Shown here: positions 1 to 64,000 of the stretch, piece after piece
Numbering within the stretch: position 1 is the first letter of the stretch
How the letters are laid out: the number at the start of each line of letters is the position of its first letter
Virus record (IMG/VR): IMGVR_UViG_3300010885_014582
Coordinates: 1-64,000 of that record
Reading direction: 5' to 3' (one strand)
Length of the DNA stretch: 64,000 bases
Source of the DNA: a virus
Program-made: the position numbers and the translations under genes
The notes under the pieces: generated by a model
Told to the model about the DNA's origin: nothing
What the model saw: the letters and a program-made list of their open reading frames with translations, nothing else
Database searches by the model: none

Positions 1-1
1 A

Positions 2-316
2 CCAGAACTACTGAAAGAGTTCTCTGTGGAGATCACAGAGGAGTGGGAAGTAGAAGATGCAGGTGTCGGGTTCTCAGCAATCATCTTTGGAGATAACAAC
101 TCCTCGGTGGCTGTAGAGAACGACGGAAACGGTGGCTGTAACAGGTACCTAACCTTCGACACCCATGGCGAAGACCTCTTAGAACGCTTCTCAGAGGCAT
201 CTAAAAAGGCATACTCAGCAGAAACGCTCGATCCTATGGATATGGCAACCTGCTGGGTCGAACTGCGTGACTTAACAGACGATCGCTTAGTACAAATAAT
301 CAAATCAAAGTTGTGA
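2..316 (+). CDS. Hypothetical protein, 5' end outside window
   Basis: The frame is open from the window edge to TGA at 314-316. A GTG lies at 26-28, but codons 2-25 continue in frame with similar acidic composition, so the gene most likely starts outside the window. About 100 residues are visible; they are acidic and end in a basic LVQIIKSKL. No family was recognised. It lies upstream of the DUF932 gene on the same strand and may share its transcript. Confidence 0.6.
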   Translation, partial: PELLKEFSVEITEEWEVEDAGVGFSAIIFGDNNSSVAVENDGNGGCNRYLTFDTHGEDLLERFSEASKKAYSAETLDPMDMATCWVELRDLTDDRLVQIIKSKL

Positions 317-324
317 TTGTTAAT

Positions 325-350
325 CCACACCGTTAACTTAAATGGTGTGG
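325..350 (+). promoter_or_regulatory. Inverted repeat upstream of DUF932 gene
   Basis: Perfect 7-bp arms CCACACC (325-331) and GGTGTGG (344-350) are separated by 12 bases. The repeat lies between the stop at 316 and the DUF932 ribosome-binding site at about 384. No T run follows it, so a 5' UTR hairpin or an operator fits better than a rho-independent terminator. Function is inferred only from position. Confidence 0.35.
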
Positions 351-398
351 AACAATCCACCACAATCCACAAACAAACCAACCAAAGGAGACATACCA

Positions 399-1445
399 AT
401 GTCAAAAGAAACAGACCTAGTTCTCAATAGAGACCAAGTCATCGGGTACACCGATCCCATCTACGGGCGTGGCAACGCATGGCATGACAACCCAACACTG
501 CGTGAAACACTCGGTCTTGAGAACAACCACTACCCACATGCAATCCCAGTAGACGATGTGCTCCGTCGCCTCTTCTTCTGGAATGCCATCGAAGCAGGAA
601 GCGCCATCAAGTTCCCTAACGGTGACGGCACCTCACGCTACATCGATGACCCAACCCGTAAGTCCATTGTTCGCAGTGACGACCCAAGCGTTGTGTTCTC
701 AGTGTTCAAGGCTGGCTACCAAGTACACCAGTACGAAGAATGGCTTCTCAAGAATGTTGCCAACATCATCGATGACTCCGATCTTGCTATCGGTACTGCT
801 GGCTTGCTCCGTCGTGGTGGCAAGGCATATGTGACCATCGAGTTGCCAGAGACAGTGAAGACTCCATCTGGCTTCAACATTCGCCCACACTTGCTGGCTT
901 GCACATCTCATGACGGCACGCTGTCAACCACCTACCAGTTGGTCTCGACCATCGTGGTGTGTGACAACACACTTGCAGGAGCGCTTGGTGAGAACACCCC
1001 AACACACAAAGTGCGTCACTCGAAGCACTCGATCGACAAGATCCAGAGCGTGCGTGATGCCCTTACCTTGGTGCATGAGTACACCGATGAATTAACTATT
1101 GAGTTGGAGCGCCTGTCATTGCAAGTAGTGACTGACAATCAGTTCAAGTTGATCGTCGACCGCTTGGTTCCACCATCCATCGAAGTGGGTGTGCGCCCTC
1201 AGGTTCAGGCTCGTATCAACAACAAGCAGGAACTGGTCAACCACATCTACAAGAACGACCCTCGTGTCTCTCCGTGGACTGGAACAGCACTGGGAGTACT
1301 TCAGGCATGGAACACCTACAACCATTGGTTCGCTGGTACGGACACAAACCGTGCGGAGCGCAACAAGTTGAATGGTGTCCTTGGTAAGACACAAGACAGC
1401 GACCGCCAAGTGTTGGACGCCATCAAGCAAGTGGTGTTTGTCTGA
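399..1445 (+). CDS. DUF932 / phage-plasmid-like protein (TIGR03299 type)
   Basis: A 348-residue protein resembling the DUF932 family of phage- and plasmid-encoded proteins of unknown function. Visible family features are an N-terminal GRGNAWHDNP segment and a central SHDGTLSTTYQLVSTIVVCDNTL block. An upstream in-frame start at 342 exists, but ATG 399 has AAAGGAG about 8 bases before it and is preferred. The stop TGA overlaps the ATG of the next gene by one base, so the two are translationally coupled. The biochemical role is unknown; the family is common among early genes of actinophages. Confidence 0.75.
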   Translation: MSKETDLVLNRDQVIGYTDPIYGRGNAWHDNPTLRETLGLENNHYPHAIPVDDVLRRLFFWNAIEAGSAIKFPNGDGTSRYIDDPTRKSIVRSDDPSVVFSVFKAGYQVHQYEEWLLKNVANIIDDSDLAIGTAGLLRRGGKAYVTIELPETVKTPSGFNIRPHLLACTSHDGTLSTTYQLVSTIVVCDNTLAGALGENTPTHKVRHSKHSIDKIQSVRDALTLVHEYTDELTIELERLSLQVVTDNQFKLIVDRLVPPSIEVGVRPQVQARINNKQELVNHIYKNDPRVSPWTGTALGVLQAWNTYNHWFAGTDTNRAERNKLNGVLGKTQDSDRQVLDAIKQVVFV

Positions 1446-1798
1446 TGACTAGAAGTGGTGTGATGGGGGAGGAGGACAACTCCCCCATCGACCACAACCT
1501 TGAGAGGCTCCCATACCTACTGAATGAGGACAACGGTAGATGGAGGGATAAGGCAAAGTGCAAAGGTCAACCTGAGTTACTGCCACTGTTCTTCACTGAG
1601 TACCCTGCAACCATCTTGTACAAGCGAGTAGACATGGTCGCTGAGGCGAAAGTTTACTGTGACCAGTGTTCAGTGCGTAAGGAATGCTTTGCTTTTGCCA
1701 AGTCCAATAACATCCAGCATGGTGTCTGGGGTGGCATTGACTTCTTCACTTCCACCAATGGAACGATCAAGCATGTGATACCCGACTCCATTGATTAA
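1445..1798 (+). CDS. WhiB-like transcriptional regulator
   Basis: A 117-residue Wbl protein. WhiB proteins bind a [4Fe-4S] cluster through four Cys and usually modulate the primary sigma factor. Here the first Cys is in KAKCKG (about residue 39), followed by CDQCSVRKEC (C-x2-C-x5-C, about residues 72-81), then GVWGG (about 93-97), the family's turn motif. The gene overlaps the DUF932 stop by one base and ends at a strong hairpin terminator. WhiB is essentially confined to Actinobacteria and their phages and so informs the host call. A second, divergent Wbl lies at 2879-3283. Confidence 0.9.
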   Translation: MTRSGVMGEEDNSPIDHNLERLPYLLNEDNGRWRDKAKCKGQPELLPLFFTEYPATILYKRVDMVAEAKVYCDQCSVRKECFAFAKSNNIQHGVWGGIDFFTSTNGTIKHVIPDSID

Positions 1799-1803
1799 AG
1801 AAG

Positions 1804-1832
1804 AAGCCCCCTACCTATTCGGTGGGGGGCTT
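1804..1832. terminator. Bidirectional rho-independent terminator
   Basis: A 12-bp stem (arms 1804-1815 and 1821-1832, one G-T pair) with a 5-base loop TATTC, followed by TTCTTTG on the + strand. On the - strand the stem is followed by CTTCTTTAA. It separates the + WhiB gene (stop 1798) from the - strand gene ending at 1815, whose last codons lie inside the stem. Confidence 0.8.
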
Positions 1833-1970
1833 TTCTTTGTCCTCGATGAGAGGCATTGTGCGGTTCTTGTTGGCATGCCGTGGGCATGTATGTGTAGGTA
1901 GTTGCACTAACTCAACACCAACTTCGATCGACTGACGACAGTCAGGGCATTGATACTTCTTGCTCTTCAT
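1815..1970 (-). CDS. Small zinc-ribbon-like protein (51 aa)
   Basis: Translated directly: ATG at 1968-1970, TAG at 1815-1817. It begins MKSKKYQCPDCRQSIEVGV and contains CPDC, then CPRH about 18 residues later, a plausible C2/CH zinc site. It overlaps the preceding HTH gene by 29 bases, with GGAAGG about 10 bases before the ATG. The C-terminus (EKPPTE) runs into the terminator stem. Function is unknown; a small DNA- or protein-binding knuckle is possible. Confidence 0.6.
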   Translation of the reverse strand: MKSKKYQCPDCRQSIEVGVELVQLPTHTCPRHANKNRTMPLIEDKEKPPTE

Positions 1971-2175
1971 CTGGTAGTACCTTCCATGGTCTCCACTGCG
2001 TTAGAAACTCTATGATATCTGATTTGTCCCATAATGGTGTCGACGCAAGAACAGCAACTGGTTCTGGAAAGTCCACCATCTTGCGTAGTGAATGAATCCG
2101 TTGCTTGCTCACACTGAGTACCTGTGCTACTTCAGAGGTGCCCAGAATGTCTGAGATGCGTATTGAATCGCTCAT
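1942..2175 (-). CDS. Small HTH DNA-binding protein (MerR/AlpA-like)
   Basis: A 77-residue protein with an N-terminal helix-turn-helix: ILGTSEVAQVLSVSKQRIHS (about residues 10-29) looks like the MerR/excisionase-type winged helix in which a scaffold residue series ending SKQRIH contacts DNA. The segment LWDKSDIIEFL (about 48-58) matches the usual wing and following helix. The start overlaps the stop of the Rpf-like gene (ATGA at 2172-2175). Possibly a local transcription regulator. No integrase is visible to support a true excisionase role. Confidence 0.6.
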   Translation of the reverse strand: MSDSIRISDILGTSEVAQVLSVSKQRIHSLRKMVDFPEPVAVLASTPLWDKSDIIEFLTQWRPWKVLPDEEQEVSMP

Positions 2176-2771
2176 GGCTTAGGTCGTGTCTTCATGTACT
2201 CAATCATACCAACCTCTGTGAAGCGCACATGATTAGGTCGGCGTGTCTTCCAGTTCACACAATTCTTTCCCCAGTTACTTGAACTGCGCCATCCGATAGC
2301 GGGGCGGAAGAACGGGCGGTTGTTCAACTTGTCGTCAAGTGTTCTAAACACATTCTTGGTTTGGAATCCAAAGAACGCTAAACGATTAGCAACAATGATT
2401 TGCTCTTCTTTGGTTGCTCCCTTAGGTGATCGTGAGAACTCTCTGCCTCCAAAGCCTTCCCACGCTGATTGCGCCATACCAAGTCCACCTGCGTAGTAAC
2501 CACTGTTCTTCCAGTCGTGGTTGGTCTCACACCATGAGACTGCTTCCCAGAATTTAATGGAGCCACCTTTGTGTGACCGCAACTGTGCGACAAGTTCAGG
2601 GTGCATCGTGTTGATTGTCATCACATGCACATTGTGCTTTACAGCAGGGCTAACTACTGGTGCATCCGTTGGTGTAACCATTACCTCCTTTGGTGCGTTA
2701 TTTGGTTCGTTGATTAAACCAATGGCGGACAATGAAAGTGTGGCGATTAAACCAAGGCGTGCTAACAGCAA
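2172..2771 (-). CDS. Rpf/transglycosylase-like cell wall hydrolase
   Basis: A 199-residue protein. It begins with an apolar helix (about residues 1-21, signal peptide or anchor), then a linker of about 40 residues, then a domain resembling the resuscitation-promoting-factor lysozyme fold: FWEAVSWCETNHDW (catalytic-type Glu at about 82), GYYAGGLGMAQSAWEGFGG (about 91-109) and a helix with KEEQIIVANRLA. Rpf enzymes cleave glycan strands in actinobacterial walls. The TTG start at 2771 is chosen because GAGGAG lies 6 bases upstream; a GTG at 2810 would put a nested palindrome inside the coding region. It may act in lysis or entry, or modulate host wall growth. Confidence 0.7.
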   Translation of the reverse strand: MLLARLGLIATLSLSAIGLINEPNNAPKEVMVTPTDAPVVSPAVKHNVHVMTINTMHPELVAQLRSHKGGSIKFWEAVSWCETNHDWKNSGYYAGGLGMAQSAWEGFGGREFSRSPKGATKEEQIIVANRLAFFGFQTKNVFRTLDDKLNNRPFFRPAIGWRSSSNWGKNCVNWKTRRPNHVRFTEVGMIEYMKTRPKP

Positions 2772-2801
2772 AGAATGCTCCTCTGTAGGCGGATATAACA
2801 A

Positions 2802-2858
2802 GAGACCCACACCAAGAGAGCACTAGGTGCTCAGGGGTAAAGCCTTGGTATGGGTCTC
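2802..2858 (-). promoter_or_regulatory. Nested palindromes in the leader of the Rpf-like gene
   Basis: Outer arms 2802-2816 and 2844-2858 are complementary at 14 of 15 positions and enclose a second perfect hairpin, GAGCAC-TAG-GTGCTC, at 2818-2832. The whole structure lies between the WhiB stop (2879) and the TTG start of the Rpf-like gene (2771). No T run follows on the - strand, which argues against a simple terminator. An RNA leader structure or a regulator-binding palindrome is possible. Confidence 0.55.
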
Positions 2859-2878
2859 TGTATCCAGTCTATAGGGGA

Positions 2879-3283
2879 TCAGTAGAGAAGATCAAACATC
2901 ACAGTTGATATATCTCCTACTTCTTCATTCATGTACGGGATACTCGACATATTCAGATTTACATTCAGCAATTGATCTTTGTGTGCTGTGGCGCATAAAT
3001 CACATAAGCACCCTTGTCGGTACCTAATCCATGATCCATGGGACTTCAGCAGTGATTGTTTGTTGCTGGTGACTCCCTGACGATCCTTAGGAGTTAGACC
3101 GCCCCACATGCCCCACTTCTCGTCTATACCGTCCTTGAGGCACCTCTCCCACACTGGGCAGGTCTTACAGACCTCCCTAGCGACTGAGTAATACTGCTCA
3201 GGAGCGTCTGCATCGATTGGTGGGAACCAAAAGACATTGTTTCGTTTAAGGCAAAGAGCCTGCCTACGCCATTCTGAATACAT
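2879..3283 (-). CDS. WhiB-like regulator (second copy)
   Basis: A 134-residue Wbl protein: LCLKRN (first Cys near residue 10), CKTCPVWERC (C-x2-C-x5-C, about 39-48) and GMWGG (about 57-61). A Cys pair CLCDLC (near residue 90) follows, outside the core motif. ATG 3283 is preferred over in-frame upstream starts because GGAG sits about 7 bases before it and the upstream extension is low-complexity shadow of the opposite-strand gene. Its promoter must lie within the antisense + gene at 3315, since the starts are only 31 bases apart. The role is inferred as control of host or phage transcription. Confidence 0.85.
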   Translation of the reverse strand: MYSEWRRQALCLKRNNVFWFPPIDADAPEQYYSVAREVCKTCPVWERCLKDGIDEKWGMWGGLTPKDRQGVTSNKQSLLKSHGSWIRYRQGCLCDLCATAHKDQLLNVNLNMSSIPYMNEEVGDISTVMFDLLY

Positions 3284-3314
3284 ACATTCTCCAAATAGAA
3301 AGTGAGGTTGTGTT

Positions 3315-3734
3315 ATGACACACGCCCCAGATAAGGTTGCCACTATGGCAATCAACACCAAGACCGACCGCTCTGCGGAGGTCACCCAGTCCCTGTCCAC
3401 CCTTGTCGACGAGCGTCTTCGCTTGAAGGCGGAACTTGACGAACTTACCGATCGTCTTAAAGCGTTCGATGAAGTTGTCATCGCATGCTTCCAGTCGGGA
3501 GGCATTACCAAGGTCGAGACCGACAATGGAAAACTGAGCCTTGTTCAGTCCAACACTGTCCAATGGAACGATGAAGTCTTGAAAGGTCTCATCACTACAG
3601 CACAGTGGAACCGCATCACGGTTCGCAAGATTGACAAGGTTCGACTTGAAGCCGAACTGGTGGTTGGTCGAATTGACGCTGATGAGGTCGAAGTAGCGAA
3701 GTCGGTTAAACAATCTAAACCGTTCCTTCGCTGA
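3315..3734 (+). CDS. Coiled-coil protein on the opposite strand
   Basis: A 139-residue protein with GAGG seven bases before ATG 3315. An N-terminal heptad-like helix (STLVDERLRLKAELDELTDR, about residues 28-47) is followed by a beta-rich part (GGITKVETDNGKLSLVQ) and a KR/E-rich end. The architecture resembles Gp157-like phage proteins and the - strand protein at 22110, but the match is weak. It is the only + gene between 1.8 and 28.7 kb: it starts 31 bases from the divergent WhiB gene and stops two bases before the convergent gene at 3737. Confidence 0.65.
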   Translation: MTHAPDKVATMAINTKTDRSAEVTQSLSTLVDERLRLKAELDELTDRLKAFDEVVIACFQSGGITKVETDNGKLSLVQSNTVQWNDEVLKGLITTAQWNRITVRKIDKVRLEAELVVGRIDADEVEVAKSVKQSKPFLR

Positions 3735-3736
3735 TC

Positions 3737-3937
3737 TCATAGGTCAGTCATATGGCTTTCGTAATCGGTCTCCTGCACCTTCATAATGTGGAGGTGTCGG
3801 GAGACTGTTGCGTTGGCGCTGTCAAGCGCATCAAGTACCAGAGCAATGCTCTCGGTTAAACGATTCTTTAATAGTTCAATCTCTGCCTGAAGTTTTTGAT
3901 TCTCTGCTTCAAGTTCTTTGATGGTGACCCTAGCCAT
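3737..3937 (-). CDS. Short coiled-coil protein (66 aa)
   Basis: The N-terminal half is a clear amphipathic coiled coil (IKELEAENQKLQAEIELLKN, about residues 6-25). The rest is polar with His residues and no domain. Its start overlaps the DUF6378-like gene by 8 bases. It may be an oligomerisation or adaptor peptide; function unknown. Confidence 0.6.
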   Translation of the reverse strand: MARVTIKELEAENQKLQAEIELLKNRLTESIALVLDALDSANATVSRHLHIMKVQETDYESHMTDL

Positions 3938-4235
3938 TCTGGCGCTCTACGCAATCCCAACCACAGGCTGTGTAACCAGCAAGGTCTGCCCAATGGTCAC
4001 GCTTGTTGGGAGACCATGACATGCGAGCGATCTTGAGAAGGCTCATAAGGATCGCTACATCATGTGCTTGAAGGTTAAGACCATCTCTTGCAGTGATCGT
4101 GCGAGCAAGATATGTCTGCCACAACGACGCTGTGGTGCTGAAGTCATCCAGTGGGTCTCCGTAGTCGTTGTTCCTGTCCCCATTAATAAGTTCAATTGCT
4201 TCTTCTAGGATGTCTGTTCTGAAGTTATCAGCCAT
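3930..4235 (-). CDS. DUF6378-like phage protein
   Basis: A 101-residue all-helical protein. Features resembling the DUF6378 phage family: an N-terminal ILEEAIELINGDRNNDYGDP, a middle FSTTASLWQTYL and a C-terminal KRDHWADLAGYTACGWDC. Family function is unknown; a nucleotide-pyrophosphatase-type role has been suspected from the helical fold, but nothing here proves it. It overlaps the HAD phosphatase gene by 8 bases, so a nucleotide-metabolism context is possible. Confidence 0.6.
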   Translation of the reverse strand: MADNFRTDILEEAIELINGDRNNDYGDPLDDFSTTASLWQTYLARTITARDGLNLQAHDVAILMSLLKIARMSWSPNKRDHWADLAGYTACGWDCVERQNG

Positions 4236-4833
4236 TGTTCAACTCCATCATGCTGTACTTGGTCTCATTGTTGTAGTAATGGTTGTGCACCCTGATGACC
4301 TCAGCAAACTCTGGAAGAGCCTGTACTCGTCGTCCCAGATAACCTCTGTTCCAATGCTGTGTGTACATGTAAGCGTGCACGCCGTAGTTCTTGTACTCGG
4401 CGTACTGCTCGTAGTGGTCATCGATTGAGGCGCACTCATCCAGTGAGATGGCTGTGATGATCTCTGCTTTCTGACCACTGAAGTGAAGCGTGTCAGGGAT
4501 GAGGCGATAGCGCTCCAACCATTTGACAGTCTGACCATACGCTGATGGTGACCTGTGCGTGATGACATGTATACGCAACCCTTGGTCACGGAGAGCCTGC
4601 CAGCCAACCATGGTCTTTGGTATTGGTGCTTCGTCGTTAAAGATCTCACGCTCGTAGGTCAACTTGTCCAGAGTGTCATAGAACTCGTCGGCGGTCATTC
4701 CCCACTCAGCAAAGAACTCCCAATTGGTTGGGGTCGAGAACTGTTTGTTGTAGTACTCCGAGAAGTGCTTAGTTACGACAGATGAAAAGTCAAACAAGAC
4801 TCCATCAATGTCTACTGCTACATCGGTAATCAT
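4228..4833 (-). CDS. HAD-family 5'(3')-deoxyribonucleotidase-like phosphatase
   Basis: A 201-residue protein starting MITDVAVDIDGVLFDF: the DxDG motif (about residues 8-11) gives the HAD nucleophile and acid/base Asp. Later elements are VITHR (motif II Thr, about 93) and SIDDHYEQY (motif IV acidic pair). The size and cap helices fit NT5C-like nucleotidases that dephosphorylate dNMPs. ATG 4833 overlaps the preceding stop (ATGA), so it is preferred over the start at 4881. Substrate not determinable. Confidence 0.7.
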   Translation of the reverse strand: MITDVAVDIDGVLFDFSSVVTKHFSEYYNKQFSTPTNWEFFAEWGMTADEFYDTLDKLTYEREIFNDEAPIPKTMVGWQALRDQGLRIHVITHRSPSAYGQTVKWLERYRLIPDTLHFSGQKAEIITAISLDECASIDDHYEQYAEYKNYGVHAYMYTQHWNRGYLGRRVQALPEFAEVIRVHNHYYNNETKYSMMELNNG

Positions 4834-5063
4834 TTGTTGAGAGCCTCTACTATTTGTTGTGCTTCCCATTGGGTGACGCATTCACAGACAAAGTCGTAGT
4901 TCAAAGAACCAAGGCGGTGTGATCGAGCAACAATGTAGTTGTCAGAGGAGATCTGGACAATGGCGTAGTCAACCTCTACTGGTGCTGGTGGCACATATCC
5001 TTTTTTACTAATGTTCTTGCTGAGGGCACGATTGTATGCGCCTTCCATCTCTTGATGATCCAT
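4830..5063 (-). CDS. Hypothetical protein (77 aa)
   Basis: No family recognised. It has a charged N-terminal helix (MEGAYNRALSKNISKKGYVPP), a central strand-rich part (DYAIVQISSDNYIVARSHRL) and a C-terminal helix. It overlaps the HAD gene by 4 bases, so it is probably cotranslated with it. Confidence 0.55.
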   Translation of the reverse strand: MDHQEMEGAYNRALSKNISKKGYVPPAPVEVDYAIVQISSDNYIVARSHRLGSLNYDFVCECVTQWEAQQIVEALNK

Positions 5064-5113
5064 CTAGTGCTCCTTCGATTAACGGCTGATTCTAGCCGTA
5101 TAAAGGATACCTG

Positions 5114-6553
5114 TCAACTACCCTCTTCAGACAAATCAATTATGTCTGCGTACATGGCGTTAGCACCGTTCTGGTCGAGACCACCATTGGGCAACATGCG
5201 TGCCTGCTCACCAGCCTTCGAACCAAACAACCGAGACAACACGCCACTGGAACCACGGGCTTCAACCTCGAAGCGGACTAGGTCACGGTTGTCGTTGATG
5301 TTCTTGAAGCGCTCTACCAGACTGAACAAGCGATCGATCTCACCAGACAGTGACGAGTCAAGACCCTGTCCTTCAAGTTCTTCAGCAAACCTAGCGAACA
5401 TCACACGACCTACTTGCATCTCTACAAGAGCACGCATTGCGGACTGAAGTTGATCCTTTGTGCGGATCTCAATCGGCAGAGAAAACGCACAGTCAGAATT
5501 TTCTTCAAATTGCGGACAACGGCTTGCCAAGTAACAATGATTGCACTGCCGTAAAGGGTTAGCGTTATAGCGCAAAACAGGCACTTGTTCGGGGTCAATT
5601 TCAATAGATTCCCCTTGTGCATCAACGGTTTGCGTGCCCATAGAGGTTATGTTCTCGATACCCATAATTGGTAGCAATGTTTTTTCATTGGCGTGCCGCC
5701 TCTTGGGGGGGTCAGTAACAATGTTTGGTACCCTCGGTGCCACACTTGGGGCATTATCGTTACCCCCTGGAATCATTATGATTGAGTTGTCATTATCGAG
5801 TGTGAACTCTTCCTCGTCATCGACATTCATAAGGTCATAGCCCCCAAAATTCTTGGTCTCCCATGCTCTCCACGATTGGATAGCAAGGTGTGCAACGGCG
5901 TTAACTTCGTCGTTGATGACAGCATCGTAGTCGACACCAAGGCGCTGTATATCTGCCCTGTGTCTCTTACGAACGCTGTCCTTTTGTTGTGCTGGGTATC
6001 TGTGTAGGGCGTGACCATCCCATACCTGTGTCTCTCCGTAACGGACAGCACTAGACCATGAAACTACAACTACTGCTTCCCAACCAACACGCTCGATGAC
6101 ATCTGGCTTGGATGTAAGACCAATGAGGTTAGTTCCCCAGCGCATAGCAATCTGCCCAATACGAGCAATGTTGCGACCTGTGATGGCTCGGTCACTAATG
6201 GCTACTCGACCGTACTTCTGGCACAGCCATGTCAAGCGCTCTAGGTCATCAGCGTCATTCCAGATGGGGACATACTTGTCTCCCATCCATGTACCGTCGT
6301 AGTCTGGTCTACCAATCACATAAGTTAAACTATCAATGTGCTCACGCACAAAAGAGTCGTACCGAGATAGGTCTTCATCGTTCTCTGAGACATACAGGAT
6401 GATCTCATTACCTTGGTACACAGCCGACAGGTCAATGACCTTGCGCTTGGGTACTGCGTAGTGAGTCAGGTTTATAGCAAAGCGTGTAACTCCTGCGCTA
6501 AGTAGCAACGAGCGGTAAGAACCTTTCTCGGCTCCACCAAAATATACTTTCAA
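5114..6553 (-). CDS. Large conserved phage protein, possible TIM barrel plus metal-binding Cys cluster
   Basis: A 479-residue protein. The first ~230 residues alternate strands and helices (MKVYFGGAEKGSYRSLLLSA, YVPIWNDADDLERL, VVVVSWSSAVRYG), which vaguely recalls tRNA-guanine-transglycosylase-like barrels in phages. No 7-deazaguanine synthesis genes are present, so this is only a suggestion. A Cys cluster CNHCYLASRCPQFEENSDC (C-x2-C-x5-C-x8-C, about residues 337-355) probably binds Zn or an Fe-S cluster. The C-terminal third is helical. The stop is followed by about 50 untranslated bases. Confidence 0.55.
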   Translation of the reverse strand: MKVYFGGAEKGSYRSLLLSAGVTRFAINLTHYAVPKRKVIDLSAVYQGNEIILYVSENDEDLSRYDSFVREHIDSLTYVIGRPDYDGTWMGDKYVPIWNDADDLERLTWLCQKYGRVAISDRAITGRNIARIGQIAMRWGTNLIGLTSKPDVIERVGWEAVVVVSWSSAVRYGETQVWDGHALHRYPAQQKDSVRKRHRADIQRLGVDYDAVINDEVNAVAHLAIQSWRAWETKNFGGYDLMNVDDEEEFTLDNDNSIIMIPGGNDNAPSVAPRVPNIVTDPPKRRHANEKTLLPIMGIENITSMGTQTVDAQGESIEIDPEQVPVLRYNANPLRQCNHCYLASRCPQFEENSDCAFSLPIEIRTKDQLQSAMRALVEMQVGRVMFARFAEELEGQGLDSSLSGEIDRLFSLVERFKNINDNRDLVRFEVEARGSSGVLSRLFGSKAGEQARMLPNGGLDQNGANAMYADIIDLSEEGS

Positions 6554-6732
6554 TCTGTTTCCTGTTTCTTCACATGTGGTCTGATCTTCGCTAAGGAAGA
6601 GTCCAAGTAGTCCAAAGCCTGTGAGCCATCTTCTACAGGTAAGTCTTTCTCTTGTATTGCTTTTCGCAAAAGAGATTGAGCAACAATTATTGCTATACGA
6701 ACCTGATTAATAAATGGCGAACGGCTTGGCAT
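6550..6732 (-). CDS. Small helical protein (60 aa)
   Basis: Mostly helical (INQVRIAIIVAQSLLRKAIQ, then ALDYLDSSLAKIRPHV). It ends in an ATGA overlap with the large gene at 5114-6553, which supports it as a real gene. No family recognised. Confidence 0.5.
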   Translation of the reverse strand: MPSRSPFINQVRIAIIVAQSLLRKAIQEKDLPVEDGSQALDYLDSSLAKIRPHVKKQETD

Positions 6733-6739
6733 GACATAC

Positions 6740-7012
6740 TCATTCCTCTGAAGATTGATTCCTCATATTGTAGGGCTTTCTCCATACTGATGGAGAGTGA
6801 GCCTCTTCTATCTCAAGTCGATGTTCTTCGTCTTCATACAAACGGATGATGTGCATGCAAGGAGGCTCACCATTGGCTTCTTCCTCGATCCATTCATTTT
6901 CCGACATGGGCAACCCATCATGTACATAACAAATAGGAGGTCCACACCATCCTTGTTCTAATCCAATTTCCAACCATGTATCAAAGTCAATGTCATTCAT
7001 AGGGTCAATCAT
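6740..7012 (-). CDS. Small conserved actinophage-type protein
   Basis: A 90-residue acidic protein with the segment FDTWLEIGLEQGWCGPPICY followed by HDGLP, a pattern I associate with small hypothetical proteins of actinophages. GAGG lies 6 bases before ATG 7012. This start overlaps the preceding gene by 8 bases, whereas longer in-frame starts would run deep into it. The paired Cys and acidic C-terminal half could bind metal; function unknown. Confidence 0.6.
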   Translation of the reverse strand: MIDPMNDIDFDTWLEIGLEQGWCGPPICYVHDGLPMSENEWIEEEANGEPPCMHIIRLYEDEEHRLEIEEAHSPSVWRKPYNMRNQSSEE

Positions 7013-7481
7013 GCCAGCCTCGTTCTGCTTTTGCAAGCGCTTGGGAGTCAATTTCTTTGGAGAGTTCGTCCCATCCTCTGATTGTCTTGGATTCAACCCA
7101 TTCTGGTCGTCCAATTCTTGGTACGGAGACAAGGAGGGATGCAATTCCTTCATGAAGGGTTTTAGCAATGGTGGTTGGATCGTTGTCAACGAACCAGTCA
7201 ACTCGTCCGTATCCTGCTTGGATACTACGAACACGCTCCAGTTTGGCATCGGCAGATGTTTCATCAGTTAAATCAATCGATCCTGCTCTGTAGCCTTCAC
7301 GCTTGAGCCACTCCATAAGTATAGGTGTTTTGTCGGGCTTGATTCCTGTAGCAAGAACGCAGATGCGACCCTGATACTGCGAGAACAACATGTTCCATAG
7401 TTTTCTTCCTTCGTTAAGTGGTTGTCTTGCACCAAGTTCTTCTCCCTCTAATGCAAGTACATCAAAAGTGATGACTATCAC
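7005..7481 (-). CDS. HAD-like phosphatase, degenerate active site
   Basis: A 158-residue HAD-fold candidate. Strand 1 reads VITFDVLALEGE, where the usual DxDGT is reduced to D-V-L. VLATGIKPDKTP fits motif II (Thr) and WFVDNDP matches the acidic motif IV, as in phage polynucleotide-kinase-like phosphatase domains. Because the second motif I Asp is missing, catalytic activity is uncertain. Overlaps: 4 bases with the gene at 7478 and 8 bases with that at 6740. Confidence 0.55.
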   Translation of the reverse strand: MIVITFDVLALEGEELGARQPLNEGRKLWNMLFSQYQGRICVLATGIKPDKTPILMEWLKREGYRAGSIDLTDETSADAKLERVRSIQAGYGRVDWFVDNDPTTIAKTLHEGIASLLVSVPRIGRPEWVESKTIRGWDELSKEIDSQALAKAERGWHD

Positions 7482-7945
7482 TTCTTATACAATCCCATTG
7501 CAATGCGCTCTTGCTCTGCAACCCACGATCCAACAGGGCAATACATACAGAGATATTGGCGCTTATCTGGTGCGACACCAATCTTGCGACCAATAGTTTT
7601 TCCTTCGGAGCACCAATCAATGCAACCACCCTTAGGGCGGTCATGCTTGTTGTAGCACTTCAACGCATCGACTTTTAACTCATCTCGGAAGTCACGAATG
7701 TACACATCCATCTCTCCCAACTCATTCTTGAGAAGTGTTTCCATGTCCAGTTTTTCAGCAGTTTCTGGATCGGTACGGAAAATAGATGCACGACAGTTAT
7801 CAGGATCAGGCACCTGTGCATTGTGTCGATTGCAAAGTTCAATTAACTCTTGATCGTATTCTGGAGGTCCGTCATAGGGACGAAGTTTCCACATGACGCC
7901 ATGCGTCTTGCAGACGAGAAGGCGGTCGTAACCAGTTTCAGCCAT
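7478..7945 (-). CDS. Cys-rich hypothetical protein
   Basis: A 155-residue protein. The C-terminal half has a cluster CYNKHDRPKGGCIDWC and YLCMYCPVGSWV, together likely a Zn or Fe-S site. The N-terminal part carries CKTHGVMW, which may supply further ligands. It overlaps the next gene by 4 bases. Upstream (7946-8002) there are 57 noncoding bases that could hold a promoter, although none is obvious. Function unknown. Confidence 0.6.
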   Translation of the reverse strand: MAETGYDRLLVCKTHGVMWKLRPYDGPPEYDQELIELCNRHNAQVPDPDNCRASIFRTDPETAEKLDMETLLKNELGEMDVYIRDFRDELKVDALKCYNKHDRPKGGCIDWCSEGKTIGRKIGVAPDKRQYLCMYCPVGSWVAEQERIAMGLYKK

Positions 7946-8002
7946 TTTGTACTCCTAATAAGTTTGGATAGTCGTAAAGACTACACCAAAATTAAGAGGT
8001 GA

Positions 8003-8218
8003 TTACATCGATGAAGAATTGTCTGCAATGATAGATGCGTCGTTGTGAACACGGTGTGCTAACTCTCGTGCTCGTGCTGGTGCACCAATGCCACGAAAAG
8101 TTCCCATGTGGGAGTTCTCACGAAACACAGAAGACTTCATACCGCTTGCTTCATGGTCAATTTTAATGTTCTTGTCGGGGTGTCCGTAGGACTCCAACCA
8201 AGGGTACATGTTTGCCAT
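8003..8218 (-). CDS. Small disordered protein (71 aa)
   Basis: Polar, with no predicted core: MANMYPWLESYGHPDKNIKI, then RGIGAPARARELAHRVHN. Its ATG overlaps the preceding stop (TAATG at 8218). It is the last member of the small-protein cluster 8003-13792. Confidence 0.55.
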   Translation of the reverse strand: MANMYPWLESYGHPDKNIKIDHEASGMKSSVFRENSHMGTFRGIGAPARARELAHRVHNDASIIADNSSSM

Positions 8219-8424
8219 TACAGCCCAGAGTCTGCCAGTGGGTGGCGGTCAGTGAAACTGTAAACCTCACCAGTTGGGAACTGAGACTTAGTTACTTGCT
8301 GGCGCAAGGTTGCTGAAGTTGGGTCAACCTCTCCACCACGATCTGGTGTGAGGGACTTGAACTTACCGTCTGTAGCGCCGAGGCGCATATCTCGGTTCAT
8401 TGAGCGGGAATCATTAACTGCCAT
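8218..8424 (-). CDS. Small disordered protein (68 aa)
   Basis: Basic and polar; contains DRGGEVDPTSATLRQQ and a C-terminal FTDRHPLADSGL. The GEVDP element recurs in the protein at 9004-9369 (RGEVDPDERR). No domain recognised. Confidence 0.55.
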   Translation of the reverse strand: MAVNDSRSMNRDMRLGATDGKFKSLTPDRGGEVDPTSATLRQQVTKSQFPTGEVYSFTDRHPLADSGL

Positions 8425-8443
8425 AGTACTTCTATTTTATCAG

Positions 8444-8743
8444 TTAGTTGGTTTGACTGCTGTATGTGTCCCCATTGGGGTTGCCATTTTTTTCGTAACT
8501 GGCTTGAGATGTAACAAAGGCATGACGCCGTGCTTCATTCTGGGCGTTTGCTCCTGAAAAATGACCAACCATTTTTTGACCCTCAAAAACTTGAGATATA
8601 AAACCATTTTCGTGATGACGAATCATAATATCTTGTTGTGGGTGTCCCCAGCGCTGGTTCTGCCATGGGCTTCTTGGCGTTGGTGTTGGATCTCTATGGG
8701 TGTCTCCATTTCCCCAAAGACCGTTTTTCTTATTTTTTCTCAT
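8444..8743 (-). CDS. Small polar protein (99 aa)
   Basis: Rich in N, G, H and Q: MRKNKKNGLWGNGDTHRDPT, then HHENGFISQVFEGQKMVGHF. No domain recognised. It starts directly before the stop of the 8744 gene and belongs to the same coupled string. Confidence 0.55.
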   Translation of the reverse strand: MRKNKKNGLWGNGDTHRDPTPTPRSPWQNQRWGHPQQDIMIRHHENGFISQVFEGQKMVGHFSGANAQNEARRHAFVTSQASYEKNGNPNGDTYSSQTN

Positions 8744-9010
8744 TTAGTTCTCCCAAACTTCACGGTGTTTTCTTTGTGCAAATGATTCAGTTGGATCGCC
8801 ATAACTTGACTTCTCTGATGGCTTTGCATCCCACAGTGCTTTGCGCTGGCGCTGTTCTTCTGTCCAGATAGGTGCTGTACTTACTGTAGTAGAGGTGCCC
8901 CACAGAGTGCGACGAGCGTTGCGGTCATGTGCACGGCTCCTCGGAGGAGATGTGATGGGTGCTGTGCCTGTGCTACCAGCACGAAGAATTGGGTCTTTCA
9001 TGGTTACCAT
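8744..9010 (-). CDS. Small basic protein (88 aa)
   Basis: A disordered, Arg/Thr-rich N-terminal half (PPRSRAHDRNARRTLWGTST) and a Trp-containing charged tail (ALWDAKPSEKSSYGDPT). ATG 9010 has GGGG just upstream; ATG 9001 is an alternative. It overlaps the preceding gene by 7 bases. No family recognised. Confidence 0.55.
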   Translation of the reverse strand: MVTMKDPILRAGSTGTAPITSPPRSRAHDRNARRTLWGTSTTVSTAPIWTEEQRQRKALWDAKPSEKSSYGDPTESFAQRKHREVWEN

Positions 9011-9369
9011 GAACCCCGTCGTTCGTCAGGGTCAACTTCTCCACGAGAACTGCGTCCCATAGTGCGACTAGTTGACGGTGAGGTAATAGATGGAGATGCA
9101 CCACTTGATGCACCACCTCTGTTTTGCCATTTATCTGTAAAGTATCCAGCAGCAAGGCGAGCATTACGGGTGCTCAGTGCTTCTCCTGGCTTCATCATAC
9201 GGCTGTCTTTTGTGTCAACATATGCGCCTGGATCACCATAATCACGAGATGTGCCAGCATTAATGCTGGGAAGGTCAAACCCTTTAGGTGTGAACGATGG
9301 TGGATCTTTCCACAGTGTGGGTTGAACACCCAGTGTTTGCGGAGTTCCGATTCCTTGTTGGTATCTCAT
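9004..9369 (-). CDS. Small disordered protein (121 aa)
   Basis: Begins MRYQQGIGTPQTLGVQPTLW. Ser/Gly/Arg-rich C-terminal third (GGASSGASPSITSPSTSRT). ATG 9369 is chosen because AAGGA is about 8 bases upstream and the start overlaps the preceding stop (ATGA). It contains LSTRNARLAAGYF, echoing the TRNA/QRNA element of the proteins at 10722 and 10997. Confidence 0.55.
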   Translation of the reverse strand: MRYQQGIGTPQTLGVQPTLWKDPPSFTPKGFDLPSINAGTSRDYGDPGAYVDTKDSRMMKPGEALSTRNARLAAGYFTDKWQNRGGASSGASPSITSPSTSRTMGRSSRGEVDPDERRGSW

Positions 9370-9674
9370 ACCCATAATCCTTGCATTGAATAGCGACTTG
9401 ATGATTCACTGTTTGCGTCCATAAATCCATCACGGAACATAACTGGCGCACCAGATTGCCATGAACGGAATGTTGGAAAGTTGCGATCGAGAGTAAGGCA
9501 ATCAGACACGCTCATTGCTTGCTTTTGAATACCACGGGTCTGTGGGAACAACCCTTGTGGCACTACAGGGCGAATCTTTCGTATCTCCTCAGGCGTGGAA
9601 ATAGCAGACATGAGTGCTTGATCAACAAGCATCTCTTGCCTACTTTGCCATGGCTTATTGGGATACTGAGGCAT
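9366..9674 (-). CDS. Small protein with PTFxSW motif (102 aa)
   Basis: Contains FPTFRSWQSGAPVMFRDGF (about residues 65-83). A related PTFTSW...SPVFRNG occurs near the N-terminus of the protein at 11728-12225, suggesting a shared module. The single Cys (SDCLTLDRN) is unremarkable. No function assigned. Confidence 0.55.
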   Translation of the reverse strand: MPQYPNKPWQSRQEMLVDQALMSAISTPEEIRKIRPVVPQGLFPQTRGIQKQAMSVSDCLTLDRNFPTFRSWQSGAPVMFRDGFMDANSESSSRYSMQGLWV

Positions 9675-9677
9675 TAT

Positions 9678-9887
9678 TTAACAACCTGAACGGGCTTTGT
9701 GAAATGGTGGAACACCAAATGTACGCTTTGGTTCAGATGCTTCTTCGTCTAGTTCTGATACATGACTAGCAATTTCAGAAGCATCAACGCCTCCCCATGC
9801 TGCTTTTTGTACAGCAATGTGATTAGCCATAATTGCTTCACGGTCAACACGACCAGCACCATTAGGACGGTGTACTCCACGGGGCAT
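9678..9887 (-). CDS. Tagged small protein, RPNGAGRVDR family, copy 1
   Basis: 69 residues beginning MPRGVHRPNGAGRVDREA. The first 16 residues are nearly identical to the starts of the proteins at 9891 and 10322, while the remainders are unrelated. DNA around the start, including bases before the ATG, is also nearly identical to the 10322 copy. The C-terminal part is acidic, then basic (PKRTFGVPPFHKARSGC). Confidence 0.65.
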   Translation of the reverse strand: MPRGVHRPNGAGRVDREAIMANHIAVQKAAWGGVDASEIASHVSELDEEASEPKRTFGVPPFHKARSGC

Positions 9888-9890
9888 TAT

Positions 9891-10109
9891 TTATCCCTCT
9901 TCATTATTTTGTGGGACAGAAGGTGTATTGAAATACTCTTCAAGACGACCTTGCGCTTCTTGATGGTCGGCTCGTTGTGCCATGCGATGGTTGTGCACAT
10001 CAATACGGGCTTTGGTTAACGAAGAACTGAACAGTGGGTAACGCATTGGTTTAAATGAGTCACGGTCTACACGACCTGCACCATTAGGGCGATTTTTTCC
10101 ACGAGGCAT
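9891..10109 (-). CDS. Tagged small protein, RPNGAGRVDR family, copy 2
   Basis: 72 residues beginning MPRGKNRPNGAGRVDRDSF. The body is unrelated to copies 1 and 3 and is rich in charged and His residues (VHNHRMAQRADHQEAQGRL). No hydrophobic core is evident. It sits 3 bases from copy 1. Confidence 0.65.
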   Translation of the reverse strand: MPRGKNRPNGAGRVDRDSFKPMRYPLFSSSLTKARIDVHNHRMAQRADHQEAQGRLEEYFNTPSVPQNNEEG

Positions 10110-10111
10110 GA

Positions 10112-10318
10112 TTATTTCTTCTTCTTCTTTGGGCGGGGGATACCTTGGGCTGGTGCCTCATCGGTGTCCTGTGAGTGGGTTACAGAAGGGTCTGCCTTCT
10201 TTGGTTGCATAGACGGGTGGTTCTGTCGAGGATCAAAGTTGACTCGGTAAACATTGCCTTCACGACTAACTTGTCGTCTTGGGCTTTGAGAAGTATCTTT
10301 ACCATCATTATTAGGCAT
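10112..10318 (-). CDS. Small basic protein with poly-Lys tail (68 aa)
   Basis: Starts MPNNDGKDTSQSPRRQVSRE and ends in a run of five Lys after QGIPRP. It looks intrinsically disordered and could bind nucleic acid. It lies between copies 2 and 3 of the RPNGAGRVDR family but lacks their tag. Confidence 0.55.
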   Translation of the reverse strand: MPNNDGKDTSQSPRRQVSREGNVYRVNFDPRQNHPSMQPKKADPSVTHSQDTDEAPAQGIPRPKKKKK

Positions 10319-10321
10319 TAC

Positions 10322-10543
10322 TTAGTAAGCACCTTTGGGATTTAGTTTGGCAGACTCAGGAAAATGAGCGTCTAATCCGCCGTCCATGTCATCCATAAGT
10401 TCTGGATTTTCTTTTTCATGCTTTTCGTAAGCCGTCATAGGTCGTGAATCCTGTGGATTCATTGTTTTTTTACTATAATTACCACCAAATGAAGCACGGT
10501 CAACACGACCAGCACCATTAGGACGGTGTTCTCCACGAGCCAT
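10322..10543 (-). CDS. Tagged small protein, RPNGAGRVDR family, copy 3
   Basis: 73 residues beginning MARGEHRPNGAGRVDRASF. The body is acidic (EKENPELMDDMDGGLDAHFP) and ends KLNPKGAY; a similar GAY ending occurs in the protein at 11344. The start overlaps the preceding stop (TAATG) with GGAG upstream. Confidence 0.65.
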   Translation of the reverse strand: MARGEHRPNGAGRVDRASFGGNYSKKTMNPQDSRPMTAYEKHEKENPELMDDMDGGLDAHFPESAKLNPKGAY

Positions 10544-10722
10544 TATTTGTCTCCTTCATTGCGACTGTCTGGTCGATTATTTCCAAGTGCTTCATCCAAG
10601 TCAGGTAAGAACTTTTCTGGGTGTTGTTCATACATGTTTGGGAACTTACGATTTGCCGATGCAAGAAGATAGGCATCCCAATTTTCCCAAATTGGTTTAA
10701 ACTGATTGTTATTAAGAGTCAT
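10543..10722 (-). CDS. Small protein (59 aa) between tagged genes
   Basis: Translated directly: MTLNNNQFKPIWENWDAYLL..., ending PDSRNEGDK. TAATG overlaps occur at both ends (10543 and 10722), which strongly supports it as a gene in the string. Its last codons include the GGAG ribosome-binding site of the next gene. No family recognised. Confidence 0.65.
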   Translation of the reverse strand: MTLNNNQFKPIWENWDAYLLASANRKFPNMYEQHPEKFLPDLDEALGNNRPDSRNEGDK

Positions 10723-10997
10723 TAGTTTTCGCCTCTTACACGGCGGTCTTGAACATCTTCAGCGATTCTAAAATATTGACTGTTTTGGAGTGCAGCGCCT
10801 TGACCAGATTCTCCTCCTACATACCTTTTACGGTTAGCAGGACCATATGCTTCGTCGTAGTCTGATTCTTCAGGGTTGTAGTTAACCCCACGAAGACCTT
10901 CATTGCGCTGTGCAAGCATCTCTTGTTGTGCGATCATTGCATTACGGGTGTTGAGGTATGGGTCAGCGATGTGCTGTCCCCTGTGGTTGTGTGCCAT
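10722..10997 (-). CDS. Tagged small protein, MAHxHR/IADPYL family, copy 1
   Basis: 91 residues beginning MAHNHRGQHIADPYLNTRNA. The N-terminal ~20 residues match the next gene (MAHDHRMNPIADPYLTQRNA). It contains GGESGQG, and GESG-type motifs recur in three other cluster members. The rest is polar and divergent, ending EDVQDRRVRGEN. Confidence 0.65.
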   Translation of the reverse strand: MAHNHRGQHIADPYLNTRNAMIAQQEMLAQRNEGLRGVNYNPEESDYDEAYGPANRKRYVGGESGQGAALQNSQYFRIAEDVQDRRVRGEN

Positions 10998-11344
10998 TAC
11001 TGACCTTCTCTTCCTTTACGCACTGAAAACCCATGACCAGATTCACCAAATGCAAGTTTTGTGCGGTCAATAGGTGCATTAGTATCTGGCATAAGATCAG
11101 CATCAGTTGTGGTGTGTTGGTCTAGATAATCGTCGTATTCTTCTTGCATATTGCTACGACCTTGAAGACCTGGTGATTCAGATGAATTCATACCATAGAG
11201 ATTGCGAATAGTTCCTACATCAGTGCCTTGACGAGCCAACTGTGATATGTCAGCAATACGGGAGTAGTCAAGCCCTTGAATTCCTGCATTACGCTGTGTG
11301 AGGTATGGGTCTGCAATTGGGTTCATGCGGTGATCGTGTGCCAT
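10997..11344 (-). CDS. Tagged small protein, MAHxHR/IADPYL family, copy 2
   Basis: 115 residues beginning MAHDHRMNPIADPYLTQRNA. Helical middle (YSRIADISQLARQGTDVGTI), acidic stretch, then AFGESGHGFSVRKGREGQ at the C-terminus. Its stop and start couple to both neighbours through one-base overlaps. Confidence 0.65.
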   Translation of the reverse strand: MAHDHRMNPIADPYLTQRNAGIQGLDYSRIADISQLARQGTDVGTIRNLYGMNSSESPGLQGRSNMQEEYDDYLDQHTTTDADLMPDTNAPIDRTKLAFGESGHGFSVRKGREGQ

Positions 11345-11709
11345 TAGTAGGCTCCTGTCTTACTTAATTTTTTTGCCATTGGGGGCGATTTTGGAGATGG
11401 TTTTGGTTTACGAGGAACAGTCGTTCCTCCAGCAGGACCACGGAAGTCTCCTTCTCCGTCGTCCCCATTTTTTTTCGGCTGTTTAGGCTCTTTCTTCATG
11501 TAAGGCTTAACTACTGAGTTAGTTGATTCCTCATTGCCCCATTTTTTTGAAGGTGTCTTCTTATACTCAGAAGGGTTATTGTCCCATTCTTGCCAAGGAT
11601 GGTTGATTAACTGCTTATCAGAGTTTGGAATTGAAACTTTAAAACCCTTGCCATGTCTATCAGGCGAGAAAGGTGCCCTATATTCATTTGGATCAAAGCG
11701 AGAAGCCAT
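11344..11709 (-). CDS. Basic, Pro-rich small protein (121 aa)
   Basis: Disordered: FDPNEYRAPFSPDRHGKGF at the N-terminus, then a Pro/Lys-rich half (KPYMKKEPKQPKKNGDDGEG and PRKPKPSPKSPPMAKKLS), ending GAY. Strongly basic C-terminal half, possibly nucleic-acid binding. No family recognised. Confidence 0.55.
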   Translation of the reverse strand: MASRFDPNEYRAPFSPDRHGKGFKVSIPNSDKQLINHPWQEWDNNPSEYKKTPSKKWGNEESTNSVVKPYMKKEPKQPKKNGDDGEGDFRGPAGGTTVPRKPKPSPKSPPMAKKLSKTGAY

Positions 11710-11727
11710 ATGAATATTTTAGACTAT

Positions 11728-12225
11728 TTAGCGCCAGCGTGGAGCGAGTGATTTCAACTGAGAACGGCGCTCAGGGCTAATCTGTGTTGCCTGATTAGGC
11801 TCGTCACCTCGTGGAATACCACGGGGACCTACTTTTCCGTCGTTTGTCAGACGGACAGGTTCAGCACCAACAGGAGAGAACCGCAAACCTTGTGCTTCTC
11901 TCTGTAGTCCTGTGTACATATTGAACTCTTCAGGCCAAAAGTAGTCAGTTGTATTGATTCTTTCACCTTTGTGAACACCACGGCTGTACTGGCGTGCGTT
12001 CATACGGCTTAGGGTGCCTAGAACTTTGTCTTGACGGCGGTTGGCGTCCATGGTGCCGAGGTATCCGTCTGGATACTGTGAATCTACCGCTGTGCGAAAA
12101 CCTGAAAGTTGTGCGTCTTTTCCGTTACGGAAGACAGGACTTGGTCCCATTGTGACAGCAGTGCCAACTCCAGGCGCTTGGGCTGGGCTGTTCCATGATG
12201 TAAATGTTGGTGTCTGCTGACTCAT
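11728..12225 (-). CDS. Cluster protein with PTFTSW motif (165 aa)
   Basis: The longest member of the cluster. The N-terminal PTFTSWNSPAQAPG and SPVFRNGKDA resemble the PTFRSW...VMFRDGFMDA segment of the protein at 9366. The middle contains MNARQYSRGVHKGERINTTD. ATG 12225 overlaps the preceding stop (ATGA), so the GTG at 12231 is not used here. Possibly virion-associated; no homologue recalled. Confidence 0.55.
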   Translation of the reverse strand: MSQQTPTFTSWNSPAQAPGVGTAVTMGPSPVFRNGKDAQLSGFRTAVDSQYPDGYLGTMDANRRQDKVLGTLSRMNARQYSRGVHKGERINTTDYFWPEEFNMYTGLQREAQGLRFSPVGAEPVRLTNDGKVGPRGIPRGDEPNQATQISPERRSQLKSLAPRWR

Positions 12226-12374
12226 CCCCACATACCTCCTGCTGACATAGATGGTCCAAGAACCCCACCGCCACCGCCTATGGTGGAAACAGGGCGTGCA
12301 GAACGAGCAATTGCTTTCTTACGCTCATACCTTTGGAGGGTGCGTGATCTAGATCGTGGGTTCTTATTTACCAT
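12222..12374 (-). CDS. Small basic Gly-rich protein (50 aa)
   Basis: Translated directly from ATG 12372-12374 to TGA 12222-12224. The N-terminal half is very basic (MVNKNPRSRSRTLQRYERKK), and the C-terminal half has a five-Gly run. It overlaps the upstream gene by 11 bases and the downstream one by 4. The basic character suggests nucleic-acid contact. Confidence 0.55.
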   Translation of the reverse strand: MVNKNPRSRSRTLQRYERKKAIARSARPVSTIGGGGGVLGPSMSAGGMWG

Positions 12375-12642
12375 TTTGATTATATGAAGAAGTGATGTCT
12401 TCCGAAGAGTCGTCAGGATTGAACTTATTAAGTGTTCCGCCCTGATAGGTGCCAGAGGTACCGTTAAAGGTCCCCCAGTGCGCTCCTGAGGGGCTTACAA
12501 GGTGTTCTGCGCCTGTGTTGTCCCTATGGACTGTAGCGCCCTGTGAGATGGCGCTGGAGGCTGTTTTAGCCCACTCGTTTCGTGAGGAACCAGTGGACTG
12601 ACCTTGTTGACGAAACTGACGCTGTCCTCGAAAGGTAGGCAT
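12364..12642 (-). CDS. Tagged small protein, MPTFxG family, copy 1
   Basis: 92 residues beginning MPTFRGQRQFRQQGQSTGSS. The MPTFxGxxxFR tag is shared with the genes at 13034 and 13204. The body contains GATVHRDNTGAEHLVSPSG, a strand-like pattern, and ends in N/Q/S-rich sequence. Start coupled to the preceding stop at 12642. Confidence 0.65.
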   Translation of the reverse strand: MPTFRGQRQFRQQGQSTGSSRNEWAKTASSAISQGATVHRDNTGAEHLVSPSGAHWGTFNGTSGTYQGGTLNKFNPDDSSEDITSSYNQNGK

Positions 12643-13034
12643 TAGTACTCTTCACCTTTGTATTCAATCTCAGATGGTGTCCCAAGGTGACCATGCTCCA
12701 TGAAACGGGCTACAGCGGTAGTTGGGTCCATGCCATGGTCTTGAATAAACGCTCCGACATGCTTATTGTACTTTTTTCCTCTAGTGCCAAAAGCACCTGC
12801 AACGATCTGCTCTGCATGCTTTGCAGTTGAGTAGTCATGACCAGCCAAACGACCACGGATGGCTGATTCTGGGCTTACTAGTTCCTGCCAAGCCTTTTGC
12901 TGGCGACGAGAGGCACGGCGGGAAAGACCTGTGCGCTCGTATGGATCAGGGGCATCGCCAAAAGAACCAACAGGGCGTCGGTCAATGCCATCTGCGCCTG
13001 TTTCTAAGGGTGTTACATAGGAGTCAGGATCCAT
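12642..13034 (-). CDS. Cluster protein (130 aa), partly folded
   Basis: Starts MDPDSYVTPLETGADGIDRR. A TAATG overlap at 13034 selects this start over one 33 bases further upstream. An Arg-rich helix (GLSRRASRRQQKAWQELVSP) is followed by a helical region (STAKHAEQIVAGAFGTRGKK and MDPTTAVARFMEHGHLG). It may be more ordered than its neighbours. No family recognised. Confidence 0.6.
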   Translation of the reverse strand: MDPDSYVTPLETGADGIDRRPVGSFGDAPDPYERTGLSRRASRRQQKAWQELVSPESAIRGRLAGHDYSTAKHAEQIVAGAFGTRGKKYNKHVGAFIQDHGMDPTTAVARFMEHGHLGTPSEIEYKGEEY

Positions 13035-13204
13035 TAGGAATCTCTTTCGTCGTATTTCTGGTGGCAATTAAGGCACATTGGGTCACCTGAGTAACTCTTT
13101 TCTGTGGCTTCTTCGTTGCACCCTGCACCTGTGCATTTTTCACTACTGCGAGAGGTACCTGTTCCCTGTCGACGGAATACTGGCTTTCCTTGAAAAGTTG
13201 GCAT
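13034..13204 (-). CDS. Tagged zinc-finger-like protein, MPTFxG family, copy 2 (56 aa)
   Basis: Translated directly: begins MPTFQGKPVFRRQGTGTS and continues with a C-x4-C...C-x2-C pattern (KCTGAGCNEEA and MCLNCHQKY), a plausible treble-clef zinc site. TAATG overlaps at both ends (13034, 13204). It shows the same tag joined to an independent small folded domain, which supports a modular tag. Confidence 0.7.
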   Translation of the reverse strand: MPTFQGKPVFRRQGTGTSRSSEKCTGAGCNEEATEKSYSGDPMCLNCHQKYDERDS

Positions 13205-13392
13205 TACCAACCTTCTCTTTGAGATTTGCGTCGCATAATATCTTCAAATTCATTGTCCAAAGGACTCCCAATAGGGTGACCACTTTCCCCAATGCGTTCT
13301 TTCTTGGGAGTTCCATCATGTGGGTTGTCGCCACGACCTGCGTTAGCGCCATTAGCGCCACGAAATACTGCATTACCGTTAAATGTTGGCAT
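13204..13392 (-). CDS. Tagged small protein, MPTFxG family, copy 3
   Basis: 62 residues beginning MPTFNGNAVFRGANGANAGR. Contains RIGESGHPIGSP, the recurrent GESG motif, and ends in a charged tail (FEDIMRRKSQREGW). Divergent from the other two copies after the tag. Confidence 0.65.
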   Translation of the reverse strand: MPTFNGNAVFRGANGANAGRGDNPHDGTPKKERIGESGHPIGSPLDNEFEDIMRRKSQREGW

Positions 13393-13441
13393 AAAAATCC
13401 TTTATTTATATAATATCTCAGAAACAGTACTCGTGTGAGTA

Positions 13442-13792
13442 CTAAGTCCAGCGAGCCATATCGTTGTCAAGTTGTGCATCATATGCTTGGTTTGCTGGTT
13501 CAGGAGAAGGGAATTGTGCACTACTAATGCCATGTCCTCCGCTTTCACCAGATCGCATAACCTGACTTGTCGCATAACTTCTTGCCATAGATGCCATGGC
13601 ACTTCTGGCTCCCATTCCTGCGCCAGCAGTTGCGGCTCCAGCGCCAGCGGCTTCAGCGCCAGCGGCTCCAGCAGTTGCGGCTCCAGCAGTTGCGGCTCCA
13701 GCAGTTGCGGCTCCAGCAGTTGCGGCTCCAGCGCCAGCGGCTTCAGCGCCAGCGGCTAAACCCAATGCGGCTAGTATTGCTGGTAAAGGCAT
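13442..13792 (-). CDS. Ala/Gly repeat protein (116 aa)
   Basis: After a short hydrophobic start (MPLPAILAALGLAAGAEAAG) about 40 residues consist of AATAG/AEAAG-type repeats. These are followed by a Met/Ser-rich helix (ARSAMASMARSYATSQVM), then SGESGGHGISSAQFPSPEPA. The repeat part could form a helical or membrane-active segment. The repeats come from 15-bp and 27-bp tandem DNA repeats, so copy number may vary. Confidence 0.6.
   Translation of the reverse strand: MPLPAILAALGLAAGAEAAGAGAATAGAATAGAATAGAATAGAAGAEAAGAGAATAGAGMGARSAMASMARSYATSQVMRSGESGGHGISSAQFPSPEPANQAYDAQLDNDMARWT
13626..13757 (-). repeat. Tandem 15-bp and 27-bp repeats within the Ala/Gly gene
   Basis: The 15-base unit GCAGTTGCGGCTCCA occurs four times in tandem (13671-13730) and once at 13626-13640. 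A 27-base block starting GCGCCAGCGGCTTCAGCG is present at 13641-13667 and again at 13731-13757. All units keep the reading frame. Confidence 0.85.
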
Positions 13793-13800
13793 AAGTCTCC

Positions 13801-14091
13801 TTATTTAATCACTGGTTTAAATGATATCGCAGAAATGGTATCTCCATTTTCACCTTTGATGTCATCAAATCCAATGATGAAAGTAAGGTCAATCCCTCTT
13901 GGTGCTACGAAACCACGGGAAATAGCGGCGGCTTTAGCCGCTTGGTTAACTGCTGATGCTCCAATAGCACGCATTTTAGGCAATTGCCCTGCGTTAATGG
14001 CACGAGCCAAAATGGATCCGACGGATTGAGGGTTACTAGAACCCGACACCTTCAAGACATCGTCAATAGTTGTGTTCAATTCTTGTGACAC
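13801..14091 (-). CDS. SpoVS-like (Alba-superfamily) protein
   Basis: A 96-residue protein clearly resembling stage V sporulation protein S. Matching elements are DVLKVSGSSNPQSVGSILAR (about residues 11-30), MRAIGASAVNQAAKAAAISR (about 40-59), GFVAPRGIDL and a final ISFKPVIK. SpoVS is a small dimeric protein of proposed nucleic-acid-binding Alba-like fold that affects sporulation and division in Bacillus. GTG 14091 is preceded by AAGGAG at 7 bases. It lies at the edge of the DNA-metabolism module, so DNA or RNA binding is the natural inference. Confidence 0.8.
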   Translation of the reverse strand: MSQELNTTIDDVLKVSGSSNPQSVGSILARAINAGQLPKMRAIGASAVNQAAKAAAISRGFVAPRGIDLTFIIGFDDIKGENGDTISAISFKPVIK

Positions 14092-14123
14092 AGTTGTACT
14101 CCTTGTTATAAGTTGTACCTATT

Positions 14124-14489
14124 CTAGTTGAATCCAGCGTCCTCTAGTAGTTGAACCAAATCATCTAACCGAAGTACAGCGTAAGACTCACCTAACGCTT
14201 TTTCTCCCTTACCAGCACGCTTGACCACCAAGACGGGTAAACCATTACCTAAACGACCTGCTTGTTCGACTGTGTCATTAAGCCATTGACTCAGTTGGAA
14301 GGCTTTCTGGTTCTTGCACTGCACCGCCACTTTACGCATGTCTGTCCTACGGGCAATACCATTGACATCACCCGTGTCGTTACCACCTGAAAGAGCAGGT
14401 CGGTGGGCATGGATAAAGCCTTTATTAATTAAATAGTCTCTTACAAGTACCTCAAAGGATGTTCCTTTGGCTTTGGCTTTGTTACTCAT
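14124..14489 (-). CDS. Holliday-junction-resolvase-like PD-(D/E)XK nuclease
   Basis: A 121-residue protein beginning MSNKAKAKGTSFEVLVRDYL. The sequence GTSFE, then GGNDTGDVNGI (Asp of motif II) and KVAVQCKNQK (Q-x-K) follows the resolvase/Hjc-type layout, with the usual Glu replaced by Gln; VRR-like enzymes also vary here. ATG 14489 overlaps the HNH stop (ATGA). A role in resolving recombination or packaging junctions is inferred. Confidence 0.6.
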   Translation of the reverse strand: MSNKAKAKGTSFEVLVRDYLINKGFIHAHRPALSGGNDTGDVNGIARRTDMRKVAVQCKNQKAFQLSQWLNDTVEQAGRLGNGLPVLVVKRAGKGEKALGESYAVLRLDDLVQLLEDAGFN

Positions 14490-14917
14490 ATCAACAATCC
14501 TTTTCTGTCTTTGCTCCATTGGTTTACGCACTGCACACAACGCCTCCAACCCTTCTTATCAATGTGTGTATTTTCTTCATCAAAAGGGTGACCATTTTTG
14601 CAATGAGTTTTATTGGTATGCCAATTTCTGCCTTTTGCTATCATATCTGCCGTATTCAGAGCATTCGTTCCTGCCATAAGGTGCCTTGGATTTACACATG
14701 ATGGTTCGTCACATACATGCATTACAACTGGCGGATAGAAACCGTTAGCAAGAAAGAATGAGTAACGGTGTGCGCCAATCTTTTTATCCCTAACCCTAAA
14801 CTTGCCGTAACCATGGTAAAGATGACCCCGCCAAAGCCAGCACTCTTCATGGGAACCAATATCCACTTTGGTCCAGAATCTTTCAGTTGTTTTGTTTGCA
14901 ACATATCTCTTAGCCAC
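14486..14917 (-). CDS. HNH endonuclease (homing type)
   Basis: A 143-residue protein with the family's WLWRGHLYHGYGKF motif, AHRYSFFLANG, and the core VMHVCDEPSCVNPRHLMAGT that supplies the His-Asn-His metal site. A second Cys set (HCKNGHPFDEEN, RRCVQCVNQW) forms a C-terminal zinc knuckle. GTG start at 14917 overlaps the upstream small gene by 8 bases. Such free-standing HNH genes are often mobile, but the tight overlaps suggest long residence here. Confidence 0.85.
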   Translation of the reverse strand: MAKRYVANKTTERFWTKVDIGSHEECWLWRGHLYHGYGKFRVRDKKIGAHRYSFFLANGFYPPVVMHVCDEPSCVNPRHLMAGTNALNTADMIAKGRNWHTNKTHCKNGHPFDEENTHIDKKGWRRCVQCVNQWSKDRKGLLI

Positions 14918-15062
14918 GGGCTAACTCCCTTGATAAGCGCTCTACCTCAGTGTACAACTCATGCACCTTGGCTTTAAGCGCATCCCGCTCTGTTAAGGCT
15001 TGCACTAACTTTTCATTTAAAGATGATGCGGCGCATTCATCTACACATACTAAATTAACCAT
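14910..15062 (-). CDS. Small coiled-coil peptide (50 aa)
   Basis: Translated directly: begins MVNLVCVDECAASSLNEKLV and continues with a heptad-like helix (RDALKAKVHELYTEVERLSR). It overlaps the HNH start by 8 bases. It has two Cys near the N-terminus. Function unknown. Confidence 0.5.
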   Translation of the reverse strand: MVNLVCVDECAASSLNEKLVQALTERDALKAKVHELYTEVERLSRELARG

Positions 15063-15067
15063 TGTTT

Positions 15068-15154
15068 TTATTTGTCCTTAAACATTTGTCCAGTAAATAC
15101 ACCGCAGACAAAAACCGCAGTAACCATGATTACGAGAGTAAAAAACTCAGCCAT
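15068..15154 (-). CDS. Single-pass membrane micropeptide (28 aa)
   Basis: Translated directly: MAEFFTLVIMVTAVFVCGVF followed by TGQMFKDK. Nearly all of it is one transmembrane helix with a basic C-terminal end. The start overlaps the stop of the 15147 gene (8 bases), and AAGGT precedes it. Very short, so the call is tentative. Confidence 0.4.
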   Translation of the reverse strand: MAEFFTLVIMVTAVFVCGVFTGQMFKDK

Positions 15155-15287
15155 AGAACGACCTTACCTTTTCTTTTAATTGTTCGTTTTCTTTTTCTAA
15201 TTCTTGACAGCGCTCAATCCAGAATTTAATAACTCTGCGTTGTTCCACAATTTGATCACTGACTGGTAAATCGGGCATGTGGTTCAT
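15147..15287 (-). CDS. Small coiled-coil protein (46 aa)
   Basis: Translated directly: MNHMPDLPVSDQIVEQRRVI, then a charged helix with CQELEKENEQLKEKV. An ATGA overlap links it to the preceding gene, with GGGGAC upstream. No family recognised. Confidence 0.5.
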   Translation of the reverse strand: MNHMPDLPVSDQIVEQRRVIKFWIERCQELEKENEQLKEKVRSFYG

Positions 15288-15547
15288 TTCATGTCCCCTT
15301 TGTATGTTTTGGCAGTGCTCTGAAGATAGCCAGTACCCATTTTAGTAATTACCCAACCTGTAGGTACTTTTTTAACTAAGTTGTACTTTTCAAGCATTGC
15401 CATAGATTCTTTAGTACGAGAAATACTCCTGAATTTATTTGGAAACATTGCGTAAACATCTTCAGCAGTAACTGGCTTGTTCTTCATGACAGCGTATTTA
15501 AGTGCACAGTGGGTAGACCCACCATTAAGGATTCGTGGTGTGCTCAT
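15284..15547 (-). CDS. Small winged-helix-like protein (87 aa)
   Basis: The pattern VTAEDVYAMFPNKFRSISRT, then SMAMLEKYNLVKKVPTGWVI suggests a winged-helix DNA-binding domain with a C-terminal wing hairpin. It overlaps the upstream gene by 4 bases. Possibly a regulator or replication accessory. Confidence 0.5.
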   Translation of the reverse strand: MSTPRILNGGSTHCALKYAVMKNKPVTAEDVYAMFPNKFRSISRTKESMAMLEKYNLVKKVPTGWVITKMGTGYLQSTAKTYKGDMK

Positions 15548-16044
15548 GGCAAGTACCGAGCCTGACGACGCTCTTGTGGGGCAAGACCAATACGGCGACT
15601 CAACTCACGGCTTAGTACTTGAGCACCACGCTCACACCGTTCAAATACAGATTCAACCAGTTTGCGGTATGCACGGCACTCCGAATAAACATTCTGTGCC
15701 TCAACGACCTCTGGGTTGATGTCCCTATGAGCCTTGGCAAGTGTGACAGTGTCACCCTTTTCCTTGACGCCCCATTGACTGATAAGGACCATTGACTCAG
15801 TCAAGCGCAAATCGTTTGCGGCTCGTTCTTCTGCGATCTCTGCTTGTACATAATCAGACTTAGCGTAGGAAACCCACGACATAAACTGGTTGTACAGCGA
15901 CATCAAGTCACTATCTGATAACTCGTCTAACAGGTTGGGAACTACTGGAATCTCCGTCACTGGCTTGTCTGGAAGATCGAACTTCTTTTGAAACCTCGCT
16001 ACTACTGGATCCACTGGGCGGTTGCTCATCACTACTCTTGTCAC
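15544..16044 (-). CDS. Helical hypothetical protein (166 aa)
   Basis: Long helices throughout (LLDELSDSDLMSLYNQFMSW, EIAEERAANDLRLTESMVLI, RAYRKLVESVFERCERGAQV). GTG 16044 is chosen because AAAGGAG lies 7 bases upstream. It overlaps the C-terminal coding part of the Cas4-like gene by about 130 bases in another frame, an unusually long overlap. No family recognised; its location suggests a partner of the recombination enzymes. Confidence 0.55.
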   Translation of the reverse strand: MTRVVMSNRPVDPVVARFQKKFDLPDKPVTEIPVVPNLLDELSDSDLMSLYNQFMSWVSYAKSDYVQAEIAEERAANDLRLTESMVLISQWGVKEKGDTVTLAKAHRDINPEVVEAQNVYSECRAYRKLVESVFERCERGAQVLSRELSRRIGLAPQERRQARYLP

Positions 16045-16810
16045 TCCAACACTCCTTTTTGAATGGACAACTTTTACACACACGATTCTCTGGGGAAACC
16101 CATGATGGTCGATCTGGTGGGATACCTGATTCTATCGCCCTTACAACAGAATGACACGCACCAAGTATGGGATCAACAATTTCTGGTTGATAGGAAATAG
16201 AGAATTCTTTTACAGCCTGCGTTGCTTTCCATTCGTACAAGATGACTGCTTGATCAATGCCAAGACAGTACATGTACAACTGTGTTTGACGCACATGTGA
16301 ATCAAACGGAAACTTAATGCGGTTCCACAACTCATCAAGAGTAATTTCTTTTTTACCGTAAGGTGCAAACAGTCCGTAATCTTCCATACGAACAGTTCCT
16401 ACGCCAACACTTTTGATCTCAAGTACTGCACGACCTTGTTTGTCATTGATGATGCCATCAGCATGACCAATGATGCGGTGCTCTTCATTAAAGATGGGTG
16501 CTTCAATAGACTCCATCAATCCTGCTTCAGTAAGCCAACCTTGCCACTTACCATGAATAAGATGTCCTTCAGCAAAGATATTTAATCGTTGAAGAGTGAA
16601 AGACTCTGGCGCTTCTTCACGACCATTGATGCGGTACCAAGATGACCGAGGGCACCAATCCTTCTTACATATCTCAGAAGGGTGCAAATGTAGTTTGTCA
16701 CGCTCAGTGCTGGTCTTAGAGTTGTTCTCTAGTAGAAGTCTCTCAACAGGCGCTAGGAGTCTGTGGGGGCTATTGATAAGCCTCTTCATGTCTGCTGGGT
16801 TAATAGCCAT
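15911..16810 (-). CDS. Cas4/RecB-like PD-(D/E)XK nuclease with Fe-S cysteines
   Basis: A 299-residue protein. Motifs in order: CKKDWCPRSSWYRI (first Cys, about residues 49-62), HADGIIND (motif II Asp), AVLEIKSV (E-x-K), RQTQLYMYCLG (QxxxY) and CKSCPFKKECW (C-terminal Cys trio, about 247-257). This is the Cas4-type 4Fe-4S exonuclease layout. After it comes a Ser-rich tail that overlaps the next gene, so the real end may be functionally earlier. It sits beside RecA and probably processes DNA ends for recombination. No Cas genes are present, so a CRISPR role is unlikely. Confidence 0.8.
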   Translation of the reverse strand: MAINPADMKRLINSPHRLLAPVERLLLENNSKTSTERDKLHLHPSEICKKDWCPRSSWYRINGREEAPESFTLQRLNIFAEGHLIHGKWQGWLTEAGLMESIEAPIFNEEHRIIGHADGIINDKQGRAVLEIKSVGVGTVRMEDYGLFAPYGKKEITLDELWNRIKFPFDSHVRQTQLYMYCLGIDQAVILYEWKATQAVKEFSISYQPEIVDPILGACHSVVRAIESGIPPDRPSWVSPENRVCKSCPFKKECWSDKSSDEQPPSGSSSSEVSKEVRSSRQASDGDSSSSQPVRRVIR

Positions 16811-17136
16811 TACTCGCCAACCATTTCTACAAAATCATCTTCTACAAGAACTACATACCGACGACCAGCAAGGTCAAACTGCAACACGGGTGTGCGGTCT
16901 TCTGTGATGGCTCGCTCAATTAATTCACGAAGGTCAACTTCTTTTAAGGTGATTGACTTCTTGTTGATAGTCAGTTTGTTTTCAAATAGAAACTCTGTTG
17001 AACGAACATCATTCTTCCGCAACCAACCACTACCAGAACCTGCATTGCGACTACCCTTGTAGGTGTTGGCTGTGCGCTGTTCCTGTTTCTTGGATTGCTT
17101 CATGATACTGCGCTTTTCATCAGCGCCAAAGGTCAT
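16810..17136 (-). CDS. Putative resolvase/VRR-like nuclease
   Basis: A 108-residue basic protein. GSRNAGSGSGWLRKNDVRST followed by FLFENKLT gives an N-D-V...E-N-K arrangement like PD-(D/E)XK resolvases, then VDLRELIERAITEDRTPVLQ and a final strand. Overlaps RecA by 4 bases and abuts the Cas4-like gene, consistent with a recombination operon. The catalytic assignment is tentative because motif spacing was judged by eye. Confidence 0.5.
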   Translation of the reverse strand: MTFGADEKRSIMKQSKKQEQRTANTYKGSRNAGSGSGWLRKNDVRSTEFLFENKLTINKKSITLKEVDLRELIERAITEDRTPVLQFDLAGRRYVVLVEDDFVEMVGE

Positions 17137-18152
17137 GATTCAATACCGTACTTAGCGAATACTTCTCCTCGAAGTTTTGCTTGGAGACCAAGGTCTTCAC
17201 GGACACCATCAAGGACTTTGTCTTTGCCTTGCCACTTCTGTCCGTCATACGAATAGAAGGCACCAGCACGCTCGATAAGACCAGAGGCAATACCAATGTT
17301 GACCATGTCCTTGACAACATCAAAAGATCCAAATGAATAGTTCTCGGAGTCAGCAAAGTAGAAGTCAATTACTGCACTCTGCTGTGGACGATGTGTCTTG
17401 TTCTTAATGGTGCGACCCTTAATGGTCTGACCTACGGTCTCGTCCTTTTCTTTGAGCCACTCATCACGCTTAACTTCTACACGGCAGAAGTAATGGAAGT
17501 TCTTTGCCTTGCCACCTGGAGTTGTACGGTTGTCTCCCCACATGACACCAATCTTCTCACGCCACTGGTTAATGATAAGACCAGTACAACCACGGTCTTC
17601 ATTAACAAGAGAGCGCTTCTGAGACTTAGACGACTTACGAAAGAACTTGCCAGTAAGACGGGCACCAAGACCTACAGTGAACTCTTCCATCATCTTTTCT
17701 GCCTCTGCGTCTGGAACAAGAGCAGGCAATGAGTCAATAACAATCATGTCTACTGCACGGTTATCCAACGCACGGATAGCAAGGTCATACACCTGCTCCA
17801 TGATGTTGTTCTCAACAATCCAAAGACGGTCAAGATCTACACCAATTGATTGTGCATACTGAGGGACAAAGTCTTCAGCCGCAATCCACATAGCGCAAAA
17901 GTCTGGGTCAAGTGCTTGGTTAGCCGCAATGGTCTTGTATGCCATAGCAGTCTTACCTGAGGACTCTTCTCCAATGATTTCACTCCACTGGTTTACAGGC
18001 CAACCTCCGCCAAGCATGAGGTCATAGGACAGTACACCTGTAGTGATGCGTGGGATTAACTCACGAACATCAGATCCTTTTACAATCGTTCCTACACCGT
18101 TCTTCTTATTGATAGATGCAATTATTGATTGTAATGATTCGTAGTCTGACAT
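17133..18152 (-). CDS. recA: RecA-like recombinase
   Basis: A 339-residue protein with Walker A GEESSGKT (residues 61-68), Walker B-type DMIVIDSLPAL, and the L2-region TGLIINQWREKIG followed by TTPGGKAKNFHYF, as in RecA (GG-K-A core). It catalyses ATP-dependent strand exchange. GAGGATAA lies just before ATG 18152; an upstream in-frame start at 18197 would overlap the previous gene deeply. Placed between the polymerase and Cas4-like nuclease, it implies a phage-encoded recombination pathway. Confidence 0.9.
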   Translation of the reverse strand: MSDYESLQSIIASINKKNGVGTIVKGSDVRELIPRITTGVLSYDLMLGGGWPVNQWSEIIGEESSGKTAMAYKTIAANQALDPDFCAMWIAAEDFVPQYAQSIGVDLDRLWIVENNIMEQVYDLAIRALDNRAVDMIVIDSLPALVPDAEAEKMMEEFTVGLGARLTGKFFRKSSKSQKRSLVNEDRGCTGLIINQWREKIGVMWGDNRTTPGGKAKNFHYFCRVEVKRDEWLKEKDETVGQTIKGRTIKNKTHRPQQSAVIDFYFADSENYSFGSFDVVKDMVNIGIASGLIERAGAFYSYDGQKWQGKDKVLDGVREDLGLQAKLRGEVFAKYGIES

Positions 18153-18153
18153 T

Positions 18154-18537
18154 TTATCCTCTTGGTGTTGCTTGATCGTACATGCCGTTCCAACCACACT
18201 CGTAACAACGAGGGGCTGGTGAATGACCGTTGATCATAGAATTAGAACCTCGACCTGTTCGTGAAAATACATAAATACTTCCGCAGTCGGGGCAGGTCAT
18301 GTTACCTTCTTTACGCATGGCTTCACCACCTTTCCATAGACGAAGTGCTTCACCCATAGTCAAGTTTTCAGTAGGTGCCCGATTAGGGTCAAGAACATCT
18401 TGCCGTTCAGCCTGCATAGGTGATGACATAGGGACAGACGCTGGAATGTGCACAGGTGCAGACAACGGAGGAGTTTGGTAAGTCCGTTGTGGTGTAGGTT
18501 GTTGACCACCAAGTTTTTTTGTCCACCAATCAGTCAT
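18154..18537 (-). CDS. Zinc-ribbon protein (127 aa)
   Basis: The N-terminal two thirds is Pro/Ser/Gln-rich linker. The C-terminal part has CPDCGSIYVF and PRCYECGWNG, a C-x2-C...C-x2-C zinc ribbon. A short helical segment MGEALRLWKGGEAMRKEG precedes it. Located between PolA and RecA; possibly a DNA-binding accessory factor. The start at 18537 is preferred over ATG 18549, which has no ribosome-binding-site spacing. Confidence 0.6.
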   Translation of the reverse strand: MTDWWTKKLGGQQPTPQRTYQTPPLSAPVHIPASVPMSSPMQAERQDVLDPNRAPTENLTMGEALRLWKGGEAMRKEGNMTCPDCGSIYVFSRTGRGSNSMINGHSPAPRCYECGWNGMYDQATPRG

Positions 18538-18880
18538 CGTACATTCCATCCTCTTCTTCCATAACCAATATTATTTTTTCAGAATCTAGCAATTTGTTAA
18601 TAAGTGAAACACCATGCGATACCAGTATTCTGTGAAAACTATCTTCGTCGTCTGTTTCGATCTCGCCCATGTCGTGCAGTTCACAGAACCAATCAGACGC
18701 TTCAAGTACTTCTTCTAGAAGTCCCATAGTAGTCATTAATGCCCACCGAGCAATAATTTCGTAAGTCTCTGCTTCCCTGACTTCTTCTGAGGGTGTTGAG
18801 AACCCAACAGTGTCAGCAAACTCTTGACCAAGTGCTGGAGACAGCATGAGGTAGTACATCCGCTTGTCAACTGCACTCAC
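18530..18880 (-). CDS. Acidic helical protein (116 aa)
   Basis: GTG 18880 overlaps the polymerase stop (GTGA), the local pattern, so it is preferred over TTG 18895. Helices include YEIIARWALMTTMGLLEEVL. It ends in a strongly acidic tail (VMEEEDGMYDD) like DNA-mimic or SSB-type tails. No family recognised. Confidence 0.5.
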   Translation of the reverse strand: MSAVDKRMYYLMLSPALGQEFADTVGFSTPSEEVREAETYEIIARWALMTTMGLLEEVLEASDWFCELHDMGEIETDDEDSFHRILVSHGVSLINKLLDSEKIILVMEEEDGMYDD

Positions 18881-20922
18881 TTGGCGTCTGCCCAACTATA
18901 TGCAGAGTCACAGGAAACCAAAAGGGGTACACCATCCATAACCCTGTTGTGCCCCATGGCATCCATGAATCGGGGCTTGAGTTCCTCTAAAATATCTTCA
19001 GGCACGGATACCACCAGTTCGTCATGTACTTGAACCAAAAGCGTAGCACCAGTTCCTTTCAGTAATTCTGCTATATCAACCATCGCTTGCTTACAGATAT
19101 CAGCGGCTGATCCTTGTACAACAGCGTTGACAGCCTGTCGTTCAGCACGAGATCGGGTGTACTCATCTGATGAACTGAGGTCTGCTAAACGGCGACGGCG
19201 ACCAGCAATGGTTGACACATACCCCTTGTTACGCCCTGTCTCAACAACTTGACGCTTCCATTCGGTAAGACCAGAGAACTGTTTGTAGTACTGGTCAATC
19301 ATTGCTCTAGCGTCATCAACTGAAATACCTGTGGTGTTTGCCAGTTTGTGCGGTCCACCACCATAAGCCGTAAGGAAGTTAACACCCTTACCGATCTGTC
19401 GCTCTTCATTAGTAACTTCATCTGCTGGCTTTTTAAACAGAAGAGCAGCAGCACCTGTATGAATGTCAATGTTGTTACTAAAGATCTTTAACATTTGTTT
19501 ATCTTGTGAGAACATCGCCATAACACGCAACTCAATCTGGTCGTAGTCCGCTACAAGAAGTTGGTGCCCCTCTGGAGCAACAAACAAACTTCTAATACTG
19601 GATGACCGTGGGATGTTCTGGAGGTTAGGGTTGCTAGATGACAAGCGCCCTGTAGCAGTACGGTGCAAGTGAAACGAGGGGTGAAGTTTGTGGTGGTTCA
19701 ACTTAGGTATCAATCCATCTACATAAGTGGATTTAAGTTTCTGCATTTCTGAGTACTGAAGAAGTAGCGGTATTACTGGATGCTCGTGCTTTAACTTCTG
19801 TAGGGACTCTTCATCTACCGACGGTGAACCTTTGGCAGTCTTCTTGACTGGCTTTAATGCCAGACCACCCTCACGCTTCTTGTTAAACAAAAGCGCCTGC
19901 TTATGAGGGTTTGAGTCAGGGTTGAAACCTACAAAGGCGTGCTCACTAATAGCCAGGATGATCTCACGAAGTTTTGAATCTAATTCTTTACCGAGAGACT
20001 TGAGTGCACGACTGTCTACCAAGATGCCATTGTCTTCCATCTCCATAAGTACACGCAAGACTTCGGAGTCTAGGAGAAATGCCGAGTGAAGGTCTTTGCG
20101 GAACCCAATGCCACGCCACAAGTGTGTGTAAAGCATCCAAGTCCAGCGAGCGTCAAGGTGTACATACCTGACTGCTTTATCAAAGGGTACTTGCTCGATG
20201 ATGGCACCAAGTTTTCCCTCACGACCATGGGAGTTAGTTTTGTAGTTGTACTTAACTACTTGCTCCATGGAGTAACTCATGAGGTTTTCATCAATGATGT
20301 GTTGCATCAAGATGGTGTCATAGAACGGACCATACGGCAATTCCCCGTAGTACTTACCAATGGAGCGAGCATCAAACTTAACATTGTGCCCGATCTTGAT
20401 CAGGTCACTAAAAAATATGGGGCGCAATGCCTCTAAGACATCAGTTCTATTTAATTGTTCTGGTGGGTCGGCATACACAGCAGGAATTACATACTTGTAC
20501 TTTGCCATGGACTCTTCACCGCTCTTGAGAAGTTTGCGGTAACCCTCTGGAGGAATGGTCGTGCCATCGCCAACTTCTTCTGGTATCAAAGTGATACCAA
20601 CACGATGACCCATGGGTATAGCCCACGAATGACCAGCAGTGGCTAATGAGATCCAAAAGACCTCATTGCGCTTAGGGTCTAATGCCAGACTCCCACGATA
20701 CCTAACCTCGATTGTTTCACGAGCCTTGCGGGCAATTTCTGGACTGGGGTTCTTCAGTTTCGATAGGTGTGTCTTCCACTCACTATCTATGAACTCAATA
20801 AGGTCAGGGTGTCGCTCCAAATTCCCACGGGTCTCCACATCGAAGACAAAAGACCCGTGGGCTTGGATAATACTTACGGCTTCCCGTATCTCATCAAGCG
20901 TTGTAACAACGCTGTAAGACAT
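18877..20922 (-). CDS. polA: DNA polymerase I (3'-5' exonuclease plus polymerase)
   Basis: A 681-residue family A polymerase without the 5' nuclease domain. The exonuclease part carries FDVET (Asp28, Glu30) and IGHNVKFDARSIG. In the polymerase part, motif A is VADYDQIELR (near residue 460), motif B RQIGKGVNFLTAYGG (near 505; Phe at the position equivalent to E. coli F762) and motif C QVHDELV (near 630). It is the phage replicative polymerase. Start coupled to the preceding ssDNA-binding gene by TAATG-like overlap at 20922. Confidence 0.95.
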   Translation of the reverse strand: MSYSVVTTLDEIREAVSIIQAHGSFVFDVETRGNLERHPDLIEFIDSEWKTHLSKLKNPSPEIARKARETIEVRYRGSLALDPKRNEVFWISLATAGHSWAIPMGHRVGITLIPEEVGDGTTIPPEGYRKLLKSGEESMAKYKYVIPAVYADPPEQLNRTDVLEALRPIFFSDLIKIGHNVKFDARSIGKYYGELPYGPFYDTILMQHIIDENLMSYSMEQVVKYNYKTNSHGREGKLGAIIEQVPFDKAVRYVHLDARWTWMLYTHLWRGIGFRKDLHSAFLLDSEVLRVLMEMEDNGILVDSRALKSLGKELDSKLREIILAISEHAFVGFNPDSNPHKQALLFNKKREGGLALKPVKKTAKGSPSVDEESLQKLKHEHPVIPLLLQYSEMQKLKSTYVDGLIPKLNHHKLHPSFHLHRTATGRLSSSNPNLQNIPRSSSIRSLFVAPEGHQLLVADYDQIELRVMAMFSQDKQMLKIFSNNIDIHTGAAALLFKKPADEVTNEERQIGKGVNFLTAYGGGPHKLANTTGISVDDARAMIDQYYKQFSGLTEWKRQVVETGRNKGYVSTIAGRRRRLADLSSSDEYTRSRAERQAVNAVVQGSAADICKQAMVDIAELLKGTGATLLVQVHDELVVSVPEDILEELKPRFMDAMGHNRVMDGVPLLVSCDSAYSWADAK

Positions 20923-21647
20923 CAGTTAGCGTCGGTCTGAACTTCAAGCGCTACTTCCACCAATGTCTTGCGAGATGGTGTACGGATGATGTCATCTGTG
21001 TAAGCGGTACCAGAGAAATGCTTGAGAGCATCTGCTGTTAGTGCTTCAAGGTTCCAATCGTTCAAGTCACCTTCACGAACCATCTGGTGGTTTGTTGAAG
21101 TGGTGGCTCCCTTACCACTACGAGACACTGTCCAGTAATGCTTAGACAACGGACCCATTGCTGGGTGATCGTTGAAGTTTTTAAGAGAGTCAATGACTCG
21201 TGCGCCTACTTCGTAAGAGCGGTTAACTGGTTCTTCATTAGGTGTCAAAAGAATGACATTGAAGTTGAAACGCCATGATGGACGGTTGCCTGCATCACAG
21301 AGTGGGCAAGTTACGCCTGCCTCTGCATCAGAGATGCATGTGAATGACATCTGACCTTTGCGCTCAATCCAGTGCTGGCGGTAGCGAGCATATGGCTGAT
21401 CCTCAATGAACTTAATGATCTGAATTTCGTCAGTCACTTTAAGACGCTTTGCAAATTCATCGCTACCACTGCTTGTGCGGTCGGAACTACCCCAACCACT
21501 ACGCACTACTTTGCGTGCTACTGGTGCTTCTTCTGCATCGTCGTTGTTTGGTCGTGCTGTGCGTGTTAGCCCAGTCGGTGCCGTTGCCTTTGTAGGTTCC
21601 GTGAACTCTTGTTCATCGTCCTCAAAGTCGCTATCCCATCGTCCCAT
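20922..21647 (-). CDS. Phage single-stranded DNA-binding protein
   Basis: A 241-residue protein starting MGRWDSDFEDDEQEFTEP with AGGAG 7 bases before ATG 21647. The central part resembles phage ssDNA-binding proteins with a zinc element: WIERKGQMSFTC...CPLCDAGNRPSWRFNFNVILL (read in two blocks). It directly precedes the polymerase, as replication ssDNA-binding genes often do. Unlike most SSBs, the acidic stretch is at the N-terminus. Confidence 0.65.
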   Translation of the reverse strand: MGRWDSDFEDDEQEFTEPTKATAPTGLTRTARPNNDDAEEAPVARKVVRSGWGSSDRTSSGSDEFAKRLKVTDEIQIIKFIEDQPYARYRQHWIERKGQMSFTCISDAEAGVTCPLCDAGNRPSWRFNFNVILLTPNEEPVNRSYEVGARVIDSLKNFNDHPAMGPLSKHYWTVSRSGKGATTSTNHQMVREGDLNDWNLEALTADALKHFSGTAYTDDIIRTPSRKTLVEVALEVQTDAN

Positions 21648-21663
21648 AATTTGCTCTCCTATT

Positions 21664-22113
21664 TTATTTTGGCCAGTTAGCCTGTATGTGTGTGATGAAT
21701 GATACCCACTTGCTGGTGATTTGCCAACTTTTATTGCGGATACCAAGTAACTCGTTTAACTCAAGTGCCTGTAATACAACTTCGACTTGTTCACGAGAAT
21801 ATAGACGATACCCTTTTTGTTCAGCATTCACTACTTCCGCACCAGATGCTTTTGATGTTCTATAAGTTGGGGCAGGTATCCATCCCTTCCTTTCCCATTT
21901 ACGCACTGTTGGTGTTTTGCGCCCAACAATTTGAGCCAATGCGCCGATGGTATATAGATCAGTTGTTACACCCTTGATGGTTGCTACCCGTTTTGGCACG
22001 CCTATAAAAGGATCCTCATAGTGTTTTTCTGGAACACTGTCAGGTCTGTTTTTAGGTTTAGTTTTGCCTGGGTAGTTTGGAAGTTCTCCAAATACATCAA
22101 GGATGTCTTTCAT
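21664..22113 (-). CDS. MerR-like HTH protein
   Basis: A 149-residue protein with the core LYTIGALAQIVGRKTPTVRK followed by WERKGWIPAPTYRTS and YRLYSREQVEVVLQAL, the MerR winged-helix signature (HTH, wing, recognition of a hinge). Its C-terminal helix ends in Trp-rich sequence. Placed between replication genes, it may regulate this operon or help origin use. Confidence 0.7.
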   Translation of the reverse strand: MKDILDVFGELPNYPGKTKPKNRPDSVPEKHYEDPFIGVPKRVATIKGVTTDLYTIGALAQIVGRKTPTVRKWERKGWIPAPTYRTSKASGAEVVNAEQKGYRLYSREQVEVVLQALELNELLGIRNKSWQITSKWVSFITHIQANWPK

Positions 22114-22520
22114 GCTTTAAAAGCCCATGTTTCTTTTTCAATGTAAAACGCTTGGATAGTGTCTTCCAACTCTTTGTTGTTCCACGCCAACCCAAGTAGT
22201 TGATCTTCATCTAGGACTTCAATCACTTGTTTTACTTGATCCCAATGACCATTAGCAATAGCCCACTGCTTTGCAGAGTCAATGTCAAGGCTTCGAGAAA
22301 TACGACGCTCACGCTTTAATGACAAGTTTCCAACATTCAACCAAAGGTGTCCTTTGTCGTCAGTGGCACCAAACTCCTCGACAGCGTCAGAGAGTTCTTT
22401 TTTCATGCCGTTGGCACGCTTCTCGATATCAGCAATAGCGTCCTTGGTGCGTTTGTACTCTTCTGCAAGGCGCTCTAGATAACTAAAGTCTGGACCTTCT
22501 TCTCTTTGTACAACTCTCAT
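22110..22520 (-). CDS. Gp157/Gam-like coiled-coil protein
   Basis: A 136-residue protein with an N-terminal coiled coil (YKRTKDAIADIEKRANGMKK) and a strand-rich middle (GHLWLNVGNLSLKRERRISR) then a helical end. This resembles small phage Gp157-type or Gam-type proteins. ATG 22520 overlaps the preceding stop by 3 bases (ATGA). A comparable arrangement is seen in the + gene at 3315. Confidence 0.5.
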   Translation of the reverse strand: MRVVQREEGPDFSYLERLAEEYKRTKDAIADIEKRANGMKKELSDAVEEFGATDDKGHLWLNVGNLSLKRERRISRSLDIDSAKQWAIANGHWDQVKQVIEVLDEDQLLGLAWNNKELEDTIQAFYIEKETWAFKA

Positions 22521-22912
22521 CTTTTTATTATCCTCACTTTGCCAATGGTGGCTAAACCTTCTGTTGTAATACGACATTCTTGCTGAAGTTTTCCAGCCGT
22601 GCCTCGACGCTTAATACCTGTCCACTCAATGAGACCTAGTTTTCTCAACTTGTTACATTTTGTCCAATACTCTGTGTGACGGTCATCAACAATCCCACAC
22701 TCAATAGCCACTTCTTCATCAGTCATTGGTTTGATTGCGTACACCTCTAGCATACTGGTGTATAACCCAGTCCTATCTACCAACTTACTGTAAGACAATC
22801 TGGAAGTTTCTTGAGTAGTTACATTTTTCTTTTTACGAAGTTTTTCTTTAAGAATCATATTTTCTTTTTGAAGTTCTGCAACAAGGTTTTGTAACTCTGA
22901 ATTAGTAGACAC
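22517..22912 (-). CDS. Coiled coil plus winged-helix protein
   Basis: 131 residues. The N-terminal coiled coil (LQNLVAELQKENMILKEKLR) is joined to a wHTH-like domain (EEVAIECGIVDDRHTEYWTK, LRKLGLIEWTGIKRRGTAGK). Probably a dimeric DNA-binding protein. Cotranscribed with the helicase gene at 22912 and its function is inferred to concern replication or its control. Confidence 0.55.
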   Translation of the reverse strand: MSTNSELQNLVAELQKENMILKEKLRKKKNVTTQETSRLSYSKLVDRTGLYTSMLEVYAIKPMTDEEVAIECGIVDDRHTEYWTKCNKLRKLGLIEWTGIKRRGTAGKLQQECRITTEGLATIGKVRIIKR

Positions 22913-24456
22913 TAGACCTCTGTGTTTTTCAGAAAGTCGGACAGGGTGCCCAACGAGAGTTCAAACTTACCTTGGTTGTCATAGTTTCCATCAAGGAATG
23001 CAGAGTTAATTCCACGCTTCTGCATGAGCATCTCATACTGTCGTTCTTCAATAGATCCCTTCATTACGAATGCTGTAATTGTGACATGGGGGTGTGTCGA
23101 GGATAAACGGATTATTCGGGCTTCTCTTTGGTCCAGTTTTCCAGCCGACCAAGGGAGATCGAAAGAGATAAGGTAATTGGCCTGTGGTAAGTCCACCCCG
23201 TAACCTCCCGCATCAGAGGATAAAAAGAGCCGAACGCCATCCTCGGTTGCGAACTTTTGCTTTGCAGTGTCTCTCGCACTTGCGTCCATTCCACCCATGA
23301 AGAGTACGCTCTGCGTAAATCCCTGAGTTGCTTCCTGGATAATCCGTAGGTTCTTTTTAAAGAACGAGAATAGAACCACTTTGTTATTTGGGTCTTCATC
23401 TAATACATCCTTAATATAATTAATGACGGCATCTAATTTGGGTGCCTTACTACTCGTGGAGAGCCATCCTGCTCTGACAATTTGTGAAGCGTATTGACTA
23501 CCTGTTGTCGTTTGCGAAGGATCATCAAATGCTTTCGCAGATTCCACAACCAGATTAGGATTGTCACAGAGCATACGCAATACAGTAAGCCGAGCCATGA
23601 TTTGACCTTGTGCATCATTTCCTCCTGCACCGTTGTAATGCGACCACAAGTCAAAGCCTTGACCATGACTAGTGATTGCTTTATTAATTTCATTTAATAA
23701 GTCTTTGCTTATTTTCTCATATGCTGAGGCACCTGCACTGTCAAACACCACAGGGATTACTTGTGTGATTACATTAGGCAATTGATCAGCAATATCTTCT
23801 CTAGTCTTCCTTACCATTACTTCAGATAAAGAATCATTTAAAGAATTTAAATTGCGGTACCGAATTGGTGCACCGTAGTGATTGCGGACAATAAAGGTTC
23901 TATCGAAGACATCAAACCGTCCTAGAACATTTGCATCTACAAACTCCATTATTGAAAATAACTCTTCTGGTCTGTTCTCAATAGGTTGACCTGTCAAAGC
24001 AAAGCGGTACTGAAACTTCTTACCCAACTTCTTGAGCATCTTTGAACGCTTGGCACGGGGTGACTTGATGATGGTTGCCTCGTCAATGACAATGGCATTT
24101 GCTTTTAGAGAAGTTAAATAAGATTGGTCATTAAGCAAAGTCTCTGGGTTAACAATGACATAACGACAACGAAGAGCAGTGCGCCAAATAATTTCCCGTT
24201 GCTTTGGGGAACCATCAATCACGCAAGCGGTTGAGTTAGTAAACTTCTTTATTTCACGAAGCCATTGGTACTTGAGACTGCTTGGAACAACAATGAGGAC
24301 TTTGTCCAGTTCTCCCATAGCAAACAATTCTTCTAATGCAGAAATGGTGGTTACAGTCTTACCAGCACCCATAACCATGGCGAGAAGCATCTGCCCCTTG
24401 TCAACCATCCGTTGGCTGGCTTCTTCTTGAAATGGGTAAAGAGTTCCTAGAAACAT
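22912..24456 (-). CDS. SNF2-family (superfamily 2) DNA helicase/translocase
   Basis: A 514-residue protein. Motif I MGAGKT (about residue 34), Ia VLIVVPSSLKYQW, II VIDEAT, III ALTGQPIEN, then the second RecA lobe with VVLFSFFKKNLRI, V AGGYGVDLPQANYL and VI QREARIIRLSS. The compact size and lack of extra domains resemble phage SNF2/UvsW-like helicases that remodel recombination and replication forks. ATG 24456 overlaps the primase stop (TAATG). Confidence 0.9.
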   Translation of the reverse strand: MFLGTLYPFQEEASQRMVDKGQMLLAMVMGAGKTVTTISALEELFAMGELDKVLIVVPSSLKYQWLREIKKFTNSTACVIDGSPKQREIIWRTALRCRYVIVNPETLLNDQSYLTSLKANAIVIDEATIIKSPRAKRSKMLKKLGKKFQYRFALTGQPIENRPEELFSIMEFVDANVLGRFDVFDRTFIVRNHYGAPIRYRNLNSLNDSLSEVMVRKTREDIADQLPNVITQVIPVVFDSAGASAYEKISKDLLNEINKAITSHGQGFDLWSHYNGAGGNDAQGQIMARLTVLRMLCDNPNLVVESAKAFDDPSQTTTGSQYASQIVRAGWLSTSSKAPKLDAVINYIKDVLDEDPNNKVVLFSFFKKNLRIIQEATQGFTQSVLFMGGMDASARDTAKQKFATEDGVRLFLSSDAGGYGVDLPQANYLISFDLPWSAGKLDQREARIIRLSSTHPHVTITAFVMKGSIEERQYEMLMQKRGINSAFLDGNYDNQGKFELSLGTLSDFLKNTEV

Positions 24457-25346
24457 TAGATCCACCAAGGGATGACTGATGCGTTAACTACGGCTTCTTC
24501 AATCTCTGTGTCGGTCATGTCACCAATGTCCTTGGCTTTTGTATGTGAGTACTTGAGCCAGAACATCCCACCTTTTAGCAGGGGCATGTCTTTAAATATT
24601 TTCTTTGCGCTGGCAATCCCTGCCTCGTCGTTGTCCATAGCAATAATGATCTTGTCAGCAACACCATAGGCGGTCTGTAATTGTTTCTTAGTCACCTGTG
24701 CACCAAAAGTAGCAAGGCATTGGATACCTGCAAAGGATGAAGCAAAGCGAACAACATCAAGAGGTGACTCAACAAGTATTGCTGTCTGTGAGTTAAAACG
24801 CTCAATGCCAAACAGGGTGTCACCTTTTCGAACTCCTGTTGGATGGTTATAGGTAAACCCTGAACCCTTTTCTTGCCACCCCATCAACTCACCATCTGGA
24901 GAAACCATTGGGATGATCCATGACTTGTTGCTCTCATTCCACCTAAGACCATGTATTCGTGCGGCGTCAGTAGTGATCCCTCGGCTGTCTAAGCGACCTT
25001 TAGGCACCTCTTGGTAGTGTAGGTACATCTGGTGGTCAACATCTGGTCTGCGCTCTTCCTTAGGGACAAGAAGTCGTTCAACATTATTGTTCATGATCAT
25101 TTCTGTTACTGCAAAATCTTCTTTGCCAGTAAGTTCCATAATCAATTGTGGAAGTGTCCCTCGTGCACCGCAGGCGTAACAAATCCATAAACCTGTCTCA
25201 GCATTCATAGACCATGAAGGTGAGTTGTCTTCTTTGCCAGTCCGTGCCAAGTGCACTGGACAACGACCAGATATTTCTTGACCAGAGCGACGAATGTCAA
25301 CTCCAATAGACATCAAAAGATCTGTTATGTCAGTAGTACCAGCCAT
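24456..25346 (-). CDS. DNA primase (CHC2 zinc finger and TOPRIM)
   Basis: A 296-residue DnaG-like primase. The zinc motif CPVH...CYACG lies near residues 27-60. The TOPRIM part shows AILVESPLDVVRFA (catalytic Glu) and KIIIAMDNDEAG (D-x-D). The helicase-binding domain seems absent, so the short protein may rely on the neighbouring DnaB-like helicase. ATG 25346 has GGGA upstream and overlaps the helicase stop by 17 bases; an earlier start at 25421 is possible. Confidence 0.9.
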   Translation of the reverse strand: MAGTTDITDLLMSIGVDIRRSGQEISGRCPVHLARTGKEDNSPSWSMNAETGLWICYACGARGTLPQLIMELTGKEDFAVTEMIMNNNVERLLVPKEERRPDVDHQMYLHYQEVPKGRLDSRGITTDAARIHGLRWNESNKSWIIPMVSPDGELMGWQEKGSGFTYNHPTGVRKGDTLFGIERFNSQTAILVESPLDVVRFASSFAGIQCLATFGAQVTKKQLQTAYGVADKIIIAMDNDEAGIASAKKIFKDMPLLKGGMFWLKYSHTKAKDIGDMTDTEIEEAVVNASVIPWWI

Positions 25347-26586
25347 CAGTCCCATCCCTGCTCTCCTCCCCAACTTCGGTGAAGTCCATTGTGTCCCAAT
25401 CCCACTTAATTCGAATCTCACCCTTAGGTGCTGTTCGTGCTAGTACAACACGGACAATCGCTTGGTTGTCAATATCTGGGTCTGACTCCACACCCAAGAT
25501 TAGGTCAGAGTCTTGTGCGAAAGATGATGTGTAACCAATCGAGTCAGCAGAAATCTGTCGTGACTTCTTGTTACCAAGTTTCCATGACAGTACCTGTGTT
25601 GTACCGATCAAGGGAACATCAAACTTCTGTGCCAAACGCTTTAGTGATCGAGTGATGTTAGTGAGTGCTTGTGGGCTTCCCTTAGGCTCACCGTTCTCAT
25701 CGTCCATGAGGTACACACCGTCGACGATTACTAAACCTGGACGATACTGCTGTATCTTTCCAGCGATGGCGCTAACAGTTGTAAGAGATGATGCATCTTC
25801 TGTCATGATGAATGGGTGCATGTTCTTGCGGACTTTAATAGCCTTCTCGATGCGCTCAAGTTCTTGCATACTTAAATCACCACGCATGATTCGTGTGTGT
25901 GATACGCCAGCAACAATTGCGTCGTAACGAGCCTCTTGCTCTTCAATACTCATTTCAAAAGAAACATACATTGGAGTGATGCCGTGGTTGTGAGCCGCAT
26001 TAGCCATGATGAGTGTCATCAATGACTTACCCTTCTTTGCTTCACCAACAAAGGTAATAAGTTGCTGTGGTCGGAACCCTGCGGTGATTCTATCCAACCC
26101 ACTAAAGCCAGATGGAATACCACGCAATGAGTTTGGTGTGTCACGCATGATCCTGTAACGCTCAATACGCTTTTCCCATGTTTGGATAATGTCAACATCA
26201 CGAAGGTGTGCAACTTCTAGTGCTGCTTTTTGCAATCCTTCAGAAAGAATCTTTGCGGCTTCATCAGTGTTCTGATTATTCAGTGATGGTGTAGCCGCAG
26301 TAACAGCAAGCACAAGGTGCTTGTGTTTGTAAGCCATGTACAACTCATCAATGAGTCGTGGGAATGGCTCTGCTTCAGCATTAAGTAGTTGTAAGTCTGC
26401 AAACTCTTGTTTGATAACACGAGGTGTCGGTACTGCGCTGTACTCACGCCAGTAGGAGAGTATCCATAAGAAGACATTCCCTAACTCAGAGTTGAAGTGG
26501 TCTGCCCTAACACCTGCTTCAATGACTTCACCAACGCTGGCTGTTTGGATTATCTTGCTTAATAGAAGATGCTCACTACTCGCCAT
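25330..26586 (-). CDS. Replicative DnaB-like helicase
   Basis: A 418-residue protein. The N-terminal helical domain is followed by a RecA-like ATPase: FVGEAKKGKSLMTLIM (Walker A), VSFEMSIEEQEARYD (H1a-type), LVIVDGVYLMDDENGE (Walker B) and LIGTTQVLSWKLG (sensor), with GYTSSFAQDSDLIL near the end. It unwinds the fork for the phage polymerase. The start overlaps the preceding stop at 26586 (TAATG). A primase and an AAA+ loader flank it. Confidence 0.9.
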   Translation of the reverse strand: MASSEHLLLSKIIQTASVGEVIEAGVRADHFNSELGNVFLWILSYWREYSAVPTPRVIKQEFADLQLLNAEAEPFPRLIDELYMAYKHKHLVLAVTAATPSLNNQNTDEAAKILSEGLQKAALEVAHLRDVDIIQTWEKRIERYRIMRDTPNSLRGIPSGFSGLDRITAGFRPQQLITFVGEAKKGKSLMTLIMANAAHNHGITPMYVSFEMSIEEQEARYDAIVAGVSHTRIMRGDLSMQELERIEKAIKVRKNMHPFIMTEDASSLTTVSAIAGKIQQYRPGLVIVDGVYLMDDENGEPKGSPQALTNITRSLKRLAQKFDVPLIGTTQVLSWKLGNKKSRQISADSIGYTSSFAQDSDLILGVESDPDIDNQAIVRVVLARTAPKGEIRIKWDWDTMDFTEVGEESRDGTDGWYY

Positions 26587-27026
26587 TATGGTGTCCATGC
26601 TTTGTCAGGGCTAACAACCGTGGATCTAATTCCAAGAGTGAGAGCAGTTTCTTCGTCCGAAGTGTAGATGATACGGACTGCTCGTTGGAAACGCAAATCA
26701 TATTCAAGTAATTCTGGAGATTCATAAAAGTACACAGGGCAATTAATGCCTTTGCGAACTAACCATCTGTCAATTGCGTCAACAGCATCAGCATCTGTAA
26801 AAGTGTAAATATCTGTACCAAGACCAAGACGGTTAACAGAGTCAGATAATGCTCTCAATGGCATATCGTTTGGTTCCCACAAACGAAAGACTGCGTCCCA
26901 GTTATTGCGACGGCGTTGAATAGTTTCAAGTATTGCTTTAGCACCTTCTGGTGGTGTTGCAAGTAACCCGTCAAAGACAACGCCTTGTGCAATTGCAGCA
27001 TATTCTGAGATGTCGTTACCCAGCAT
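26586..27026 (-). CDS. Hypothetical protein in replication operon (146 aa)
   Basis: Alternating strands and helices (GVVFDGLLATPPEGA, AVFRLWEPNDMPLRA, VRIIYTSDEETALTLGIRST) suggest a small Rossmann/HAD-like fold, but no catalytic motif is clear. ATG 27026 has GAAGAGA upstream and overlaps the loader gene by 11 bases. Location between loader and helicase suggests a replication-linked role. Confidence 0.5.
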   Translation of the reverse strand: MLGNDISEYAAIAQGVVFDGLLATPPEGAKAILETIQRRRNNWDAVFRLWEPNDMPLRALSDSVNRLGLGTDIYTFTDADAVDAIDRWLVRKGINCPVYFYESPELLEYDLRFQRAVRIIYTSDEETALTLGIRSTVVSPDKAWTP

Positions 27027-27669
27027 TCTCTTCGATCCATTGACCAATGCGGTAGTCAGTTCCTTTTAATGGCGCAACATAACAGCATGACTGAACTATT
27101 GATGCAACACTGGCACTGTACATCTGTTCAAGAGAAGCAGGTTTCAAAGTAGATGTGATGATGGTCGTCAACTTCTCATGGTAACGACTCTCAAGCAACG
27201 AGATGATTGTCCGTTTCGTAAAGTCGGTAGGGCGCTCTGAACCAAGAGAGTCAATTACAACAATGTCAAAAGTCTCTTGTAAATACTTCATGGTGTTTGG
27301 GTCTTCGTAACCTTCAGGGAGTTCATCACCAAACTTGATCTCGTTATAAGCCATCTGGATGTACTTGTCAGCAGTTATGAACATCCCTGACAAGTTGTGC
27401 GTGTACACCGCACGCTTTAACAACGCTTGTGCAAGGTGTGTTTTTCCTGAACCTGTTGCTCCGACAATGTATAGACCTTGACCATCTTCAACATACTGTT
27501 CAACAGACGCCAACCACTTGTTTGACAACTTCACAGTCTCAGCATTAGCAGATGTTGTCTTGTAGTTATCCAAGTTGTCCTGACGAAACCGCTTTGGAAT
27601 CTTGGTGTTGGTTACACGCTCTTCTGGAGAGCGGTTACGCCAATACTTCTGGCTACGAAGTTCACTCAT
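27016..27669 (-). CDS. DnaC/IstB-like AAA+ helicase loader
   Basis: A 217-residue AAA+ protein: YIVGATGSGKTHLAQALL (Walker A, near residues 65-82), FDIVVIDSLGSERPTDF (Walker B), SLLESRYHEKLTTIITSTLK (sensor I) and an arginine-rich C-terminus. The N-terminal ~45 residues would contact the helicase. It loads the DnaB-like helicase at the origin; the initiator gene at 28079 is just upstream. Confidence 0.85.
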   Translation of the reverse strand: MSELRSQKYWRNRSPEERVTNTKIPKRFRQDNLDNYKTTSANAETVKLSNKWLASVEQYVEDGQGLYIVGATGSGKTHLAQALLKRAVYTHNLSGMFITADKYIQMAYNEIKFGDELPEGYEDPNTMKYLQETFDIVVIDSLGSERPTDFTKRTIISLLESRYHEKLTTIITSTLKPASLEQMYSASVASIVQSCCYVAPLKGTDYRIGQWIEENAG

Positions 27670-28082
27670 TAGATCCTCTTGTCTGGTTGCAAGTCATCAT
27701 ATGTGTCAGGCTCCTTCAAGTTGTTCGCCGTCACAGCAGAGGCGAGAGAGTCGAGGTTAGCAAGGAAGGCACGCCATGGTGTCACTCCCTCTGGAAGTGG
27801 TCTGTTGGTGAGACCTGAAACAAACAACCGCATCATTGCTCTGATTGTTTCGGGAGTGTGTCCAGCATCCCGAACCTTCTTTAGACCAGAAAGCATTGCA
27901 GGTGCATTTACTGGAGAGTTAAGTTTACCCCATGAATCGGTGGGGAGCATTTCAGAAAAGAAAATGACCAGACCCATCAAGGAATCTTTTCGGGGGATCT
28001 TCCTAGCCCCGACGGTGTCGCTAGACACTTCTGGGTCTGATCCCAATGACCGCCCCCAATCATCTTGCTGTCGTGGTTTCAT
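27669..28082 (-). CDS. Replication-accessory protein (137 aa)
   Basis: A basic N-terminal part and a helical C-terminal half (AMLSGLKKVRDAGHTPETIR, TPWRAFLANLDSLASAVTAN) reminiscent of DnaD/DnaB2-type C-terminal domains of replisome organisers, without a decisive motif. It overlaps the initiator by 4 bases and the loader by one. Probably bridges initiator and loader; inference from context. Confidence 0.5.
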   Translation of the reverse strand: MKPRQQDDWGRSLGSDPEVSSDTVGARKIPRKDSLMGLVIFFSEMLPTDSWGKLNSPVNAPAMLSGLKKVRDAGHTPETIRAMMRLFVSGLTNRPLPEGVTPWRAFLANLDSLASAVTANNLKEPDTYDDLQPDKRI

Positions 28083-28591
28083 GACATCATCCGAGCATCA
28101 ACTTGAATATCCTCATACCCCTCGGTCGGTCTCTTGTTATGGGAACTCTTATTACTATTCTTGTTATTAGTTCTTATTTGGGTGACACTGGTGACACTAG
28201 GGGTAGTGTCATGGGTGACACCACTAGTGGTGACATGGGTGTCACTACCTAGTGTCATGGGTGACACTACCTCTGACTCCTCAGCCCTCAATGCTTCGGG
28301 GTTATTGAAGTTGATAATAAAGCGATTAGTTAAATTATGTCCGTTGTTACCACGGCGTCGGCGGATCAAGACACCTGTGGATTCGAGCCGAGAAATTGCC
28401 CTCATGACCGTCCTGCGATCACACCCGACCTGTTCAGCGATGTACTTATAGGAGGTTGTGGTGCTCTGGGTCTCTGGCTTCATGTAGACCAGCAACTCCA
28501 GTAGGACGGCTTTGGCAACTGAATCCCCATTGAGATAAGGGAGAACCCATCGAGGAAAGGCGAGGAAAGCGCCTCCGAACTTTGTTGACAT
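28079..28591 (-). CDS. Winged-helix replication initiator
   Basis: A 170-residue protein with an N-terminal wHTH (KAVLLELLVYMKPETQSTTT, YIAEQVGCDRRTVMRAISRL, STGVLIRRRRGNNG) like phage O-type and DnaD-type initiators. The Thr/Ser/Val-rich C-terminal part is encoded by the iteron-like repeats described below. ATG 28591 has GGAG at 8 bases. It heads the replication operon transcribed leftward, so its likely job is to bind the origin and recruit the loader. Confidence 0.75.
   Translation of the reverse strand: MSTKFGGAFLAFPRWVLPYLNGDSVAKAVLLELLVYMKPETQSTTTSYKYIAEQVGCDRRTVMRAISRLESTGVLIRRRRGNNGHNLTNRFIINFNNPEALRAEESEVVSPMTLGSDTHVTTSGVTHDTTPSVTSVTQIRTNNKNSNKSSHNKRPTEGYEDIQVDARMMS
28137..28268. 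other. Putative replication origin (iterons plus AT-rich tract)
   Basis: Eight copies of a TGACAC-type core lie within 90 bases. Direct copies of GGTGACA(C/T) start at 28181, 28190, 28214, 28229 and 28260; inverted copies (TGTCA) lie at 28205, 28239 and 28251. Immediately to the left, 28137-28180 is an AT-rich tract suitable as an unwinding element. The whole lies inside the initiator gene, as in lambda where ori is inside O. Confidence 0.6.
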
Positions 28592-28631
28592 ATCTTGCTC
28601 CGTGTGTTGGTTGGCTGGGCTTAGAGGATAC

Positions 28632-28659
28632 ACTATAAATTCGATACTTGGCAGGTTAA
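28632..28659 (-). promoter_or_regulatory. Candidate promoter of the replication operon
   Basis: On the - strand a TATAGT -10 (complement of 28632-28637) is separated by 16 bases from TTAACC (complement of 28654-28659), a weak -35. It lies about 40 bases upstream of the initiator ATG at 28591. Judged by eye only. Confidence 0.35.
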
Positions 28660-28681
28660 ATTTCCTAGTGTTGGTTGCTTA

Positions 28682-28715
28682 GATTAGTGCTGGGGGGAAA
28701 CCTCCAGCATTAGTC
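28682..28715. promoter_or_regulatory. 15-bp stem-loop in the divergent intergenic region
   Basis: Arms from 28682 and to 28715 form 15 consecutive pairs (three G-T type) around a GAAA loop. It lies between the divergent replication operon and the + strand island. No T run follows on either strand, so it may be an operator or leader structure rather than a terminator. Confidence 0.5.
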
Positions 28716-28725
28716 GTTTATGGGC

Positions 28726-28731
28726 TACAAT
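28726..28731 (+). promoter_or_regulatory. Candidate -10 (TACAAT) with leaderless start
   Basis: TACAAT ends 7 bases before the ATG at 28738, so a transcript from it would start at or near the ATG. Leaderless mRNAs are common in Actinobacteria. No recognisable ribosome-binding site precedes this ATG. A -35 would fall within the stem-loop above. Confidence 0.35.
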
Positions 28732-28737
28732 ATTTGG

Positions 28738-28899
28738 ATGGCTAGTAAAAAAGTATGGGACACTCCAGACCCTTCCAAAAAAGACAAGAAGTTAACCCCA
28801 GACAAGAAGTCTGAAGCAAAGGCTCGTGCTAAAAAATCGGGACGCCCTTATCCAAATCTTGTGGACAACATGGCTGTGTCCAAAAAAGGAAAGAAGTAA
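28738..28899 (+). CDS. Small lysine-rich protein (53 aa)
   Basis: Translated directly: MASKKVWDTPDPSKKDKKLT, with about 19 Lys among 53 residues and ending KKGKK. Histone-tail-like composition suggests DNA or RNA binding or simply charge balance. First gene of the + strand island with a Cys-rich peptide, membrane protein and Dps. Confidence 0.55.
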   Translation: MASKKVWDTPDPSKKDKKLTPDKKSEAKARAKKSGRPYPNLVDNMAVSKKGKK

Positions 28900-28901
28900 T
28901 T

Positions 28902-29003
28902 ATGTGTGCAAAATGCGGTTGCGGATGCAAAGCAGGGAAACCAGACAAAGGTTGCAAGTGCCCTTGTGCTACTTGTAAGAACGCTCGTACAAAGAAGAAA
29001 TAA
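28902..29003 (+). CDS. Metallothionein-like Cys-rich peptide (33 aa)
   Basis: Translated directly: MCAKCGCGCKAGKPDKGCKC, then PCATCKNARTKKK. Eight Cys in 33 residues in CxC and CxxC spacing are typical of a small thiolate metal cluster. Flanked by Lys. It overlaps the next gene (TAATG) and lies three genes before a Dps-like ferritin, suggesting metal or redox buffering. Family membership is by composition only. Confidence 0.6.
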   Translation: MCAKCGCGCKAGKPDKGCKCPCATCKNARTKKK

Positions 29004-29227
29004 TGAACATTAAAGATAAGTTGATGGTATACATCACTTTAGGCATTTTAGGGTTTATTGGTCTAGTTGTTATTGGCGAATATGCTTCAATGCTTGCACA
29101 GCAGGCTTCTACTGGTGAAAAGTTTGCAACCAACTCAGATGCTATTGCTTTAGTACAAAATGCACTGGTTGGCCTTATTGGTATTATTGGTGGTTACTTT
29201 GCTGGCAGAAGTAAAGGTGATGATTAA
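29003..29227 (+). CDS. Two-helix membrane protein, holin-like
   Basis: A 74-residue protein with two transmembrane segments: MVYITLGILGFIGLVVIGEY (about residues 8-27) and ALVQNALVGLIGIIGGYFAG (about 49-68), separated by a short polar loop, ending in a charged RSKGDD. The size fits a small holin, but other membrane-bound phage proteins share this shape. TAATG coupling to the Cys-rich peptide. Confidence 0.5.
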   Translation: MNIKDKLMVYITLGILGFIGLVVIGEYASMLAQQASTGEKFATNSDAIALVQNALVGLIGIIGGYFAGRSKGDD

Positions 29228-29493
29228 TGGCTTCTAAGAAAGACCCACGCTTAGAGCGTGCAGGTGTCTCAGGTTTTAACAAACCAAAAGCAACACCTGA
29301 CCATCCAACGAAGTCTCATATTGTTGTTGCCAAAGAAGGTGACCATATTAAAACTATTCGATTTGGTCAACAAGGTGTACAGGGATCACCTGATGGCTCT
29401 GCACGCAATGAGGCATTCAAGGCTCGGCATGCAAAGAATATTGCTAAAGGCAAAATGAGCGCCGCTTACTGGGCAAACAAGGAGAAGTGGTGA
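29227..29493 (+). CDS. Conserved small phage protein (DUF6321-like)
   Basis: An 88-residue basic protein with the blocks DPRLERAGVSGFNKPKATPD, HPTKSHIVVAKEG, IRFGQQGVQG and FKARHAKNIAKGKMSAAYWA. This arrangement occurs in a widespread small phage protein family, which I recall as DUF6321. Molecular role unknown. It overlaps the start of the Dps gene. Confidence 0.6.
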   Translation: MASKKDPRLERAGVSGFNKPKATPDHPTKSHIVVAKEGDHIKTIRFGQQGVQGSPDGSARNEAFKARHAKNIAKGKMSAAYWANKEKW

Positions 29494-29924
29494 GTGCACT
29501 AACTAATGATTTAAAGACACTGTTATCTGATTCGGTAACAATGTACTTTGTTGCCCACGGGTATCATTGGAATGTGGAAGGTCCTGACTTTAGTCAGTAT
29601 CACGAGTTGTTTGCTACTATCTACGAAGATGTTTATTCCAGCATTGACCCTATTGCTGAAGACCTTCGCAAACTAGATGAATATGCACCCTTCACCCTAA
29701 GTAAGTTTATTGAACTCAGGACGGTTGAAAGTGTCGAAGTGGCACCTAACCCCAAAGCAATGGCAAAAGCCCTGCTAAAGGTCAATGAGGGTGTCCTCGT
29801 GACAATCGGCAAGGCTTTTGCGTCGGCTACTAAAGCCAATGAACAGGGTATTGCTAACTTCTTGGCAGAGCGAGATGACATGCACAAGAAGTGGCATTGG
29901 CAGTTAACTGCCTCAACTAAGTAA
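29490..29924 (+). CDS. Dps-like ferritin
   Basis: A 144-residue four-helix protein. The dimer-interface ferroxidase residues of Dps are present with exact spacing: His26 (HWNVEG), His38, Asp53 and Glu57, i.e. +12, +15, +4, as in bacterial Dps. Dps cages oxidise and store iron, protecting DNA from Fenton chemistry; some also bind DNA. GTG 29490 overlaps the preceding stop (GTGA) with GGAG upstream. It ends 12 bases inside the convergent gene at 29913. Confidence 0.8.
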   Translation: MSALTNDLKTLLSDSVTMYFVAHGYHWNVEGPDFSQYHELFATIYEDVYSSIDPIAEDLRKLDEYAPFTLSKFIELRTVESVEVAPNPKAMAKALLKVNEGVLVTIGKAFASATKANEQGIANFLAERDDMHKKWHWQLTASTK

Positions 29925-30632
29925 TTTCTTAATATCCTTTAGAGGAACCTGGACGGTCATGTATGAACCGTTCTCCATATAGACAACCATTGCCTGTGGC
30001 TCTTGTGGGACATGTACATCTACCGCAATTACTGGAACATCAGCATTAAAGATTGCATCTACGATCTCTTGCTTTGTCTTACCAACATTCTCAACACCTA
30101 GTGCCTTGGCTTGACGGCGAAGAACACCAATGTTCATGTTCATCAATTCTTCTCTGGTAAACACAAGTTCAGAAGTTTCTGGCTCAACCTCGACCTCGAC
30201 AGGTTCCACCACAGTTGTAGCCTCATCACCAATAACAATTGGTGTAAGTGCCATTGTCAAGTCTTTGATAGTGCACCCACCATCATGTGCCATGATCGCC
30301 ATCTTGTTTGATGACTCTTCATTCTTCTCATCCCATAGGAGGAGGATCACATCAGACTCTTGAATGACAGTAAGAGTTGGGTCATCAGAAACAGTAATGC
30401 TTAGGGCGCAATCAAGTAGAGGCTTAGGTGCGTTATCATCGATACGATGGATGGCAATAAAGGGTGACTCATTGTCAACAATGTAATCATAAACATCTCC
30501 AACGGATCCCTGTGGTGCACGGCGAGCATGTACTACAAATACTGCTTCTGCATCACTTTCAATAATGTCTGCTAGTCCATCTCGTACCAATTTGGTATTA
30601 GCAGATCCACTGCCAATAATTCCATACTTCAT
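29913..30632 (-). CDS. Rossmann-like protein with SAP-like C-terminal helix
   Basis: 239 residues. N-terminal GIIGSGSANTK (about residues 4-14) resembles a nucleotide-binding loop, followed by strands VFVVHAR and VILLLWDE. The C-terminal part holds FTREELMNMNIGVLRRQAKA followed by GKTKQEIVDAIF, a SAP/Rho-N-like DNA- or RNA-binding helix pair. Function unknown. First gene of the leftward tail operon; it converges with Dps. Confidence 0.55.
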   Translation of the reverse strand: MKYGIIGSGSANTKLVRDGLADIIESDAEAVFVVHARRAPQGSVGDVYDYIVDNESPFIAIHRIDDNAPKPLLDCALSITVSDDPTLTVIQESDVILLLWDEKNEESSNKMAIMAHDGGCTIKDLTMALTPIVIGDEATTVVEPVEVEVEPETSELVFTREELMNMNIGVLRRQAKALGVENVGKTKQEIVDAIFNADVPVIAVDVHVPQEPQAMVVYMENGSYMTVQVPLKDIKKLLS

Positions 30633-30645
30633 ATTGTGCTCCTAT

Positions 30646-30900
30646 TTATTTGTAAGTTTTGCGAGCCGCTAAGTCCCCATGGAGAGTAATCACCCTCAAG
30701 ATACCGTGGCATGCACTAGCGATTGTAGCAACCACTAATCCAGATACCCACTTGTCTGGGAGGTTTATGATGAAAGATATTCCGTAGCCAAGGACAACAC
30801 CTGTCAGGATCTTTACCCAGGGCATTGCTTCCTTTGGGGTCATTGTGTTAAGAAACTGCATCAACTTGTATACGGCTAGTCCACTTATTAAATAGTTCAC
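30646..30900 (-). CDS. Small membrane protein (84 aa), holin candidate
   Basis: Two to three hydrophobic segments: near the N-terminus YLISGLAVYKLMQFLN, then VKILTGVVLGYGISFIINLP and WVSGLVVATIASACHGIL. Located beside the last tail gene; the size matches phage holins, but no holin family is clear. It overlaps the tail gene by 4 bases. Confidence 0.5.
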   Translation of the reverse strand: MNYLISGLAVYKLMQFLNTMTPKEAMPWVKILTGVVLGYGISFIINLPDKWVSGLVVATIASACHGILRVITLHGDLAARKTYK

Positions 30901-32687
30901 TCAAGTACTTCCCAATTGATTACATAGTTGACTGTATCGACTAAAGTAACAGGTATTACATAGTTTTTAACTATATCTTCTGTAACTTTTCGAGCACGGT
31001 GGTAATCAAGAGTGTAATAGGAAAAGTCTGTATTTATAGAACTCACTGCGTTTTGTCCCCAGTGGTAGTCATAGAGACCATCACCAGACACGCCTGCTCG
31101 TGGGATAAACCCACCCATTGGCTCGCTTCCAGAGAAGAACACACCACTAGAGTTTTTATACTCAATCATTGGTTTAGTGAAGGTTACAGTCTTTGTTCCA
31201 GTAGCAGGATGAGCAACGCTTAGTACGAATACTCCTACAACATTAGTGGGGGTAACAGCCACACTATTTGGTGTACTAGCAGATATTTTTCTGTTGTTAC
31301 CTGTTGCGTCAAGGTAACTCTCTGGTGTTCCTGATAGACCACCAGTTATCCAGTCATCAAAAAGAACTGGTGATGCTGTAGAACTATTTGCTAGTCCTTC
31401 AAAAGTTAACATTGCTGTTTTTGCCATAAACCTGACATTAAAAACATCAGATGAAAGGGCTGAACCATAATAAGTTAAATCATTATTGTAAAGAAACGAC
31501 CCTCTACTGTAAATGTATATAACGCTATTACCAGTTCCAGCAGCAAGTGTTACTGTCAGTACTCCATCAGTAATGTTAATTATATTGTTAGCAGCAAGAC
31601 CTGAACTTGGTTGTACTGATGCAACACCCCAACCATACTCACGACCACCCTCATTTAACGCAGCAAAGTTTCTACGAACAATACCTGTGGTGTCTGTTGT
31701 GGTAGCACTTTGTGAAAAGAAAGGATCACTAAAAAGGTTTACACGCATGGGGTGAACATTAAATTGAATTGGAGATACACCAGTGTTGGTAGTTACGGAG
31801 CAGCCAGACATTGCAGAGATATACGCTTTGATGCTGTTTGTTGTACCCTTGGTTCGACGCAGGTATCCAATGTTGTTTAGTATTGAGCGAAGTTTTGCAG
31901 TACCTAAGGCATCTCTGTTGAACTCAACACCTGCCTGTTTGGCTAAAGCATCAATAGCAGAACTGTGTACAACTTCTGGGTCGTTTATACGCATGGTGTC
32001 ATAGATAGTTGTTCGCACACGATCTAACTCCCAACCAAATAACTCTACAAAGCGATATAGAGGGCCAGTAGTAAAGGCGTAGTCCTCAGTAGCAAGCATG
32101 TAATTATCATCTAGTTGACGGTAGTACTCAGGTATATGGTTCCACAACTCTTCAGTAGACCCAAAGTTAATAGGAGTTTGTACAGATATGTCTGCTAAAT
32201 TCTCATAATAAGAATCATTAGTATTGTTTTTAAACTTTACAAACAAAGAATAGTATGACCAAGATCCTTCAGCAATGTATGGTCGAGATGTACCAGCAAT
32301 GTCAATGTATTCTTCATAGTAGGTACCTTCTCCCGCAATGATACGGACAACCTCAAAACCATCAGCAGGTGTTATAGGTTCACCATCTCCAGATCCTCTA
32401 ATCAAAAGTTCTACTGGTTCAAATGCTGATGTGGTAACAGTACTGGTTAATGCTGTATCTAAACGCCATTTAAGTTCAACTTCTCCCCTTTTATAAATAT
32501 TGGCAGAGAACGATGAAGTTAAATAAGATTGCGGGACTGGTTCAAAATAACCATCAGAGCGAAGTGCACTGTCAAATAATGCAGTACCACTACCTGCTGG
32601 GGTAGTGGAGTCTTGTACTAAATTTGTACGGCGAAGAGCCGAACCATTATTATCGTCTTTACGGATCTTAAATGAGACTAAAGCCAT
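30897..32687 (-). CDS. Tail protein, P2 gpI / TIGR02242-like
   Basis: 596 residues. The middle holds the tail-protein signature: NFGSTEELWNHIPEYYRQLD, FVELFGWELDRVRTTIYDT, VVHSSAIDALAKQAGVEFNR and LGYLRRTKGT-like RSILNNIGYLRRTKG, as in P2 gpI-type baseplate-to-fibre proteins. The N-terminal ~190 residues and the C-terminal ~280 residues are beta-rich extensions that probably connect to fibres. One-base overlap with gpJ. Role: completes the baseplate periphery. Confidence 0.75.
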   Translation of the reverse strand: MALVSFKIRKDDNNGSALRRTNLVQDSTTPAGSGTALFDSALRSDGYFEPVPQSYLTSSFSANIYKRGEVELKWRLDTALTSTVTTSAFEPVELLIRGSGDGEPITPADGFEVVRIIAGEGTYYEEYIDIAGTSRPYIAEGSWSYYSLFVKFKNNTNDSYYENLADISVQTPINFGSTEELWNHIPEYYRQLDDNYMLATEDYAFTTGPLYRFVELFGWELDRVRTTIYDTMRINDPEVVHSSAIDALAKQAGVEFNRDALGTAKLRSILNNIGYLRRTKGTTNSIKAYISAMSGCSVTTNTGVSPIQFNVHPMRVNLFSDPFFSQSATTTDTTGIVRRNFAALNEGGREYGWGVASVQPSSGLAANNIINITDGVLTVTLAAGTGNSVIYIYSRGSFLYNNDLTYYGSALSSDVFNVRFMAKTAMLTFEGLANSSTASPVLFDDWITGGLSGTPESYLDATGNNRKISASTPNSVAVTPTNVVGVFVLSVAHPATGTKTVTFTKPMIEYKNSSGVFFSGSEPMGGFIPRAGVSGDGLYDYHWGQNAVSSINTDFSYYTLDYHRARKVTEDIVKNYVIPVTLVDTVNYVINWEVLE

Positions 32688-34255
32688 TAGTTGCTACCAG
32701 TCAATCCACCAACCATGTCAAAGTTAACAGCAATACGACTACTAATTTTGTCAGTAAAACATGGGAGTTGTGTTGCACTAACAGTCACATTGTTTACTGT
32801 ACTTACAGTTGCTGGTGTTGAATCGTATGTTGTACTCAAGTTTGTAAGTATCACATAGTCAACTCCAGTGACAGATAGTGCTGCTCGGTACACTTCTCCA
32901 ACAGTGAATATCTGTCCAAAAGACACATTATCAAAGGACAGCAAATCTCTAATTGCTTTGTCAACACCTGCTTGTACATAACTTTGTACATAATTAGTTT
33001 TTACATAAACTTGAATACCAACATAAATAGGTGTGCACTCAATGTACCGATCGACGCTTCCATGGTTAGCAGGGTTTACGACTGAAGCAGTTACACCCAA
33101 CATTGACCTGGTTGAGAAGTACAACTCAATAGATTCTGTAGTATTCGCTGGTATTTCGATGATTACTTTGGTTGTACCAGAAGTAATTGGTTCAGGTGGG
33201 TAACTACTTTGATAGGGAACTGGGTAGATAGTAACGGTTGGAGATGAGTATGTTGCTGTTGCTTTACTTACTGAGGGAATCTGTAAAGTTAAATCTTTAT
33301 AGTCTTGTAATGAAACGGCTCGGTCTTGTGTTCGATATAGCCGAGACACATTGGATTTGATTGAACTAATTGATTCAGCATCAGCACCACCACTGGTTGC
33401 TCCAGACGACACAACACTTATATAAGTGGACTGTGGTGAAGATGATACAAGTTTAATACCATTAGTTTGAAGGTTTCCATCGGATCCAGCAGTACTGCGG
33501 TAAGAGGCTGTAATAGTTGCATTAGTAGTTGGCACTGTTCCGTTAAACCCATTACCAAATATGATTTGTGTGTATCCGTCAGAAGTACTTTTGGCAGTAA
33601 AAACTTTATCTAAATAGTTAGCAGATGACAATTGTGCGACATAAGTGTACTCAACTGCTGAAGGCACACCACTAACAAGTGGTCCTTCGTAGACAAGAAT
33701 GCTAATGCTGTTAATGTCAACATTTGTTTTTAACAAAGAAAACTTTTGGTTAGTAAAACCAGCACTGGTACCAATTAGTTCATTAAAAACTAATGAACCT
33801 TGAATGACAGAACCAGTTGCTTGTGTGGTAGTCACTAAATCTAAGGCAGGTAAATCATTAGCAAGGTAGAAATCATATTCGTTTCCATCAGCATCATAAC
33901 CTTTGAAGGTAGTAAATTGTGGCACTGTGTAGGTTGTGGCACCAGCAGGTACTGAGTTTAATTTAACAGTTACTTGCCCACGAGATGCACGAGGTGATGC
34001 GGGGGCATAGTCCATTAAGTTAGCAATTGCTAAAACTGAATCACGCTGTGTTGCAGTTTCTAAGAAAGTTTCTCCAGCAGCACGGTCAACATAAAAGTGA
34101 AGGACATCACCCATGTACGCCCAAAGATCAACAAACATGTTTCCAAATTCGGAGGCGTCAGTGCCATCCCATTCTGGAATAGTCTTAGCGGCACGATTGA
34201 TTAAATCTTGCCTGATTGATAAAAAATCTCTACTGGTGTAGTCAAATGTAGCCAT
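32687..34255 (-). CDS. Baseplate wedge protein, gpJ/gp6-like
   Basis: 522 residues. N-terminal DFLSIRQDLINRAAKTIPEW, FGNMFVDLWAYMGDVLHFYV and TATQRDSVLAIANLMDYAP show the baseplate J pattern. The central GGADAESISSIKSNVSRLYR, DYKDLTLQIPSVSKA and later FGQIFTVGEVYRAALSVTGV complete it. It forms the baseplate wedge with gp25. Located next to the gp25-like gene, the order seen in contractile-tail phages. Confidence 0.9.
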   Translation of the reverse strand: MATFDYTSRDFLSIRQDLINRAAKTIPEWDGTDASEFGNMFVDLWAYMGDVLHFYVDRAAGETFLETATQRDSVLAIANLMDYAPASPRASRGQVTVKLNSVPAGATTYTVPQFTTFKGYDADGNEYDFYLANDLPALDLVTTTQATGSVIQGSLVFNELIGTSAGFTNQKFSLLKTNVDINSISILVYEGPLVSGVPSAVEYTYVAQLSSANYLDKVFTAKSTSDGYTQIIFGNGFNGTVPTTNATITASYRSTAGSDGNLQTNGIKLVSSSPQSTYISVVSSGATSGGADAESISSIKSNVSRLYRTQDRAVSLQDYKDLTLQIPSVSKATATYSSPTVTIYPVPYQSSYPPEPITSGTTKVIIEIPANTTESIELYFSTRSMLGVTASVVNPANHGSVDRYIECTPIYVGIQVYVKTNYVQSYVQAGVDKAIRDLLSFDNVSFGQIFTVGEVYRAALSVTGVDYVILTNLSTTYDSTPATVSTVNNVTVSATQLPCFTDKISSRIAVNFDMVGGLTGSN

Positions 34256-34257
34256 AA

Positions 34258-34662
34258 TTAAAAAGTGCTCTCTTCAGTTAAAATAGTATTAGAGTCGACA
34301 ACCGCTGTGTACACAGAAGTACCCATACCTGGAACAGCGTACACTACAGAAACAGATAATGTGGAATCACCACTACTTCTTGTTGTGTTACCTTCTGAAA
34401 TCCTAATATCTTTAATAGTAGCAATACTTACATTATCGTTAATAGCCGCAAGTGCGTCCACTCGATAATCTGCAAAAACTAAAGGATCTAATGGTTCAAA
34501 CAACAGCCCACTGATACCAGCACCATATCCTGGGCGCATAACTCTTTCGGACCCTCTGGTAGCCAGCACATCTGCAATTCGTTGTTTGGCGATTACTCCA
34601 GTATCGGTAGTGTCAGGTACCTTACCACTCTCAAAACGGAAAGGTATATTAATTGATTTCAT
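34258..34662 (-). CDS. gp25-like baseplate wedge protein
   Basis: 134 residues with the gp25/W motif: TDTGVIAKQRIADVLATRGSE, RVMRPGYGAGISGLLFEP and a final strand region. The protein bridges sheath and wedge, initiating sheath assembly. No lysozyme activity need be assumed. Spacing to the gpJ gene is two bases. Confidence 0.85.
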   Translation of the reverse strand: MKSINIPFRFESGKVPDTTDTGVIAKQRIADVLATRGSERVMRPGYGAGISGLLFEPLDPLVFADYRVDALAAINDNVSIATIKDIRISEGNTTRSSGDSTLSVSVVYAVPGMGTSVYTAVVDSNTILTEESTF

Positions 34663-34685
34663 AGGTTACCATTCTACATTGGTAT

Positions 34686-35846
34686 TTAAGAATAGACATA
34701 AATCATCTCATTTCTTGTCATCCAACGATTTCCTTTAAGTACTGGCTCAGTTAAATTAGGCATAGGTGCACTGATCACTGTGCTATCAACTGTCCCTGTG
34801 TCATTTGAGTCTTTAGCCAAAGTAAGGTACGACATTGCTGTACCACGGGATATTTCGTGCCTAACTGCTTGGACAATCCATAACCCATCTAAACCTGAGT
34901 TGTATTTGTCAATTTTTACAACCATGCCAGGTTGGATAATAGGGTCTCCTACAATGTCTACATGAGCAATATAGGGTAAGTTGTGCCTACTGCGTCCTTT
35001 TAGGGATGCTTCTAGCATTTCTACTGAATGGGCATTACCAGAAATTTCATCTTTAAATATAGATTGAACTGTCTGACCATAGCCAGTAGACTCATTATTA
35101 GATTTGGTAATAATTTGGTTACCAACTAATGCATGCATGGTCCCAGAAGTTTTTGCTGACAATGGGGTAATGGCTCCAATTACACCATGAAACTTAATTA
35201 CTTGACCAGGTGCTGACGATAATCTTCCACTGTTACCAGACATTGCATATAAAGGTATTGATCCTGTACGACTAAAGGATGCAAATGGATCCCAGATATC
35301 AATGTGTACCCCACGCATAATTACTTGGTAACCAAGGTAATTAGCAGCATGTACAAGTAATTCCCAATCGGACATTTCAGACTGTACTAATCTTGGAAAG
35401 ACATACCTATCATTTGGAACAGCCAATGTTAATGCATATTCGTTTGCAAGGGCTGTTGCAATTTGTGGCAAAGTCTTGTTTTCCCATGATCGTGATTTGC
35501 GACTCCGCATTGGGTATGACGAACCTAAACAATATATTCTTGTAATTTGGAATGGGCTGTTATCAATAAGACCATTTTTATTTACTGACTCTGGTTCTAG
35601 GTAAGTAATGTACCCAACAAAACCATACATACGGATCTGACCAACACTTACTTTTATTGATATAGGTACATCAATAAAATCAGTTAAACTTTGTGGGGGT
35701 ATTCCACCAACTTCTAAAATTGCAAGGTTGTGCATATTTTCTTGTAGTTCAATGTTGACACGCTTAACAGAAGCATAGTCAAGGTACATACCATTAACTA
35801 TTACTTCAAATTTAATATCAAGGGGAGATGCACCAGAAGTAATCAT
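34686..35846 (-). CDS. Baseplate hub protein, gpD/VgrG gp27-like
   Basis: 386 residues. KSRSWENKTLPQIATALANE, SEMSDWELLVHAANYLGYQV and VHIDIWDP match the late control gene D/gp27-like hub. The C-terminal part (VGDPIIQPGMVVKID, DGLWIVQAVRHEISRGTAMS) is a typical OB-like ending. Located beside LysM and gp25, as in P2-type baseplates. Confidence 0.8.
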   Translation of the reverse strand: MITSGASPLDIKFEVIVNGMYLDYASVKRVNIELQENMHNLAILEVGGIPPQSLTDFIDVPISIKVSVGQIRMYGFVGYITYLEPESVNKNGLIDNSPFQITRIYCLGSSYPMRSRKSRSWENKTLPQIATALANEYALTLAVPNDRYVFPRLVQSEMSDWELLVHAANYLGYQVIMRGVHIDIWDPFASFSRTGSIPLYAMSGNSGRLSSAPGQVIKFHGVIGAITPLSAKTSGTMHALVGNQIITKSNNESTGYGQTVQSIFKDEISGNAHSVEMLEASLKGRSRHNLPYIAHVDIVGDPIIQPGMVVKIDKYNSGLDGLWIVQAVRHEISRGTAMSYLTLAKDSNDTGTVDSTVISAPMPNLTEPVLKGNRWMTRNEMIYVYS

Positions 35847-36097
35847 CGTGGAATACGGATATTTGTTCCGACAGGGATGTAATCAGGAAAAGGGACCTGT
35901 GGATTAATGTCTGCAATTTTCCAATAGAATAGAGGTGAACCTAAGTATCGAGCAGACAAATTTGTAAAAGTGTCACCAAATCTAGCATAATGAGATATAT
36001 AACTTGGAAGTACCATTTGTTTACGCACAGATACAATTACAATGTTTCCATTTCGTTCTTCTGCGGTAGTTGAGTATCGAGAAAGTGCTTCTATCAT
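35843..36097 (-). CDS. LysM-domain tail protein
   Basis: 84 residues ending in a LysM module: ARFGDTFTNLSARYLGSPLF, WKIADINPQVP and YIPVGTNIRIP. Equivalent to P2 gpX/T4 gp53-type baseplate LysM proteins. In this context the LysM connects baseplate components rather than acting as a wall binder. ATGA overlap with the hub gene. Confidence 0.85.
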   Translation of the reverse strand: MIEALSRYSTTAEERNGNIVIVSVRKQMVLPSYISHYARFGDTFTNLSARYLGSPLFYWKIADINPQVPFPDYIPVGTNIRIPR

Positions 36098-36112
36098 TTT
36101 TGTTATTTCTTA

Positions 36113-37732
36113 CTACTTAGGAGGAGGAGGAGCAGGGTTTTGGTTTGCAATTAATTGGGGATAGGTTACTGTTCCCGTAAACGGTTGAGCATTTAGTTTT
36201 TCTTCACTATAAAATAGTGGGGCACTCACTGACACACCTGTGTCCCCACTTCCTGCAAGTTCAACTGAATATCTAAAAGAAAGATAATTTTTTCTAAAGG
36301 AAGACACTTTGTATTCTTTTAATAAAATGTTTACAAAATCAGAAGATTCTAAACCTCTTTCAGCAGCATCAGTTATTTTTTCTAATGGTATGTCATTAGA
36401 TCCTTTATAAGTTAACGAAATGGCACTTGCTTTGTATTCCTCATCTGTTGGCGCAGTGTTTAAAGTAGTATCCGATCCTCTAACTACAGAATTTAAATTA
36501 AATTTATATTCAAGATTGACCCGAACTTTGACATCTTTAATTTCTTTTTTTTCTATTGCTTTTGCAAATTCGGTAGTTCTGTTGGCATCAATAGATGCAG
36601 AAAACCCTTCACCACTCTCAAAACGAAAAGTATCAAAGTCTGTTCTGTAAAAGTTTACAGTAGTCAATGCTTTTTTTAATTTATTTATAACTTCTTCATC
36701 TTTAGTTATCTGCGTTGATGTGTCTTTTGCAGTATTTACTAAGTTGTCATACAAAAATGTATTCTTTTTTGCAAACCCAATATAAAGGGCGTACATATTG
36801 ATGTCTACTGTGCATTGTGTAGGTACCATGGTTTGACTAAATTTAGTAAAGTTTACAGAAACATTTGTTGCAATTCCTTCAACCATAAATAAAGTTGAGA
36901 ACATCACACGAAAAGGTTGTGGGTTTAGGAAAGCAGAGTTACCAAGGTTTACTCTAAACTTTTCTGAAAGTGCATCAGGAGAAGTTTCAAGTTTTTTAAG
37001 TTTTCCAAAGACTTCACCTGCTTTTTGATCTTTTTTAGATAAATCTTTTAATGCTTCTTTTTCTGCGTCCATCTGTTGTGTCAAAAAGTCTGACTGTCTT
37101 TGAGCCAGCGCCTTGATCATGTCAGATGATATTCCTTGACCAGTAATTGTGTCTAAGACAAAAATATCTGCAAGAACACCTACTTGAGAAACTAATGCTG
37201 CTGATCCATTAGGCAACATTATTGCATCATTTTCTGTTTGTTTAGTTCCTTTATTAACTTCAGATTCCCGATTAAACATCAAACTAAACCCAAATGTTGA
37301 AACACCTGGAACTGCTTGCATGAGTTGTTCAGGGCTTTGTAACAAAGGAAGCATTGCTCCAGGTGTCTGTGACACATCTCTTCGAATAGCCTGTGGGTTA
37401 AATTGAAAGAATAACCTACGATTTGGTGTCGTCATATCACCACCAACAATATTACCCAGATTGACATGGGGGTCAGTAATTAAACTTCTCATGTAACCAC
37501 GCTGTATTTCTTGTGAAGTTTTATTGTTAGTACCATCTACATAATGTGTTTTATTTGAGGGCCAATCAAATGACGGGTTATCTGCGTCGGTATGCGTTAG
37601 ATCAGATGGTTCAGTATCTAATATTCCAAAAAACTGATTAGTTGCATATCCTACATTTCCAGATAGTATTTTCCTTTTTTGAGTGCTTGGCGAAGGGGAT
37701 TCTTTACCAGTTGTATCATCGTAAATAGCCAT
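36113..37732 (-). CDS. Tail protein between tape measure and LysM
   Basis: 539 residues; no family recognised. N-terminal part contains RGYMRSLITDPHVNLGNIVG and LFFQFNPQAIRRDVSQTPGA, a pattern found in baseplate/hub peptidoglycan-associated proteins that carry a FNP motif. A Lys-rich coiled coil lies near the middle (QMDAEKEALKDLSKKDQKAG). The region is noticeably AT-rich. Position suggests a baseplate hub or tail-tip component. Confidence 0.6.
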   Translation of the reverse strand: MAIYDDTTGKESPSPSTQKRKILSGNVGYATNQFFGILDTEPSDLTHTDADNPSFDWPSNKTHYVDGTNNKTSQEIQRGYMRSLITDPHVNLGNIVGGDMTTPNRRLFFQFNPQAIRRDVSQTPGAMLPLLQSPEQLMQAVPGVSTFGFSLMFNRESEVNKGTKQTENDAIMLPNGSAALVSQVGVLADIFVLDTITGQGISSDMIKALAQRQSDFLTQQMDAEKEALKDLSKKDQKAGEVFGKLKKLETSPDALSEKFRVNLGNSAFLNPQPFRVMFSTLFMVEGIATNVSVNFTKFSQTMVPTQCTVDINMYALYIGFAKKNTFLYDNLVNTAKDTSTQITKDEEVINKLKKALTTVNFYRTDFDTFRFESGEGFSASIDANRTTEFAKAIEKKEIKDVKVRVNLEYKFNLNSVVRGSDTTLNTAPTDEEYKASAISLTYKGSNDIPLEKITDAAERGLESSDFVNILLKEYKVSSFRKNYLSFRYSVELAGSGDTGVSVSAPLFYSEEKLNAQPFTGTVTYPQLIANQNPAPPPPK

Positions 37733-40101
37733 TATGAAGTCCTCATCATTTTCAGTTTAACTTCCTGTTCAAGTAGGGATCCAACTTCCCGTGCAATTCG
37801 GCGCAAATCAGTTGACATATCTTGCGATCCATTTAAATAAATATTTGGAGAGATAGTAATAGTACTTCCTGCTGCTTGCCCTGATTGAGAAGATCCTTGT
37901 GCAGGAGCAGGTTGTTGCGGTGCCATACTTTGTGACAAACTTGGTCGGTAGTCAATAGGGTCACCAGAACTATTAGTTCCTTTTCCTCGTACAACAGCAC
38001 TAGCACCAAGACTTAAAGAAGATATTTTGTCGGTGTTTCCAACAATAGAACCTTCAGATTTAAGTCCACCTTTTTCAATGTATGACTTGATTGATCCAGC
38101 AGCCCCACCTACCGCAGAAGTCAATGGTGCCATACTTACTTTACTAGTAGATATGCTTGTCTTTGAAAATACATTTAATTTCTTAACTGAACTTTTACTG
38201 ACACCCGAAGAACTTCCACTCTTACTTACCGAGTTTCCACCACCATACATAGAACCCATTGTTCCCGCTGGTTGAAGATGGAATGGTTCATCGCTTTGAG
38301 CACCTGCTTGTGTTCCACCATGTGCTAACCCATATTTTGCGGCATTTGCTCTAAGCCAGTTGTCATCACCAACAACATCAGCCGCTAGACCACGCTGGTG
38401 CATAGATTGACCTGGAGGAGCCATAGGATAATCTTTAGTGTTTTTCATTTCCCAAACAACGCCATTCCAAATACGACCTGTTTCACTTTTTTCAGATTGT
38501 GGTTTATCTGTTGGATAATAGCGTTGTCTAAATGACTGCTCTTGTTGTGCTTCACTTCTAACTGCATCACCAATCTTTAATGATGAGTTTGCCTCAAGAA
38601 CTCTTCGAAGAGGTATAGCAAGTCTTGGATCTAATGTTGCTAATTTATCTTCGTTGTTTTTGCTTAACTTTTTGACATTTTGCTCTGCTCCAGCAGGTCC
38701 TGCATCTGCTGTAGATCCCTTAGTTGGCGCTGTTGTGGTTGTTGACACACTTTTTTGTTTGCTGTCGACCGCATCTCCACCAGGTCCCCCACCTGCGGCT
38801 AACCCTGCTAAGTCAAACGCAGTTACTGCTGCGTTCTTTCCAAAGTTAATTCCTGTTCCAACGCCATACTTTAGGGCTTCAGTTACAGGGTGACCTTTAG
38901 CGCTTATATACATACCAATAACTGATTGCATTGCATCTTCTAATTTTGCAAACATTTGAGTTGTTGTGCGAAGGTTTCTTTCAAATTGAGCAAAACTATC
39001 TGTTTGACGACCATAAAACCGTTCTTCACGCTTGAGTCTTTCACCAGTAGTCTTTTCATGTTGAACAGCGTAGGTTCCTTCAATACCAGTTACTTCTCTG
39101 TCCTCTTGGACCGAGGGGTCATACATAACATTTTTGCCGCTCTTTTTTTGAAAAGAGTTATTTTGCATGGCATATTGAATAACTAGGTCTTGCATATCCT
39201 GTGGTACACCCATTGCATCCAAACGCTGGCGGGTGTTAGACCCTTGTTGAAGGGCGCCCTTTAGCGCATCAGGGTTAGTCAATCCAGTACGACGAACAAT
39301 ATCTTGGATGGATTGCATACCTGAGCGTTGCTTTCCCCCAATGCCATACATGCCAGTTCCACCCATCATAAACATTTTGTTTGCTACATCTGGAGAACCC
39401 ATAGTGGATAGCATCTTTGTGATGTCTCCAGAACCATAAGAGAATCCTGATACAGCACGGAGAGACTCTACGGTGGAAGCATTTTTTTCAGCAGATAATC
39501 CTGTGCTTGCCTGCATTCCTAAAAGATCATTGATAGCAGTACCACCACCAAGAAGGTAGTGGCTAGTAAGTGGCATACGCAATTGGTTACGGACTTGTCT
39601 ATTTGACATTCCATACATTTGTTGTAGTTGTACAGACATTCGGTCGGCTTGCAAAGAGTACTGAGCACCACGCTCCACACGGGCACCTATTGCCGACATG
39701 GCGTCACCTATTGGTTTCATGCCAGCGTTAATGGTGTTCATGACATTGTTGCCAATAGTTCCGCCACCGCCTCCGCCACCGCCTCCAGGTATAGGGGGGG
39801 TTCCTCCGCCTCCACCACCGCCAACAGAAGGTATTGCAGATAGTGATGAGGACATAGAAGCAGCAACTGAGGTGTTACCAGCACCACTAGTCGTACCACT
39901 AGTGGTCATTCCTCGTCCACCACTACTCATTGCCCTAGCAGCACCAGATGCAGCGGTCCTTAATTTTTCATAAGCACCAGTAATTTTGGTAATACCAGCA
40001 ACTACTTTGTCTACGGCACGGTCATCAAGACCTAAAGTAGTACGCCCACCAACGCTGGCTTTCATAACACCTGCGTGATCAATTGGGGTTTCTTCGGGCA
40101 T
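37732..40101 (-). CDS. Tape measure protein with M15 peptidase domain
   Basis: 789 residues. N-terminal helix, then a long Gly-rich linker (near residues 90-120) and helical repeats. Near the C-terminal third is a VanY/M15-like domain: SMHQRGLAADVVGDDNW (H-x3-G-x-A-x-D) and, after AKYGLAHGG, EPFHLQPAG (catalytic Glu and His). Such domains cut peptidoglycan cross-links during entry. It sits next to the chaperone genes as expected. The relatively short length suggests a short tail. Confidence 0.8.
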   Translation of the reverse strand: MPEETPIDHAGVMKASVGGRTTLGLDDRAVDKVVAGITKITGAYEKLRTAASGAARAMSSGGRGMTTSGTTSGAGNTSVAASMSSSLSAIPSVGGGGGGGTPPIPGGGGGGGGGTIGNNVMNTINAGMKPIGDAMSAIGARVERGAQYSLQADRMSVQLQQMYGMSNRQVRNQLRMPLTSHYLLGGGTAINDLLGMQASTGLSAEKNASTVESLRAVSGFSYGSGDITKMLSTMGSPDVANKMFMMGGTGMYGIGGKQRSGMQSIQDIVRRTGLTNPDALKGALQQGSNTRQRLDAMGVPQDMQDLVIQYAMQNNSFQKKSGKNVMYDPSVQEDREVTGIEGTYAVQHEKTTGERLKREERFYGRQTDSFAQFERNLRTTTQMFAKLEDAMQSVIGMYISAKGHPVTEALKYGVGTGINFGKNAAVTAFDLAGLAAGGGPGGDAVDSKQKSVSTTTTAPTKGSTADAGPAGAEQNVKKLSKNNEDKLATLDPRLAIPLRRVLEANSSLKIGDAVRSEAQQEQSFRQRYYPTDKPQSEKSETGRIWNGVVWEMKNTKDYPMAPPGQSMHQRGLAADVVGDDNWLRANAAKYGLAHGGTQAGAQSDEPFHLQPAGTMGSMYGGGNSVSKSGSSSGVSKSSVKKLNVFSKTSISTSKVSMAPLTSAVGGAAGSIKSYIEKGGLKSEGSIVGNTDKISSLSLGASAVVRGKGTNSSGDPIDYRPSLSQSMAPQQPAPAQGSSQSGQAAGSTITISPNIYLNGSQDMSTDLRRIAREVGSLLEQEVKLKMMRTS

Positions 40102-40111
40102 GTTTTAATTC

Positions 40112-40258
40112 CTAATTATTGCGCCATTTTGCCATACCGAACCAGTAGGCACGCTGACGCACGGACATTGATTTAAGGTCGCTAAGACCAAAACCTCTGT
40201 ACGAAGAGGCAATCTTTTCATATTCCCAATATATAAGTTTCAGATTAACTGAATAAAA
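40112..40258 (-). CDS. Frameshift extension of the tail-assembly chaperone
   Basis: A 43-codon frame after the preceding gene's stop reads LKLIYWEYEKIASSYRGFGL, then SDLKSMSVRQRAYWFGMAKW and RNN (TAG at 40112-40114). It has no usable start codon and enters the upstream gene in the +1 frame over about 13 codons. A TTTT run in TCA-CTT-TTA (near 40256-40261) is a candidate slip site. Position between tube and tape measure is that of the lambda G/T and P2 E/E' frameshift pair. Confidence 0.55.
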   Translation of the reverse strand, partial: FYSVNLKLIYWEYEKIASSYRGFGLSDLKSMSVRQRAYWFGMAKWRNN

Positions 40259-41045
40259 GTGAGACCCAATCGAGAACCACTGTTAAATTTTCTTCACAGT
40301 GGGCACATTGAGTCTCCACCTCCCCCATACGGGGACCTGGTTGTACCGAGGTGATTTTCTTTAAGATCTTTTTACGATCCGCTACATTTAGTTTCTTTGA
40401 CCAAGATTCACGAGATGAAGGTGTTCCCTCATCTGATTGTAAACACCGAGCAATAATAAAAGTATTTTGCTCGGCTACAGTCTTACCCTTTTTTGATGCG
40501 TAAAGACTGTCTCCAGTTGTTGGCAAGTTAAACGATAAAGTGTTTCCATCTTTTAGTTTGACAAGTATTGGTTGACTTAGGTCATCCTCAACTTTTTCCA
40601 TTTTAAAATCTTCGTCTAAGTCAATTGCGACATCGTTGCTTCCCCCGCAACTGCCACAACTTAATTGTACTTCACGGGTTTTACCATAGGTAGCCCGTAC
40701 AATTGCTAAAAATAAAACATCTCTATCACCAATAATTAAATTATCAATGATGTCTTTGTTCTTATTTACTTCTTGTGAACCAATAGACACGACTGCTCGT
40801 TGTAGTAAGTGGGCAAGGTATTCACCATAGGTAACACCTTCCTTTGAATCAAAAGTAGCAAGGGCTTCTTCATCTTCTCCTGTCAACTCTCTCACAACGG
40901 CTGTAGTTTGCCATTCCCCAGATTCTGTGTTGAACAACCCCCGTAGTAACTGAATATCAGTTACTGGAGGGGAGTCAATATATGGTGCTGGGTCTGTAAT
41001 AGCAGTATTGGCGCTTTGTGCAAGCGAAGACAAGTTATCTGACAT
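40245..41045 (-). CDS. Tail-assembly chaperone (zinc-binding, T4 gp26-like)
   Basis: 266 residues. Two Cys pairs, LSCGSCGGSNDVAIDL (near residue 146) and TQCAHCEENLTVVLDW (near 250), form a zinc site typical of the phage baseplate/tail-chaperone family related to T4 gp26. N-terminal part DIQLLRGLFNTESGEW is helical. It lies exactly between tail tube and tape measure. A +1 frameshift near its stop would add about 45 residues. Confidence 0.65.
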   Translation of the reverse strand: MSDNLSSLAQSANTAITDPAPYIDSPPVTDIQLLRGLFNTESGEWQTTAVVRELTGEDEEALATFDSKEGVTYGEYLAHLLQRAVVSIGSQEVNKNKDIIDNLIIGDRDVLFLAIVRATYGKTREVQLSCGSCGGSNDVAIDLDEDFKMEKVEDDLSQPILVKLKDGNTLSFNLPTTGDSLYASKKGKTVAEQNTFIIARCLQSDEGTPSSRESWSKKLNVADRKKILKKITSVQPGPRMGEVETQCAHCEENLTVVLDWVSLLFS

Positions 41046-41067
41046 TTAGTATTCCTTTATTAAAGTG

Positions 41068-41679
41068 TTACCAGTTAAGGCTGTAGTTAGTAGCATCTGC
41101 TTGATTGAATGCTAACACAAATCCTTCGTGGTGGACTGTAAGTTCCTGTACCAGGATTCCACTGTCACCAGCACTTAAACCACCAAGACTGAATACTCCA
41201 GGCCAGCAGTTGAACAACTTCATCATGAGGCGCTTGTTACCAGGGGTTGGTTCAATAGCAATACCATCTCCACCTGAATAGGTGTAGTTATTGCTAGTGG
41301 TTGGATGATCATAGACAGTTACTGTGATGTCACAGCGGTAATCTTGAGCAGCGCCAGTTCCCTTACTTCCGTTAGGTACTCCACCTTCCCATGAATGGAT
41401 GAATTGTTGCCACTTCCAAAGTTCATTGCCATCAGCAAAGACTCCACGAACAAATGATACGGCGCTAAAGTCTGACAGACCAACCATTTTATGAGTGTGG
41501 GTGTTCATTCCACCTTCACGATAGGCAAGCATGTCATTAGTAACACTAAGACCACTCATTGTTGTAAATCCAAGTTTGGCTAACTTGGGGGAAAGTGATG
41601 CTAATGCACTATTAGTTGGTTCGATTTCTACTTGAAACTTAAAGTTACGAAGTGGATCGGTGCGTTGTGCTCTTGACAT
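41068..41679 (-). CDS. Tail tube protein (gp19-like)
   Basis: 203 residues. DPLRNFKFQVEIEPTNSALA, FTTMSGLSVTNDMLAYREGG, NTHTHKMVGLSDFSAVSFVR and a final strand LVQELTVHHEGFVLAFNQAD match the T4 gp19/T4-like tube family. It polymerises into the inner tube beneath the sheath. Confidence 0.9.
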   Translation of the reverse strand: MSRAQRTDPLRNFKFQVEIEPTNSALASLSPKLAKLGFTTMSGLSVTNDMLAYREGGMNTHTHKMVGLSDFSAVSFVRGVFADGNELWKWQQFIHSWEGGVPNGSKGTGAAQDYRCDITVTVYDHPTTSNNYTYSGGDGIAIEPTPGNKRLMMKLFNCWPGVFSLGGLSAGDSGILVQELTVHHEGFVLAFNQADATNYSLNW

Positions 41680-41688
41680 TTTTACTCC

Positions 41689-43272
41689 TTAAACCGTTTC
41701 TACGGTGGTGTTGGATCCGCCAGAGAACTGGCTGATATTAATAACAATAAATTCAGCAGGTGCTTGTAAAGCCACACCTACCTCGACATGAAGTTCACCA
41801 TTTTGTATTGCATAGTCAGGGTTGTTTGTAGAGTTACAAATTACATAGAAAGATTCAAGTGAATTGCGTCCTTTAAGTGCCCCAGCAGACCACAGGTCTG
41901 AGAGGAACCGTGAGATACGACTGTTCAATTGTGACCATGTACGCTCACCGTTTGGTTCAAACAAAGCAGATTGAGCAATTTCTTCAACATTTGCTTTTAC
42001 AAAGTTGAGTGTACGGCGGACAGGAACATACTTTGTAATGTCTGTTTTTTTAAGTGTGCGGGAACCATTAATGATTACCCCACCACCAGGAATGTTTTTC
42101 ATGGTGTTGACATGGGCATCATACAAAAGACCAGTTTCAGCATTAGTGAAGTTTACTGCAAGACCATAGGTCCCACGAACATCATAAGCATATCCAGCAG
42201 GCGCTTTTCCAACGGAACGATCTGCTTCCACACGGGTGTACAAACCAGCAACTGCTCCACCTGGGTAGGTGTTTCGCAATGTTGCAGAACCAGCACGGGC
42301 TGGGTCTGGCATTTGGAGCATTGGATAATACACTGCACCATAGGATGACTTGCTGTAGTTACTGGTCACACCAGTGATTCCTGCGGTAAGTGTCTGAGTT
42401 GGGTCTGCATCAATGATTACAAAAGCATTTCCACGGGATTCAGCGTAGGTAAGTGCGTAGTTTACTCGTGTAGAAGTTGTCTGTCCTACAAGGTTGACCA
42501 AGATTGAACCATTAACATAGTTAAGGGAATCTACAGCAGCATTCCAGTCAGCATCTACGACAGCACCATTAGTTCCCGCAGTGACTCCTAGAGTGTATGT
42601 CGCAGCAGTAATGGTGTAAACCACGCCAGCAACAAGTGTGGCATCTACTTCATAAACATCTACAAAAGTTGAATAAGAGTTAACAATTGTAGTGATGTAT
42701 TGTGGGGAGTCTGGATCAAGTGATACTTCAGTCCAGCGCTCTACTTCAGCGCCATTAAACAAAACAGCAAGGTTGAAAGTAAGGGGGGTACCTGTGCCAC
42801 CAAGGCTTTCAGCAACACCATTACGCAATCCAGCAGTGATAATTACTTTAAGACCAACTTCTGTTGTAGTAGAAGTTGCAGCAGCGTAGTTTGCCCAAGT
42901 ACCAACATTTTTTGCTTGTACTCTGAACAATGTTGTATTAGCACCACCAGCGATGGTTCCTGTAATTGATCCAGATTTTGCTTTGAGAGCAGCGGCACCA
43001 CCAGTAGTAGTGGAGTGTGTAACACGGGTTACATAAGCCGTGCGACCACCGTTGGAGAAGAAGTGATAAACGGCGTAGCCGAGATCAGATGAGTTAGTGA
43101 GATCACCATAGAGTGTCTTATACTGACCCCAAGAGTCAATACGAGTTGGTAGTACAGGACCACGGGCGGCTGTACCGAGGAACGCTGTGGGCGTTACTTC
43201 AGTTCCAGTTTGCGTGACTGTAGAGAATGGGCCTTCGGTGATATATACACCTGGGCGGGAGTATGTTGCCAT
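41689..43272 (-). CDS. Tail sheath protein
   Basis: 527 residues with a classical sheath N-terminus, MATYSRPGVYITEGPFSTV, and FLGTAARGPVLPTRIDSWGQ, then YHFFSNGGRTAYVTRV. The C-terminal domain includes GVIINGSRTLKKTDITKYVP and LFEPNGERTWSQLNSRISRF, the conserved sheath region. It identifies the tail as contractile. Confidence 0.95.
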   Translation of the reverse strand: MATYSRPGVYITEGPFSTVTQTGTEVTPTAFLGTAARGPVLPTRIDSWGQYKTLYGDLTNSSDLGYAVYHFFSNGGRTAYVTRVTHSTTTGGAAALKAKSGSITGTIAGGANTTLFRVQAKNVGTWANYAAATSTTTEVGLKVIITAGLRNGVAESLGGTGTPLTFNLAVLFNGAEVERWTEVSLDPDSPQYITTIVNSYSTFVDVYEVDATLVAGVVYTITAATYTLGVTAGTNGAVVDADWNAAVDSLNYVNGSILVNLVGQTTSTRVNYALTYAESRGNAFVIIDADPTQTLTAGITGVTSNYSKSSYGAVYYPMLQMPDPARAGSATLRNTYPGGAVAGLYTRVEADRSVGKAPAGYAYDVRGTYGLAVNFTNAETGLLYDAHVNTMKNIPGGGVIINGSRTLKKTDITKYVPVRRTLNFVKANVEEIAQSALFEPNGERTWSQLNSRISRFLSDLWSAGALKGRNSLESFYVICNSTNNPDYAIQNGELHVEVGVALQAPAEFIVINISQFSGGSNTTVETV

Positions 43273-43298
43273 TTTTGCTCCTTAGCAATAGACGGGGG

Positions 43299-43979
43299 TT
43301 ACGGGGTACTTGTGAGTGCTTCGATTGTTGGGATAATGCTGGTGACTTGGTGTAGGCCATACATGTCTGCTGATGGTATCTCAGCAGTCATTTGAAGAGT
43401 ATAAATCTTGCGAAAAATACGCTTACGGTATCCAGACTCAGAGTCTAGAAGGTCCGCCGTTGTCCAATCTAAAAGATCAAGACGACGAGTTGTGCCATCC
43501 TCTGGGATATCAATGTACCCTTTTCGGAATGGAACAATTGTACTCAACATTTGACTGCTAAGTTGGCGATCGTGTAGGGCGCTACGAGTAAATGTAGAAA
43601 CTTGATACAAAAGGTCTACTGGGACAAACTCTTTGCTAGTAATGAACTCAATGGTTGTAGTACCAGTAATAGTGTTCATGTTTGAAATGCGGCTAGGCCA
43701 GTATTGCAATTCATTGGGTCTTCCAATAAACCTACTTCGTTGAGGTATTCCGACCTTGGCGTAAGTCAAATCTACTTCTGAATGCTGACGGTTCTTGGCG
43801 TGAACTAAGTCAATCATCTCAATAGTCAAGAAAGGGTAAGACCGCTCAGTCTCTGCTTCTGGGTAGCGATAAAAAACTTGCACTGGACGAGAGCCATTGC
43901 GGTCATCCGAGACAGACAATGTGGCAAACCGTGCTTTAAGGGCAGCATCTTCAGCAAGAAGGAATCCAGGATTAGGCAT
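43299..43979 (-). CDS. Tail terminator / neck protein (putative)
   Basis: 226 residues. No decisive motif, but ERSYPFLTIEMIDLVHAKNR and YQVSTFTRSALHDRQLSSQM recall tail-terminator proteins, which cap the tube before head joining. Position just before the sheath gene supports this. It overlaps the next gene by 8 bases. Confidence 0.55.
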   Translation of the reverse strand: MPNPGFLLAEDAALKARFATLSVSDDRNGSRPVQVFYRYPEAETERSYPFLTIEMIDLVHAKNRQHSEVDLTYAKVGIPQRSRFIGRPNELQYWPSRISNMNTITGTTTIEFITSKEFVPVDLLYQVSTFTRSALHDRQLSSQMLSTIVPFRKGYIDIPEDGTTRRLDLLDWTTADLLDSESGYRKRIFRKIYTLQMTAEIPSADMYGLHQVTSIIPTIEALTSTP

Positions 43980-44379
43980 TGTTCCCCGACAGTTTCTTAG
44001 AAAGTAAGGAAGTTAATTCTTTTTTGAGATCTTGACCACGCTTGAAAGCCGTAGACCGAAGAAGCCCAGTAGCAACAACTTGTTGAGTTGGATCACCATA
44101 CTCAAGCATGGTTACTTCATTTGTGGGGGTATTTACGCTGTATTCAACATGACCATCGACTAGACCAACCTTAGCCTGGTCTGACAGGTGCGCCCAGTCT
44201 GGGTGGTTTGACATGTTACTAGCAAGGTGTGATTGCTCGTTTTCAAGAAGTTCTTTAACGGAGGCAATTACGGCTTTTGGATAAGCCTCTAGGAGATCCT
44301 CAAAGAACCAAGAAGTTGGGAACTCTCCACGGATAATGCTATTAGAGTTCGTGGATGTATGCAATTGTGCAGAAGTCAT
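43972..44379 (-). CDS. Neck protein, HK97 gp10-like (putative)
   Basis: 135 residues. VIASVKELLENEQSHLASNM, HVEYSVNTPTNEVTMLEYGD and TGLLRSTAFKRGQDLKKELT resemble the HK97 gp10-type neck/minor tail family, with helices around a beta sheet. ATG 44379 chosen over 44391 as both are in frame; the choice is uncertain. Located in the neck module. Confidence 0.55.
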   Translation of the reverse strand: MTSAQLHTSTNSNSIIRGEFPTSWFFEDLLEAYPKAVIASVKELLENEQSHLASNMSNHPDWAHLSDQAKVGLVDGHVEYSVNTPTNEVTMLEYGDPTQQVVATGLLRSTAFKRGQDLKKELTSLLSKKLSGNNA

Positions 44380-44443
44380 TACTTCTCCCACGAGACTCTA
44401 GGCGTTGTAAATCTTGGCGCTCACCGAGATTACTTCCAGTTTA

Positions 44444-44980
44444 TCAGAGTTGAGGTAGGGTAGAAGGCCAAGGAAGATTCTGGGATGAGGTGGCAGTCGG
44501 ACCCACATCAAAAGGCATTTCCTGATTGATGTATACCTCAATACCTTCAACGACGAGAATGACATCATCAGATGCTCGTCCTCTGACACGGTAAGAAGTT
44601 ACTGAAAAATAACGACCATCATAGAAGAACATATCGTTAAGGTGACCACGGTACTCATAGGGGGTAGTAACCCCAGCATCCCTAAAGTCCTGGATGGACG
44701 CCACGAAGTTAGTTAATTGGACAGCCTGACGACCTTCAGGGATGGCACGCTTCTGATCTTCAGCCTCGGTAATCATCAGGACTGGTACTACCACTCCCTT
44801 TTTGTACTTGCGACCACCAGTTCCAGGCACACCCTCGTCGTAGACATCATCGTAGACAGATGCCGTTGTGGTGTTTGTACCCAGCGGTGTGAACTCAAAC
44901 CATACAATAGACTCACCGTAGGCTTGCTGGTACCTACGGTAGTGCTTCCTAATGCTGGCTAATTCTCTCCGAATTTCCAT
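44444..44980 (-). CDS. Neck/head-completion protein (putative)
   Basis: 178 residues: helical N-terminus (LASIRKHYRRYQQAYGESIV), then a beta-rich body with YEYRGHLNDMFFYDGRYFSV and YRVRGRASDDVILVVEGIEV. A head-completion or stopper role is inferred from position between the adaptor and the gp10-like gene. The start overlaps the next gene's stop by one base. Downstream, 44380-44443 is noncoding. Confidence 0.55.
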   Translation of the reverse strand: MEIRRELASIRKHYRRYQQAYGESIVWFEFTPLGTNTTTASVYDDVYDEGVPGTGGRKYKKGVVVPVLMITEAEDQKRAIPEGRQAVQLTNFVASIQDFRDAGVTTPYEYRGHLNDMFFYDGRYFSVTSYRVRGRASDDVILVVEGIEVYINQEMPFDVGPTATSSQNLPWPSTLPQL

Positions 44981-45798
44981 TAAAAGTAAGATTCACTAGT
45001 GTATGCAGTTGGAGGAACCCCTTCGATGAATACATCCTCCCGCAATGGTTCGTCTTGTTCTTCAATAAGGATATGACCTTCTGTGTCTTCTTTGAAAATG
45101 CGCTCCAGAGGACCGTACTCGCCAAGTTCTTTACCCACATACAGTGGTACATAGCGGTTAGTTGTGCGTGAGATACGGCGAAGGCTGAACTGCTCGATAC
45201 GCTCAGGACCAATGTTGAGGTTATTGGCGTGTTTGCGGTACTCAACTTCCCATGCTTGGACAAGGCTTTGGAGCATACGGAAACGCTGAGAACCAGGGAT
45301 GTGAATGGACTCAGAAGTCATTACATCGATGTCACGGGCATATTCTGTCATAAGTGACTGTAGTGCCTCTACAAGCGCTCCCAGACCCACTACATCCAAT
45401 ACTGCGGCGCTTGCCTGCTCTAGAGGAATCTTAATAGTTGGTTTGTGGAAGTTAATTGAACGCTCTGCGTAAAACTCAAGATCTTGGGGAAGAATCCACT
45501 CATAGTAATAACCTTCAACCATGATGGTTGTATTAGAAGGTGGGGTTCCTGCAAGGCGCATAATACCATTACGGTTATCGATGCTGTATTGAGAAGTAGT
45601 GAGTTGTGTAACAACACCCGAAGTTACCGTCGCAACCCACAAAGTCGTTGAGTCAATGTTTACTTGACCCAGTTCATAGGTGCGACCGATGGTATCAAAA
45701 GAGACCTGAAAGAACTTAGGAAAGTCACGAAGATAGTTTCGGGCTAACTGGACAGTGTGTTCCAGAACGGTTAGACCACTACTAGTTGTTCCAGCCAT
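44980..45798 (-). CDS. Head-tail adaptor/neck protein (putative)
   Basis: 272 residues: helical start (VLEHTVQLARNYLRDFPKFF), a beta-rich part typed by TTSQYSIDNRNGIMRLAGTP, then a helical region (AVLDVVGLGALVEALQSLMT). No family fully recognised. The placement between fibre and neck genes supports a structural role. Its start is coupled to the small gene at 45798. Confidence 0.5.
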   Translation of the reverse strand: MAGTTSSGLTVLEHTVQLARNYLRDFPKFFQVSFDTIGRTYELGQVNIDSTTLWVATVTSGVVTQLTTSQYSIDNRNGIMRLAGTPPSNTTIMVEGYYYEWILPQDLEFYAERSINFHKPTIKIPLEQASAAVLDVVGLGALVEALQSLMTEYARDIDVMTSESIHIPGSQRFRMLQSLVQAWEVEYRKHANNLNIGPERIEQFSLRRISRTTNRYVPLYVGKELGEYGPLERIFKEDTEGHILIEEQDEPLREDVFIEGVPPTAYTSESYF

Positions 45799-45950
45799 TA
45801 TTGATCTCCTGAACTTACACCTGGGATGGTGTCTAGGGACGCTTGGTTAATCTGAGGCTGTTGCTCACGGTGCCTATGAGACATCACGGTACGCACACGG
45901 GTGATGTCTGCGACAGTCCCTGTTGGTGTAGGGATGGGGCGCTCATCCAT
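45798..45950 (-). CDS. Small protein (50 aa) in neck region
   Basis: Translated directly: MDERPIPTPTGTVADITRVR, then SHRHREQQPQINQASLDTIP and a short end. TAATG overlaps at both ends (45798 and 45950). Its last codons include GGAG for the following gene. Function unknown. Confidence 0.6.
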   Translation of the reverse strand: MDERPIPTPTGTVADITRVRTVMSHRHREQQPQINQASLDTIPGVSSGDQ

Positions 45951-47467
45951 TATGGAGCCTCTAGGGCTTCAACTTTTGCGGAAAGTTCCTGGACTGCTTG
46001 TACAAGGATAGAAATAACATCGTTTGTTTTCCACATTTGTGGAACAATTTCTCCATCTGTAATACCAAACTCAATGAGTTGTGGTTGTACTTCTAAGATT
46101 TCATCAACAATAAAACCATGACTAATACTGTTTTCGTATTGATCTTTTTCAATTACTCCGTCAGATTCTTGAGGGATTGCTTTAAAGGTACGGGGAGTTA
46201 AAGAATTGATGATATTTAAACCATCAGTAAAAGAGTTAATTTGTTCTTTGTATTTACGAAGTGAGGTAACGGTTGCAACTTCTCCACCTGCAAGAACACG
46301 CATGTTAGCAGCGGCTGTTGTAGTACGGGTACCACCAAATATAAATGTTCCAATAGATAATGTTCCAGAAACAGCCCACCAACCAGAACCACTGCTCCAA
46401 CCAATGTATGGTCCACCAAGCGGGTCCACATTGACAATTGCAGAAAGATAACCTGCTGTAGAAGCACTTCCTGCGCTACCAGCACTACCAGCACTGCCAG
46501 TAATGTTAATGCTATAAGTACCACCATCATTATAGGCAATGGCTGGTTTACCACTAACATTTGCCCAACTGACTGCATTAGCAGCAGCAGCAGTGCCAGA
46601 AATATTGATGTTGTAAGTTCCACCGTCATTGAAAACATTTCCAATAGCAGGCTTACCACTAACATTTGCCCAAGTTACTGCGTTGGCGCTATCAGCCACA
46701 CCAGCAGTTGCGGCTTTACCAGTTGTGCTCTGATTCCAAGTAGGGACAGTTCCAGTTAAACCTGAGTAAGGGACGCTACTAGCAGATGAGGCGTTGCCTA
46801 CAAAACCACCGTTTGCGGTGATAGTGCCCGTTGTAGAGATGTTGCTGTTGGCTGTCCAGTAAGAAAGGTTGTACCAAGTACTACCTACTTTTACTGAGAA
46901 TGGTGAGGCAGTGGTGCTGTTAGGTGTCCATGCAGTATTGACATAGGTGTCACCTGCTGAACCACGGTTAGAAGAAACTGTGTCTGTAAGTGTGCGAGCA
47001 GTACTGGAGCGAACAAAAATGCGCTTATCAGTAATTGCTTGTGCAACAGGTATACCACTATCAACACGCCATACAGCGGCTAGTACAACATCAGTTGAAT
47101 CAATGTTTACATCATTGGTACCAGTACCAGATGAAGGGAATCGTGGGTTAGTACTTCCAGCGGCTGGTCGTACTGCAAAGCAAGTAATTGAACCGCTTGA
47201 TAATCGAGCATGAATGATGTCAAAGAAAGCAGGAGATGTATATGGGGTTAATAAAACCGTGCCACCTGCGTATGGGTAATAAGCCCCATTGATAAGTACT
47301 TCACCAGCAGAGACTGTGACAGTCTGTGTAGCAGATCCTGGTGCAACGACCAGTCCACTGACAACACCACTTTTTTGATTTCCAAGAATCTGGAAGTCTA
47401 GGGAGTCTGGCTCTGCCTGATTTTGATTGAATGAATCAGGCGTATTTGGAATTGTAAAGCCAGACAT
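45950..47467 (-). CDS. Tail fibre with S74 intramolecular chaperone
   Basis: 505 residues. N-terminal part shows beta repeats (VVAPGSATQTVTVSAGEVLI, DGGTYNINISGTAAAANAVS) with repeated VSWANVSGKPAI blocks. The C-terminal ~110 residues are an S74-type chaperone: SLRKYKEQINSF, LTPRTFKAIPQ, SHGFIVDEILEVQPQLIEFG, WKTNDVISILVQAVQELSAK. Such domains trimerise the fibre and cleave themselves off. It lies in the head/neck region, an unusual location for a fibre. Confidence 0.8.
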   Translation of the reverse strand: MSGFTIPNTPDSFNQNQAEPDSLDFQILGNQKSGVVSGLVVAPGSATQTVTVSAGEVLINGAYYPYAGGTVLLTPYTSPAFFDIIHARLSSGSITCFAVRPAAGSTNPRFPSSGTGTNDVNIDSTDVVLAAVWRVDSGIPVAQAITDKRIFVRSSTARTLTDTVSSNRGSAGDTYVNTAWTPNSTTASPFSVKVGSTWYNLSYWTANSNISTTGTITANGGFVGNASSASSVPYSGLTGTVPTWNQSTTGKAATAGVADSANAVTWANVSGKPAIGNVFNDGGTYNINISGTAAAANAVSWANVSGKPAIAYNDGGTYSINITGSAGSAGSAGSASTAGYLSAIVNVDPLGGPYIGWSSGSGWWAVSGTLSIGTFIFGGTRTTTAAANMRVLAGGEVATVTSLRKYKEQINSFTDGLNIINSLTPRTFKAIPQESDGVIEKDQYENSISHGFIVDEILEVQPQLIEFGITDGEIVPQMWKTNDVISILVQAVQELSAKVEALEAP

Positions 47468-47474
47468 TTATTCC

Positions 47475-47744
47475 TTAGAGAGTGTCGTAGATGTTCCCGT
47501 GGTTTTTAAGGTGGTCATACAAACCTGCGGGAAGTGTATAAGTTGTCCCATCCTCAAAGTCAAAAGTTTCTTGACCCCAGTACATCTTCCATGTGCCTTT
47601 AACTCGGCCTTTTTTGGTATCAGGTGCGCCAGGAGAAACGACAGTAGTACTTTCAGGTACTGATGTCTCCACTACTTCAGTAGTGGTCTCTTCTGGTTCT
47701 GAGAAGATATCTGTGGTTGTAACATTTGTGCGTTTCGTAGCCAT
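47475..47744 (-). CDS. Small acidic protein beside the capsid gene
   Basis: 89 residues. Thr/Glu-rich N-terminal half (EPEETTTEVVETSVPESTTV) then a strand-rich end (GTWKMYWGQETFDFEDGTTY). No family recognised; may be a head decoration or a minor structural peptide. Confidence 0.5.
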   Translation of the reverse strand: MATKRTNVTTTDIFSEPEETTTEVVETSVPESTTVVSPGAPDTKKGRVKGTWKMYWGQETFDFEDGTTYTLPAGLYDHLKNHGNIYDTL

Positions 47745-47775
47745 GGCTACTCCTTTTGGTAGTGGTTAAAAATTT

Positions 47776-47824
47776 AACTTAAAAAGTGGGGTACTAGGCT
47801 TGCGCCATTCCCCCACTTTAAGTT
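47776..47824 (-). terminator. Terminator downstream of the major capsid gene
   Basis: Arms 47776-47791 and 47810-47824 form a stem, with GTGGGG pairing CCCCAC extended by AACTT/AAGTT, and one arm two bases longer. On the - strand the closing arm is followed by TTTTTAAG and further T/A-rich sequence. It would cut transcription after the capsid gene (stop 47836) and could give it extra abundance. Confidence 0.6.
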
Positions 47825-47835
47825 GACCTAGTGGA

Positions 47836-48915
47836 TTAGGCAGTTGGTACTGCGCCACCGAGTGTGTTGATGATAACACGAGATTCGTGTGTGATGACAC
47901 CGAAGCCCCAGATTGCGTACCATGACAAGCCGTGCTCACGACCGAAGTCGATTACACCACCATCACGGAGTTCAACTGGAAGGGCAATTGCTTGTCCGAA
48001 TGCGTTGTCACCGATCATGATTGAAGAGAACGAGTTCGAAAGAACTGCGTCACGGGTACTTGTTGCTGGGTTGGAGTCAACCAAACCAAGACCAGACTTA
48101 ACCTGGGTGGTTTCAATGAAGACCACATCGTACAAACGACCAATTTCACCGAGCATGAAGTTACCTGGAGCGGCATACTTTGTTACTTCGATGAATTCTG
48201 GCCAGTCACGAAGCGCACGGCTCTGTGAAGGGTGTACGAAACATACATAGGTATCGCCAAGGCGAGGGATGTTCTGGTTAGCCAAGATCTCAACTGCGTC
48301 CTTGACGGTTGCAGGTGACATGTAGCCAGGTGCGCCTGAGTTACCAGCGGCTGCGTACTCGTAAGGAGCACGAGGACCACGGGTAGAAGGAGCGGTGCGT
48401 CCGAAGACTACTGACGGTGCAACGGCAGAGCCGCCACCGAAAGGAACACCTGATGCGTACAGCGTGTTACGAGCCTGGATGTCCATGGACTGAGCCATGT
48501 GACGACCAAGAAGGCGTGAAGACGAAGCCATAACATCATCGAAAGAAGCGTTGAGGAGGAGTTCGGTAACCGAAACTGCCTTACCTTGTTCTTTAACAGT
48601 GATCTGGATCTGACTTGCTGAAAGTGCTGAAGGCTCCATACGGGTACCTTCTGTCAATTCTGCACCTGTTGACTCGTCCGTTGCAAGGTTGTTGTAACGC
48701 ATGAAGTTAATGGTGAGACCTGGCATGACGCCCAGTTCCGTCTTCTTGACGGCAAACTGTTCAAAGCGAAGCACTGGCATCGCCTGGAAAAGAATTTCTT
48801 TCGACCAGATAGTCTGGATCGCTGGGCTGAGAGCGGTGCCGCCAACGGTATAGCCAGTTGCGCTTGTCGCACCTGCCGTTGTTACTGCGCCACCTACGGG
48901 ACCTGGAAGGGCCAT
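47836..48915 (-). CDS. Major capsid protein (N4 gp56-like)
   Basis: 359 residues. Pattern of the N4 gp56/P22-coat-like HK97 fold: IQTIWSKEILFQAMPVLRFE, FAVKKTELGVMPGLTINFMR, ELTEGTRMEPSALSASQIQI and a helix AVSVTELLLNASFDDV. C-terminal GVITHESRVIINTLGGAVP. GGAGG lies 9 bases before ATG 48915. It is flanked by the scaffold upstream and a terminator downstream. Confidence 0.85.
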   Translation of the reverse strand: MALPGPVGGAVTTAGATSATGYTVGGTALSPAIQTIWSKEILFQAMPVLRFEQFAVKKTELGVMPGLTINFMRYNNLATDESTGAELTEGTRMEPSALSASQIQITVKEQGKAVSVTELLLNASFDDVMASSSRLLGRHMAQSMDIQARNTLYASGVPFGGGSAVAPSVVFGRTAPSTRGPRAPYEYAAAGNSGAPGYMSPATVKDAVEILANQNIPRLGDTYVCFVHPSQSRALRDWPEFIEVTKYAAPGNFMLGEIGRLYDVVFIETTQVKSGLGLVDSNPATSTRDAVLSNSFSSIMIGDNAFGQAIALPVELRDGGVIDFGREHGLSWYAIWGFGVITHESRVIINTLGGAVPTA

Positions 48916-48949
48916 GGGTTTATCCTCCGTGGATAGGGGTTGTTATGTT

Positions 48950-49753
48950 TTAGAAACGGCCTCTAGGAGACCGTGCGTTCAGGAGCCTATCCCGCATTTT
49001 TGAGTACTGATCCATCGACATATTGCGGATATCATCCGCACTTAACTGTTGGTATTCCGTTTGAGTTTCCATTGGCCCAACAGGAGGCGCCGTTACGGGT
49101 GCCCCCCTCAAGCGACCTTGCTGTTGCTGAGTCGCTTGCTGGATTGATTCAATAATAGCAGATGAACGCTCACGCAGTACAGCAATTGATTGTTCGATCT
49201 CATCCTCGCTGTTTCCTGACACAAGATCGATCAATTCTGGGATGATTGATTCTTGTTCTGCTTGCAGACGAGTATTGCGATAATGGGTCAAAGCCTGCAT
49301 CTGGCGCTCTTTATCGAGCAATGCTTCTTGGGCTTGGCGTTGTGCTTCAATGGTTTCAAGGCGTGCTTGCCACTCTTGCTCAACGGTATTGATGCGCTGA
49401 TTGAATTCATCTTCCTGTTTAAGGAGAAGTTCTTTAGCGCTGAGTTCGTCGATTTCACGCTGACGCAGAATTTCCGATTCTTTTTTAGAAAGGGCTTCTG
49501 CTTGCTTGCGGGCTTCTTCTCGCTCCTTGGCAATAAGTGACATCTGCTCTTCCATGTTTTTCACACGGACATCTGCCTCTTCAAGACGCTTGTACATCTT
49601 GTCTTTTTCCTGCTTACGGATACCTTCTACCTCATCTTCAGAGAAGAGTTTGGCGTTTGTACTTTTCATTGCGTCTTCAACAAATTGCTCCACTTGTGGA
49701 GAATCCATTGGGACAGAAATAATGTCCCCTTCGGGGACGGTGTTCTTGGACAT
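48950..49753 (-). CDS. Capsid scaffold protein
   Basis: 267 residues with a long coiled coil (about residues 40-170; e.g. ARKQAEALSKKESEILRQRE) and a Gln-rich end (QQATQQQQGRLRGAP). Located between portal and major capsid, the normal scaffold site. The polar disordered C-terminus (RDRLLNARSPRGRF) resembles scaffold coat-binding tails. No protease motif is visible. Confidence 0.7.
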   Translation of the reverse strand: MSKNTVPEGDIISVPMDSPQVEQFVEDAMKSTNAKLFSEDEVEGIRKQEKDKMYKRLEEADVRVKNMEEQMSLIAKEREEARKQAEALSKKESEILRQREIDELSAKELLLKQEDEFNQRINTVEQEWQARLETIEAQRQAQEALLDKERQMQALTHYRNTRLQAEQESIIPELIDLVSGNSEDEIEQSIAVLRERSSAIIESIQQATQQQQGRLRGAPVTAPPVGPMETQTEYQQLSADDIRNMSMDQYSKMRDRLLNARSPRGRF

Positions 49754-49806
49754 TAATTACCTACTTACTTTGTTAGTTTTGCTTTTTAGGGCTTGAATTG
49801 TTTGAC

Positions 49807-51501
49807 TTATGATTCTTCGTCAGGCACACGACGCTGGGCGAACCGTGCTCCGTATGCCTTTGCTACAAGTTGATTTACCATCTGCTCTTCTTGTGGAGTG
49901 ACCACTGCACCAGGCATTGGTCCACCACTATCAGGAGAGCCTCCTGTGGAAGATACATTAGCACCTCCAGCAGAAGCCATTTCTGGACCATCAGATCCAG
50001 GAATCATTCCAGTAGCCAGCATTACTGCTTGGCTGATCTGGGCACGGAGCATATCAAGTGCTCCTTGATCGACTGCGTCGTCTTGCAGTTCCTCAAAAAT
50101 TTCGTCCATCTTCTCGTTCGGGAATTCTTCTCCAAGAAGGCGCAAAGCACCACGCTTGGATTCCAAACCAAGAGCCATCTTGGCTTGAACCTCATTGAGT
50201 TTGATGAGTTGGTCGACAGGGAGTGGCTCAGGCCAGTGAACCATTGTCTTGTAAGTAAGGGGGTCAGCAGGGTCTAGTGCCGTTGCTTGATCACGCTCAG
50301 GCATCGCTGCTTTACTTGGATCATATTGAAGCATCTGTGGTTCAAACACAGCAGCAGTACGAATGATAATTTCATTTATACGCTCAAGACCTTTAGTAAA
50401 GTGAACCTTTTTCATCATGAAACGGTTCATCATTGGCTGATACTGAATTGCCAAAGCAACACCAGAGGTGTTAGATACAGGTTGGAATTGACCAAGAGCG
50501 GTCTCAGGTACACCAGTCATCTCATGCATAGAACGCTTAATGAAAGTGATGTATTCAAGAGCGCCAGCCATGTTTCCACTGGACTCAAGGTTGAATACGC
50601 TGGCGTCCTTAGGAAGACCTGCCCAAACTTTCTTAGGTCCACGCTCCAATTGAGAAGCCTTAGCGCCAGTAATAATAGTTACAGGAGCGGCGTGGTAGTT
50701 GATGATGTCAGAAACTTCAACCATCTTCTCATTGAGTTCACGGTTAAGTGGGATGATATCCCAGATGTCTGACTGACCCCATGGAGAAGAAGAGATAGAG
50801 GTGTTGGGGATATGCACAACAGGGATAGTTCCCAAAGCGTTGTCGTATTGATCAATTAGTTCGTCATTGATGAATTGTTGAATCATGTCATCAGAAAGAA
50901 TTTCGGTAAAGGTGTAAACCTGACGAGTTCCTTCAGGAGATGTACCCCAGAAACGGTATTTAAGTTTAAAGCGAAGCAATCGGTCACGGTCATGTGGGTG
51001 ATACTCAGGGAAGCAATGTGCTGGGTTCAACGGGATAACACGGATACGACCTTCAACAGGGATACCAACGCTGTCTACATATGGTTCTTCATATGCAATC
51101 TTTACAAAACAGTCACCAGTAACGGATGCTAGTTGACCCATTTCCCAAAGGACATAATGCTTGTTGTTATGGTTTTCCCATACTTGCGCCAGCAAATGAG
51201 GGATGATGGCTGAGTTTTGTTCTGGGCAACGAAATTGAACACCTTTACCAAAGCAAAAGTTGGTGATGTAGTCAGACATCGTGCGGACATAGTTAAGGTA
51301 GAACTGGGACTCACCCATTTCACGACGGTATGACCAGTGGTGACCAAGGTACCAAGCCCATGCGGCTGAGTAACGGTTTAAGCGAGGTCCATGTACTTCA
51401 AACTCTTCGTCTGCTAATTCCACCAAACCAAGTGGGGAGATAGCAACAGTGAGGTCACTCGATGCTGCTCTATAAGATGGTGACCAGAAGTCCATTGCCA
51501 T
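49807..51501 (-). CDS. Portal protein
   Basis: 564 residues. Recognisable portal features: NYVRTMSDYITNFCFGKGVQ, IRVIPLNPAHCFPEYHPHDR, LGTIPVVHIPNT, and a helical stem region with WGQSDIWDIIPLNRELNEKM and TGVPETALGQFQPVSNTSGV. It forms the dodecameric ring on which packaging and tail joining occur. Gene order terminase, portal, scaffold, capsid is canonical. Confidence 0.85.
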   Translation of the reverse strand: MAMDFWSPSYRAASSDLTVAISPLGLVELADEEFEVHGPRLNRYSAAWAWYLGHHWSYRREMGESQFYLNYVRTMSDYITNFCFGKGVQFRCPEQNSAIIPHLLAQVWENHNNKHYVLWEMGQLASVTGDCFVKIAYEEPYVDSVGIPVEGRIRVIPLNPAHCFPEYHPHDRDRLLRFKLKYRFWGTSPEGTRQVYTFTEILSDDMIQQFINDELIDQYDNALGTIPVVHIPNTSISSSPWGQSDIWDIIPLNRELNEKMVEVSDIINYHAAPVTIITGAKASQLERGPKKVWAGLPKDASVFNLESSGNMAGALEYITFIKRSMHEMTGVPETALGQFQPVSNTSGVALAIQYQPMMNRFMMKKVHFTKGLERINEIIIRTAAVFEPQMLQYDPSKAAMPERDQATALDPADPLTYKTMVHWPEPLPVDQLIKLNEVQAKMALGLESKRGALRLLGEEFPNEKMDEIFEELQDDAVDQGALDMLRAQISQAVMLATGMIPGSDGPEMASAGGANVSSTGGSPDSGGPMPGAVVTPQEEQMVNQLVAKAYGARFAQRRVPDEES

Positions 51502-51514
51502 GAGTTAGACCTTA

Positions 51515-52183
51515 CTACTTTTTTGTGGTTGGTGGAGGCTGTAATTGACTACCAGCACCAGTAAAGATGAATGTTCCTTGACCCGCTGGAACTACTGCTT
51601 TTTTACGACCACGACCACGGGAGAATCTTTGTGTTTCTGTTGTAGCACCAGTAACTACTTCTGTACCGACAGGTGCTTCTGAAGTAGTGTATCGCTCTGC
51701 TTCACCTGGGTCTAACTCAACATTTCCACCAGCCCTTTTTAAAACATCAGGATGTGTGGGGTTATATTCTGTAGTAAATGTTTCAATATTGTAGATACCC
51801 ATTTGGTTTCCACCAACAGCGGAAGTTCGTGCTAAGCGATTACTGCGTGGGGTGTCTTTAAATACACGAGAAACATCTTGAAAGATGTGAGGCTTACCTG
51901 ATTCGTCAGTATCCGCCCACATACCGAGTGCACGGTTAGGACGACCCGTTAGTTTTGCGTGATTTTCTGGTGTATGCATATAACGCATTACATCAGTAAC
52001 ACCAAAGTCATCTGTTGGCACACGCTCTTCATGACCAGGTAGAGATACAGAAGTACCAGAAGTTGGTGATTTTCCAGAAGCAAAGGTGGTTGATCCACCA
52101 TTTGCAAGAGTGTCAGCAACTAATTTATGTGGGTCAATTCCTGGGTATAGAAATTCACCATTATCAAATGTCTTTTCTGACAT
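51515..52183 (-). CDS. Disordered structural-region protein (222 aa)
   Basis: Gly/Ser/Thr-rich: FLYPGIDPHKLVADTLANGG, GVTDVMRYMHTPENHAKLTG, and a basic end (RGRGRKKAVVPAGQGTFIFT). Composition matches the small-protein cluster at 8-14 kb. Located between portal and the H1-tail protein. A minor virion protein is plausible. Confidence 0.5.
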   Translation of the reverse strand: MSEKTFDNGEFLYPGIDPHKLVADTLANGGSTTFASGKSPTSGTSVSLPGHEERVPTDDFGVTDVMRYMHTPENHAKLTGRPNRALGMWADTDESGKPHIFQDVSRVFKDTPRSNRLARTSAVGGNQMGIYNIETFTTEYNPTHPDVLKRAGGNVELDPGEAERYTTSEAPVGTEVVTGATTETQRFSRGRGRKKAVVPAGQGTFIFTGAGSQLQPPPTTKK

Positions 52184-52491
52184 CAGGCACCAGCCTTAGG
52201 AGCCGCCTTCTTAGCAGGAGCCGCCTTCTTAGCAGGGGCTTTTTTCTTTGCTACTGCAACAGTCAATTCTTCAACAACTTCAGGAAGTTCTACGGAAGCC
52301 TTGGCTAGGAAGTTAGCAGTTCCCTTGTCACCAACGAGGGTGCTGGCATAAGCAAGACCTGTAATAACGAGTGGCATAATTGCAGCCTGTGCGCCTGGAT
52401 CAATATTTGCCTTAGCAAGGAAATAAGAGAGTGCGCCGACAGCGGCACCCTTGAGAGTCTGGTCTGCGACCTGTTGGTTCTTTGTAGCCAT
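52183..52491 (-). CDS. Helical protein with histone H1-like tail
   Basis: 102 residues. The N-terminal part has hydrophobic helices (GALSYFLAKANIDPGAQA, IMPLVITGLAYASTLVG). The C-terminal ~25 residues are KKKAPAKKAAPAKKAAPKA, a typical histone H1/HU-tail repeat. AGGAG lies 6 bases before ATG 52491. A DNA-binding or membrane-bound role is possible; the tail is the notable feature. Confidence 0.65.
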   Translation of the reverse strand: MATKNQQVADQTLKGAAVGALSYFLAKANIDPGAQAAIMPLVITGLAYASTLVGDKGTANFLAKASVELPEVVEELTVAVAKKKAPAKKAAPAKKAAPKAGA

Positions 52492-52524
52492 GAATGCTCC
52501 TAGTAGAAGTGACACTCAATGATA

Positions 52525-53139
52525 CTATTTTTTAGAATCTCGTTCTTGCATAAAGGATTGGAAGGGTGCTCCCGTGTATGGATCAAACTTACTAGCCACG
52601 GTAATTGCCTTATTTGCAACGGTTTTAGCCTGCTGTGGTGTCAACTGTTTACCTACCGCAAGGGTGTGTAAAGCGCCCAAAGCGTAAGAGGAACCTGTAC
52701 CTACAGCGTAAATACCATTGCTATCGCTAGTCCAAGAGTAGTCACCCTCAAGAATATAGATAGTCCCATGGACAACTACAATGATGGTTGACCCTTGTTC
52801 AGCAATATGTTCTTTGTCATCTTTTGCTGAGGAATAACCCTGCTCGTCAAAACAAGACCTAAGAGAAGGTATGAACTGACGGGTAATGAACTGATCAAGT
52901 TTCTTACCAAGAGTATTGGCAGGTGGTATTGGTGGAACAAACACATGCTGAAGGATGTTGATTGCTCGAACATCTCCAGCAGCGCCCATGATGTACTTAC
53001 CATTAGCGGCAATCTTGGATGTTCCAGCCCCAAGGGTAGTTACCTGATATGCCGACCCTGAGTCGTCAAATGAGGCAATACGACTATCTGTGCAAAGTAC
53101 CGCATAGTTGTCACCTTGGATACCCACAATAGTTGTCAT
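52525..53139 (-). CDS. Proteasome beta / HslV-like Ntn hydrolase
   Basis: 204 residues. After the initiator Met the chain reads TTIVGIQGDNYAVLCTDSR, so Thr2 would be the N-terminal nucleophile, with Asp18 at the family's position 17 and a Lys (SKIAANG, Lys42) as the basic residue. YIMGAAGD and GTGSSYALGALHTL match conserved HslV/20S strands. Ntn hydrolases of this kind form rings that degrade or process proteins. ATG 53139 overlaps the phosphoesterase stop (TAATG). Substrate unknown; capsid processing is a speculation. Confidence 0.75.
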   Translation of the reverse strand: MTTIVGIQGDNYAVLCTDSRIASFDDSGSAYQVTTLGAGTSKIAANGKYIMGAAGDVRAINILQHVFVPPIPPANTLGKKLDQFITRQFIPSLRSCFDEQGYSSAKDDKEHIAEQGSTIIVVVHGTIYILEGDYSWTSDSNGIYAVGTGSSYALGALHTLAVGKQLTPQQAKTVANKAITVASKFDPYTGAPFQSFMQERDSKK

Positions 53140-54287
53140 TAGGCGGTGTATTCCTTGTTGTGGTACATCGCCCAACCATCTCGGATGGGGATCATCTCAA
53201 GGTTGAATTCGGCATCACCATCTTTGTAGTTGACTACACAGAGACCCTGTTGCCAGTTCTCAGTGATTGTCATCGGGCGACCGTCAAGGTCGATACCACC
53301 TTTAGTAGATGGTACAGCGCCATCAACACGAGCAAGGCAACCAGCAGAAGCCGCAAGGATGGTCTTACGACCGTCATAGTCTTCACGGGTTACTTCTGCC
53401 CACTCACGGCGGTGGATGTGTCCATAGAGCACTGAGGTCTTTTCATTAGCCAAATACATGTGTGCTGTAGAGCCGTTGCTTTTAACACGAGTACCATGGA
53501 TAACTTTCAACTTCTGATTAATCCAATAGTAACCAGCAGGGTAGCCAGGAACATATTGAATATTGAAATCATTAAAACGACAGAGGAACGGAACCGAAAG
53601 TACGGGCCAGTTGTCTGGTGTGTCTCCACGCCTCAAACCAAAAGAAGCCTTTGCATTATCTAATGTGTAGTTAACAAGACGCTCTTCATGGTTTCCAGCA
53701 AGCCAAACAATTTCAGCGTCAGGAGCAGCAGCACGAATACGAGCCATAAGAATTGTTGCGTAGTCAATTGATTTTTGAGTTGTCAATGCATAGGCAGGAC
53801 TAAGTCGGTATTTACCAAACTCAGCAAAGTCCAAGTTGTCACCATGCATGACTACTTTTTCAGGCTTTAAATCCTTGATCATTGCAACGCAGATGTCGAT
53901 AGCCCGCTCATCATGGATACCTTCAAGTTCACCTAATGCATTACGAAAGTAGCCGATCTGCATGTCAGGTAGGACTACTGCTGTATTCCACTCTGTTTTC
54001 TTTGGTGTTTTAGTTACATTGTTTGTTGGCAATTTAACAGCAGGACCTTGGTTAACAGGATCCCATTCAGGACCTTCTGCCCACTTTGGTGAGAACTGAA
54101 TAGCCGCAAGGTCGTGAATTTGTGCTTCACCATCTTGGTCTTTAGTTAGTGATTGATAAAGAGATACACGCTTTACTGAACCAATTTCGTCAATGTCAAT
54201 CTTCTGACGATCAAGAATCTCAAGAAGTTTTCCAAGAGCCTTAGCGTTGTTTGCTGGTTTGTCTAGATCATTCGCCAAGTTGCTCAC
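53139..54287 (-). CDS. Calcineurin-like metallophosphoesterase
   Basis: 382 residues. Metal-binding motifs in order: VVLPDMQIGYFR (D-x-Q variant of DxH), VVMHGDNLDF (GD), VWLAGNHEERL (GNHE), KVIHGTRV (H) and VLYGHIHRREW (GHxH). An N-terminal ~130-residue part is helical and could bind nucleic acid. GTG 54287 with GGGGAG seven bases upstream is preferred over ATG 54302. Substrate unknown: DNA end processing or RNA/nucleotide cleavage are possible. Confidence 0.8.
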   Translation of the reverse strand: MSNLANDLDKPANNAKALGKLLEILDRQKIDIDEIGSVKRVSLYQSLTKDQDGEAQIHDLAAIQFSPKWAEGPEWDPVNQGPAVKLPTNNVTKTPKKTEWNTAVVLPDMQIGYFRNALGELEGIHDERAIDICVAMIKDLKPEKVVMHGDNLDFAEFGKYRLSPAYALTTQKSIDYATILMARIRAAAPDAEIVWLAGNHEERLVNYTLDNAKASFGLRRGDTPDNWPVLSVPFLCRFNDFNIQYVPGYPAGYYWINQKLKVIHGTRVKSNGSTAHMYLANEKTSVLYGHIHRREWAEVTREDYDGRKTILAASAGCLARVDGAVPSTKGGIDLDGRPMTITENWQQGLCVVNYKDGDAEFNLEMIPIRDGWAMYHNKEYTA

Positions 54288-54561
54288 AAGGACACTCCCC
54301 ATTTATATGTCGTTGGATTGTACTGATGCTTACTGAATGTCCATGCTTACGCAAATTCTGTGTAAGCCAAGAAGCGCTGTAAGTCTTTGAACGACCTTGT
54401 CCTCTGTCTGCTTTGATTAAAGCAATTGCTCTGTTAAGAGCCTCAATGTCTTTTGTTTCCATGTCTGACATGATGACGGACAACTTGCAATGAACTTGGT
54501 TAGCGTTCAAGCGAGGTTCCATCAAATCGTCATACAAAGACCTACTGGTCTTATCTGCCAT
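54268..54561 (-). CDS. Small HTH-like protein (97 aa)
   Basis: Helical N-terminal part and then YSASWLTQNLRKHGHSVSIS followed by TIQRHINGECPCEQLG, resembling a helix-turn-helix with a Cys pair. Overlaps the phosphoesterase gene. Could be a terminase-small-like DNA recogniser or regulator. Upstream region 54562-54646 holds a 7-bp inverted repeat and no clear promoter. Confidence 0.5.
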   Translation of the reverse strand: MADKTSRSLYDDLMEPRLNANQVHCKLSVIMSDMETKDIEALNRAIALIKADRGQGRSKTYSASWLTQNLRKHGHSVSISTIQRHINGECPCEQLGE

Positions 54562-54646
54562 TTTGACTCCCTAGGATATCTATGCAGAGTTCTATTCAAG
54601 AACTCACTGTGCATCGTATCACGAACTAATGCACGATGCTAAGACT

Positions 54647-54844
54647 TTACTTCTTCAGGTGCCAATCAACATGGTCGTCAAGTCTTTCAGCGACATGGTT
54701 AACGCTGTCTTGAACTTTATCCAAGCGTTGCATTACTTGACCGTGGTCAAGCGAGTTAGCCTTCTTCATTGATTTAAACTCTTTAATTGAAAAACCAAAG
54801 GTAGTAATTACTGCAACAATAATGGTGGCGATTGCGGGATCCAT
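54647..54844 (-). CDS. XhlA-like membrane protein
   Basis: 65 residues. A transmembrane segment (AIATIIVAVITTFGFSIKEF, about residues 4-23) followed by a coiled coil (VMQRLDKVQDSVNHVAERLD). This resembles XhlA-type hemolysin/holin-associated proteins. A lysis role is inferred. Confidence 0.55.
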   Translation of the reverse strand: MDPAIATIIVAVITTFGFSIKEFKSMKKANSLDHGQVMQRLDKVQDSVNHVAERLDDHVDWHLKK

Positions 54845-54846
54845 AA

Positions 54847-55557
54847 TTAATCTGTAATACCATGGATATTACGCCATCTAACCCAGTTGATTGCTTGAGT
54901 TTGCCCAGGGTTTAAACCTTCTAAACCAGAAACGGTATTTAGTCGGTTGGTTGCAGCCATGTGAGCATCTACAAAAGTGCTGTAACGACCAATTGCGCCA
55001 AGTCTTCGATCACGACCACCCCAACGCTCGTTGATTGTTGCGTCATGAGCATGTCGATCAATAGTTACCGCAGAACTGTCAGAGGGGTCATTTATATTTC
55101 TAAAAAAATGACCAGTCTTTACCTTCATAGGAAGTAGTTCTTCGGGATCTCGTCCTTCACGAATTTCATTTGCACGCCTAATAGTGTCTTGAGTAATGAA
55201 TCCGTGGGTGGTTCCAGTACGACCAATTTCTCTAGCCATTCGAACATTCTCACCCCAAGAGTTTTGAGGACTTGTTATTGCCAAGATTCCTGCACCCTTG
55301 CGGATGTCACCATTACCTACTTCATGTGCAATTTCTTGAGCCTTGGGATACCACATTTTCCCTGATTCAATCTCATCATCTGAAGCGGTTAGTACACCAT
55401 GTTCAATGTTTCTTGTCATGGTTGCAAATTGTTGTGGATGTAAGTTTTTTCCTCTAACACCAATAACATCACCACCTTTTGCAGGAAGTACTCGTCGTGG
55501 TGTGTAACTTAGACCTTTGTCATCTGGGACAATTAGCCCACTCTCAGTCATAGCCAT
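54847..55557 (-). CDS. Conserved phage protein (DUF7178-like)
   Basis: 236 residues. WYPKAQEIAHEVGNGDIRKG, AGILAITSPQNSWGENVRMA, EELLPMKVKTGHFFRNINDP and SAVTIDRHAHDATINER form a pattern found in a widespread phage family that I recall as DUF7178. The VTIDRHA motif is its most conserved part. Function unknown. Located upstream of the phosphoesterase region. Confidence 0.55.
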   Translation of the reverse strand: MAMTESGLIVPDDKGLSYTPRRVLPAKGGDVIGVRGKNLHPQQFATMTRNIEHGVLTASDDEIESGKMWYPKAQEIAHEVGNGDIRKGAGILAITSPQNSWGENVRMAREIGRTGTTHGFITQDTIRRANEIREGRDPEELLPMKVKTGHFFRNINDPSDSSAVTIDRHAHDATINERWGGRDRRLGAIGRYSTFVDAHMAATNRLNTVSGLEGLNPGQTQAINWVRWRNIHGITD

Positions 55558-56027
55558 CAGTACTGACCGCCAGAATCAGTATTCTCTTTGTTTACTTTAC
55601 GGTATGAAGAGGTTCCACGCTGACGCTGACGGCTTGAGTCTGTAGGGCGAGAAGGACGACGGACACCCTCTTGCTTCTTATCAATGTCACTACCTTGTGA
55701 CTTAAATAGGTCAAGAGGATCAGTGTAAGGGGTACCAGTTCCAGCCATATGGCGCTCGACATCAATACCACCACGAGGACCCATTGGCGTTGGTACAAAC
55801 GGACTTGGATAGTCAGTGCCGTAATCTTGGCGTTGGTAGAACTGCTCGCTCAGAAATTCTTTTTTGCGAGTACGCAAAGCAGGAGAAAAGTTATATGGAA
55901 CCATTGATCCTGCGTATACAGGAGCAATTGGCATGCTTTCAGTTGTGGTTGGGCCGCTACTGTCCTGTGCGGGAGCGCTGGCTTCACCTGCGCCTTCTGC
56001 ACCGTCTGCGCCTTCTGCGCCTTCCAT
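55557..56027 (-). CDS. Disordered protein with EGADGAEGA start (156 aa)
   Basis: The N-terminal 15 residues are Glu/Gly/Ala repeats (MEGAEGADGAEGAGEASAPA). The remainder is Pro/Ser/Arg-rich (RTRKKEFLSEQFYQRQDYGT). Composition resembles the small proteins at 8-14 kb. No family recognised. Confidence 0.5.
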   Translation of the reverse strand: MEGAEGADGAEGAGEASAPAQDSSGPTTTESMPIAPVYAGSMVPYNFSPALRTRKKEFLSEQFYQRQDYGTDYPSPFVPTPMGPRGGIDVERHMAGTGTPYTDPLDLFKSQGSDIDKKQEGVRRPSRPTDSSRQRQRGTSSYRKVNKENTDSGGQY

Positions 56028-56032
56028 GAGTA

Positions 56033-56434
56033 CTAGTCGTTAACGACTGTTGGGTTTGGACGGTTCATGTGTCCACCCGTGTTGTACTCATACTCGAAAT
56101 ATGGCATTGAGTCACCAGCGACTGAACCCTGTACGAACTCTGAAAGAACCGTAGGAGCCTCAATCCAAGCAGCAGCGCCAACATGGGCACGCTCTTGCAT
56201 TGTCTGTTCTGCATGCTTGTAGAACATCTCTGGGTTGTTATGGTTCATGCGACCACGAGCAGGTGCGGTATCAAGATACGCTCCCTGAGCGAAGTCATTA
56301 GGAACATCGGTGTCTGTGGCGACACCCTCTTCAAAACGAAGAGGTCCTTTGTTACCTGGAATGCTTGGAGCGAAACTGCGCTCAAATACATTTGGCGCCT
56401 TTTCTGCGAACTGTGGGCTTGGTGCTACTGACAC
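56033..56434 (-). CDS. Disordered protein near terminase (133 aa)
   Basis: Polar and low-complexity, with NVFERSFAPSIPGNKGPLRF, then a helical stretch YKHAEQTMQERAHVGAAAWI and a final YNTGGHMNRPNP. No family recognised. Located between the terminase and the 55557 gene. Confidence 0.5.
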   Translation of the reverse strand: MSVAPSPQFAEKAPNVFERSFAPSIPGNKGPLRFEEGVATDTDVPNDFAQGAYLDTAPARGRMNHNNPEMFYKHAEQTMQERAHVGAAAWIEAPTVLSEFVQGSVAGDSMPYFEYEYNTGGHMNRPNPTVVND

Positions 56435-56495
56435 TATTTACTCCTCCATAAAGGGGTATTGACTTATTTACAAGAATATCATTTTTAAGAGGGTG

Positions 56496-58058
56496 TTATC
56501 TGAAAAACGGGCTAGTTGAGGCTTGAACCTGTGGCATCGTATCCATAACTGTCAAAGCACAAGCAATAGCAAGGCTGTCAGGATAGTCGTCAAAAGCACC
56601 ACGCTCATTGGGAGCAGCCGCTAAAAGGTACGGTCCTTTATAGATTTTTTCAAGGTCAGACATTTGTTGGTTAAAGCGCTTCCATGTGCGGGTACGCCTA
56701 GCCTTAGAATGTCCTGGAAGAATTAACTGATCTCTCTGAATTAATTCGGTTAAATGCACCCAGCGCTCGTTCTGAGCCTTTGAATCCGATGAGATGGGCA
56801 ATACCTCAATATCAGGCAGTAGAAGCGCCAGACGCTCTGCTACAGCGCCTCCGACGCCCTGTGAGTCCACTCCCACCCTTAGGAGGTCGTAATGTCGCAG
56901 GAAATCAATAATATGGAAATATTGTGCTTCCCATTCCTCATTGTTAATCTCAAGCCAGTTGAGGACACGGTGTTCATAGAAACCAAATGGGTCTGGATGA
57001 TCCCAGTCAACCCATACAACGGTAACTACTGTGGAGTCATTTGAGCGAGCCACATCGATTCCTGCCACACAGGGTGTACGCCACCATTCTTTAACCAAAG
57101 GCATGGACTGGTCGTACAGACGATCCATACGCTCTTCAGTAACGAACATTCCTTTTTCAAGAATGAACTTATTGCAGTACGACATCTGGAACTCGTCCGA
57201 GTCTTCCCCGATGCGTAACTTCTCTTTAGAGATAAACTTTGAGTAGTTGTCGTTGTACTTTGAGGCAACCCTATGGTCGTACTCAAAGTGAGCCTCACGG
57301 AAACGCTTTCCACCGTTAGCGGAACGACGCTTGTTGTACTGAATCATACGGTAGAAATAGGATTTCTGACGGTTAGCAGTTCCTGTAAGAGCAATCGATC
57401 CGTTGTTGAACGCCAGCATGGGTTTGATTGACTTAGCGATCATGGTCTCATCGGCTTCCTGAGCCTCATCGATAAGGACGAAGTGGTAAGTCTTAGACTC
57501 AATCTTTGCCTTAGGGTTACATGTCTGCATACGGCAGAGTGATCCAGCATGCTTCAAAGTGATTAGGCGACCACGACCACGGGTACCACCACCTGTTGCC
57601 TTGTCATCAATCTCAGGGTCAAGAAGGAACTGCATAGCGTGGTCACTAGTTAGTTTTGTGACAATACGACTAAATACAGTTTCTGCCTGCTCTTCGGTAG
57701 GAGCAAACACGCCTACCCAAAAACCTCTGTCAAACTTCTCTAACCATGTCGGATAGATGGGTGCCAACTTAGGAAGGATGACCATCATGCCAGCCATAAC
57801 TGCTGAAAGAACTTCTGACTTACCTGACTGACGGGTAGCGACCACAGTCAACTCATCACCATCTCCCAGAACTACAGATTCAATAATGCGGTAGGCAATA
57901 GGTATCTGGTAGGGAAAGAACTCAATATCACAGAACTCTTCTGTAAAGATTATAATTCGTTTTACTAGTTGGTCAATAAATTCCGCAGAAGTTTCGTCCA
58001 GTTCTTCGGGGTCACCAAAGTCTTCCAGTGGTTCGACTAGGTCTTCCTGCTCGATCAT
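56496..58058 (-). CDS. terL: Terminase large subunit
   Basis: 520 residues. ATPase: VVATRQSGKSEVLSAVMAGM (Walker A, about residue 80-99) and FVLIDEAQEADE (Walker B); coupling motif ALTGTANR. Nuclease: VAGIDVARSNDSTVVTVVWV (first Asp), VGVDSQGVGGAVAERLAL and FDDYPDSLAIACALTV (last Asp). It drives ATP-dependent DNA packaging through the portal and cuts the concatemer. The start overlaps the next gene by 4 bases. Confidence 0.95.
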   Translation of the reverse strand: MIEQEDLVEPLEDFGDPEELDETSAEFIDQLVKRIIIFTEEFCDIEFFPYQIPIAYRIIESVVLGDGDELTVVATRQSGKSEVLSAVMAGMMVILPKLAPIYPTWLEKFDRGFWVGVFAPTEEQAETVFSRIVTKLTSDHAMQFLLDPEIDDKATGGGTRGRGRLITLKHAGSLCRMQTCNPKAKIESKTYHFVLIDEAQEADETMIAKSIKPMLAFNNGSIALTGTANRQKSYFYRMIQYNKRRSANGGKRFREAHFEYDHRVASKYNDNYSKFISKEKLRIGEDSDEFQMSYCNKFILEKGMFVTEERMDRLYDQSMPLVKEWWRTPCVAGIDVARSNDSTVVTVVWVDWDHPDPFGFYEHRVLNWLEINNEEWEAQYFHIIDFLRHYDLLRVGVDSQGVGGAVAERLALLLPDIEVLPISSDSKAQNERWVHLTELIQRDQLILPGHSKARRTRTWKRFNQQMSDLEKIYKGPYLLAAAPNERGAFDDYPDSLAIACALTVMDTMPQVQASTSPFFR

Positions 58059-58279
58059 GTGACGATGCGGCTCCGTTGTTCATCCCATAAGTCTTTTACA
58101 AGATTCATGATTGTAGTAAATTCGTCTGGGTCACCTTTGTGGAAAGCCCATTTGTCGTAAGCCGCACCTAGTTCCATCAAGCATGAATTAAGCCAACCAC
58201 GAAGTTGGATATCATCCATGTTCTTGATTCGGTCAGGCCGTGGTCGTTCTGGTTGTTTTGCTTCTTTTCTGAATATCAT
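58055..58279 (-). CDS. Small protein before terminase (74 aa)
   Basis: Begins MIFRKEAKQPERPRPDRIKN, with a helical C-terminal half (LRGWLNSCLMELGAAYDKWA). ATG 58279 has GGGA about 5 bases upstream; GTG 58303 is an alternative. Upstream of the large subunit this could be a small terminase-like or DNA-binding protein, but no HTH is seen. Overlaps the membrane protein gene in another frame. Confidence 0.5.
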   Translation of the reverse strand: MIFRKEAKQPERPRPDRIKNMDDIQLRGWLNSCLMELGAAYDKWAFHKGDPDEFTTIMNLVKDLWDEQRSRIVT

Positions 58280-58694
58280 TCCAATTCCCAATTTCTTTGG
58301 CACTGATGTCTAGGTACTTACCTTGAATGGCAGAGAGCGTACCTGCTGTATCATCAAGATTTTGCTTATGGCATAAACCAATCTGGATACTGCGCTTAAA
58401 TACAGCAACATAGATTCCTGCGCCTTTTCTCCATGGAGCGCTCAACTCATGCATAGTACCAAACCCAGCAGACAACTGGCGAGGGTCATGTCGGGTAATC
58501 CAATACACAGGACCAATACCTTGGACGATGTCTGTAGTTCCCCTAAACACTAAATATGCGTAAGTAAGAAAAGGAATAATAAATGAGGGGTGTAGAACCA
58601 CCGTCATGTACAGATATACCAACATAAAAACTAAGGGTGCATACCCCAGTATGTGTTGTGCCTTCTTATAGATCGTCCGTGTTTGCTGTGTCAT
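58233..58694 (-). CDS. Membrane protein with cytoplasmic domain (153 aa)
   Basis: A hydrophobic hairpin near the N-terminus (LGYAPLVFMLVYLYMTVVLH, then FIIPFLTYAYLVFRG) and a soluble basic domain with LSAGFGTMHELSAPWRKGAG and FKRSIQIGLCHKQNLDDTAG. Membrane topology suggests two helices. No family recognised. Overlaps its neighbours by 29 and 47 bases. Confidence 0.55.
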   Translation of the reverse strand: MTQQTRTIYKKAQHILGYAPLVFMLVYLYMTVVLHPSFIIPFLTYAYLVFRGTTDIVQGIGPVYWITRHDPRQLSAGFGTMHELSAPWRKGAGIYVAVFKRSIQIGLCHKQNLDDTAGTLSAIQGKYLDISAKEIGNWNDIQKRSKTTRTTTA

Positions 58695-59247
58695 CTCGTG
58701 AACCTATTCTGCTGTATTTGTAGTTGTTAAGGAATTGATTAATAAATCTGCCCTTAGACTCACTGTTTGCAAAGTTGTTGTAAACGCTTTCTGGAACATG
58801 TGAGTATTTATAGATGTCATTAGCATGACTTCCATTAAGGTGTGGTTGAAATCTAACATACACAGTACCCAATGTGTTTGTCCTTGTAGCCACTCCTGCT
58901 TTTTCAATCAGGTATGTGCGGTCAGGAGAGTGCGGAACAAACTTGTGTGACCTAACCCGTGTACTGCTACCAGGACCTCTTCCATAGTTATCCTTTGGAG
59001 GCTTTGCATCGATGACTTCCTGTGTGGCGTAATCAATGGGTATCCCACTATTCTCACCAATTGTGTCGGGGGTTTTTCGTGCACCCCAAGGTTGACCAAA
59101 CATGTTGAATTCAGAAAGTTCATTTCCTTGTTCAGAGGAAGGTGCTTCTGTAGGGATCTGACGCATATTCCTGTTGGTGTTAATGCGACCTTCTTCAGCA
59201 AGTATGTCATTAAGTGACTTGCCCAGTCTTCTTTTTGGTGTTGCCAT
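58666..59247 (-). CDS. Polar structural-region protein (193 aa)
   Basis: Charged and Ser/Asn-rich: MATPKRRLGKSLNDILAEEG, then YGRGPGSSTRVRSHKFVPHS and a C-terminal FINQFLNNYKYSRIGSRDDT. Strands may form around AGVATRTNTLGTVYVRFQPH. No family recognised. Located between the endolysin candidate and the membrane protein. Confidence 0.5.
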   Translation of the reverse strand: MATPKRRLGKSLNDILAEEGRINTNRNMRQIPTEAPSSEQGNELSEFNMFGQPWGARKTPDTIGENSGIPIDYATQEVIDAKPPKDNYGRGPGSSTRVRSHKFVPHSPDRTYLIEKAGVATRTNTLGTVYVRFQPHLNGSHANDIYKYSHVPESVYNNFANSESKGRFINQFLNNYKYSRIGSRDDTANTDDL

Positions 59248-59774
59248 TATTCAGGCTTAGGAAGTGCCCGCCACGCTGCTTCAAACTTTGCGGCGTCTTT
59301 TGCCATCTCTGGAGAAAGTTCTAAATGCAACCAAAAACCGCCGAATGAACCAGCATTATCGGACTCACTAAAAATCTTCACCCCTTGTAAATTTTCGCCT
59401 CTTGAACAGCGGAAGCCTCTTCCATAACCTTTGTTTTTGTCTTTAGGATTTGCGTCAAAGGCGTAGTCGTGAATTTCTTCAATTCCTAATTCTTTTGTGT
59501 ACTTGATAAACCAGTCCCACATGGCAACGCCAACCTTGCGGTCGTCATACCCAATATCGACCGCAGCCCCAGTGGAATGGACTGAAAGCCATTTTTCCAT
59601 GCCAGGGTCGCCAATCTTCTTACCCTCGGTATGAGAGTTCCTCATCAATCTGGCGGAATAAATCCCCAGGTTCTTAGTTTTCCATCTGGCCGCACAAAGC
59701 GCAGCGAGTTTTTCTGTGCCAGGCTGTGCCTTTTTTCCGTCAAAACTGGGGTAATAAGAATATTTTCTGGGCAT
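59247..59774 (-). CDS. M15-like peptidoglycan hydrolase (endolysin candidate)
   Basis: 175 residues. Catalytic-type motifs of D-Ala-D-Ala carboxypeptidase/M15 peptidases: LSVHSTGAAVDIGYDDRKVG (H-S-T-G-x-A-x-D, near residue 66) and, near the C-terminus, GGFWLHLELSPE (His and Glu). A helical part IKYTKELGIEEIHDYAF follows. It would cleave peptide cross-links at lysis. Adjacent small membrane proteins could supply the holin. Confidence 0.7.
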   Translation of the reverse strand: MPRKYSYYPSFDGKKAQPGTEKLAALCAARWKTKNLGIYSARLMRNSHTEGKKIGDPGMEKWLSVHSTGAAVDIGYDDRKVGVAMWDWFIKYTKELGIEEIHDYAFDANPKDKNKGYGRGFRCSRGENLQGVKIFSESDNAGSFGGFWLHLELSPEMAKDAAKFEAAWRALPKPE

Positions 59775-59782
59775 AATGTTCC

Positions 59783-60907
59783 TTAGGGATTAGTTAACTC
59801 TTCTATTTTAGCCTCTAATTCAGACACTTTCTGGGACAGTTCCTGTATGGATTTTACTGCCAAGGCTATTATGGCATGGTGTTTCCACATTTGTGGTTCC
59901 GTGCCATTTTCTCCCTCTTCATGGTGAATAAGGTCTGGATTAACTTCTTGTATTTCTTCGACAATAAAACCATATTGGCGTTGGGTTCTTCTACAAAATA
60001 CTTCATATGGCTCATCCATTGAAGTGTGTTCTTCTTTGAAGATAAAGGTTCGTGGTCGTAAATTGTTAATTATACTTAAACCATTATTTAAGTCTTCTAT
60101 TTGCTCTTTATGGTCACGCAACGAAGACACTGCATTGAAACGGATTCCATAGGCAGGGGAACCAGTAACAGATAGCCTTACTAAAGCATTAAGAGAAGAT
60201 GAAGATGGCGGGTTGTAAATAAATTCATTTAGGCTCAATGTCCCGTTGCTTGTTACATTATTGAAAGTGACATTGCTTGTAGTGTCAAGTGCTTGGTTAG
60301 CACCTGGACCTGCGGGACCTGAAGGTCCAGATGGACCTGCACCGCCGTTTGTACCATTTGTACCATTTGTACCATTTGTACCAGCCACACCACTGACACC
60401 TTGTGCACCTTGTGCACCTGATGGACCTGCTACACCTTGTGGACCTGATGGACCTGATGGACCTGATGGACCTTGAGGTCCTGATGGACCTGCTACACCT
60501 TGAGGTCCAGTAGGACCTGATGGTCCACCAGGTGTTCCACTGACTCCTGAGACACCTTGAGGTCCAGTTGCACCTGTAGGACCTGAAGGACCACTTGGAC
60601 CTTGGATACCTTGAGGACCAGAAGGTCCGCTTGGACCTGAAGGACCAGAAACAGTCGATGGTGTACCGCTAACTCCCTGAGGACCACTGGGTCCTGAGGG
60701 GCCAGACGGTCCAGGAACAGTAGAACCTGGACCTGTTGGTCCTGCGGGTCCTGATGAATAGGCAAGCGCTGTCCATGCACTAGCACCATTGCCTACTTTA
60801 AATTTACCTGTGTCAGTTTCCGAACCTAGTTCACCAGCAGCAAGAGTTGGGTTTGCAGCAGTCCATTGAGCGGCTGTTCCCCTACGAAGTTGTATTTTAA
60901 TAGGCAC
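59783..60907 (-). CDS. Collagen-like tail fibre with S74 chaperone
   Basis: 374 residues. The N-terminal [20 protein letters not shown] shows a common fibre base. Residues ~55-210 are Gly-x-y (GPSGPSGP) repeats that form a triple helix. The C-terminal S74 chaperone reads [53 protein letters not shown] and [20 protein letters not shown]. Ends in a one-base overlap with the OB-fold gene. It recognises host surface; the trimer is likely. Confidence 0.85.
60300..60740 (-). repeat. Gly-Pro-Ser collagen repeat region (fibre 2)
   Basis: Runs of GGTCCTTCAGG/GGACCTGATGG-type units encode GPSGPS and GPQGVSG triplets, with a sub-repeat encoding GTNGTNGTNGT near 60345-60385. Length variation between isolates is likely. 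Confidence 0.8.
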
Positions 60908-61224
60908 TACACACCACCTGCGTTAATCTCATCGATCCCAACATATGAAGAATCAGGGAATCCCCCATCCATATTAGACGAAGAACTAGCGGCTGGTTCT
61001 ATTTGAACCCAAAACACATTAGTCAAGTTAGCATCATCCGATGTAACCACGATCTGCTCACCAATATCTGGGACAGCCCATGGGTCTCTACGCCCAATAT
61101 ATGAGATAGATACTTCGGAGTTAGCCCCCAGCAATGATGGAATCTTTACACGGATTTCACCAGTGGCGGTACTGGAATAAGTAACTAGCGCCCTGTGGAC
61201 AGGGGGTGTGTTTGAACTGTGCAT
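60907..61224 (-). CDS. OB-fold baseplate/spike protein
   Basis: 105 residues. [40 protein letters not shown] and VFWVQIEP give the beta pattern of the gp5/gpV N-terminal OB fold in baseplate spikes and hub proteins. The Ser-rich C-terminal end is disordered. It sits between the fibre and a small coiled-coil gene. Confidence 0.55.
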
Positions 61225-61365
61225 TTACTCTTCTGTGTCAGGCGTTTCGCCCATTGGGGTTGCTTGCATACGCTGTAATGCTGCCTTGTAAGCGATATTT
61301 TCCAAGGTAAGGCGCTTTACTTCGTCAAGTAGTCCGTTGATGAGGTCATCAGTTTGTAATTCCAT
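61225..61365 (-). CDS. Small helical protein (46 aa)
   Basis: Translated directly: MELQTDDLINGLLDEVKRLT, LENIAYKAALQRMQATPMGE and TPDTEE. A heptad-like coiled coil with an acidic end. Overlaps the end of the glycosyltransferase gene by 17 bases with AAGGAA before its ATG. Function unknown. Confidence 0.6.
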   Translation of the reverse strand: MELQTDDLINGLLDEVKRLTLENIAYKAALQRMQATPMGETPDTEE

Positions 61366-62434
61366 TTAAGGTTCCTTCTTTGATTTCATAGAATCCTTTG
61401 CCCCAGAGAGACAAAAGACGGTTGAAGTATCTATCATACAGCAAAGCGTTGGCATCTAGCCCAAAGCGGTTAACTGCGTACTCTCTAATGGCTTTGCGGT
61501 CAAGGCTTGGTGCCTTTTCAGCAGCCTCAATAAATTCCTGCAATGTCCGACAACGGAAGCCACTAACTCCTTGAACTACATTCTCAGGGAAAGCACCCCA
61601 GTCTGTGGTAATTACAGGAGTGCCACATGCCATGGCTTCAGCCACAACTAACCCAAATGGCTCGGTGTAGATGGTGGGGGCAAATGAGGCTATTGCGCCA
61701 CCCATTAGTTTGGCTCGTTCTTCTGTACCCACGACTCCTACATATTCTCCGTAGTCGGGAACTGTTCCTTGTCCAGCAATGATCAACCGCTTACCAAGGT
61801 GCCTACAAACATCTACTGCCACCTGGTAGCCCTTACGGTCAATCAATCGACCCATGAAAAGGTAGTAATCATCGGGAGTCTCTCTAAAGGGGAAATCCTT
61901 GATGTCAACATGACCTGGGATTACATCGTCAAAAAACTGACCATCCACATCGTGGGGGTTATTAGTTGCTGCTCCATAACAGACATGCATCCATGCGTAT
62001 GACTCAAACACCTTGTACTTGGCAAAGGTTCCACCGTAACCAACTTCGAACTCTACGGTCATGTGGTTAGGAAAGGCATCAGCAATTACTTTGTGTGCCC
62101 TTCCTCCAATAACGCAAATAAAGTCTTTGGGCTGGATCCTTTTGCCTATTTCCTCGATTGCAGTGTTGTTGAACTTTACCCAATGAGGCAGAGCGTAGTC
62201 AAAGGAGGCAAGGGAATAGTGTTTGCCCTCTAGGGAGTCAAGGCGCTCCTGCTCGGAAATGCACATGATGTTCTCATCACAAGGCGCATCAGTAAATTCC
62301 CCACCATAAAGAAAAACCTCATGGTTGAGAGATTTCATCATAATTGCAAATTTACGAACATTCTCAGTAAAAGCGCAAGCCGTGAAATCTAGGGTCGTAT
62401 TAGCGTGGGGTAAACCAACTACATGAAATCTCAT
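61349..62434 (-). CDS. GT4-type glycosyltransferase
   Basis: 361 residues with a GT-B fold. N-terminal RFHVVGLPHANTTLDFTACA; the C-terminal lobe has FMGRLIDRKGYQVAVDVCRH, RLIIAGQGTVPDYGEYVGVV and the donor-site EPFGLVVAEAMACGTPVITT (EX7E motif), then GVSGFRC. It transfers a sugar from a nucleotide donor. Located between tail fibre genes, it may glycosylate a fibre, or else DNA or host envelope. Confidence 0.85.
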   Translation of the reverse strand: MRFHVVGLPHANTTLDFTACAFTENVRKFAIMMKSLNHEVFLYGGEFTDAPCDENIMCISEQERLDSLEGKHYSLASFDYALPHWVKFNNTAIEEIGKRIQPKDFICVIGGRAHKVIADAFPNHMTVEFEVGYGGTFAKYKVFESYAWMHVCYGAATNNPHDVDGQFFDDVIPGHVDIKDFPFRETPDDYYLFMGRLIDRKGYQVAVDVCRHLGKRLIIAGQGTVPDYGEYVGVVGTEERAKLMGGAIASFAPTIYTEPFGLVVAEAMACGTPVITTDWGAFPENVVQGVSGFRCRTLQEFIEAAEKAPSLDRKAIREYAVNRFGLDANALLYDRYFNRLLSLWGKGFYEIKEGTLNGITN

Positions 62435-62446
62435 GCTGGAATACTA

Positions 62447-63457
62447 TCAGGAACCTTTAAGTGTGTCTACTTCTAGTTTAAGGTCTGCTACCTGAGAAGA
62501 CAGTTCTTTTACGGCTGATACAAGCAATGAAATAACATCGTTTGTTTTCCACATGATTGCTTTACGAGAGCCATCTGTGTCGGGGATATAATGAAGAAGG
62601 TCGGCTGATACTTCTTCTATTTCTTGGACTATAAAACCGTGTTCTGTGTAGTCACGGTGTAATCCTTTTTCAAACTCTGGGTCATCAGGTGCATCGTTCC
62701 ATTTGAATGTGCGTGGTCGCAATTGATTAACTATTTCTAAACCATTGTCAAAATCAGCAATGTCATTTTTTAGTTCTCTGCGTGAACTGCTTACTCTCAC
62801 AGCACCATTTGATACCCTTATTAAAGAAGTACCAGAGCCAGTAGTGGAAGAGTATGAACCAATCAAAGAAATTTCTGCGTTAGTAGCATAAATTATTGGT
62901 GTATCAATACCACTTTGAATCTGCCATAGACCAGCATTGCGCAAAATGTTAGACCCTTCATCTGAAAGGCTTGTTGCTGTGTACGAGGTTGAACCAGCAG
63001 GACCTTGAATACCTTGTGGACCTTGAGCACCTGTTCCACCAGCAGCACCTTGTGGACCTTGTGCACCAGTGCCACCCGTGCTTCCTGCTACACCTTGAGG
63101 TCCTGATGGACCTGATGGACCTGCTACACCCTGTGCACCTTGAGGTCCACTAGGACCTGCTACACCCTGAGGTCCAGTTGCGCCCGTAGTACCTTGAGGT
63201 CCCGTTGCACCTACAGCACCATTGGTCCCTGGCACACCACTCACACCTTGTGGTCCAGATGGTCCAGCAACACTAGAAGGGGTACCACTCACACCTTGTG
63301 GTCCTGTAGCCCCTGCTGGACCACTAGGACCTGTTGCCCCTGTGACACCTAGAGAGTTGACATTGAGCGCCCACTTACCATCTGTAAATGTCCAAGTTTT
63401 GCCGCTTACTGTGTAGTTATCACCAGGCGCAGGGGAGTTTGGGAAATCAATAGCCAT
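62447..63457 (-). CDS. Collagen-like tail fibre with S74 chaperone (second)
   Basis: 336 residues. N-terminal FPNSPAPGDNYTVSGKTWTF is a fibre adaptor, residues ~38-150 are GPSGPAGATGPQ repeats, and the C-terminal S74 reads SRRELKNDIADFDNGLEIVN, LRPRTFKWND, HGFIVQEIEEVSADLLHYIP and WKTNDVISLLVSAVKELSSQ. The N-terminus differs from the fibre at 59783; the chaperones are related. Upstream 63458-63491 is short. Confidence 0.85.
   Translation of the reverse strand: MAIDFPNSPAPGDNYTVSGKTWTFTDGKWALNVNSLGVTGATGPSGPAGATGPQGVSGTPSSVAGPSGPQGVSGVPGTNGAVGATGPQGTTGATGPQGVAGPSGPQGAQGVAGPSGPSGPQGVAGSTGGTGAQGPQGAAGGTGAQGPQGIQGPAGSTSYTATSLSDEGSNILRNAGLWQIQSGIDTPIIYATNAEISLIGSYSSTTGSGTSLIRVSNGAVRVSSSRRELKNDIADFDNGLEIVNQLRPRTFKWNDAPDDPEFEKGLHRDYTEHGFIVQEIEEVSADLLHYIPDTDGSRKAIMWKTNDVISLLVSAVKELSSQVADLKLEVDTLKGS
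63000..63345 (-). repeat. Collagen repeat region (fibre 3)
   Basis: Gly-x-y triplets (GPQGVAG, GPSGPQG, GTGAQGPQ) encoded by near-identical 9- and 18-bp units between about 63000 and 63345. Confidence 0.75.
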
Positions 63458-63491
63458 AAGTAACCAGTTTACCGTATAGGGCTATAGTCGG

Positions 63492-63776
63492 TCAGAGCCA
63501 CCAAAAGTGTTTAATGATTGAGAGACTAGCCAAGATCACCCACGCCACATTGAAAAGGATGATTGTGGGAAGGGTCTTTTCGGTCGATGACCAAATCAGG
63601 GCAATGCTTGAAGCGATGGCAAAGATATAAACCCACCACCATTGGTAACCAAGAAGCAGTCCAGGAAAGATAATGGCAATCTTGGTAGAAAAACCCCATG
63701 CTTCCACGATGTTTGGTTTAGTCCAATATCCTTTGTGGGACATTGTCTTTGTTGCTTGAATTACTTTTTTTAACAT
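63492..63776 (-). CDS. Small membrane protein (94 aa)
   Basis: Three hydrophobic segments: IAIIFPGLLLGYQWWWVYIF, IFAIASSIALIWSSTEKTLP and IILFNVAWVILASLSIIKHF. The N-terminal part (IQATKTMSHKGYWTKPNIVE) is soluble. Trp-rich. Function unknown; could interact with host membrane. The start is coupled to the stop of the gene at 63776. Confidence 0.55.
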   Translation of the reverse strand: MLKKVIQATKTMSHKGYWTKPNIVEAWGFSTKIAIIFPGLLLGYQWWWVYIFAIASSIALIWSSTEKTLPTIILFNVAWVILASLSIIKHFWWL

Positions 63777-64000
63777 TAGTTATATGCTATATAAGACAAT
63801 AATGCTTTTCTTGCTGCATACATTTCAGGGCGACTTAAATCTTCTGATTGCCAAATATTTGGAAATTCAACTATACTCAGTGCTTCTTTAGGGGTCGCTA
63901 TCAAGTCGTTAATTGATAAAAGTGCGCAATATTTGTATACATCTTTTTCAATAGATACTCGTTCTGTTTCCAGTATGTCTGAATCAATATTTACAGTTCT
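63776..64000 (-). CDS. C-terminal part of a hypothetical protein, cut by window edge
   Basis: Direct translation of the right edge gives an open frame to the stop at 63776-63778 (TAATG with the membrane-protein start). Visible sequence includes YKYCALLSINDLIATPKEAL, SIVEFPNIWQSEDLSRPEMY and AARKALLSYIAYN at the end. No family recognised. Its N-terminus lies outside the window. Confidence 0.65.
   Translation of the reverse strand, partial: RTVNIDSDILETERVSIEKDVYKYCALLSINDLIATPKEALSIVEFPNIWQSEDLSRPEMYAARKALLSYIAYN

Follow-up and report, generated by a model that had tools for sequence, protein, structure and literature searches.

In phage T4, a single N-terminal sequence is able to bring varying sets of counter-defence proteins into the head. 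This signal, the CTS, is a conserved N-terminus of 10-20 residues that packages diverse proteins (PMC3012670, PMC9026906, PMC12373910, PMC5694885). In phage P1, the N-terminal 30 residues of DarB suffice to send a reporter into the capsid (PMC9024508). In SPN3US and phiKZ-like phages, N-terminal segments of head proteins are thought to direct head entry, and the first 15 residues are identical between two paralogues (PMC5694885).

Here, we analysed a window of 64,000 nucleotides (positions 1 to 64,000 of IMG/VR record IMGVR_UViG_3300010885_014582) that carries a cluster of tiny genes with shared N-terminal tags. The T4 internal proteins (IPI-III, Alt) are the nearest likeness: a short conserved N-terminus on several small proteins, unrelated hypervariable bodies, and sets that differ between related phages (PMC3012670, PMC9026906, PMC12373910). 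Both traits recur here: several small proteins share a short N-terminus but have unrelated bodies, which are hypervariable and differ between related phages. However, T4 has one tag type, whereas each phage here has three, with no sequence similarity to that of T4. Besides, T4 bodies are basic, whereas these are disordered and slightly acidic on average (mean net charge of -1.9 for A-tagged bodies), and neither a gp21-type protease nor an (L/I)xE site was found. Three tags in one phage are also more than T4 needs, which goes against a T4-like reading. In P1 Dar, an N-terminal stretch serves as an address, as it may here (DarB, 30 residues or fewer; PMC9024508), but Dar proteins are few, some are very large, and the signal is not repeated on many tiny genes. 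The SPN3US/phiKZ-like proteins share N-terminal segments as presumed head addresses, but they are large and their propeptides are mostly long and removed by a prohead protease.

Layout of the region and its core genes

The tiny genes run between a SpoVS-like gene (13801..14091) and gene g7945 (7478..7945). The first-pass annotation described about twenty consecutive tiny genes linked by stop/start overlaps. We counted 21, all on the minus strand like both flanking genes, and the overlaps held for about half of the junctions (11 of 22: eight of 1 nt, TAATG; two of 4 nt, ATGA; one of 11 nt), the rest having gaps of 0-57 nt. The cluster lies after the replication genes and outside the head module. 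The host is probably an actinobacterium.

Among 57 dereplicated relatives, the region keeps a few core genes together with a hypervariable set of tiny genes. The SpoVS/Alba-like gene is the left anchor (76 loci) and matched phrog_35646, 'sporulation protein' (E 7.5e-16); its orthologue in the relative L078 matched Pfam SpoVS PF04232 (E 8e-21, 74 bits against a curated cut-off of 24). The conserved g7945 (155 aa; 62 loci) is the right anchor. The core also holds g12225 (11728..12225, 165 aa; 81 loci), with 75% mean column identity yet predicted to be disordered (pLDDT 51.9); g9674 (9366..9674, 102 aa; 71 loci), conserved and predicted to be mostly disordered, with a low-confidence structure (pLDDT 53); and g8424 (8218..8424, 68 aa; 65 loci).

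The other genes bearing no recognised tag encode a variable Ala/Gly-rich tiny protein (13442..13792, an ORF with matches in 6 loci), a variable small protein (12642..13034; 10 loci), a tiny basic protein (12222..12374; 26 loci), a variable basic protein (11344..11709; 5 loci), a tiny protein with an orthologue in the relative L004 (10543..10722), a disordered protein of variable length (9004..9369), in whose place relatives have longer proteins of up to 631 aa, and tiny proteins at 8744..9001 (5 loci), 8444..8743 (9 loci), and 8003..8218 (9 loci). Among the cluster proteins searched against Pfam and PHROGs, including one of 764 aa in L078, none had a recognisable enzyme domain.

The Streptomyces phages BRock, LuckySocke, and GiJojo carry homologous SpoVS, g12225, and g8424 genes in the same order, after the replication genes and before the lysis genes. 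Within the BRock group, the g12225 homologue was found in GiJojo (E 8e-21) and that of g8424 in Alone3 (E 9e-7). Unlike in our locus, no tagged hypervariable genes were seen between their core genes. Thus, the tags are dispensable for the core function.

Tag families in the window and among relatives

The N-termini of 11-20 residues noticed on unrelated bodies are real, and similarity falls to chance immediately beyond the tag. The A-type tag, M[PA]RGxxRPNGAGRVDR, is found in variant forms on the genes starting at 10543 (10322..10543, MARGEHRPNGAGRVDR; a related L004 body carries MARGENTSNHPNRGVSR), 10109 (9891..10109, MPRGKNRPNGAGRVDR), and 9887 (9678..9887, MPRGVHRPNGAGRVDR), and L004 lacks the latter two cassettes. 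For this trio, blastp gave E 2e-9 to 5e-9, limited to residues 1-23 and with no significant match between bodies; DNA identity was 39-43/48 within the tag vs. 13-19/48 over the following 48 nt. A further gene, not listed in the first pass (10112..10318), has a divergent A tag (NDGKDTSQSPRRQVSR; A profile E 3.8e-4) and a C-terminal DEAPAQGIPRP motif, and its L004 orthologue bears a full A tag (MAKGKDTSRSPQRQVSR).

The H-type tag, MAHxHRxxxIADPYLxxRNA, is carried by the genes starting at 11344 (10997..11344, MAHDHRMNPIADPYLTQRNA) and 10997 (10722..10997, MAHNHRGQHIADPYLNTRNA), which match across residues 1-22 (E 5e-8) and share only a weak 18-residue match in their bodies (E 0.002). The F-type tag, MPTFxGxxxFR, is carried by the genes starting at 13392 (13204..13392, MPTFNGNAVFR), 13204 (13034..13204, MPTFQGKPVFR), and 12642 (12364..12642, MPTFRGQRQFR). 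A single pair reached significance (E 8e-5), and the tag of the 12642 gene, too short to score alone in the window, is supported by the family profile of the relatives. The gene ending at 13034 does bear the tag, with its start corrected to the ATG at 13204, and the zinc-finger-like domain claimed behind one tag is its zinc-ribbon-like body (CX4C-X14-CX2C).

Following the suggestion to look for the tags on different cargo in related phages, we found them recurring on varied bodies in the 57 relatives: A in 118 genes of 47 genomes, H in 53 of 32, and F in 23 of 12. With the same score cut-offs, none of the three profiles matched any of the ~205,000-215,000 internal positions per tag, counted from residue 26 onward (204,649 for A). 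A wider A scan from residue 6 gave only N-termini shifted by 7 residues, most of them in the extended A' form, plus a single gene with a late start. Information content in the A tag is ~1.3-5 bits per column through residue 17 and then below 1 bit. In 16 whole records, all but one of the A and H tags lie inside this region. Strict A and H patterns matched viral contigs of this phage family and four other contigs, among which L099 shows a core gene. No A tag was found in the isolated phages searched, and the search of bacterial genomes gave neither host nor prophage copies. In the A1 alignment, conservation was too low throughout to allow a degenerate scan.

The start codon marks the precise beginning of the conserved stretch, and many of the genes are translationally coupled, as would suit an RNA element for translation initiation or coupling instead of a peptide signal. 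We consider this extremely improbable and rejected RNA-level conservation, since codons are free to vary at invariant residues: across 118 genes, the invariant Gly4 of the A tag uses four codons and Arg13 six. As tag codons vary while residues stay, selection acts on the peptide.

Exchange of tags between homologous bodies

The decisive result is the exchange of tags between homologous bodies. Nine body families contain homologues whose tag type changes from one phage to another. The best such pair, A vs. F, is 68% identical across 125 aa (E=1e-58). Full-length comparison gave 24 A/H/F cross pairs at E<=1e-6 in these nine families, and in 22 of the 24 homology begins between -5 and +6 residues from the tag end in at least one partner. 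Once tags were stripped, 56 homologous pairs differed in tag class at E<=1e-3, a count that takes in A/A' variant pairs. From the window itself, the F-tagged 12364..12642 body has an A-tagged homologue in L009 (E 2.7e-8 with tags removed; E 6e-9 at full length). Related genomes therefore do not simply repeat the same full-length proteins with fixed tags, and the tag-and-cargo architecture first proposed for these genes is strongly supported. Since the same bodies stand behind different tags in related phages, the tags act like interchangeable address labels.

Recent duplication of start cassettes, the other explanation offered in the first pass, stands locally but not as a general one. If the shared N-termini were mere remnants of tandem duplication or recombination, with 5' ends serving as homology for cassette exchange and lacking protein function, near-identical tag DNA would be expected, as seen for the 10543 and 9887 genes (43/48 identical) but not generally. 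Same-genome tags also share codons above expectation (0.52 vs. 0.37). Moreover, in the closest relative, L004 (g12225 99% identical), two tagged genes at 9676-10093 are swapped for two other tagged genes, with the similarity breakpoint inside the tag start. However, pN lies well under pS in the tags (pN/pS ~0.55, with synonymous sites near saturation), Gly4 and Arg13 stay invariant despite their many codons, and wholly different tag types on homologous bodies would not arise by homologous recombination inside the tag. Duplication alone is thus insufficient, because homologous bodies carry different tags and the tag protein is kept despite diverged codons, and we regard the remnant explanation as improbable.

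The idea that tags follow the genome and not the body was also set aside: tag similarity was 0.534 within genomes (unrelated bodies) and 0.447 between genomes (permutation 0/1000), a difference confounded by relatedness, as genomes with >=90% identical g12225 reached 0.552. Testing by body family showed no significant effect (n=7, p=0.58).

Possible destinations of the tagged proteins

The tag is strictly N-terminal, ends sharply, is kept at the protein level, is nearly confined to the region, and is swapped between homologous bodies. With middling confidence, we read the tags as docking peptides that can replace one another at the N-terminus of exchangeable cargo, most of it disordered, and give less support to the head as their destination. 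The region would be an array of exchangeable cassettes, in which each tagged cassette joins a short docking peptide of type A, H, or F to a small cargo protein that is mostly disordered. A partner common to the tagged proteins of a phage may recognise the peptide, so that any body behind a tag would be delivered to the same place, and recombination would import new cassettes and shift bodies between tag types.

By analogy with T4 and P1, the capsid would most likely be that place, with the tagged products as internal proteins packaged, and possibly ejected, with the DNA. These phages, whose hosts are probably actinobacteria, offer a much larger natural experiment than T4, with several tag types, ~200 tagged genes, and swaps documented for one and the same body. 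Were the tags packaging signals, they would provide a simple sequence-based rule for recognising ejected effectors in phages not yet cultivated, and perhaps new tags for packaging. The N-terminus had also been proposed to be cleavable. This part is unsupported, since the 94-kb record gave no match to S77, S78, or ClpP-type proteases (the S77 search having no positive control). The sole candidate in the head module is an HslV-family peptidase (52525-53139); the (L/I)xE site is absent from the A and H consensus, and the A tag ends in RxVxR. With no classical prohead protease found, a tag destined for the head would probably be retained or removed by an unknown protease. Against the capsid, we found no virion proteome for this phage, and none is reported in the BRock paper; the acidic bodies and the place of the cluster behind the replication genes, away from the head module, also speak against it.

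A broader reading, rather unlikely in our view, is a combinatorial kit: three or more N-terminal addresses, unrelated but interchangeable, and recurrent internal motifs (GIPRP, TPR[IL], LPRL, zinc ribbons) would be recombined into new disordered effectors, with the tag governing where a protein goes or how many copies are present, and the body governing its host target. GIPRP is enriched in tagged proteins (26/199 vs. 6/550).

This enrichment would suit a tentative alternative to delivery into the virion, that the tags dock to a hub inside the infected cell (the SpoVS-like protein, g12225/g9674, or a host protein), with the tiny proteins as clients such as host-takeover factors or parts of a phage nucleoprotein assembly. 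The tagged genes all adjoin the SpoVS (Alba-like) gene and the genes of two core proteins that are disordered despite their high conservation. The F-tag peptide PV(M)FR recurs in both of these, g12225 and g9674, and in the loci examined it is absent outside the region. In one record, an A-tagged gene adjoins GNAT-like genes. Intracellular docking peptides would indicate a common hub, but such a partner is hypothetical. Codon usage in the cluster is nearer to structural than to replication genes (p=0.0055), which weakly favours the capsid over the intracellular hub.

The small-gene region and its conserved core

The full virus record has 94,013 bases, and the window, its first 64,000, encodes a contractile-tail phage: we found PHROG head and tail family matches for MCP, portal, sheath, and tube, and a terminase ~45% identical to those of Streptomyces phages BRock, LuckySocke, and GiJojo. 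These relatives and WhiB-like genes (by eye) make an actinobacterial host likely. Everything is on the minus strand: structural genes (about 30-64 kb) come first, replication genes (15-28 kb) follow, and the small-gene cluster is last (8-14 kb). Between terminase and portal lies an HslV-family peptidase (52525-53139; phrog_1040, E 4e-26) that might act in maturation of the head or in turnover of proteins. Collagen-like repeat proteins were seen at 59783-63457 and in a related contig (L111:6944-8257), several with a similar C-terminal part.

The cluster comprises 21 genes of 50-165 codons between a SpoVS-like gene (13801-14091) and the core gene g7945, in agreement with the about twenty tiny genes of the first-pass annotation; their linkage by stop/start overlaps held in part, with 11 junctions overlapping and the others 0-57 nt apart.

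Searching with the core gene g12225 retrieved 80 related loci, reduced to 57 different regions, and genes were called by dynamic programming on codon usage, which reproduced the genes of the window. SpoVS, g12225, g9674, g8424, and g7945 form the conserved core of the region (each in 62-81 loci), with variable tiny genes interspersed (9-21 genes between anchors in the 56 complete regions). Isolated BRock-group Streptomyces phages present the core in the same order, adjoining lysis genes, and no tagged genes were seen at their core module.

In some relatives, proteins with DUF6496 and DUF6321 are found at the end of the cluster, together with one that looks Dps-like by eye (L078:16242-17462). 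Some disordered or small proteins (L052:10301-11242, L078:10505-11119, and L108 small genes) present C-termini like QLELF and QPSLF, or an N-terminal QLSMF, resembling sliding-clamp binding motifs.

Interchangeable N-terminal tags

The tags are N-terminal, interchangeable, conserved at the peptide level, and nearly confined to one locus. Their consensus sequences are M[PAS][RKN]GxDTxxHPxRxVxR (A), MxxDHRGxPVGxNHRPTPR (H), and MPTFxGxPVFR (F); A variants include a lineage-specific extended A' (MAGHRDDGTFAEDKAHHPNRKVSR) and the RPNGAGRVDR form of the window. The three families described at first are present in the window, and tag comparison added a gene with a divergent A tag (10112-10318, minus strand).

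Profiles counted 118 A, 53 H, and 23 F tags, all within the region in the fetched loci, and no internal match from residue 26 onward at the same cut-off. The whole records of 16 relatives contained one A tag beyond the region (G003, contig 18650-18832). Strict A and H patterns matched nearly only within this contig family, and the A tag was found in no isolated phage.

Similarity ends with the tag. Information content drops sharply past residue 17 of the A tag, and blastp matches within the window end at residues 19-23; in DNA, the window's A variants (MPRGVHRPNGAGRVDR and the like) have 39-43 of 48 nt in common, and only 13-19 of the 48 nt that follow.

The first-pass annotation proposed looking in related genomes for the tags on different cargo, and they were indeed there. 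With tags removed, 56 homologous-body pairs carried different tag classes (A/A' variants counted); leaving out A/A', 24 full-length pairs from nine body families join A to H or F. The strongest exchanges were L006 (A) vs. L053 (F), 68% identical over 125 residues (E 1e-58), and L037 (A) vs. L041 (H), 70% over 101 residues (E 1e-51). In the window itself, the body of the F-tagged gene at 12364-12642 recurs in L009 as a homologue with an A tag. Homology set in -5 to +6 residues from the tag end, in at least one partner, in 22 of the 24 pairs. L004, the closest relative, has two other tagged genes in place of two from the window; whole cassettes are replaced, and similarity stops at the tag start.

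Ancestry and possible function of the tags

Tags on unrelated bodies of the same genome presented pS 0.63 and pN 0.34, and tags of different genomes 0.70 and 0.41. Identical residues used identical codons at 0.52 within genomes (0.37 predicted from codon usage) and 0.44 between genomes (0.35 predicted); all these counts involve many non-independent pairs and are descriptive. Because of the pS/pN values, and of codon sharing only somewhat above prediction, the sequences indicate common ancestry with some recent duplication, and maintenance as peptides. Duplication of start cassettes, one of the explanations offered initially, holds for some tags.

The other explanation was a cleavable T4-type tag. 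In T4, ten residues of the capsid targeting sequence are enough, and diverse antagonists of defence form the bodies (PMC3012670, PMC9026906, PMC12373910); together with P1 DarB (PMC9024508), it is the nearest working analogue. Unlike T4, the tag consensus lacks an (L/I)xE site, and no match was found in the 94-kb record to S77, S78, or ClpP-like proteases (for S77, the search lacked a positive control), so literal T4-type membership is disfavoured. The way of working resembles both systems; tag multiplicity, swaps between tags on one body, and scale are, to our knowledge, new.

We suggest that the tags would dock tagged proteins onto a common partner. Codon usage of the cluster resembles that of structural genes, which may hint at late, high expression. 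An intracellular hub instead of packaging would explain the tags about as well: tagged genes neighbour SpoVS and two conserved disordered proteins, which suits such a hub, and the F tag, g12225, and g9674 have a PV(M)FR peptide in common.

Second small-protein clusters and other genes in relatives

The second cluster of one relative (L108, G003:C1:16949-18832) holds GNAT-like proteins, ParB-like small proteins (by eye), and one A-tagged gene. Several of its proteins share a similar start, M.A.E[HS][LI][SN], which may be a fourth tag.

In L112, a second small-protein cluster adjoining tail-fibre genes includes a small protein (2040-2405; record 81040-81405, minus strand) that scores just above the cut-off for Arr-type rifampin ADP-ribosyltransferase (PF12120; 25.6 bits against 25), with weakly GNAT-like neighbours. 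L111 encodes a 503-aa protein like FAD-dependent (tryptophan) halogenases (1686-3197), adjoined by a 191-aa protein similar to 2OG oxygenases (both by eye).

Follow-up and report, generated by a model that had tools for sequence, protein, structure and literature searches.

Knowledge of SpoVS dates back to 1995 and is based on its phenotype. The family (PF04232) contains the proteins of Bacillus subtilis and Thermus thermophilus (2EH1 and 2EK0). PMC8510167 describes cellular SpoVS by its phenotypes only, and no established biochemical activity of the cellular protein was found in the literature examined. The family has been assigned to the Alba superfamily in a survey whose text does not include phages (PMC11621453). 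Viral spoVS genes are also known already; they have been catalogued from soil and marine viromes as auxiliary sporulation genes (PMC6172770, PMC8940887; PHROG 35646), and the published reading is that they manipulate sporulation. The resolvase context of these genes was not found described, and no paper on a connection between SpoVS and Holliday junctions emerged from a literature search judged by title and abstract.

The SpoVS gene described here belongs to the same family as these viral genes, and the evidence from its locus places it in a recombination module, in contrast to the published reading. It lies in the window, which is the whole stretch of 64,000 nucleotides that was analysed and comes from a freshwater phage. 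No second SpoVS gene occurs in the 94,013-bp record from which the window was taken.

The SpoVS gene, its product and its cellular relatives

The gene (13801-14091, minus strand) encodes a SpoVS-family protein of 96 amino acids from a GTG start codon. A Shine-Dalgarno sequence, AAGGAG, was read about 6 nt 5' of the start codon (sequence and spacer approximately 14092-14104, minus strand). The start and the Shine-Dalgarno sequence are conserved across relatives (the best 80 loci, representing 40 distinct proteins), and AGGAG is kept in most of them. The coding sequence is under strong purifying selection, with a median dN/dS of about 0.07 for pairs with unsaturated dS, and the open reading frame is a real gene. 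Promoter and terminator scans gave signals at the level of shuffled sequence.

The original prediction claimed homology to SpoVS, and a profile search returned PF04232 with 70 bits against a cut-off of 24 (E 1.4e-19). All three sequence blocks quoted in that prediction (KVSGSSNPQSVG, AIGASAVNQA and RGFVAPRGID) were found in the protein, which is also matched by PHROG 35646, annotated as “sporulation protein”. A tail-fibre identity (PHROG 12846, E 5.7e-4; short tail fibre 9cuy, E 0.042) was considered and rejected, the matches being weak, partial and probably due to chance.

An AF2 model of the protein (pLDDT 89.4) has disordered residues 1-9 followed by the order E-H-E-H-E-E, the beta-alpha-beta-alpha-beta-beta fold that is common to cellular SpoVS. 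The model matched SpoVS structures best, namely the chain in the integrative model 9a7h (Z 16.4) and the Thermus protein (Z 15.5), with an rmsd of 1.2-1.4 over 85-86 residues. Archaeal Alba proteins, some of them in complex with DNA or RNA, came next in the structure search (Z about 10), so that the Alba-like fold expected in the original prediction is borne out by the predicted structure. The fold is like that of archaeal Alba/Sso10b over about 80 residues at an identity of about 11-21%, whereas the lysine pair of the Alba beta1-alpha1 loop, numbered Lys16/Lys17, is absent from the window protein. Binding of nucleic acid by this protein is plausible from its fold.

Cellular and phage SpoVS share invariant Gly44, Ala45, Asn49, Gln50, Lys53, Gly66 and Phe75 in the sampled sets. 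In contrast to the cellular type, the phage type carries Arg41, Arg65, Lys39 (Glu39 in cells) and a disordered N-terminus of about 10 residues. Residue 41 is Arg in all 109 resolvase-linked sequences and in 4/4 Bacteroidales-type sequences. All 13 bacterial-type phage sequences have Gln at this position, and the 78 sampled cellular sequences, largely from Firmicutes, have Gln or His. Arg65 is likewise present in 109/109 resolvase-linked sequences and also occurs in one cellular sequence (L503). The original prediction had proposed a phylogeny of phage and bacterial copies. In the tree that was built, the window clade forms a single branch, and a split with 100/100 support separates resolvase-linked phage SpoVS from the sampled cellular copies, again mostly of Firmicutes.

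The window protein does not have the features of a bacterial-type, recently host-derived copy, as it falls on a branch apart from the sampled cells and carries Arg41 and not Gln41. Bacillus-type phage copies (LysYB1, KLEB27-3 and L485-L501) have no resolvase beside them, and those included in the tree group with Firmicutes. A plasmid origin was also considered and rejected; the only plasmid copies found were of the Firmicute type, mostly from the Bacillus group. Typical SpoVS was present in 181 of the 199 genomes of a survey aimed at Actinobacteria, from which no host inference was drawn. The gene neighbourhoods also differ: the phage gene adjoins a Holliday-junction resolvase gene, whereas the cellular gene lies near ymdB (40/54 full-flank loci) and is often within 5 kb of recA (33/54 sampled full-flank loci).

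The phage and its recombination module

The capsid and portal proteins of the window match tailed-phage families, in agreement with the assignment to a phage in the original prediction. They are closest to those of BRock-type Streptomyces phages (58-60% and 52%, respectively), followed by Bacteroides phage BS162P1 (37% and 27%). An actinobacterial host may be guessed from the kinship with BRock. At the nucleotide level, the first 8 kb gave no match to phages. Several other genes were observed in the record. A proteasome-subunit-like protein (Ntn hydrolase; 52525-53175, minus strand; PF00227, 34 bits against a cut-off of 22.4) is encoded in the head module near the portal and capsid genes and is perhaps a prohead protease. 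A tryptophan halogenase gene (PF04820, 343 bits) is located among the tail genes at genome positions 65686-67197 (L002 5686-7197), and a Ferritin/Dps-like protein (PF00210, 59.7 bits) is encoded at 29487-29924 on the plus strand.

Relatives of the SpoVS protein were found on at least 549 viral contigs with one query. A second clade accounts for at least 578 contigs, and the two sets may overlap. Among relatives picked by their capsid protein, each of the 14 records of at least 60 kb contains one SpoVS gene. SpoVS was present in 15/17 capsid-picked records overall, the two misses being fragments of 48.9 kb and 49.6 kb. SpoVS belongs to the core gene set of the clade and is no occasional passenger. 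It is also the most conserved protein of the module, with a median identity of 83% in the capsid-picked relatives, as compared to 75% for RecA, 68% for the second resolvase, 64% for the adjacent resolvase, 61% for the polymerase and 45% for Cas4.

The module consists of same-strand genes in the order RecA/UvsX, PHROG-2002 resolvase, Cas4-type exonuclease, small protein, PDDEXK (Hjc-like) resolvase and SpoVS, all on the minus strand. The RecA/UvsX-like recombinase (17133-18197) matches PF00154 (177 bits) and PHROG 97. The second Holliday-junction-resolvase-family protein (16810-17136) matches PHROG 2002 (E 7.3e-20); a RuvC-like identity was rejected for this protein, as the RuvC profile gave no match and resolvases are grouped only generically in PHROG 2002. 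The Cas4/RecB-type exonuclease (15911-16810) matches PHROGs 1706, 2506 and 1990. The small conserved protein (15544-16083), to which no function is assigned, was found in 75/75 relatives with room for it, and a distant homologue is encoded at the corresponding position of a gut phage. This gene and the exonuclease gene overlap by more than 100 nt in different frames, as they do in several relatives.

The gene directly upstream of SpoVS (14124-14489) encodes a nuclease of 121 amino acids of the Hjc-like PDDEXK Holliday-junction-resolvase type, and ends 32 bp before SpoVS; a longer frame to 14549 is also open. The protein fits a resolvase family profile (PHROG 244, “RusA-like Holliday junction resolvase”, E 3.1e-26) and PDDEXK_15, and its AF2 model has a PDDEXK/Hjc fold with archaeal Hjc as the best structural match (Z 8.4). 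Cleavage of four-way junctions by this enzyme is putative. An HNH endonuclease-like frame (14486-14917, minus strand; weak HNH_3 match) lies between module genes but is present in this phage only, with no match in 77 relatives with room for it, and is a probable mobile (homing) insertion that does not belong to the conserved module.

The original prediction placed SpoVS at the border between a cluster of tagged genes and the recombination module. This was close to correct: the conserved part of the module ends with SpoVS, and the genes downstream of it vary among relatives. In the window, it is directly followed by a gene (13442-13792, minus strand) for an Ala/Gly-rich protein with repeated GAATA units, which was found in 1/69 relatives with room for it. 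The tagged cluster downstream of SpoVS includes several small proteins (9678-10543, minus strand) that open with the tag M-P/A-R-G-x-x-RPNGAGRVDR.

The resolvase slot upstream of SpoVS

The Hjc-like resolvase gene lies directly upstream of SpoVS in 79 of the 80 relatives, which is 79/79 of those with room for it, and the gap between the two genes is 31-49 bp in 76 of the 79 window-clade loci. A resolvase-type nuclease gene lies directly upstream, i.e., within 300 bp, in 188 of the 203 distinct viral SpoVS loci. Three unrelated folds occupy this slot: Hjc-like PDDEXK (168 loci), RuvC (14) and endonuclease VII (6). These classes were checked on representatives (PHROGs 244, 159 and 307; Pfam endonuclease VII, 94.7 bits; Pfam RuvC just below its cut-off). 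The 15 exceptions comprise 12 bacterial-type copies, one RuvC gene at a distance of 670 bp and two loci without room. Two resolvase-family genes were found among about 116 predicted genes of the window phage, so that a random neighbour would be a resolvase in about 2% of cases.

The 203 loci are from related phages and are not independent, and the repeated swaps are the informative part of the count. In a SpoVS tree built from about 95 columns, in which many forks are poorly resolved, about seven switches of nuclease class are required, with adjacency to SpoVS kept throughout, and all three classes occur inside the BRock-like subclade. If SpoVS is coupled to resolvase function, the slot should remain a resolvase despite replacement of the enzyme, and the loci behave as expected. 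The original prediction contained neither the association with a resolvase, nor the exchange of resolvase folds, nor the phage-specific Arg41/Arg65 signature.

The same order of resolvase and SpoVS is found in the cultured Streptomyces phages BRock, LuckySocke and GiJojo. These Borockvirus-like modules share homologous capsid and portal proteins with the window phage, and SpoVS directly follows the resolvase in both; the nuclease is annotated as RuvC-like in the cultured phages, whereas that of the window phage is an Hjc-like PDDEXK protein. Deeper relatives are of the Bacteroidales type. In one of them, the gut phage MT835482, a Hjc/PHROG-2002-type nuclease gene directly precedes SpoVS, and the pair is preceded by a Cas4-type exonuclease and by the distant homologue of the small module protein. 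A nuclease of the same type, recognised by visible similarity to the L521 protein, lies right before SpoVS in the viral contigs L526 and L527. The slot of Bacteroides phage BS162P1 (L520 2937-3941) holds an HNH/NUMOD4 endonuclease whose C-terminal part matches the PHROG-244 resolvases and whose N-terminus resembles that of the intact L521 resolvase, as would result from insertion of a homing endonuclease into the resolvase gene. Two “Bacteriophage sp.” records, MT836246 (L088) and MT835471 (L522), were rejected as phage SpoVS loci and are probably mislabelled; both have the ymdB-spoVS chromosomal neighbourhood of Firmicutes.

Possible roles of phage SpoVS

On balance, the locus favours a role of SpoVS as an Alba-like nucleic-acid-binding accessory of phage recombination-junction processing. 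The protein would most likely form a dimer, as Alba proteins do. A basic surface with Arg41, Lys39 and Arg65, together with the conserved Asn49, Gln50 and Lys53, may bind branched or duplex DNA arising from replication and recombination, and the SpoVS-bound DNA would then become the substrate for whichever junction resolvase the phage carries, before packaging. DNA binding, a preference for junctions and a functional partnership with the resolvase are suggested because the enzyme has been swapped repeatedly beside a conserved Alba-like protein. As a precedent, host Alba was co-purified with the Hjc-type resolvase of SIRV2, a virus of archaea, possibly via nucleic acid (PMC3157427). Several points stand against this role. 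Adjacency of genes is not physical interaction, and the slot is partly inherited among related lineages, in which the swaps could reflect recombination beside a conserved anchor gene. Strong nonspecific DNA binding is not obvious from a protein that has no Alba lysine pair and a net charge of about +1, and proteins of the Alba fold also bind RNA or proteins.

A broader version of the junction role is doubtful, although conceivable. SpoVS would be a general accessory of Holliday-junction processing for resolvases of any fold, the phage genes would reveal the activity of the whole family, and the sporulation phenotypes of cells would lie downstream of a role in DNA recombination or chromosome handling. 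This reading of cellular SpoVS is drawn from the proximity of spoVS to recA noted above.

The Alba fold, the status of SpoVS as a core gene of the lineage and the extra basic residues relative to cellular copies would also suit a chromatin or nucleoid-type protein that coats and organises replicating DNA, and adjoins the resolvase merely as a late gene of the DNA module. This is unlikely, as it gives no reason for the slot to remain a resolvase when the fold is exchanged, and the net charge of the protein is low. A role in RNA binding or translation, such as regulating expression of the recombination genes, is quite improbable. The fold relatives include Alba, YhbY and IF3-C, with structural matches to Alba-RNA (3wbm), the Alba proteins of RNase P/MRP and IF3-C, and cellular spoVS is commonly near ymdB; the phage neighbours, however, are DNA nucleases and RecA, with no RNA genes.

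The catalogued reading, by which the phage steers spore formation or septation of its host, is very unlikely for the window-type gene. Bacillus SpoVS affects septum formation and the timing of sporulation (PMC8510167), viral copies carry the auxiliary-gene annotation, and such a role may apply to the Bacillus-type copies without a resolvase. The window-type gene, in contrast, is fixed within a DNA-recombination module, forms a branch separate from the sampled cellular copies and differs at residue 41. A sporulation role is further disfavoured because a Bacteroides phage carries this type of SpoVS; Bacteroides is not known to form spores. Interference with host division, as suggested in the original prediction, fares no better: SpoVS is present in every large relative checked, beside DNA-junction nucleases, and in a Bacteroides phage. 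Least probable of all is a role as a protein-protein adaptor or decoy, e.g., in counter-defence, in which the target would be host phosphoesterases or nucleases and not nucleic acid. A cross-linking model of B. subtilis SpoVS with YunD, according to the title of PDB 9a7h, and the adjoining phosphodiesterase gene ymdB in cells point in this direction; evidence from the phage side is nil, and conservation peaks in the DNA module.

If the link between SpoVS and the resolvase of the recombination module is functional, the SpoVS family would gain a testable activity, namely binding of branched DNA together with a resolvase. The sporulation annotation of viral spoVS in several virome studies would be corrected, and the SpoVS-resolvase pair would provide a bacterial-virus parallel to archaeal Alba and Hjc.
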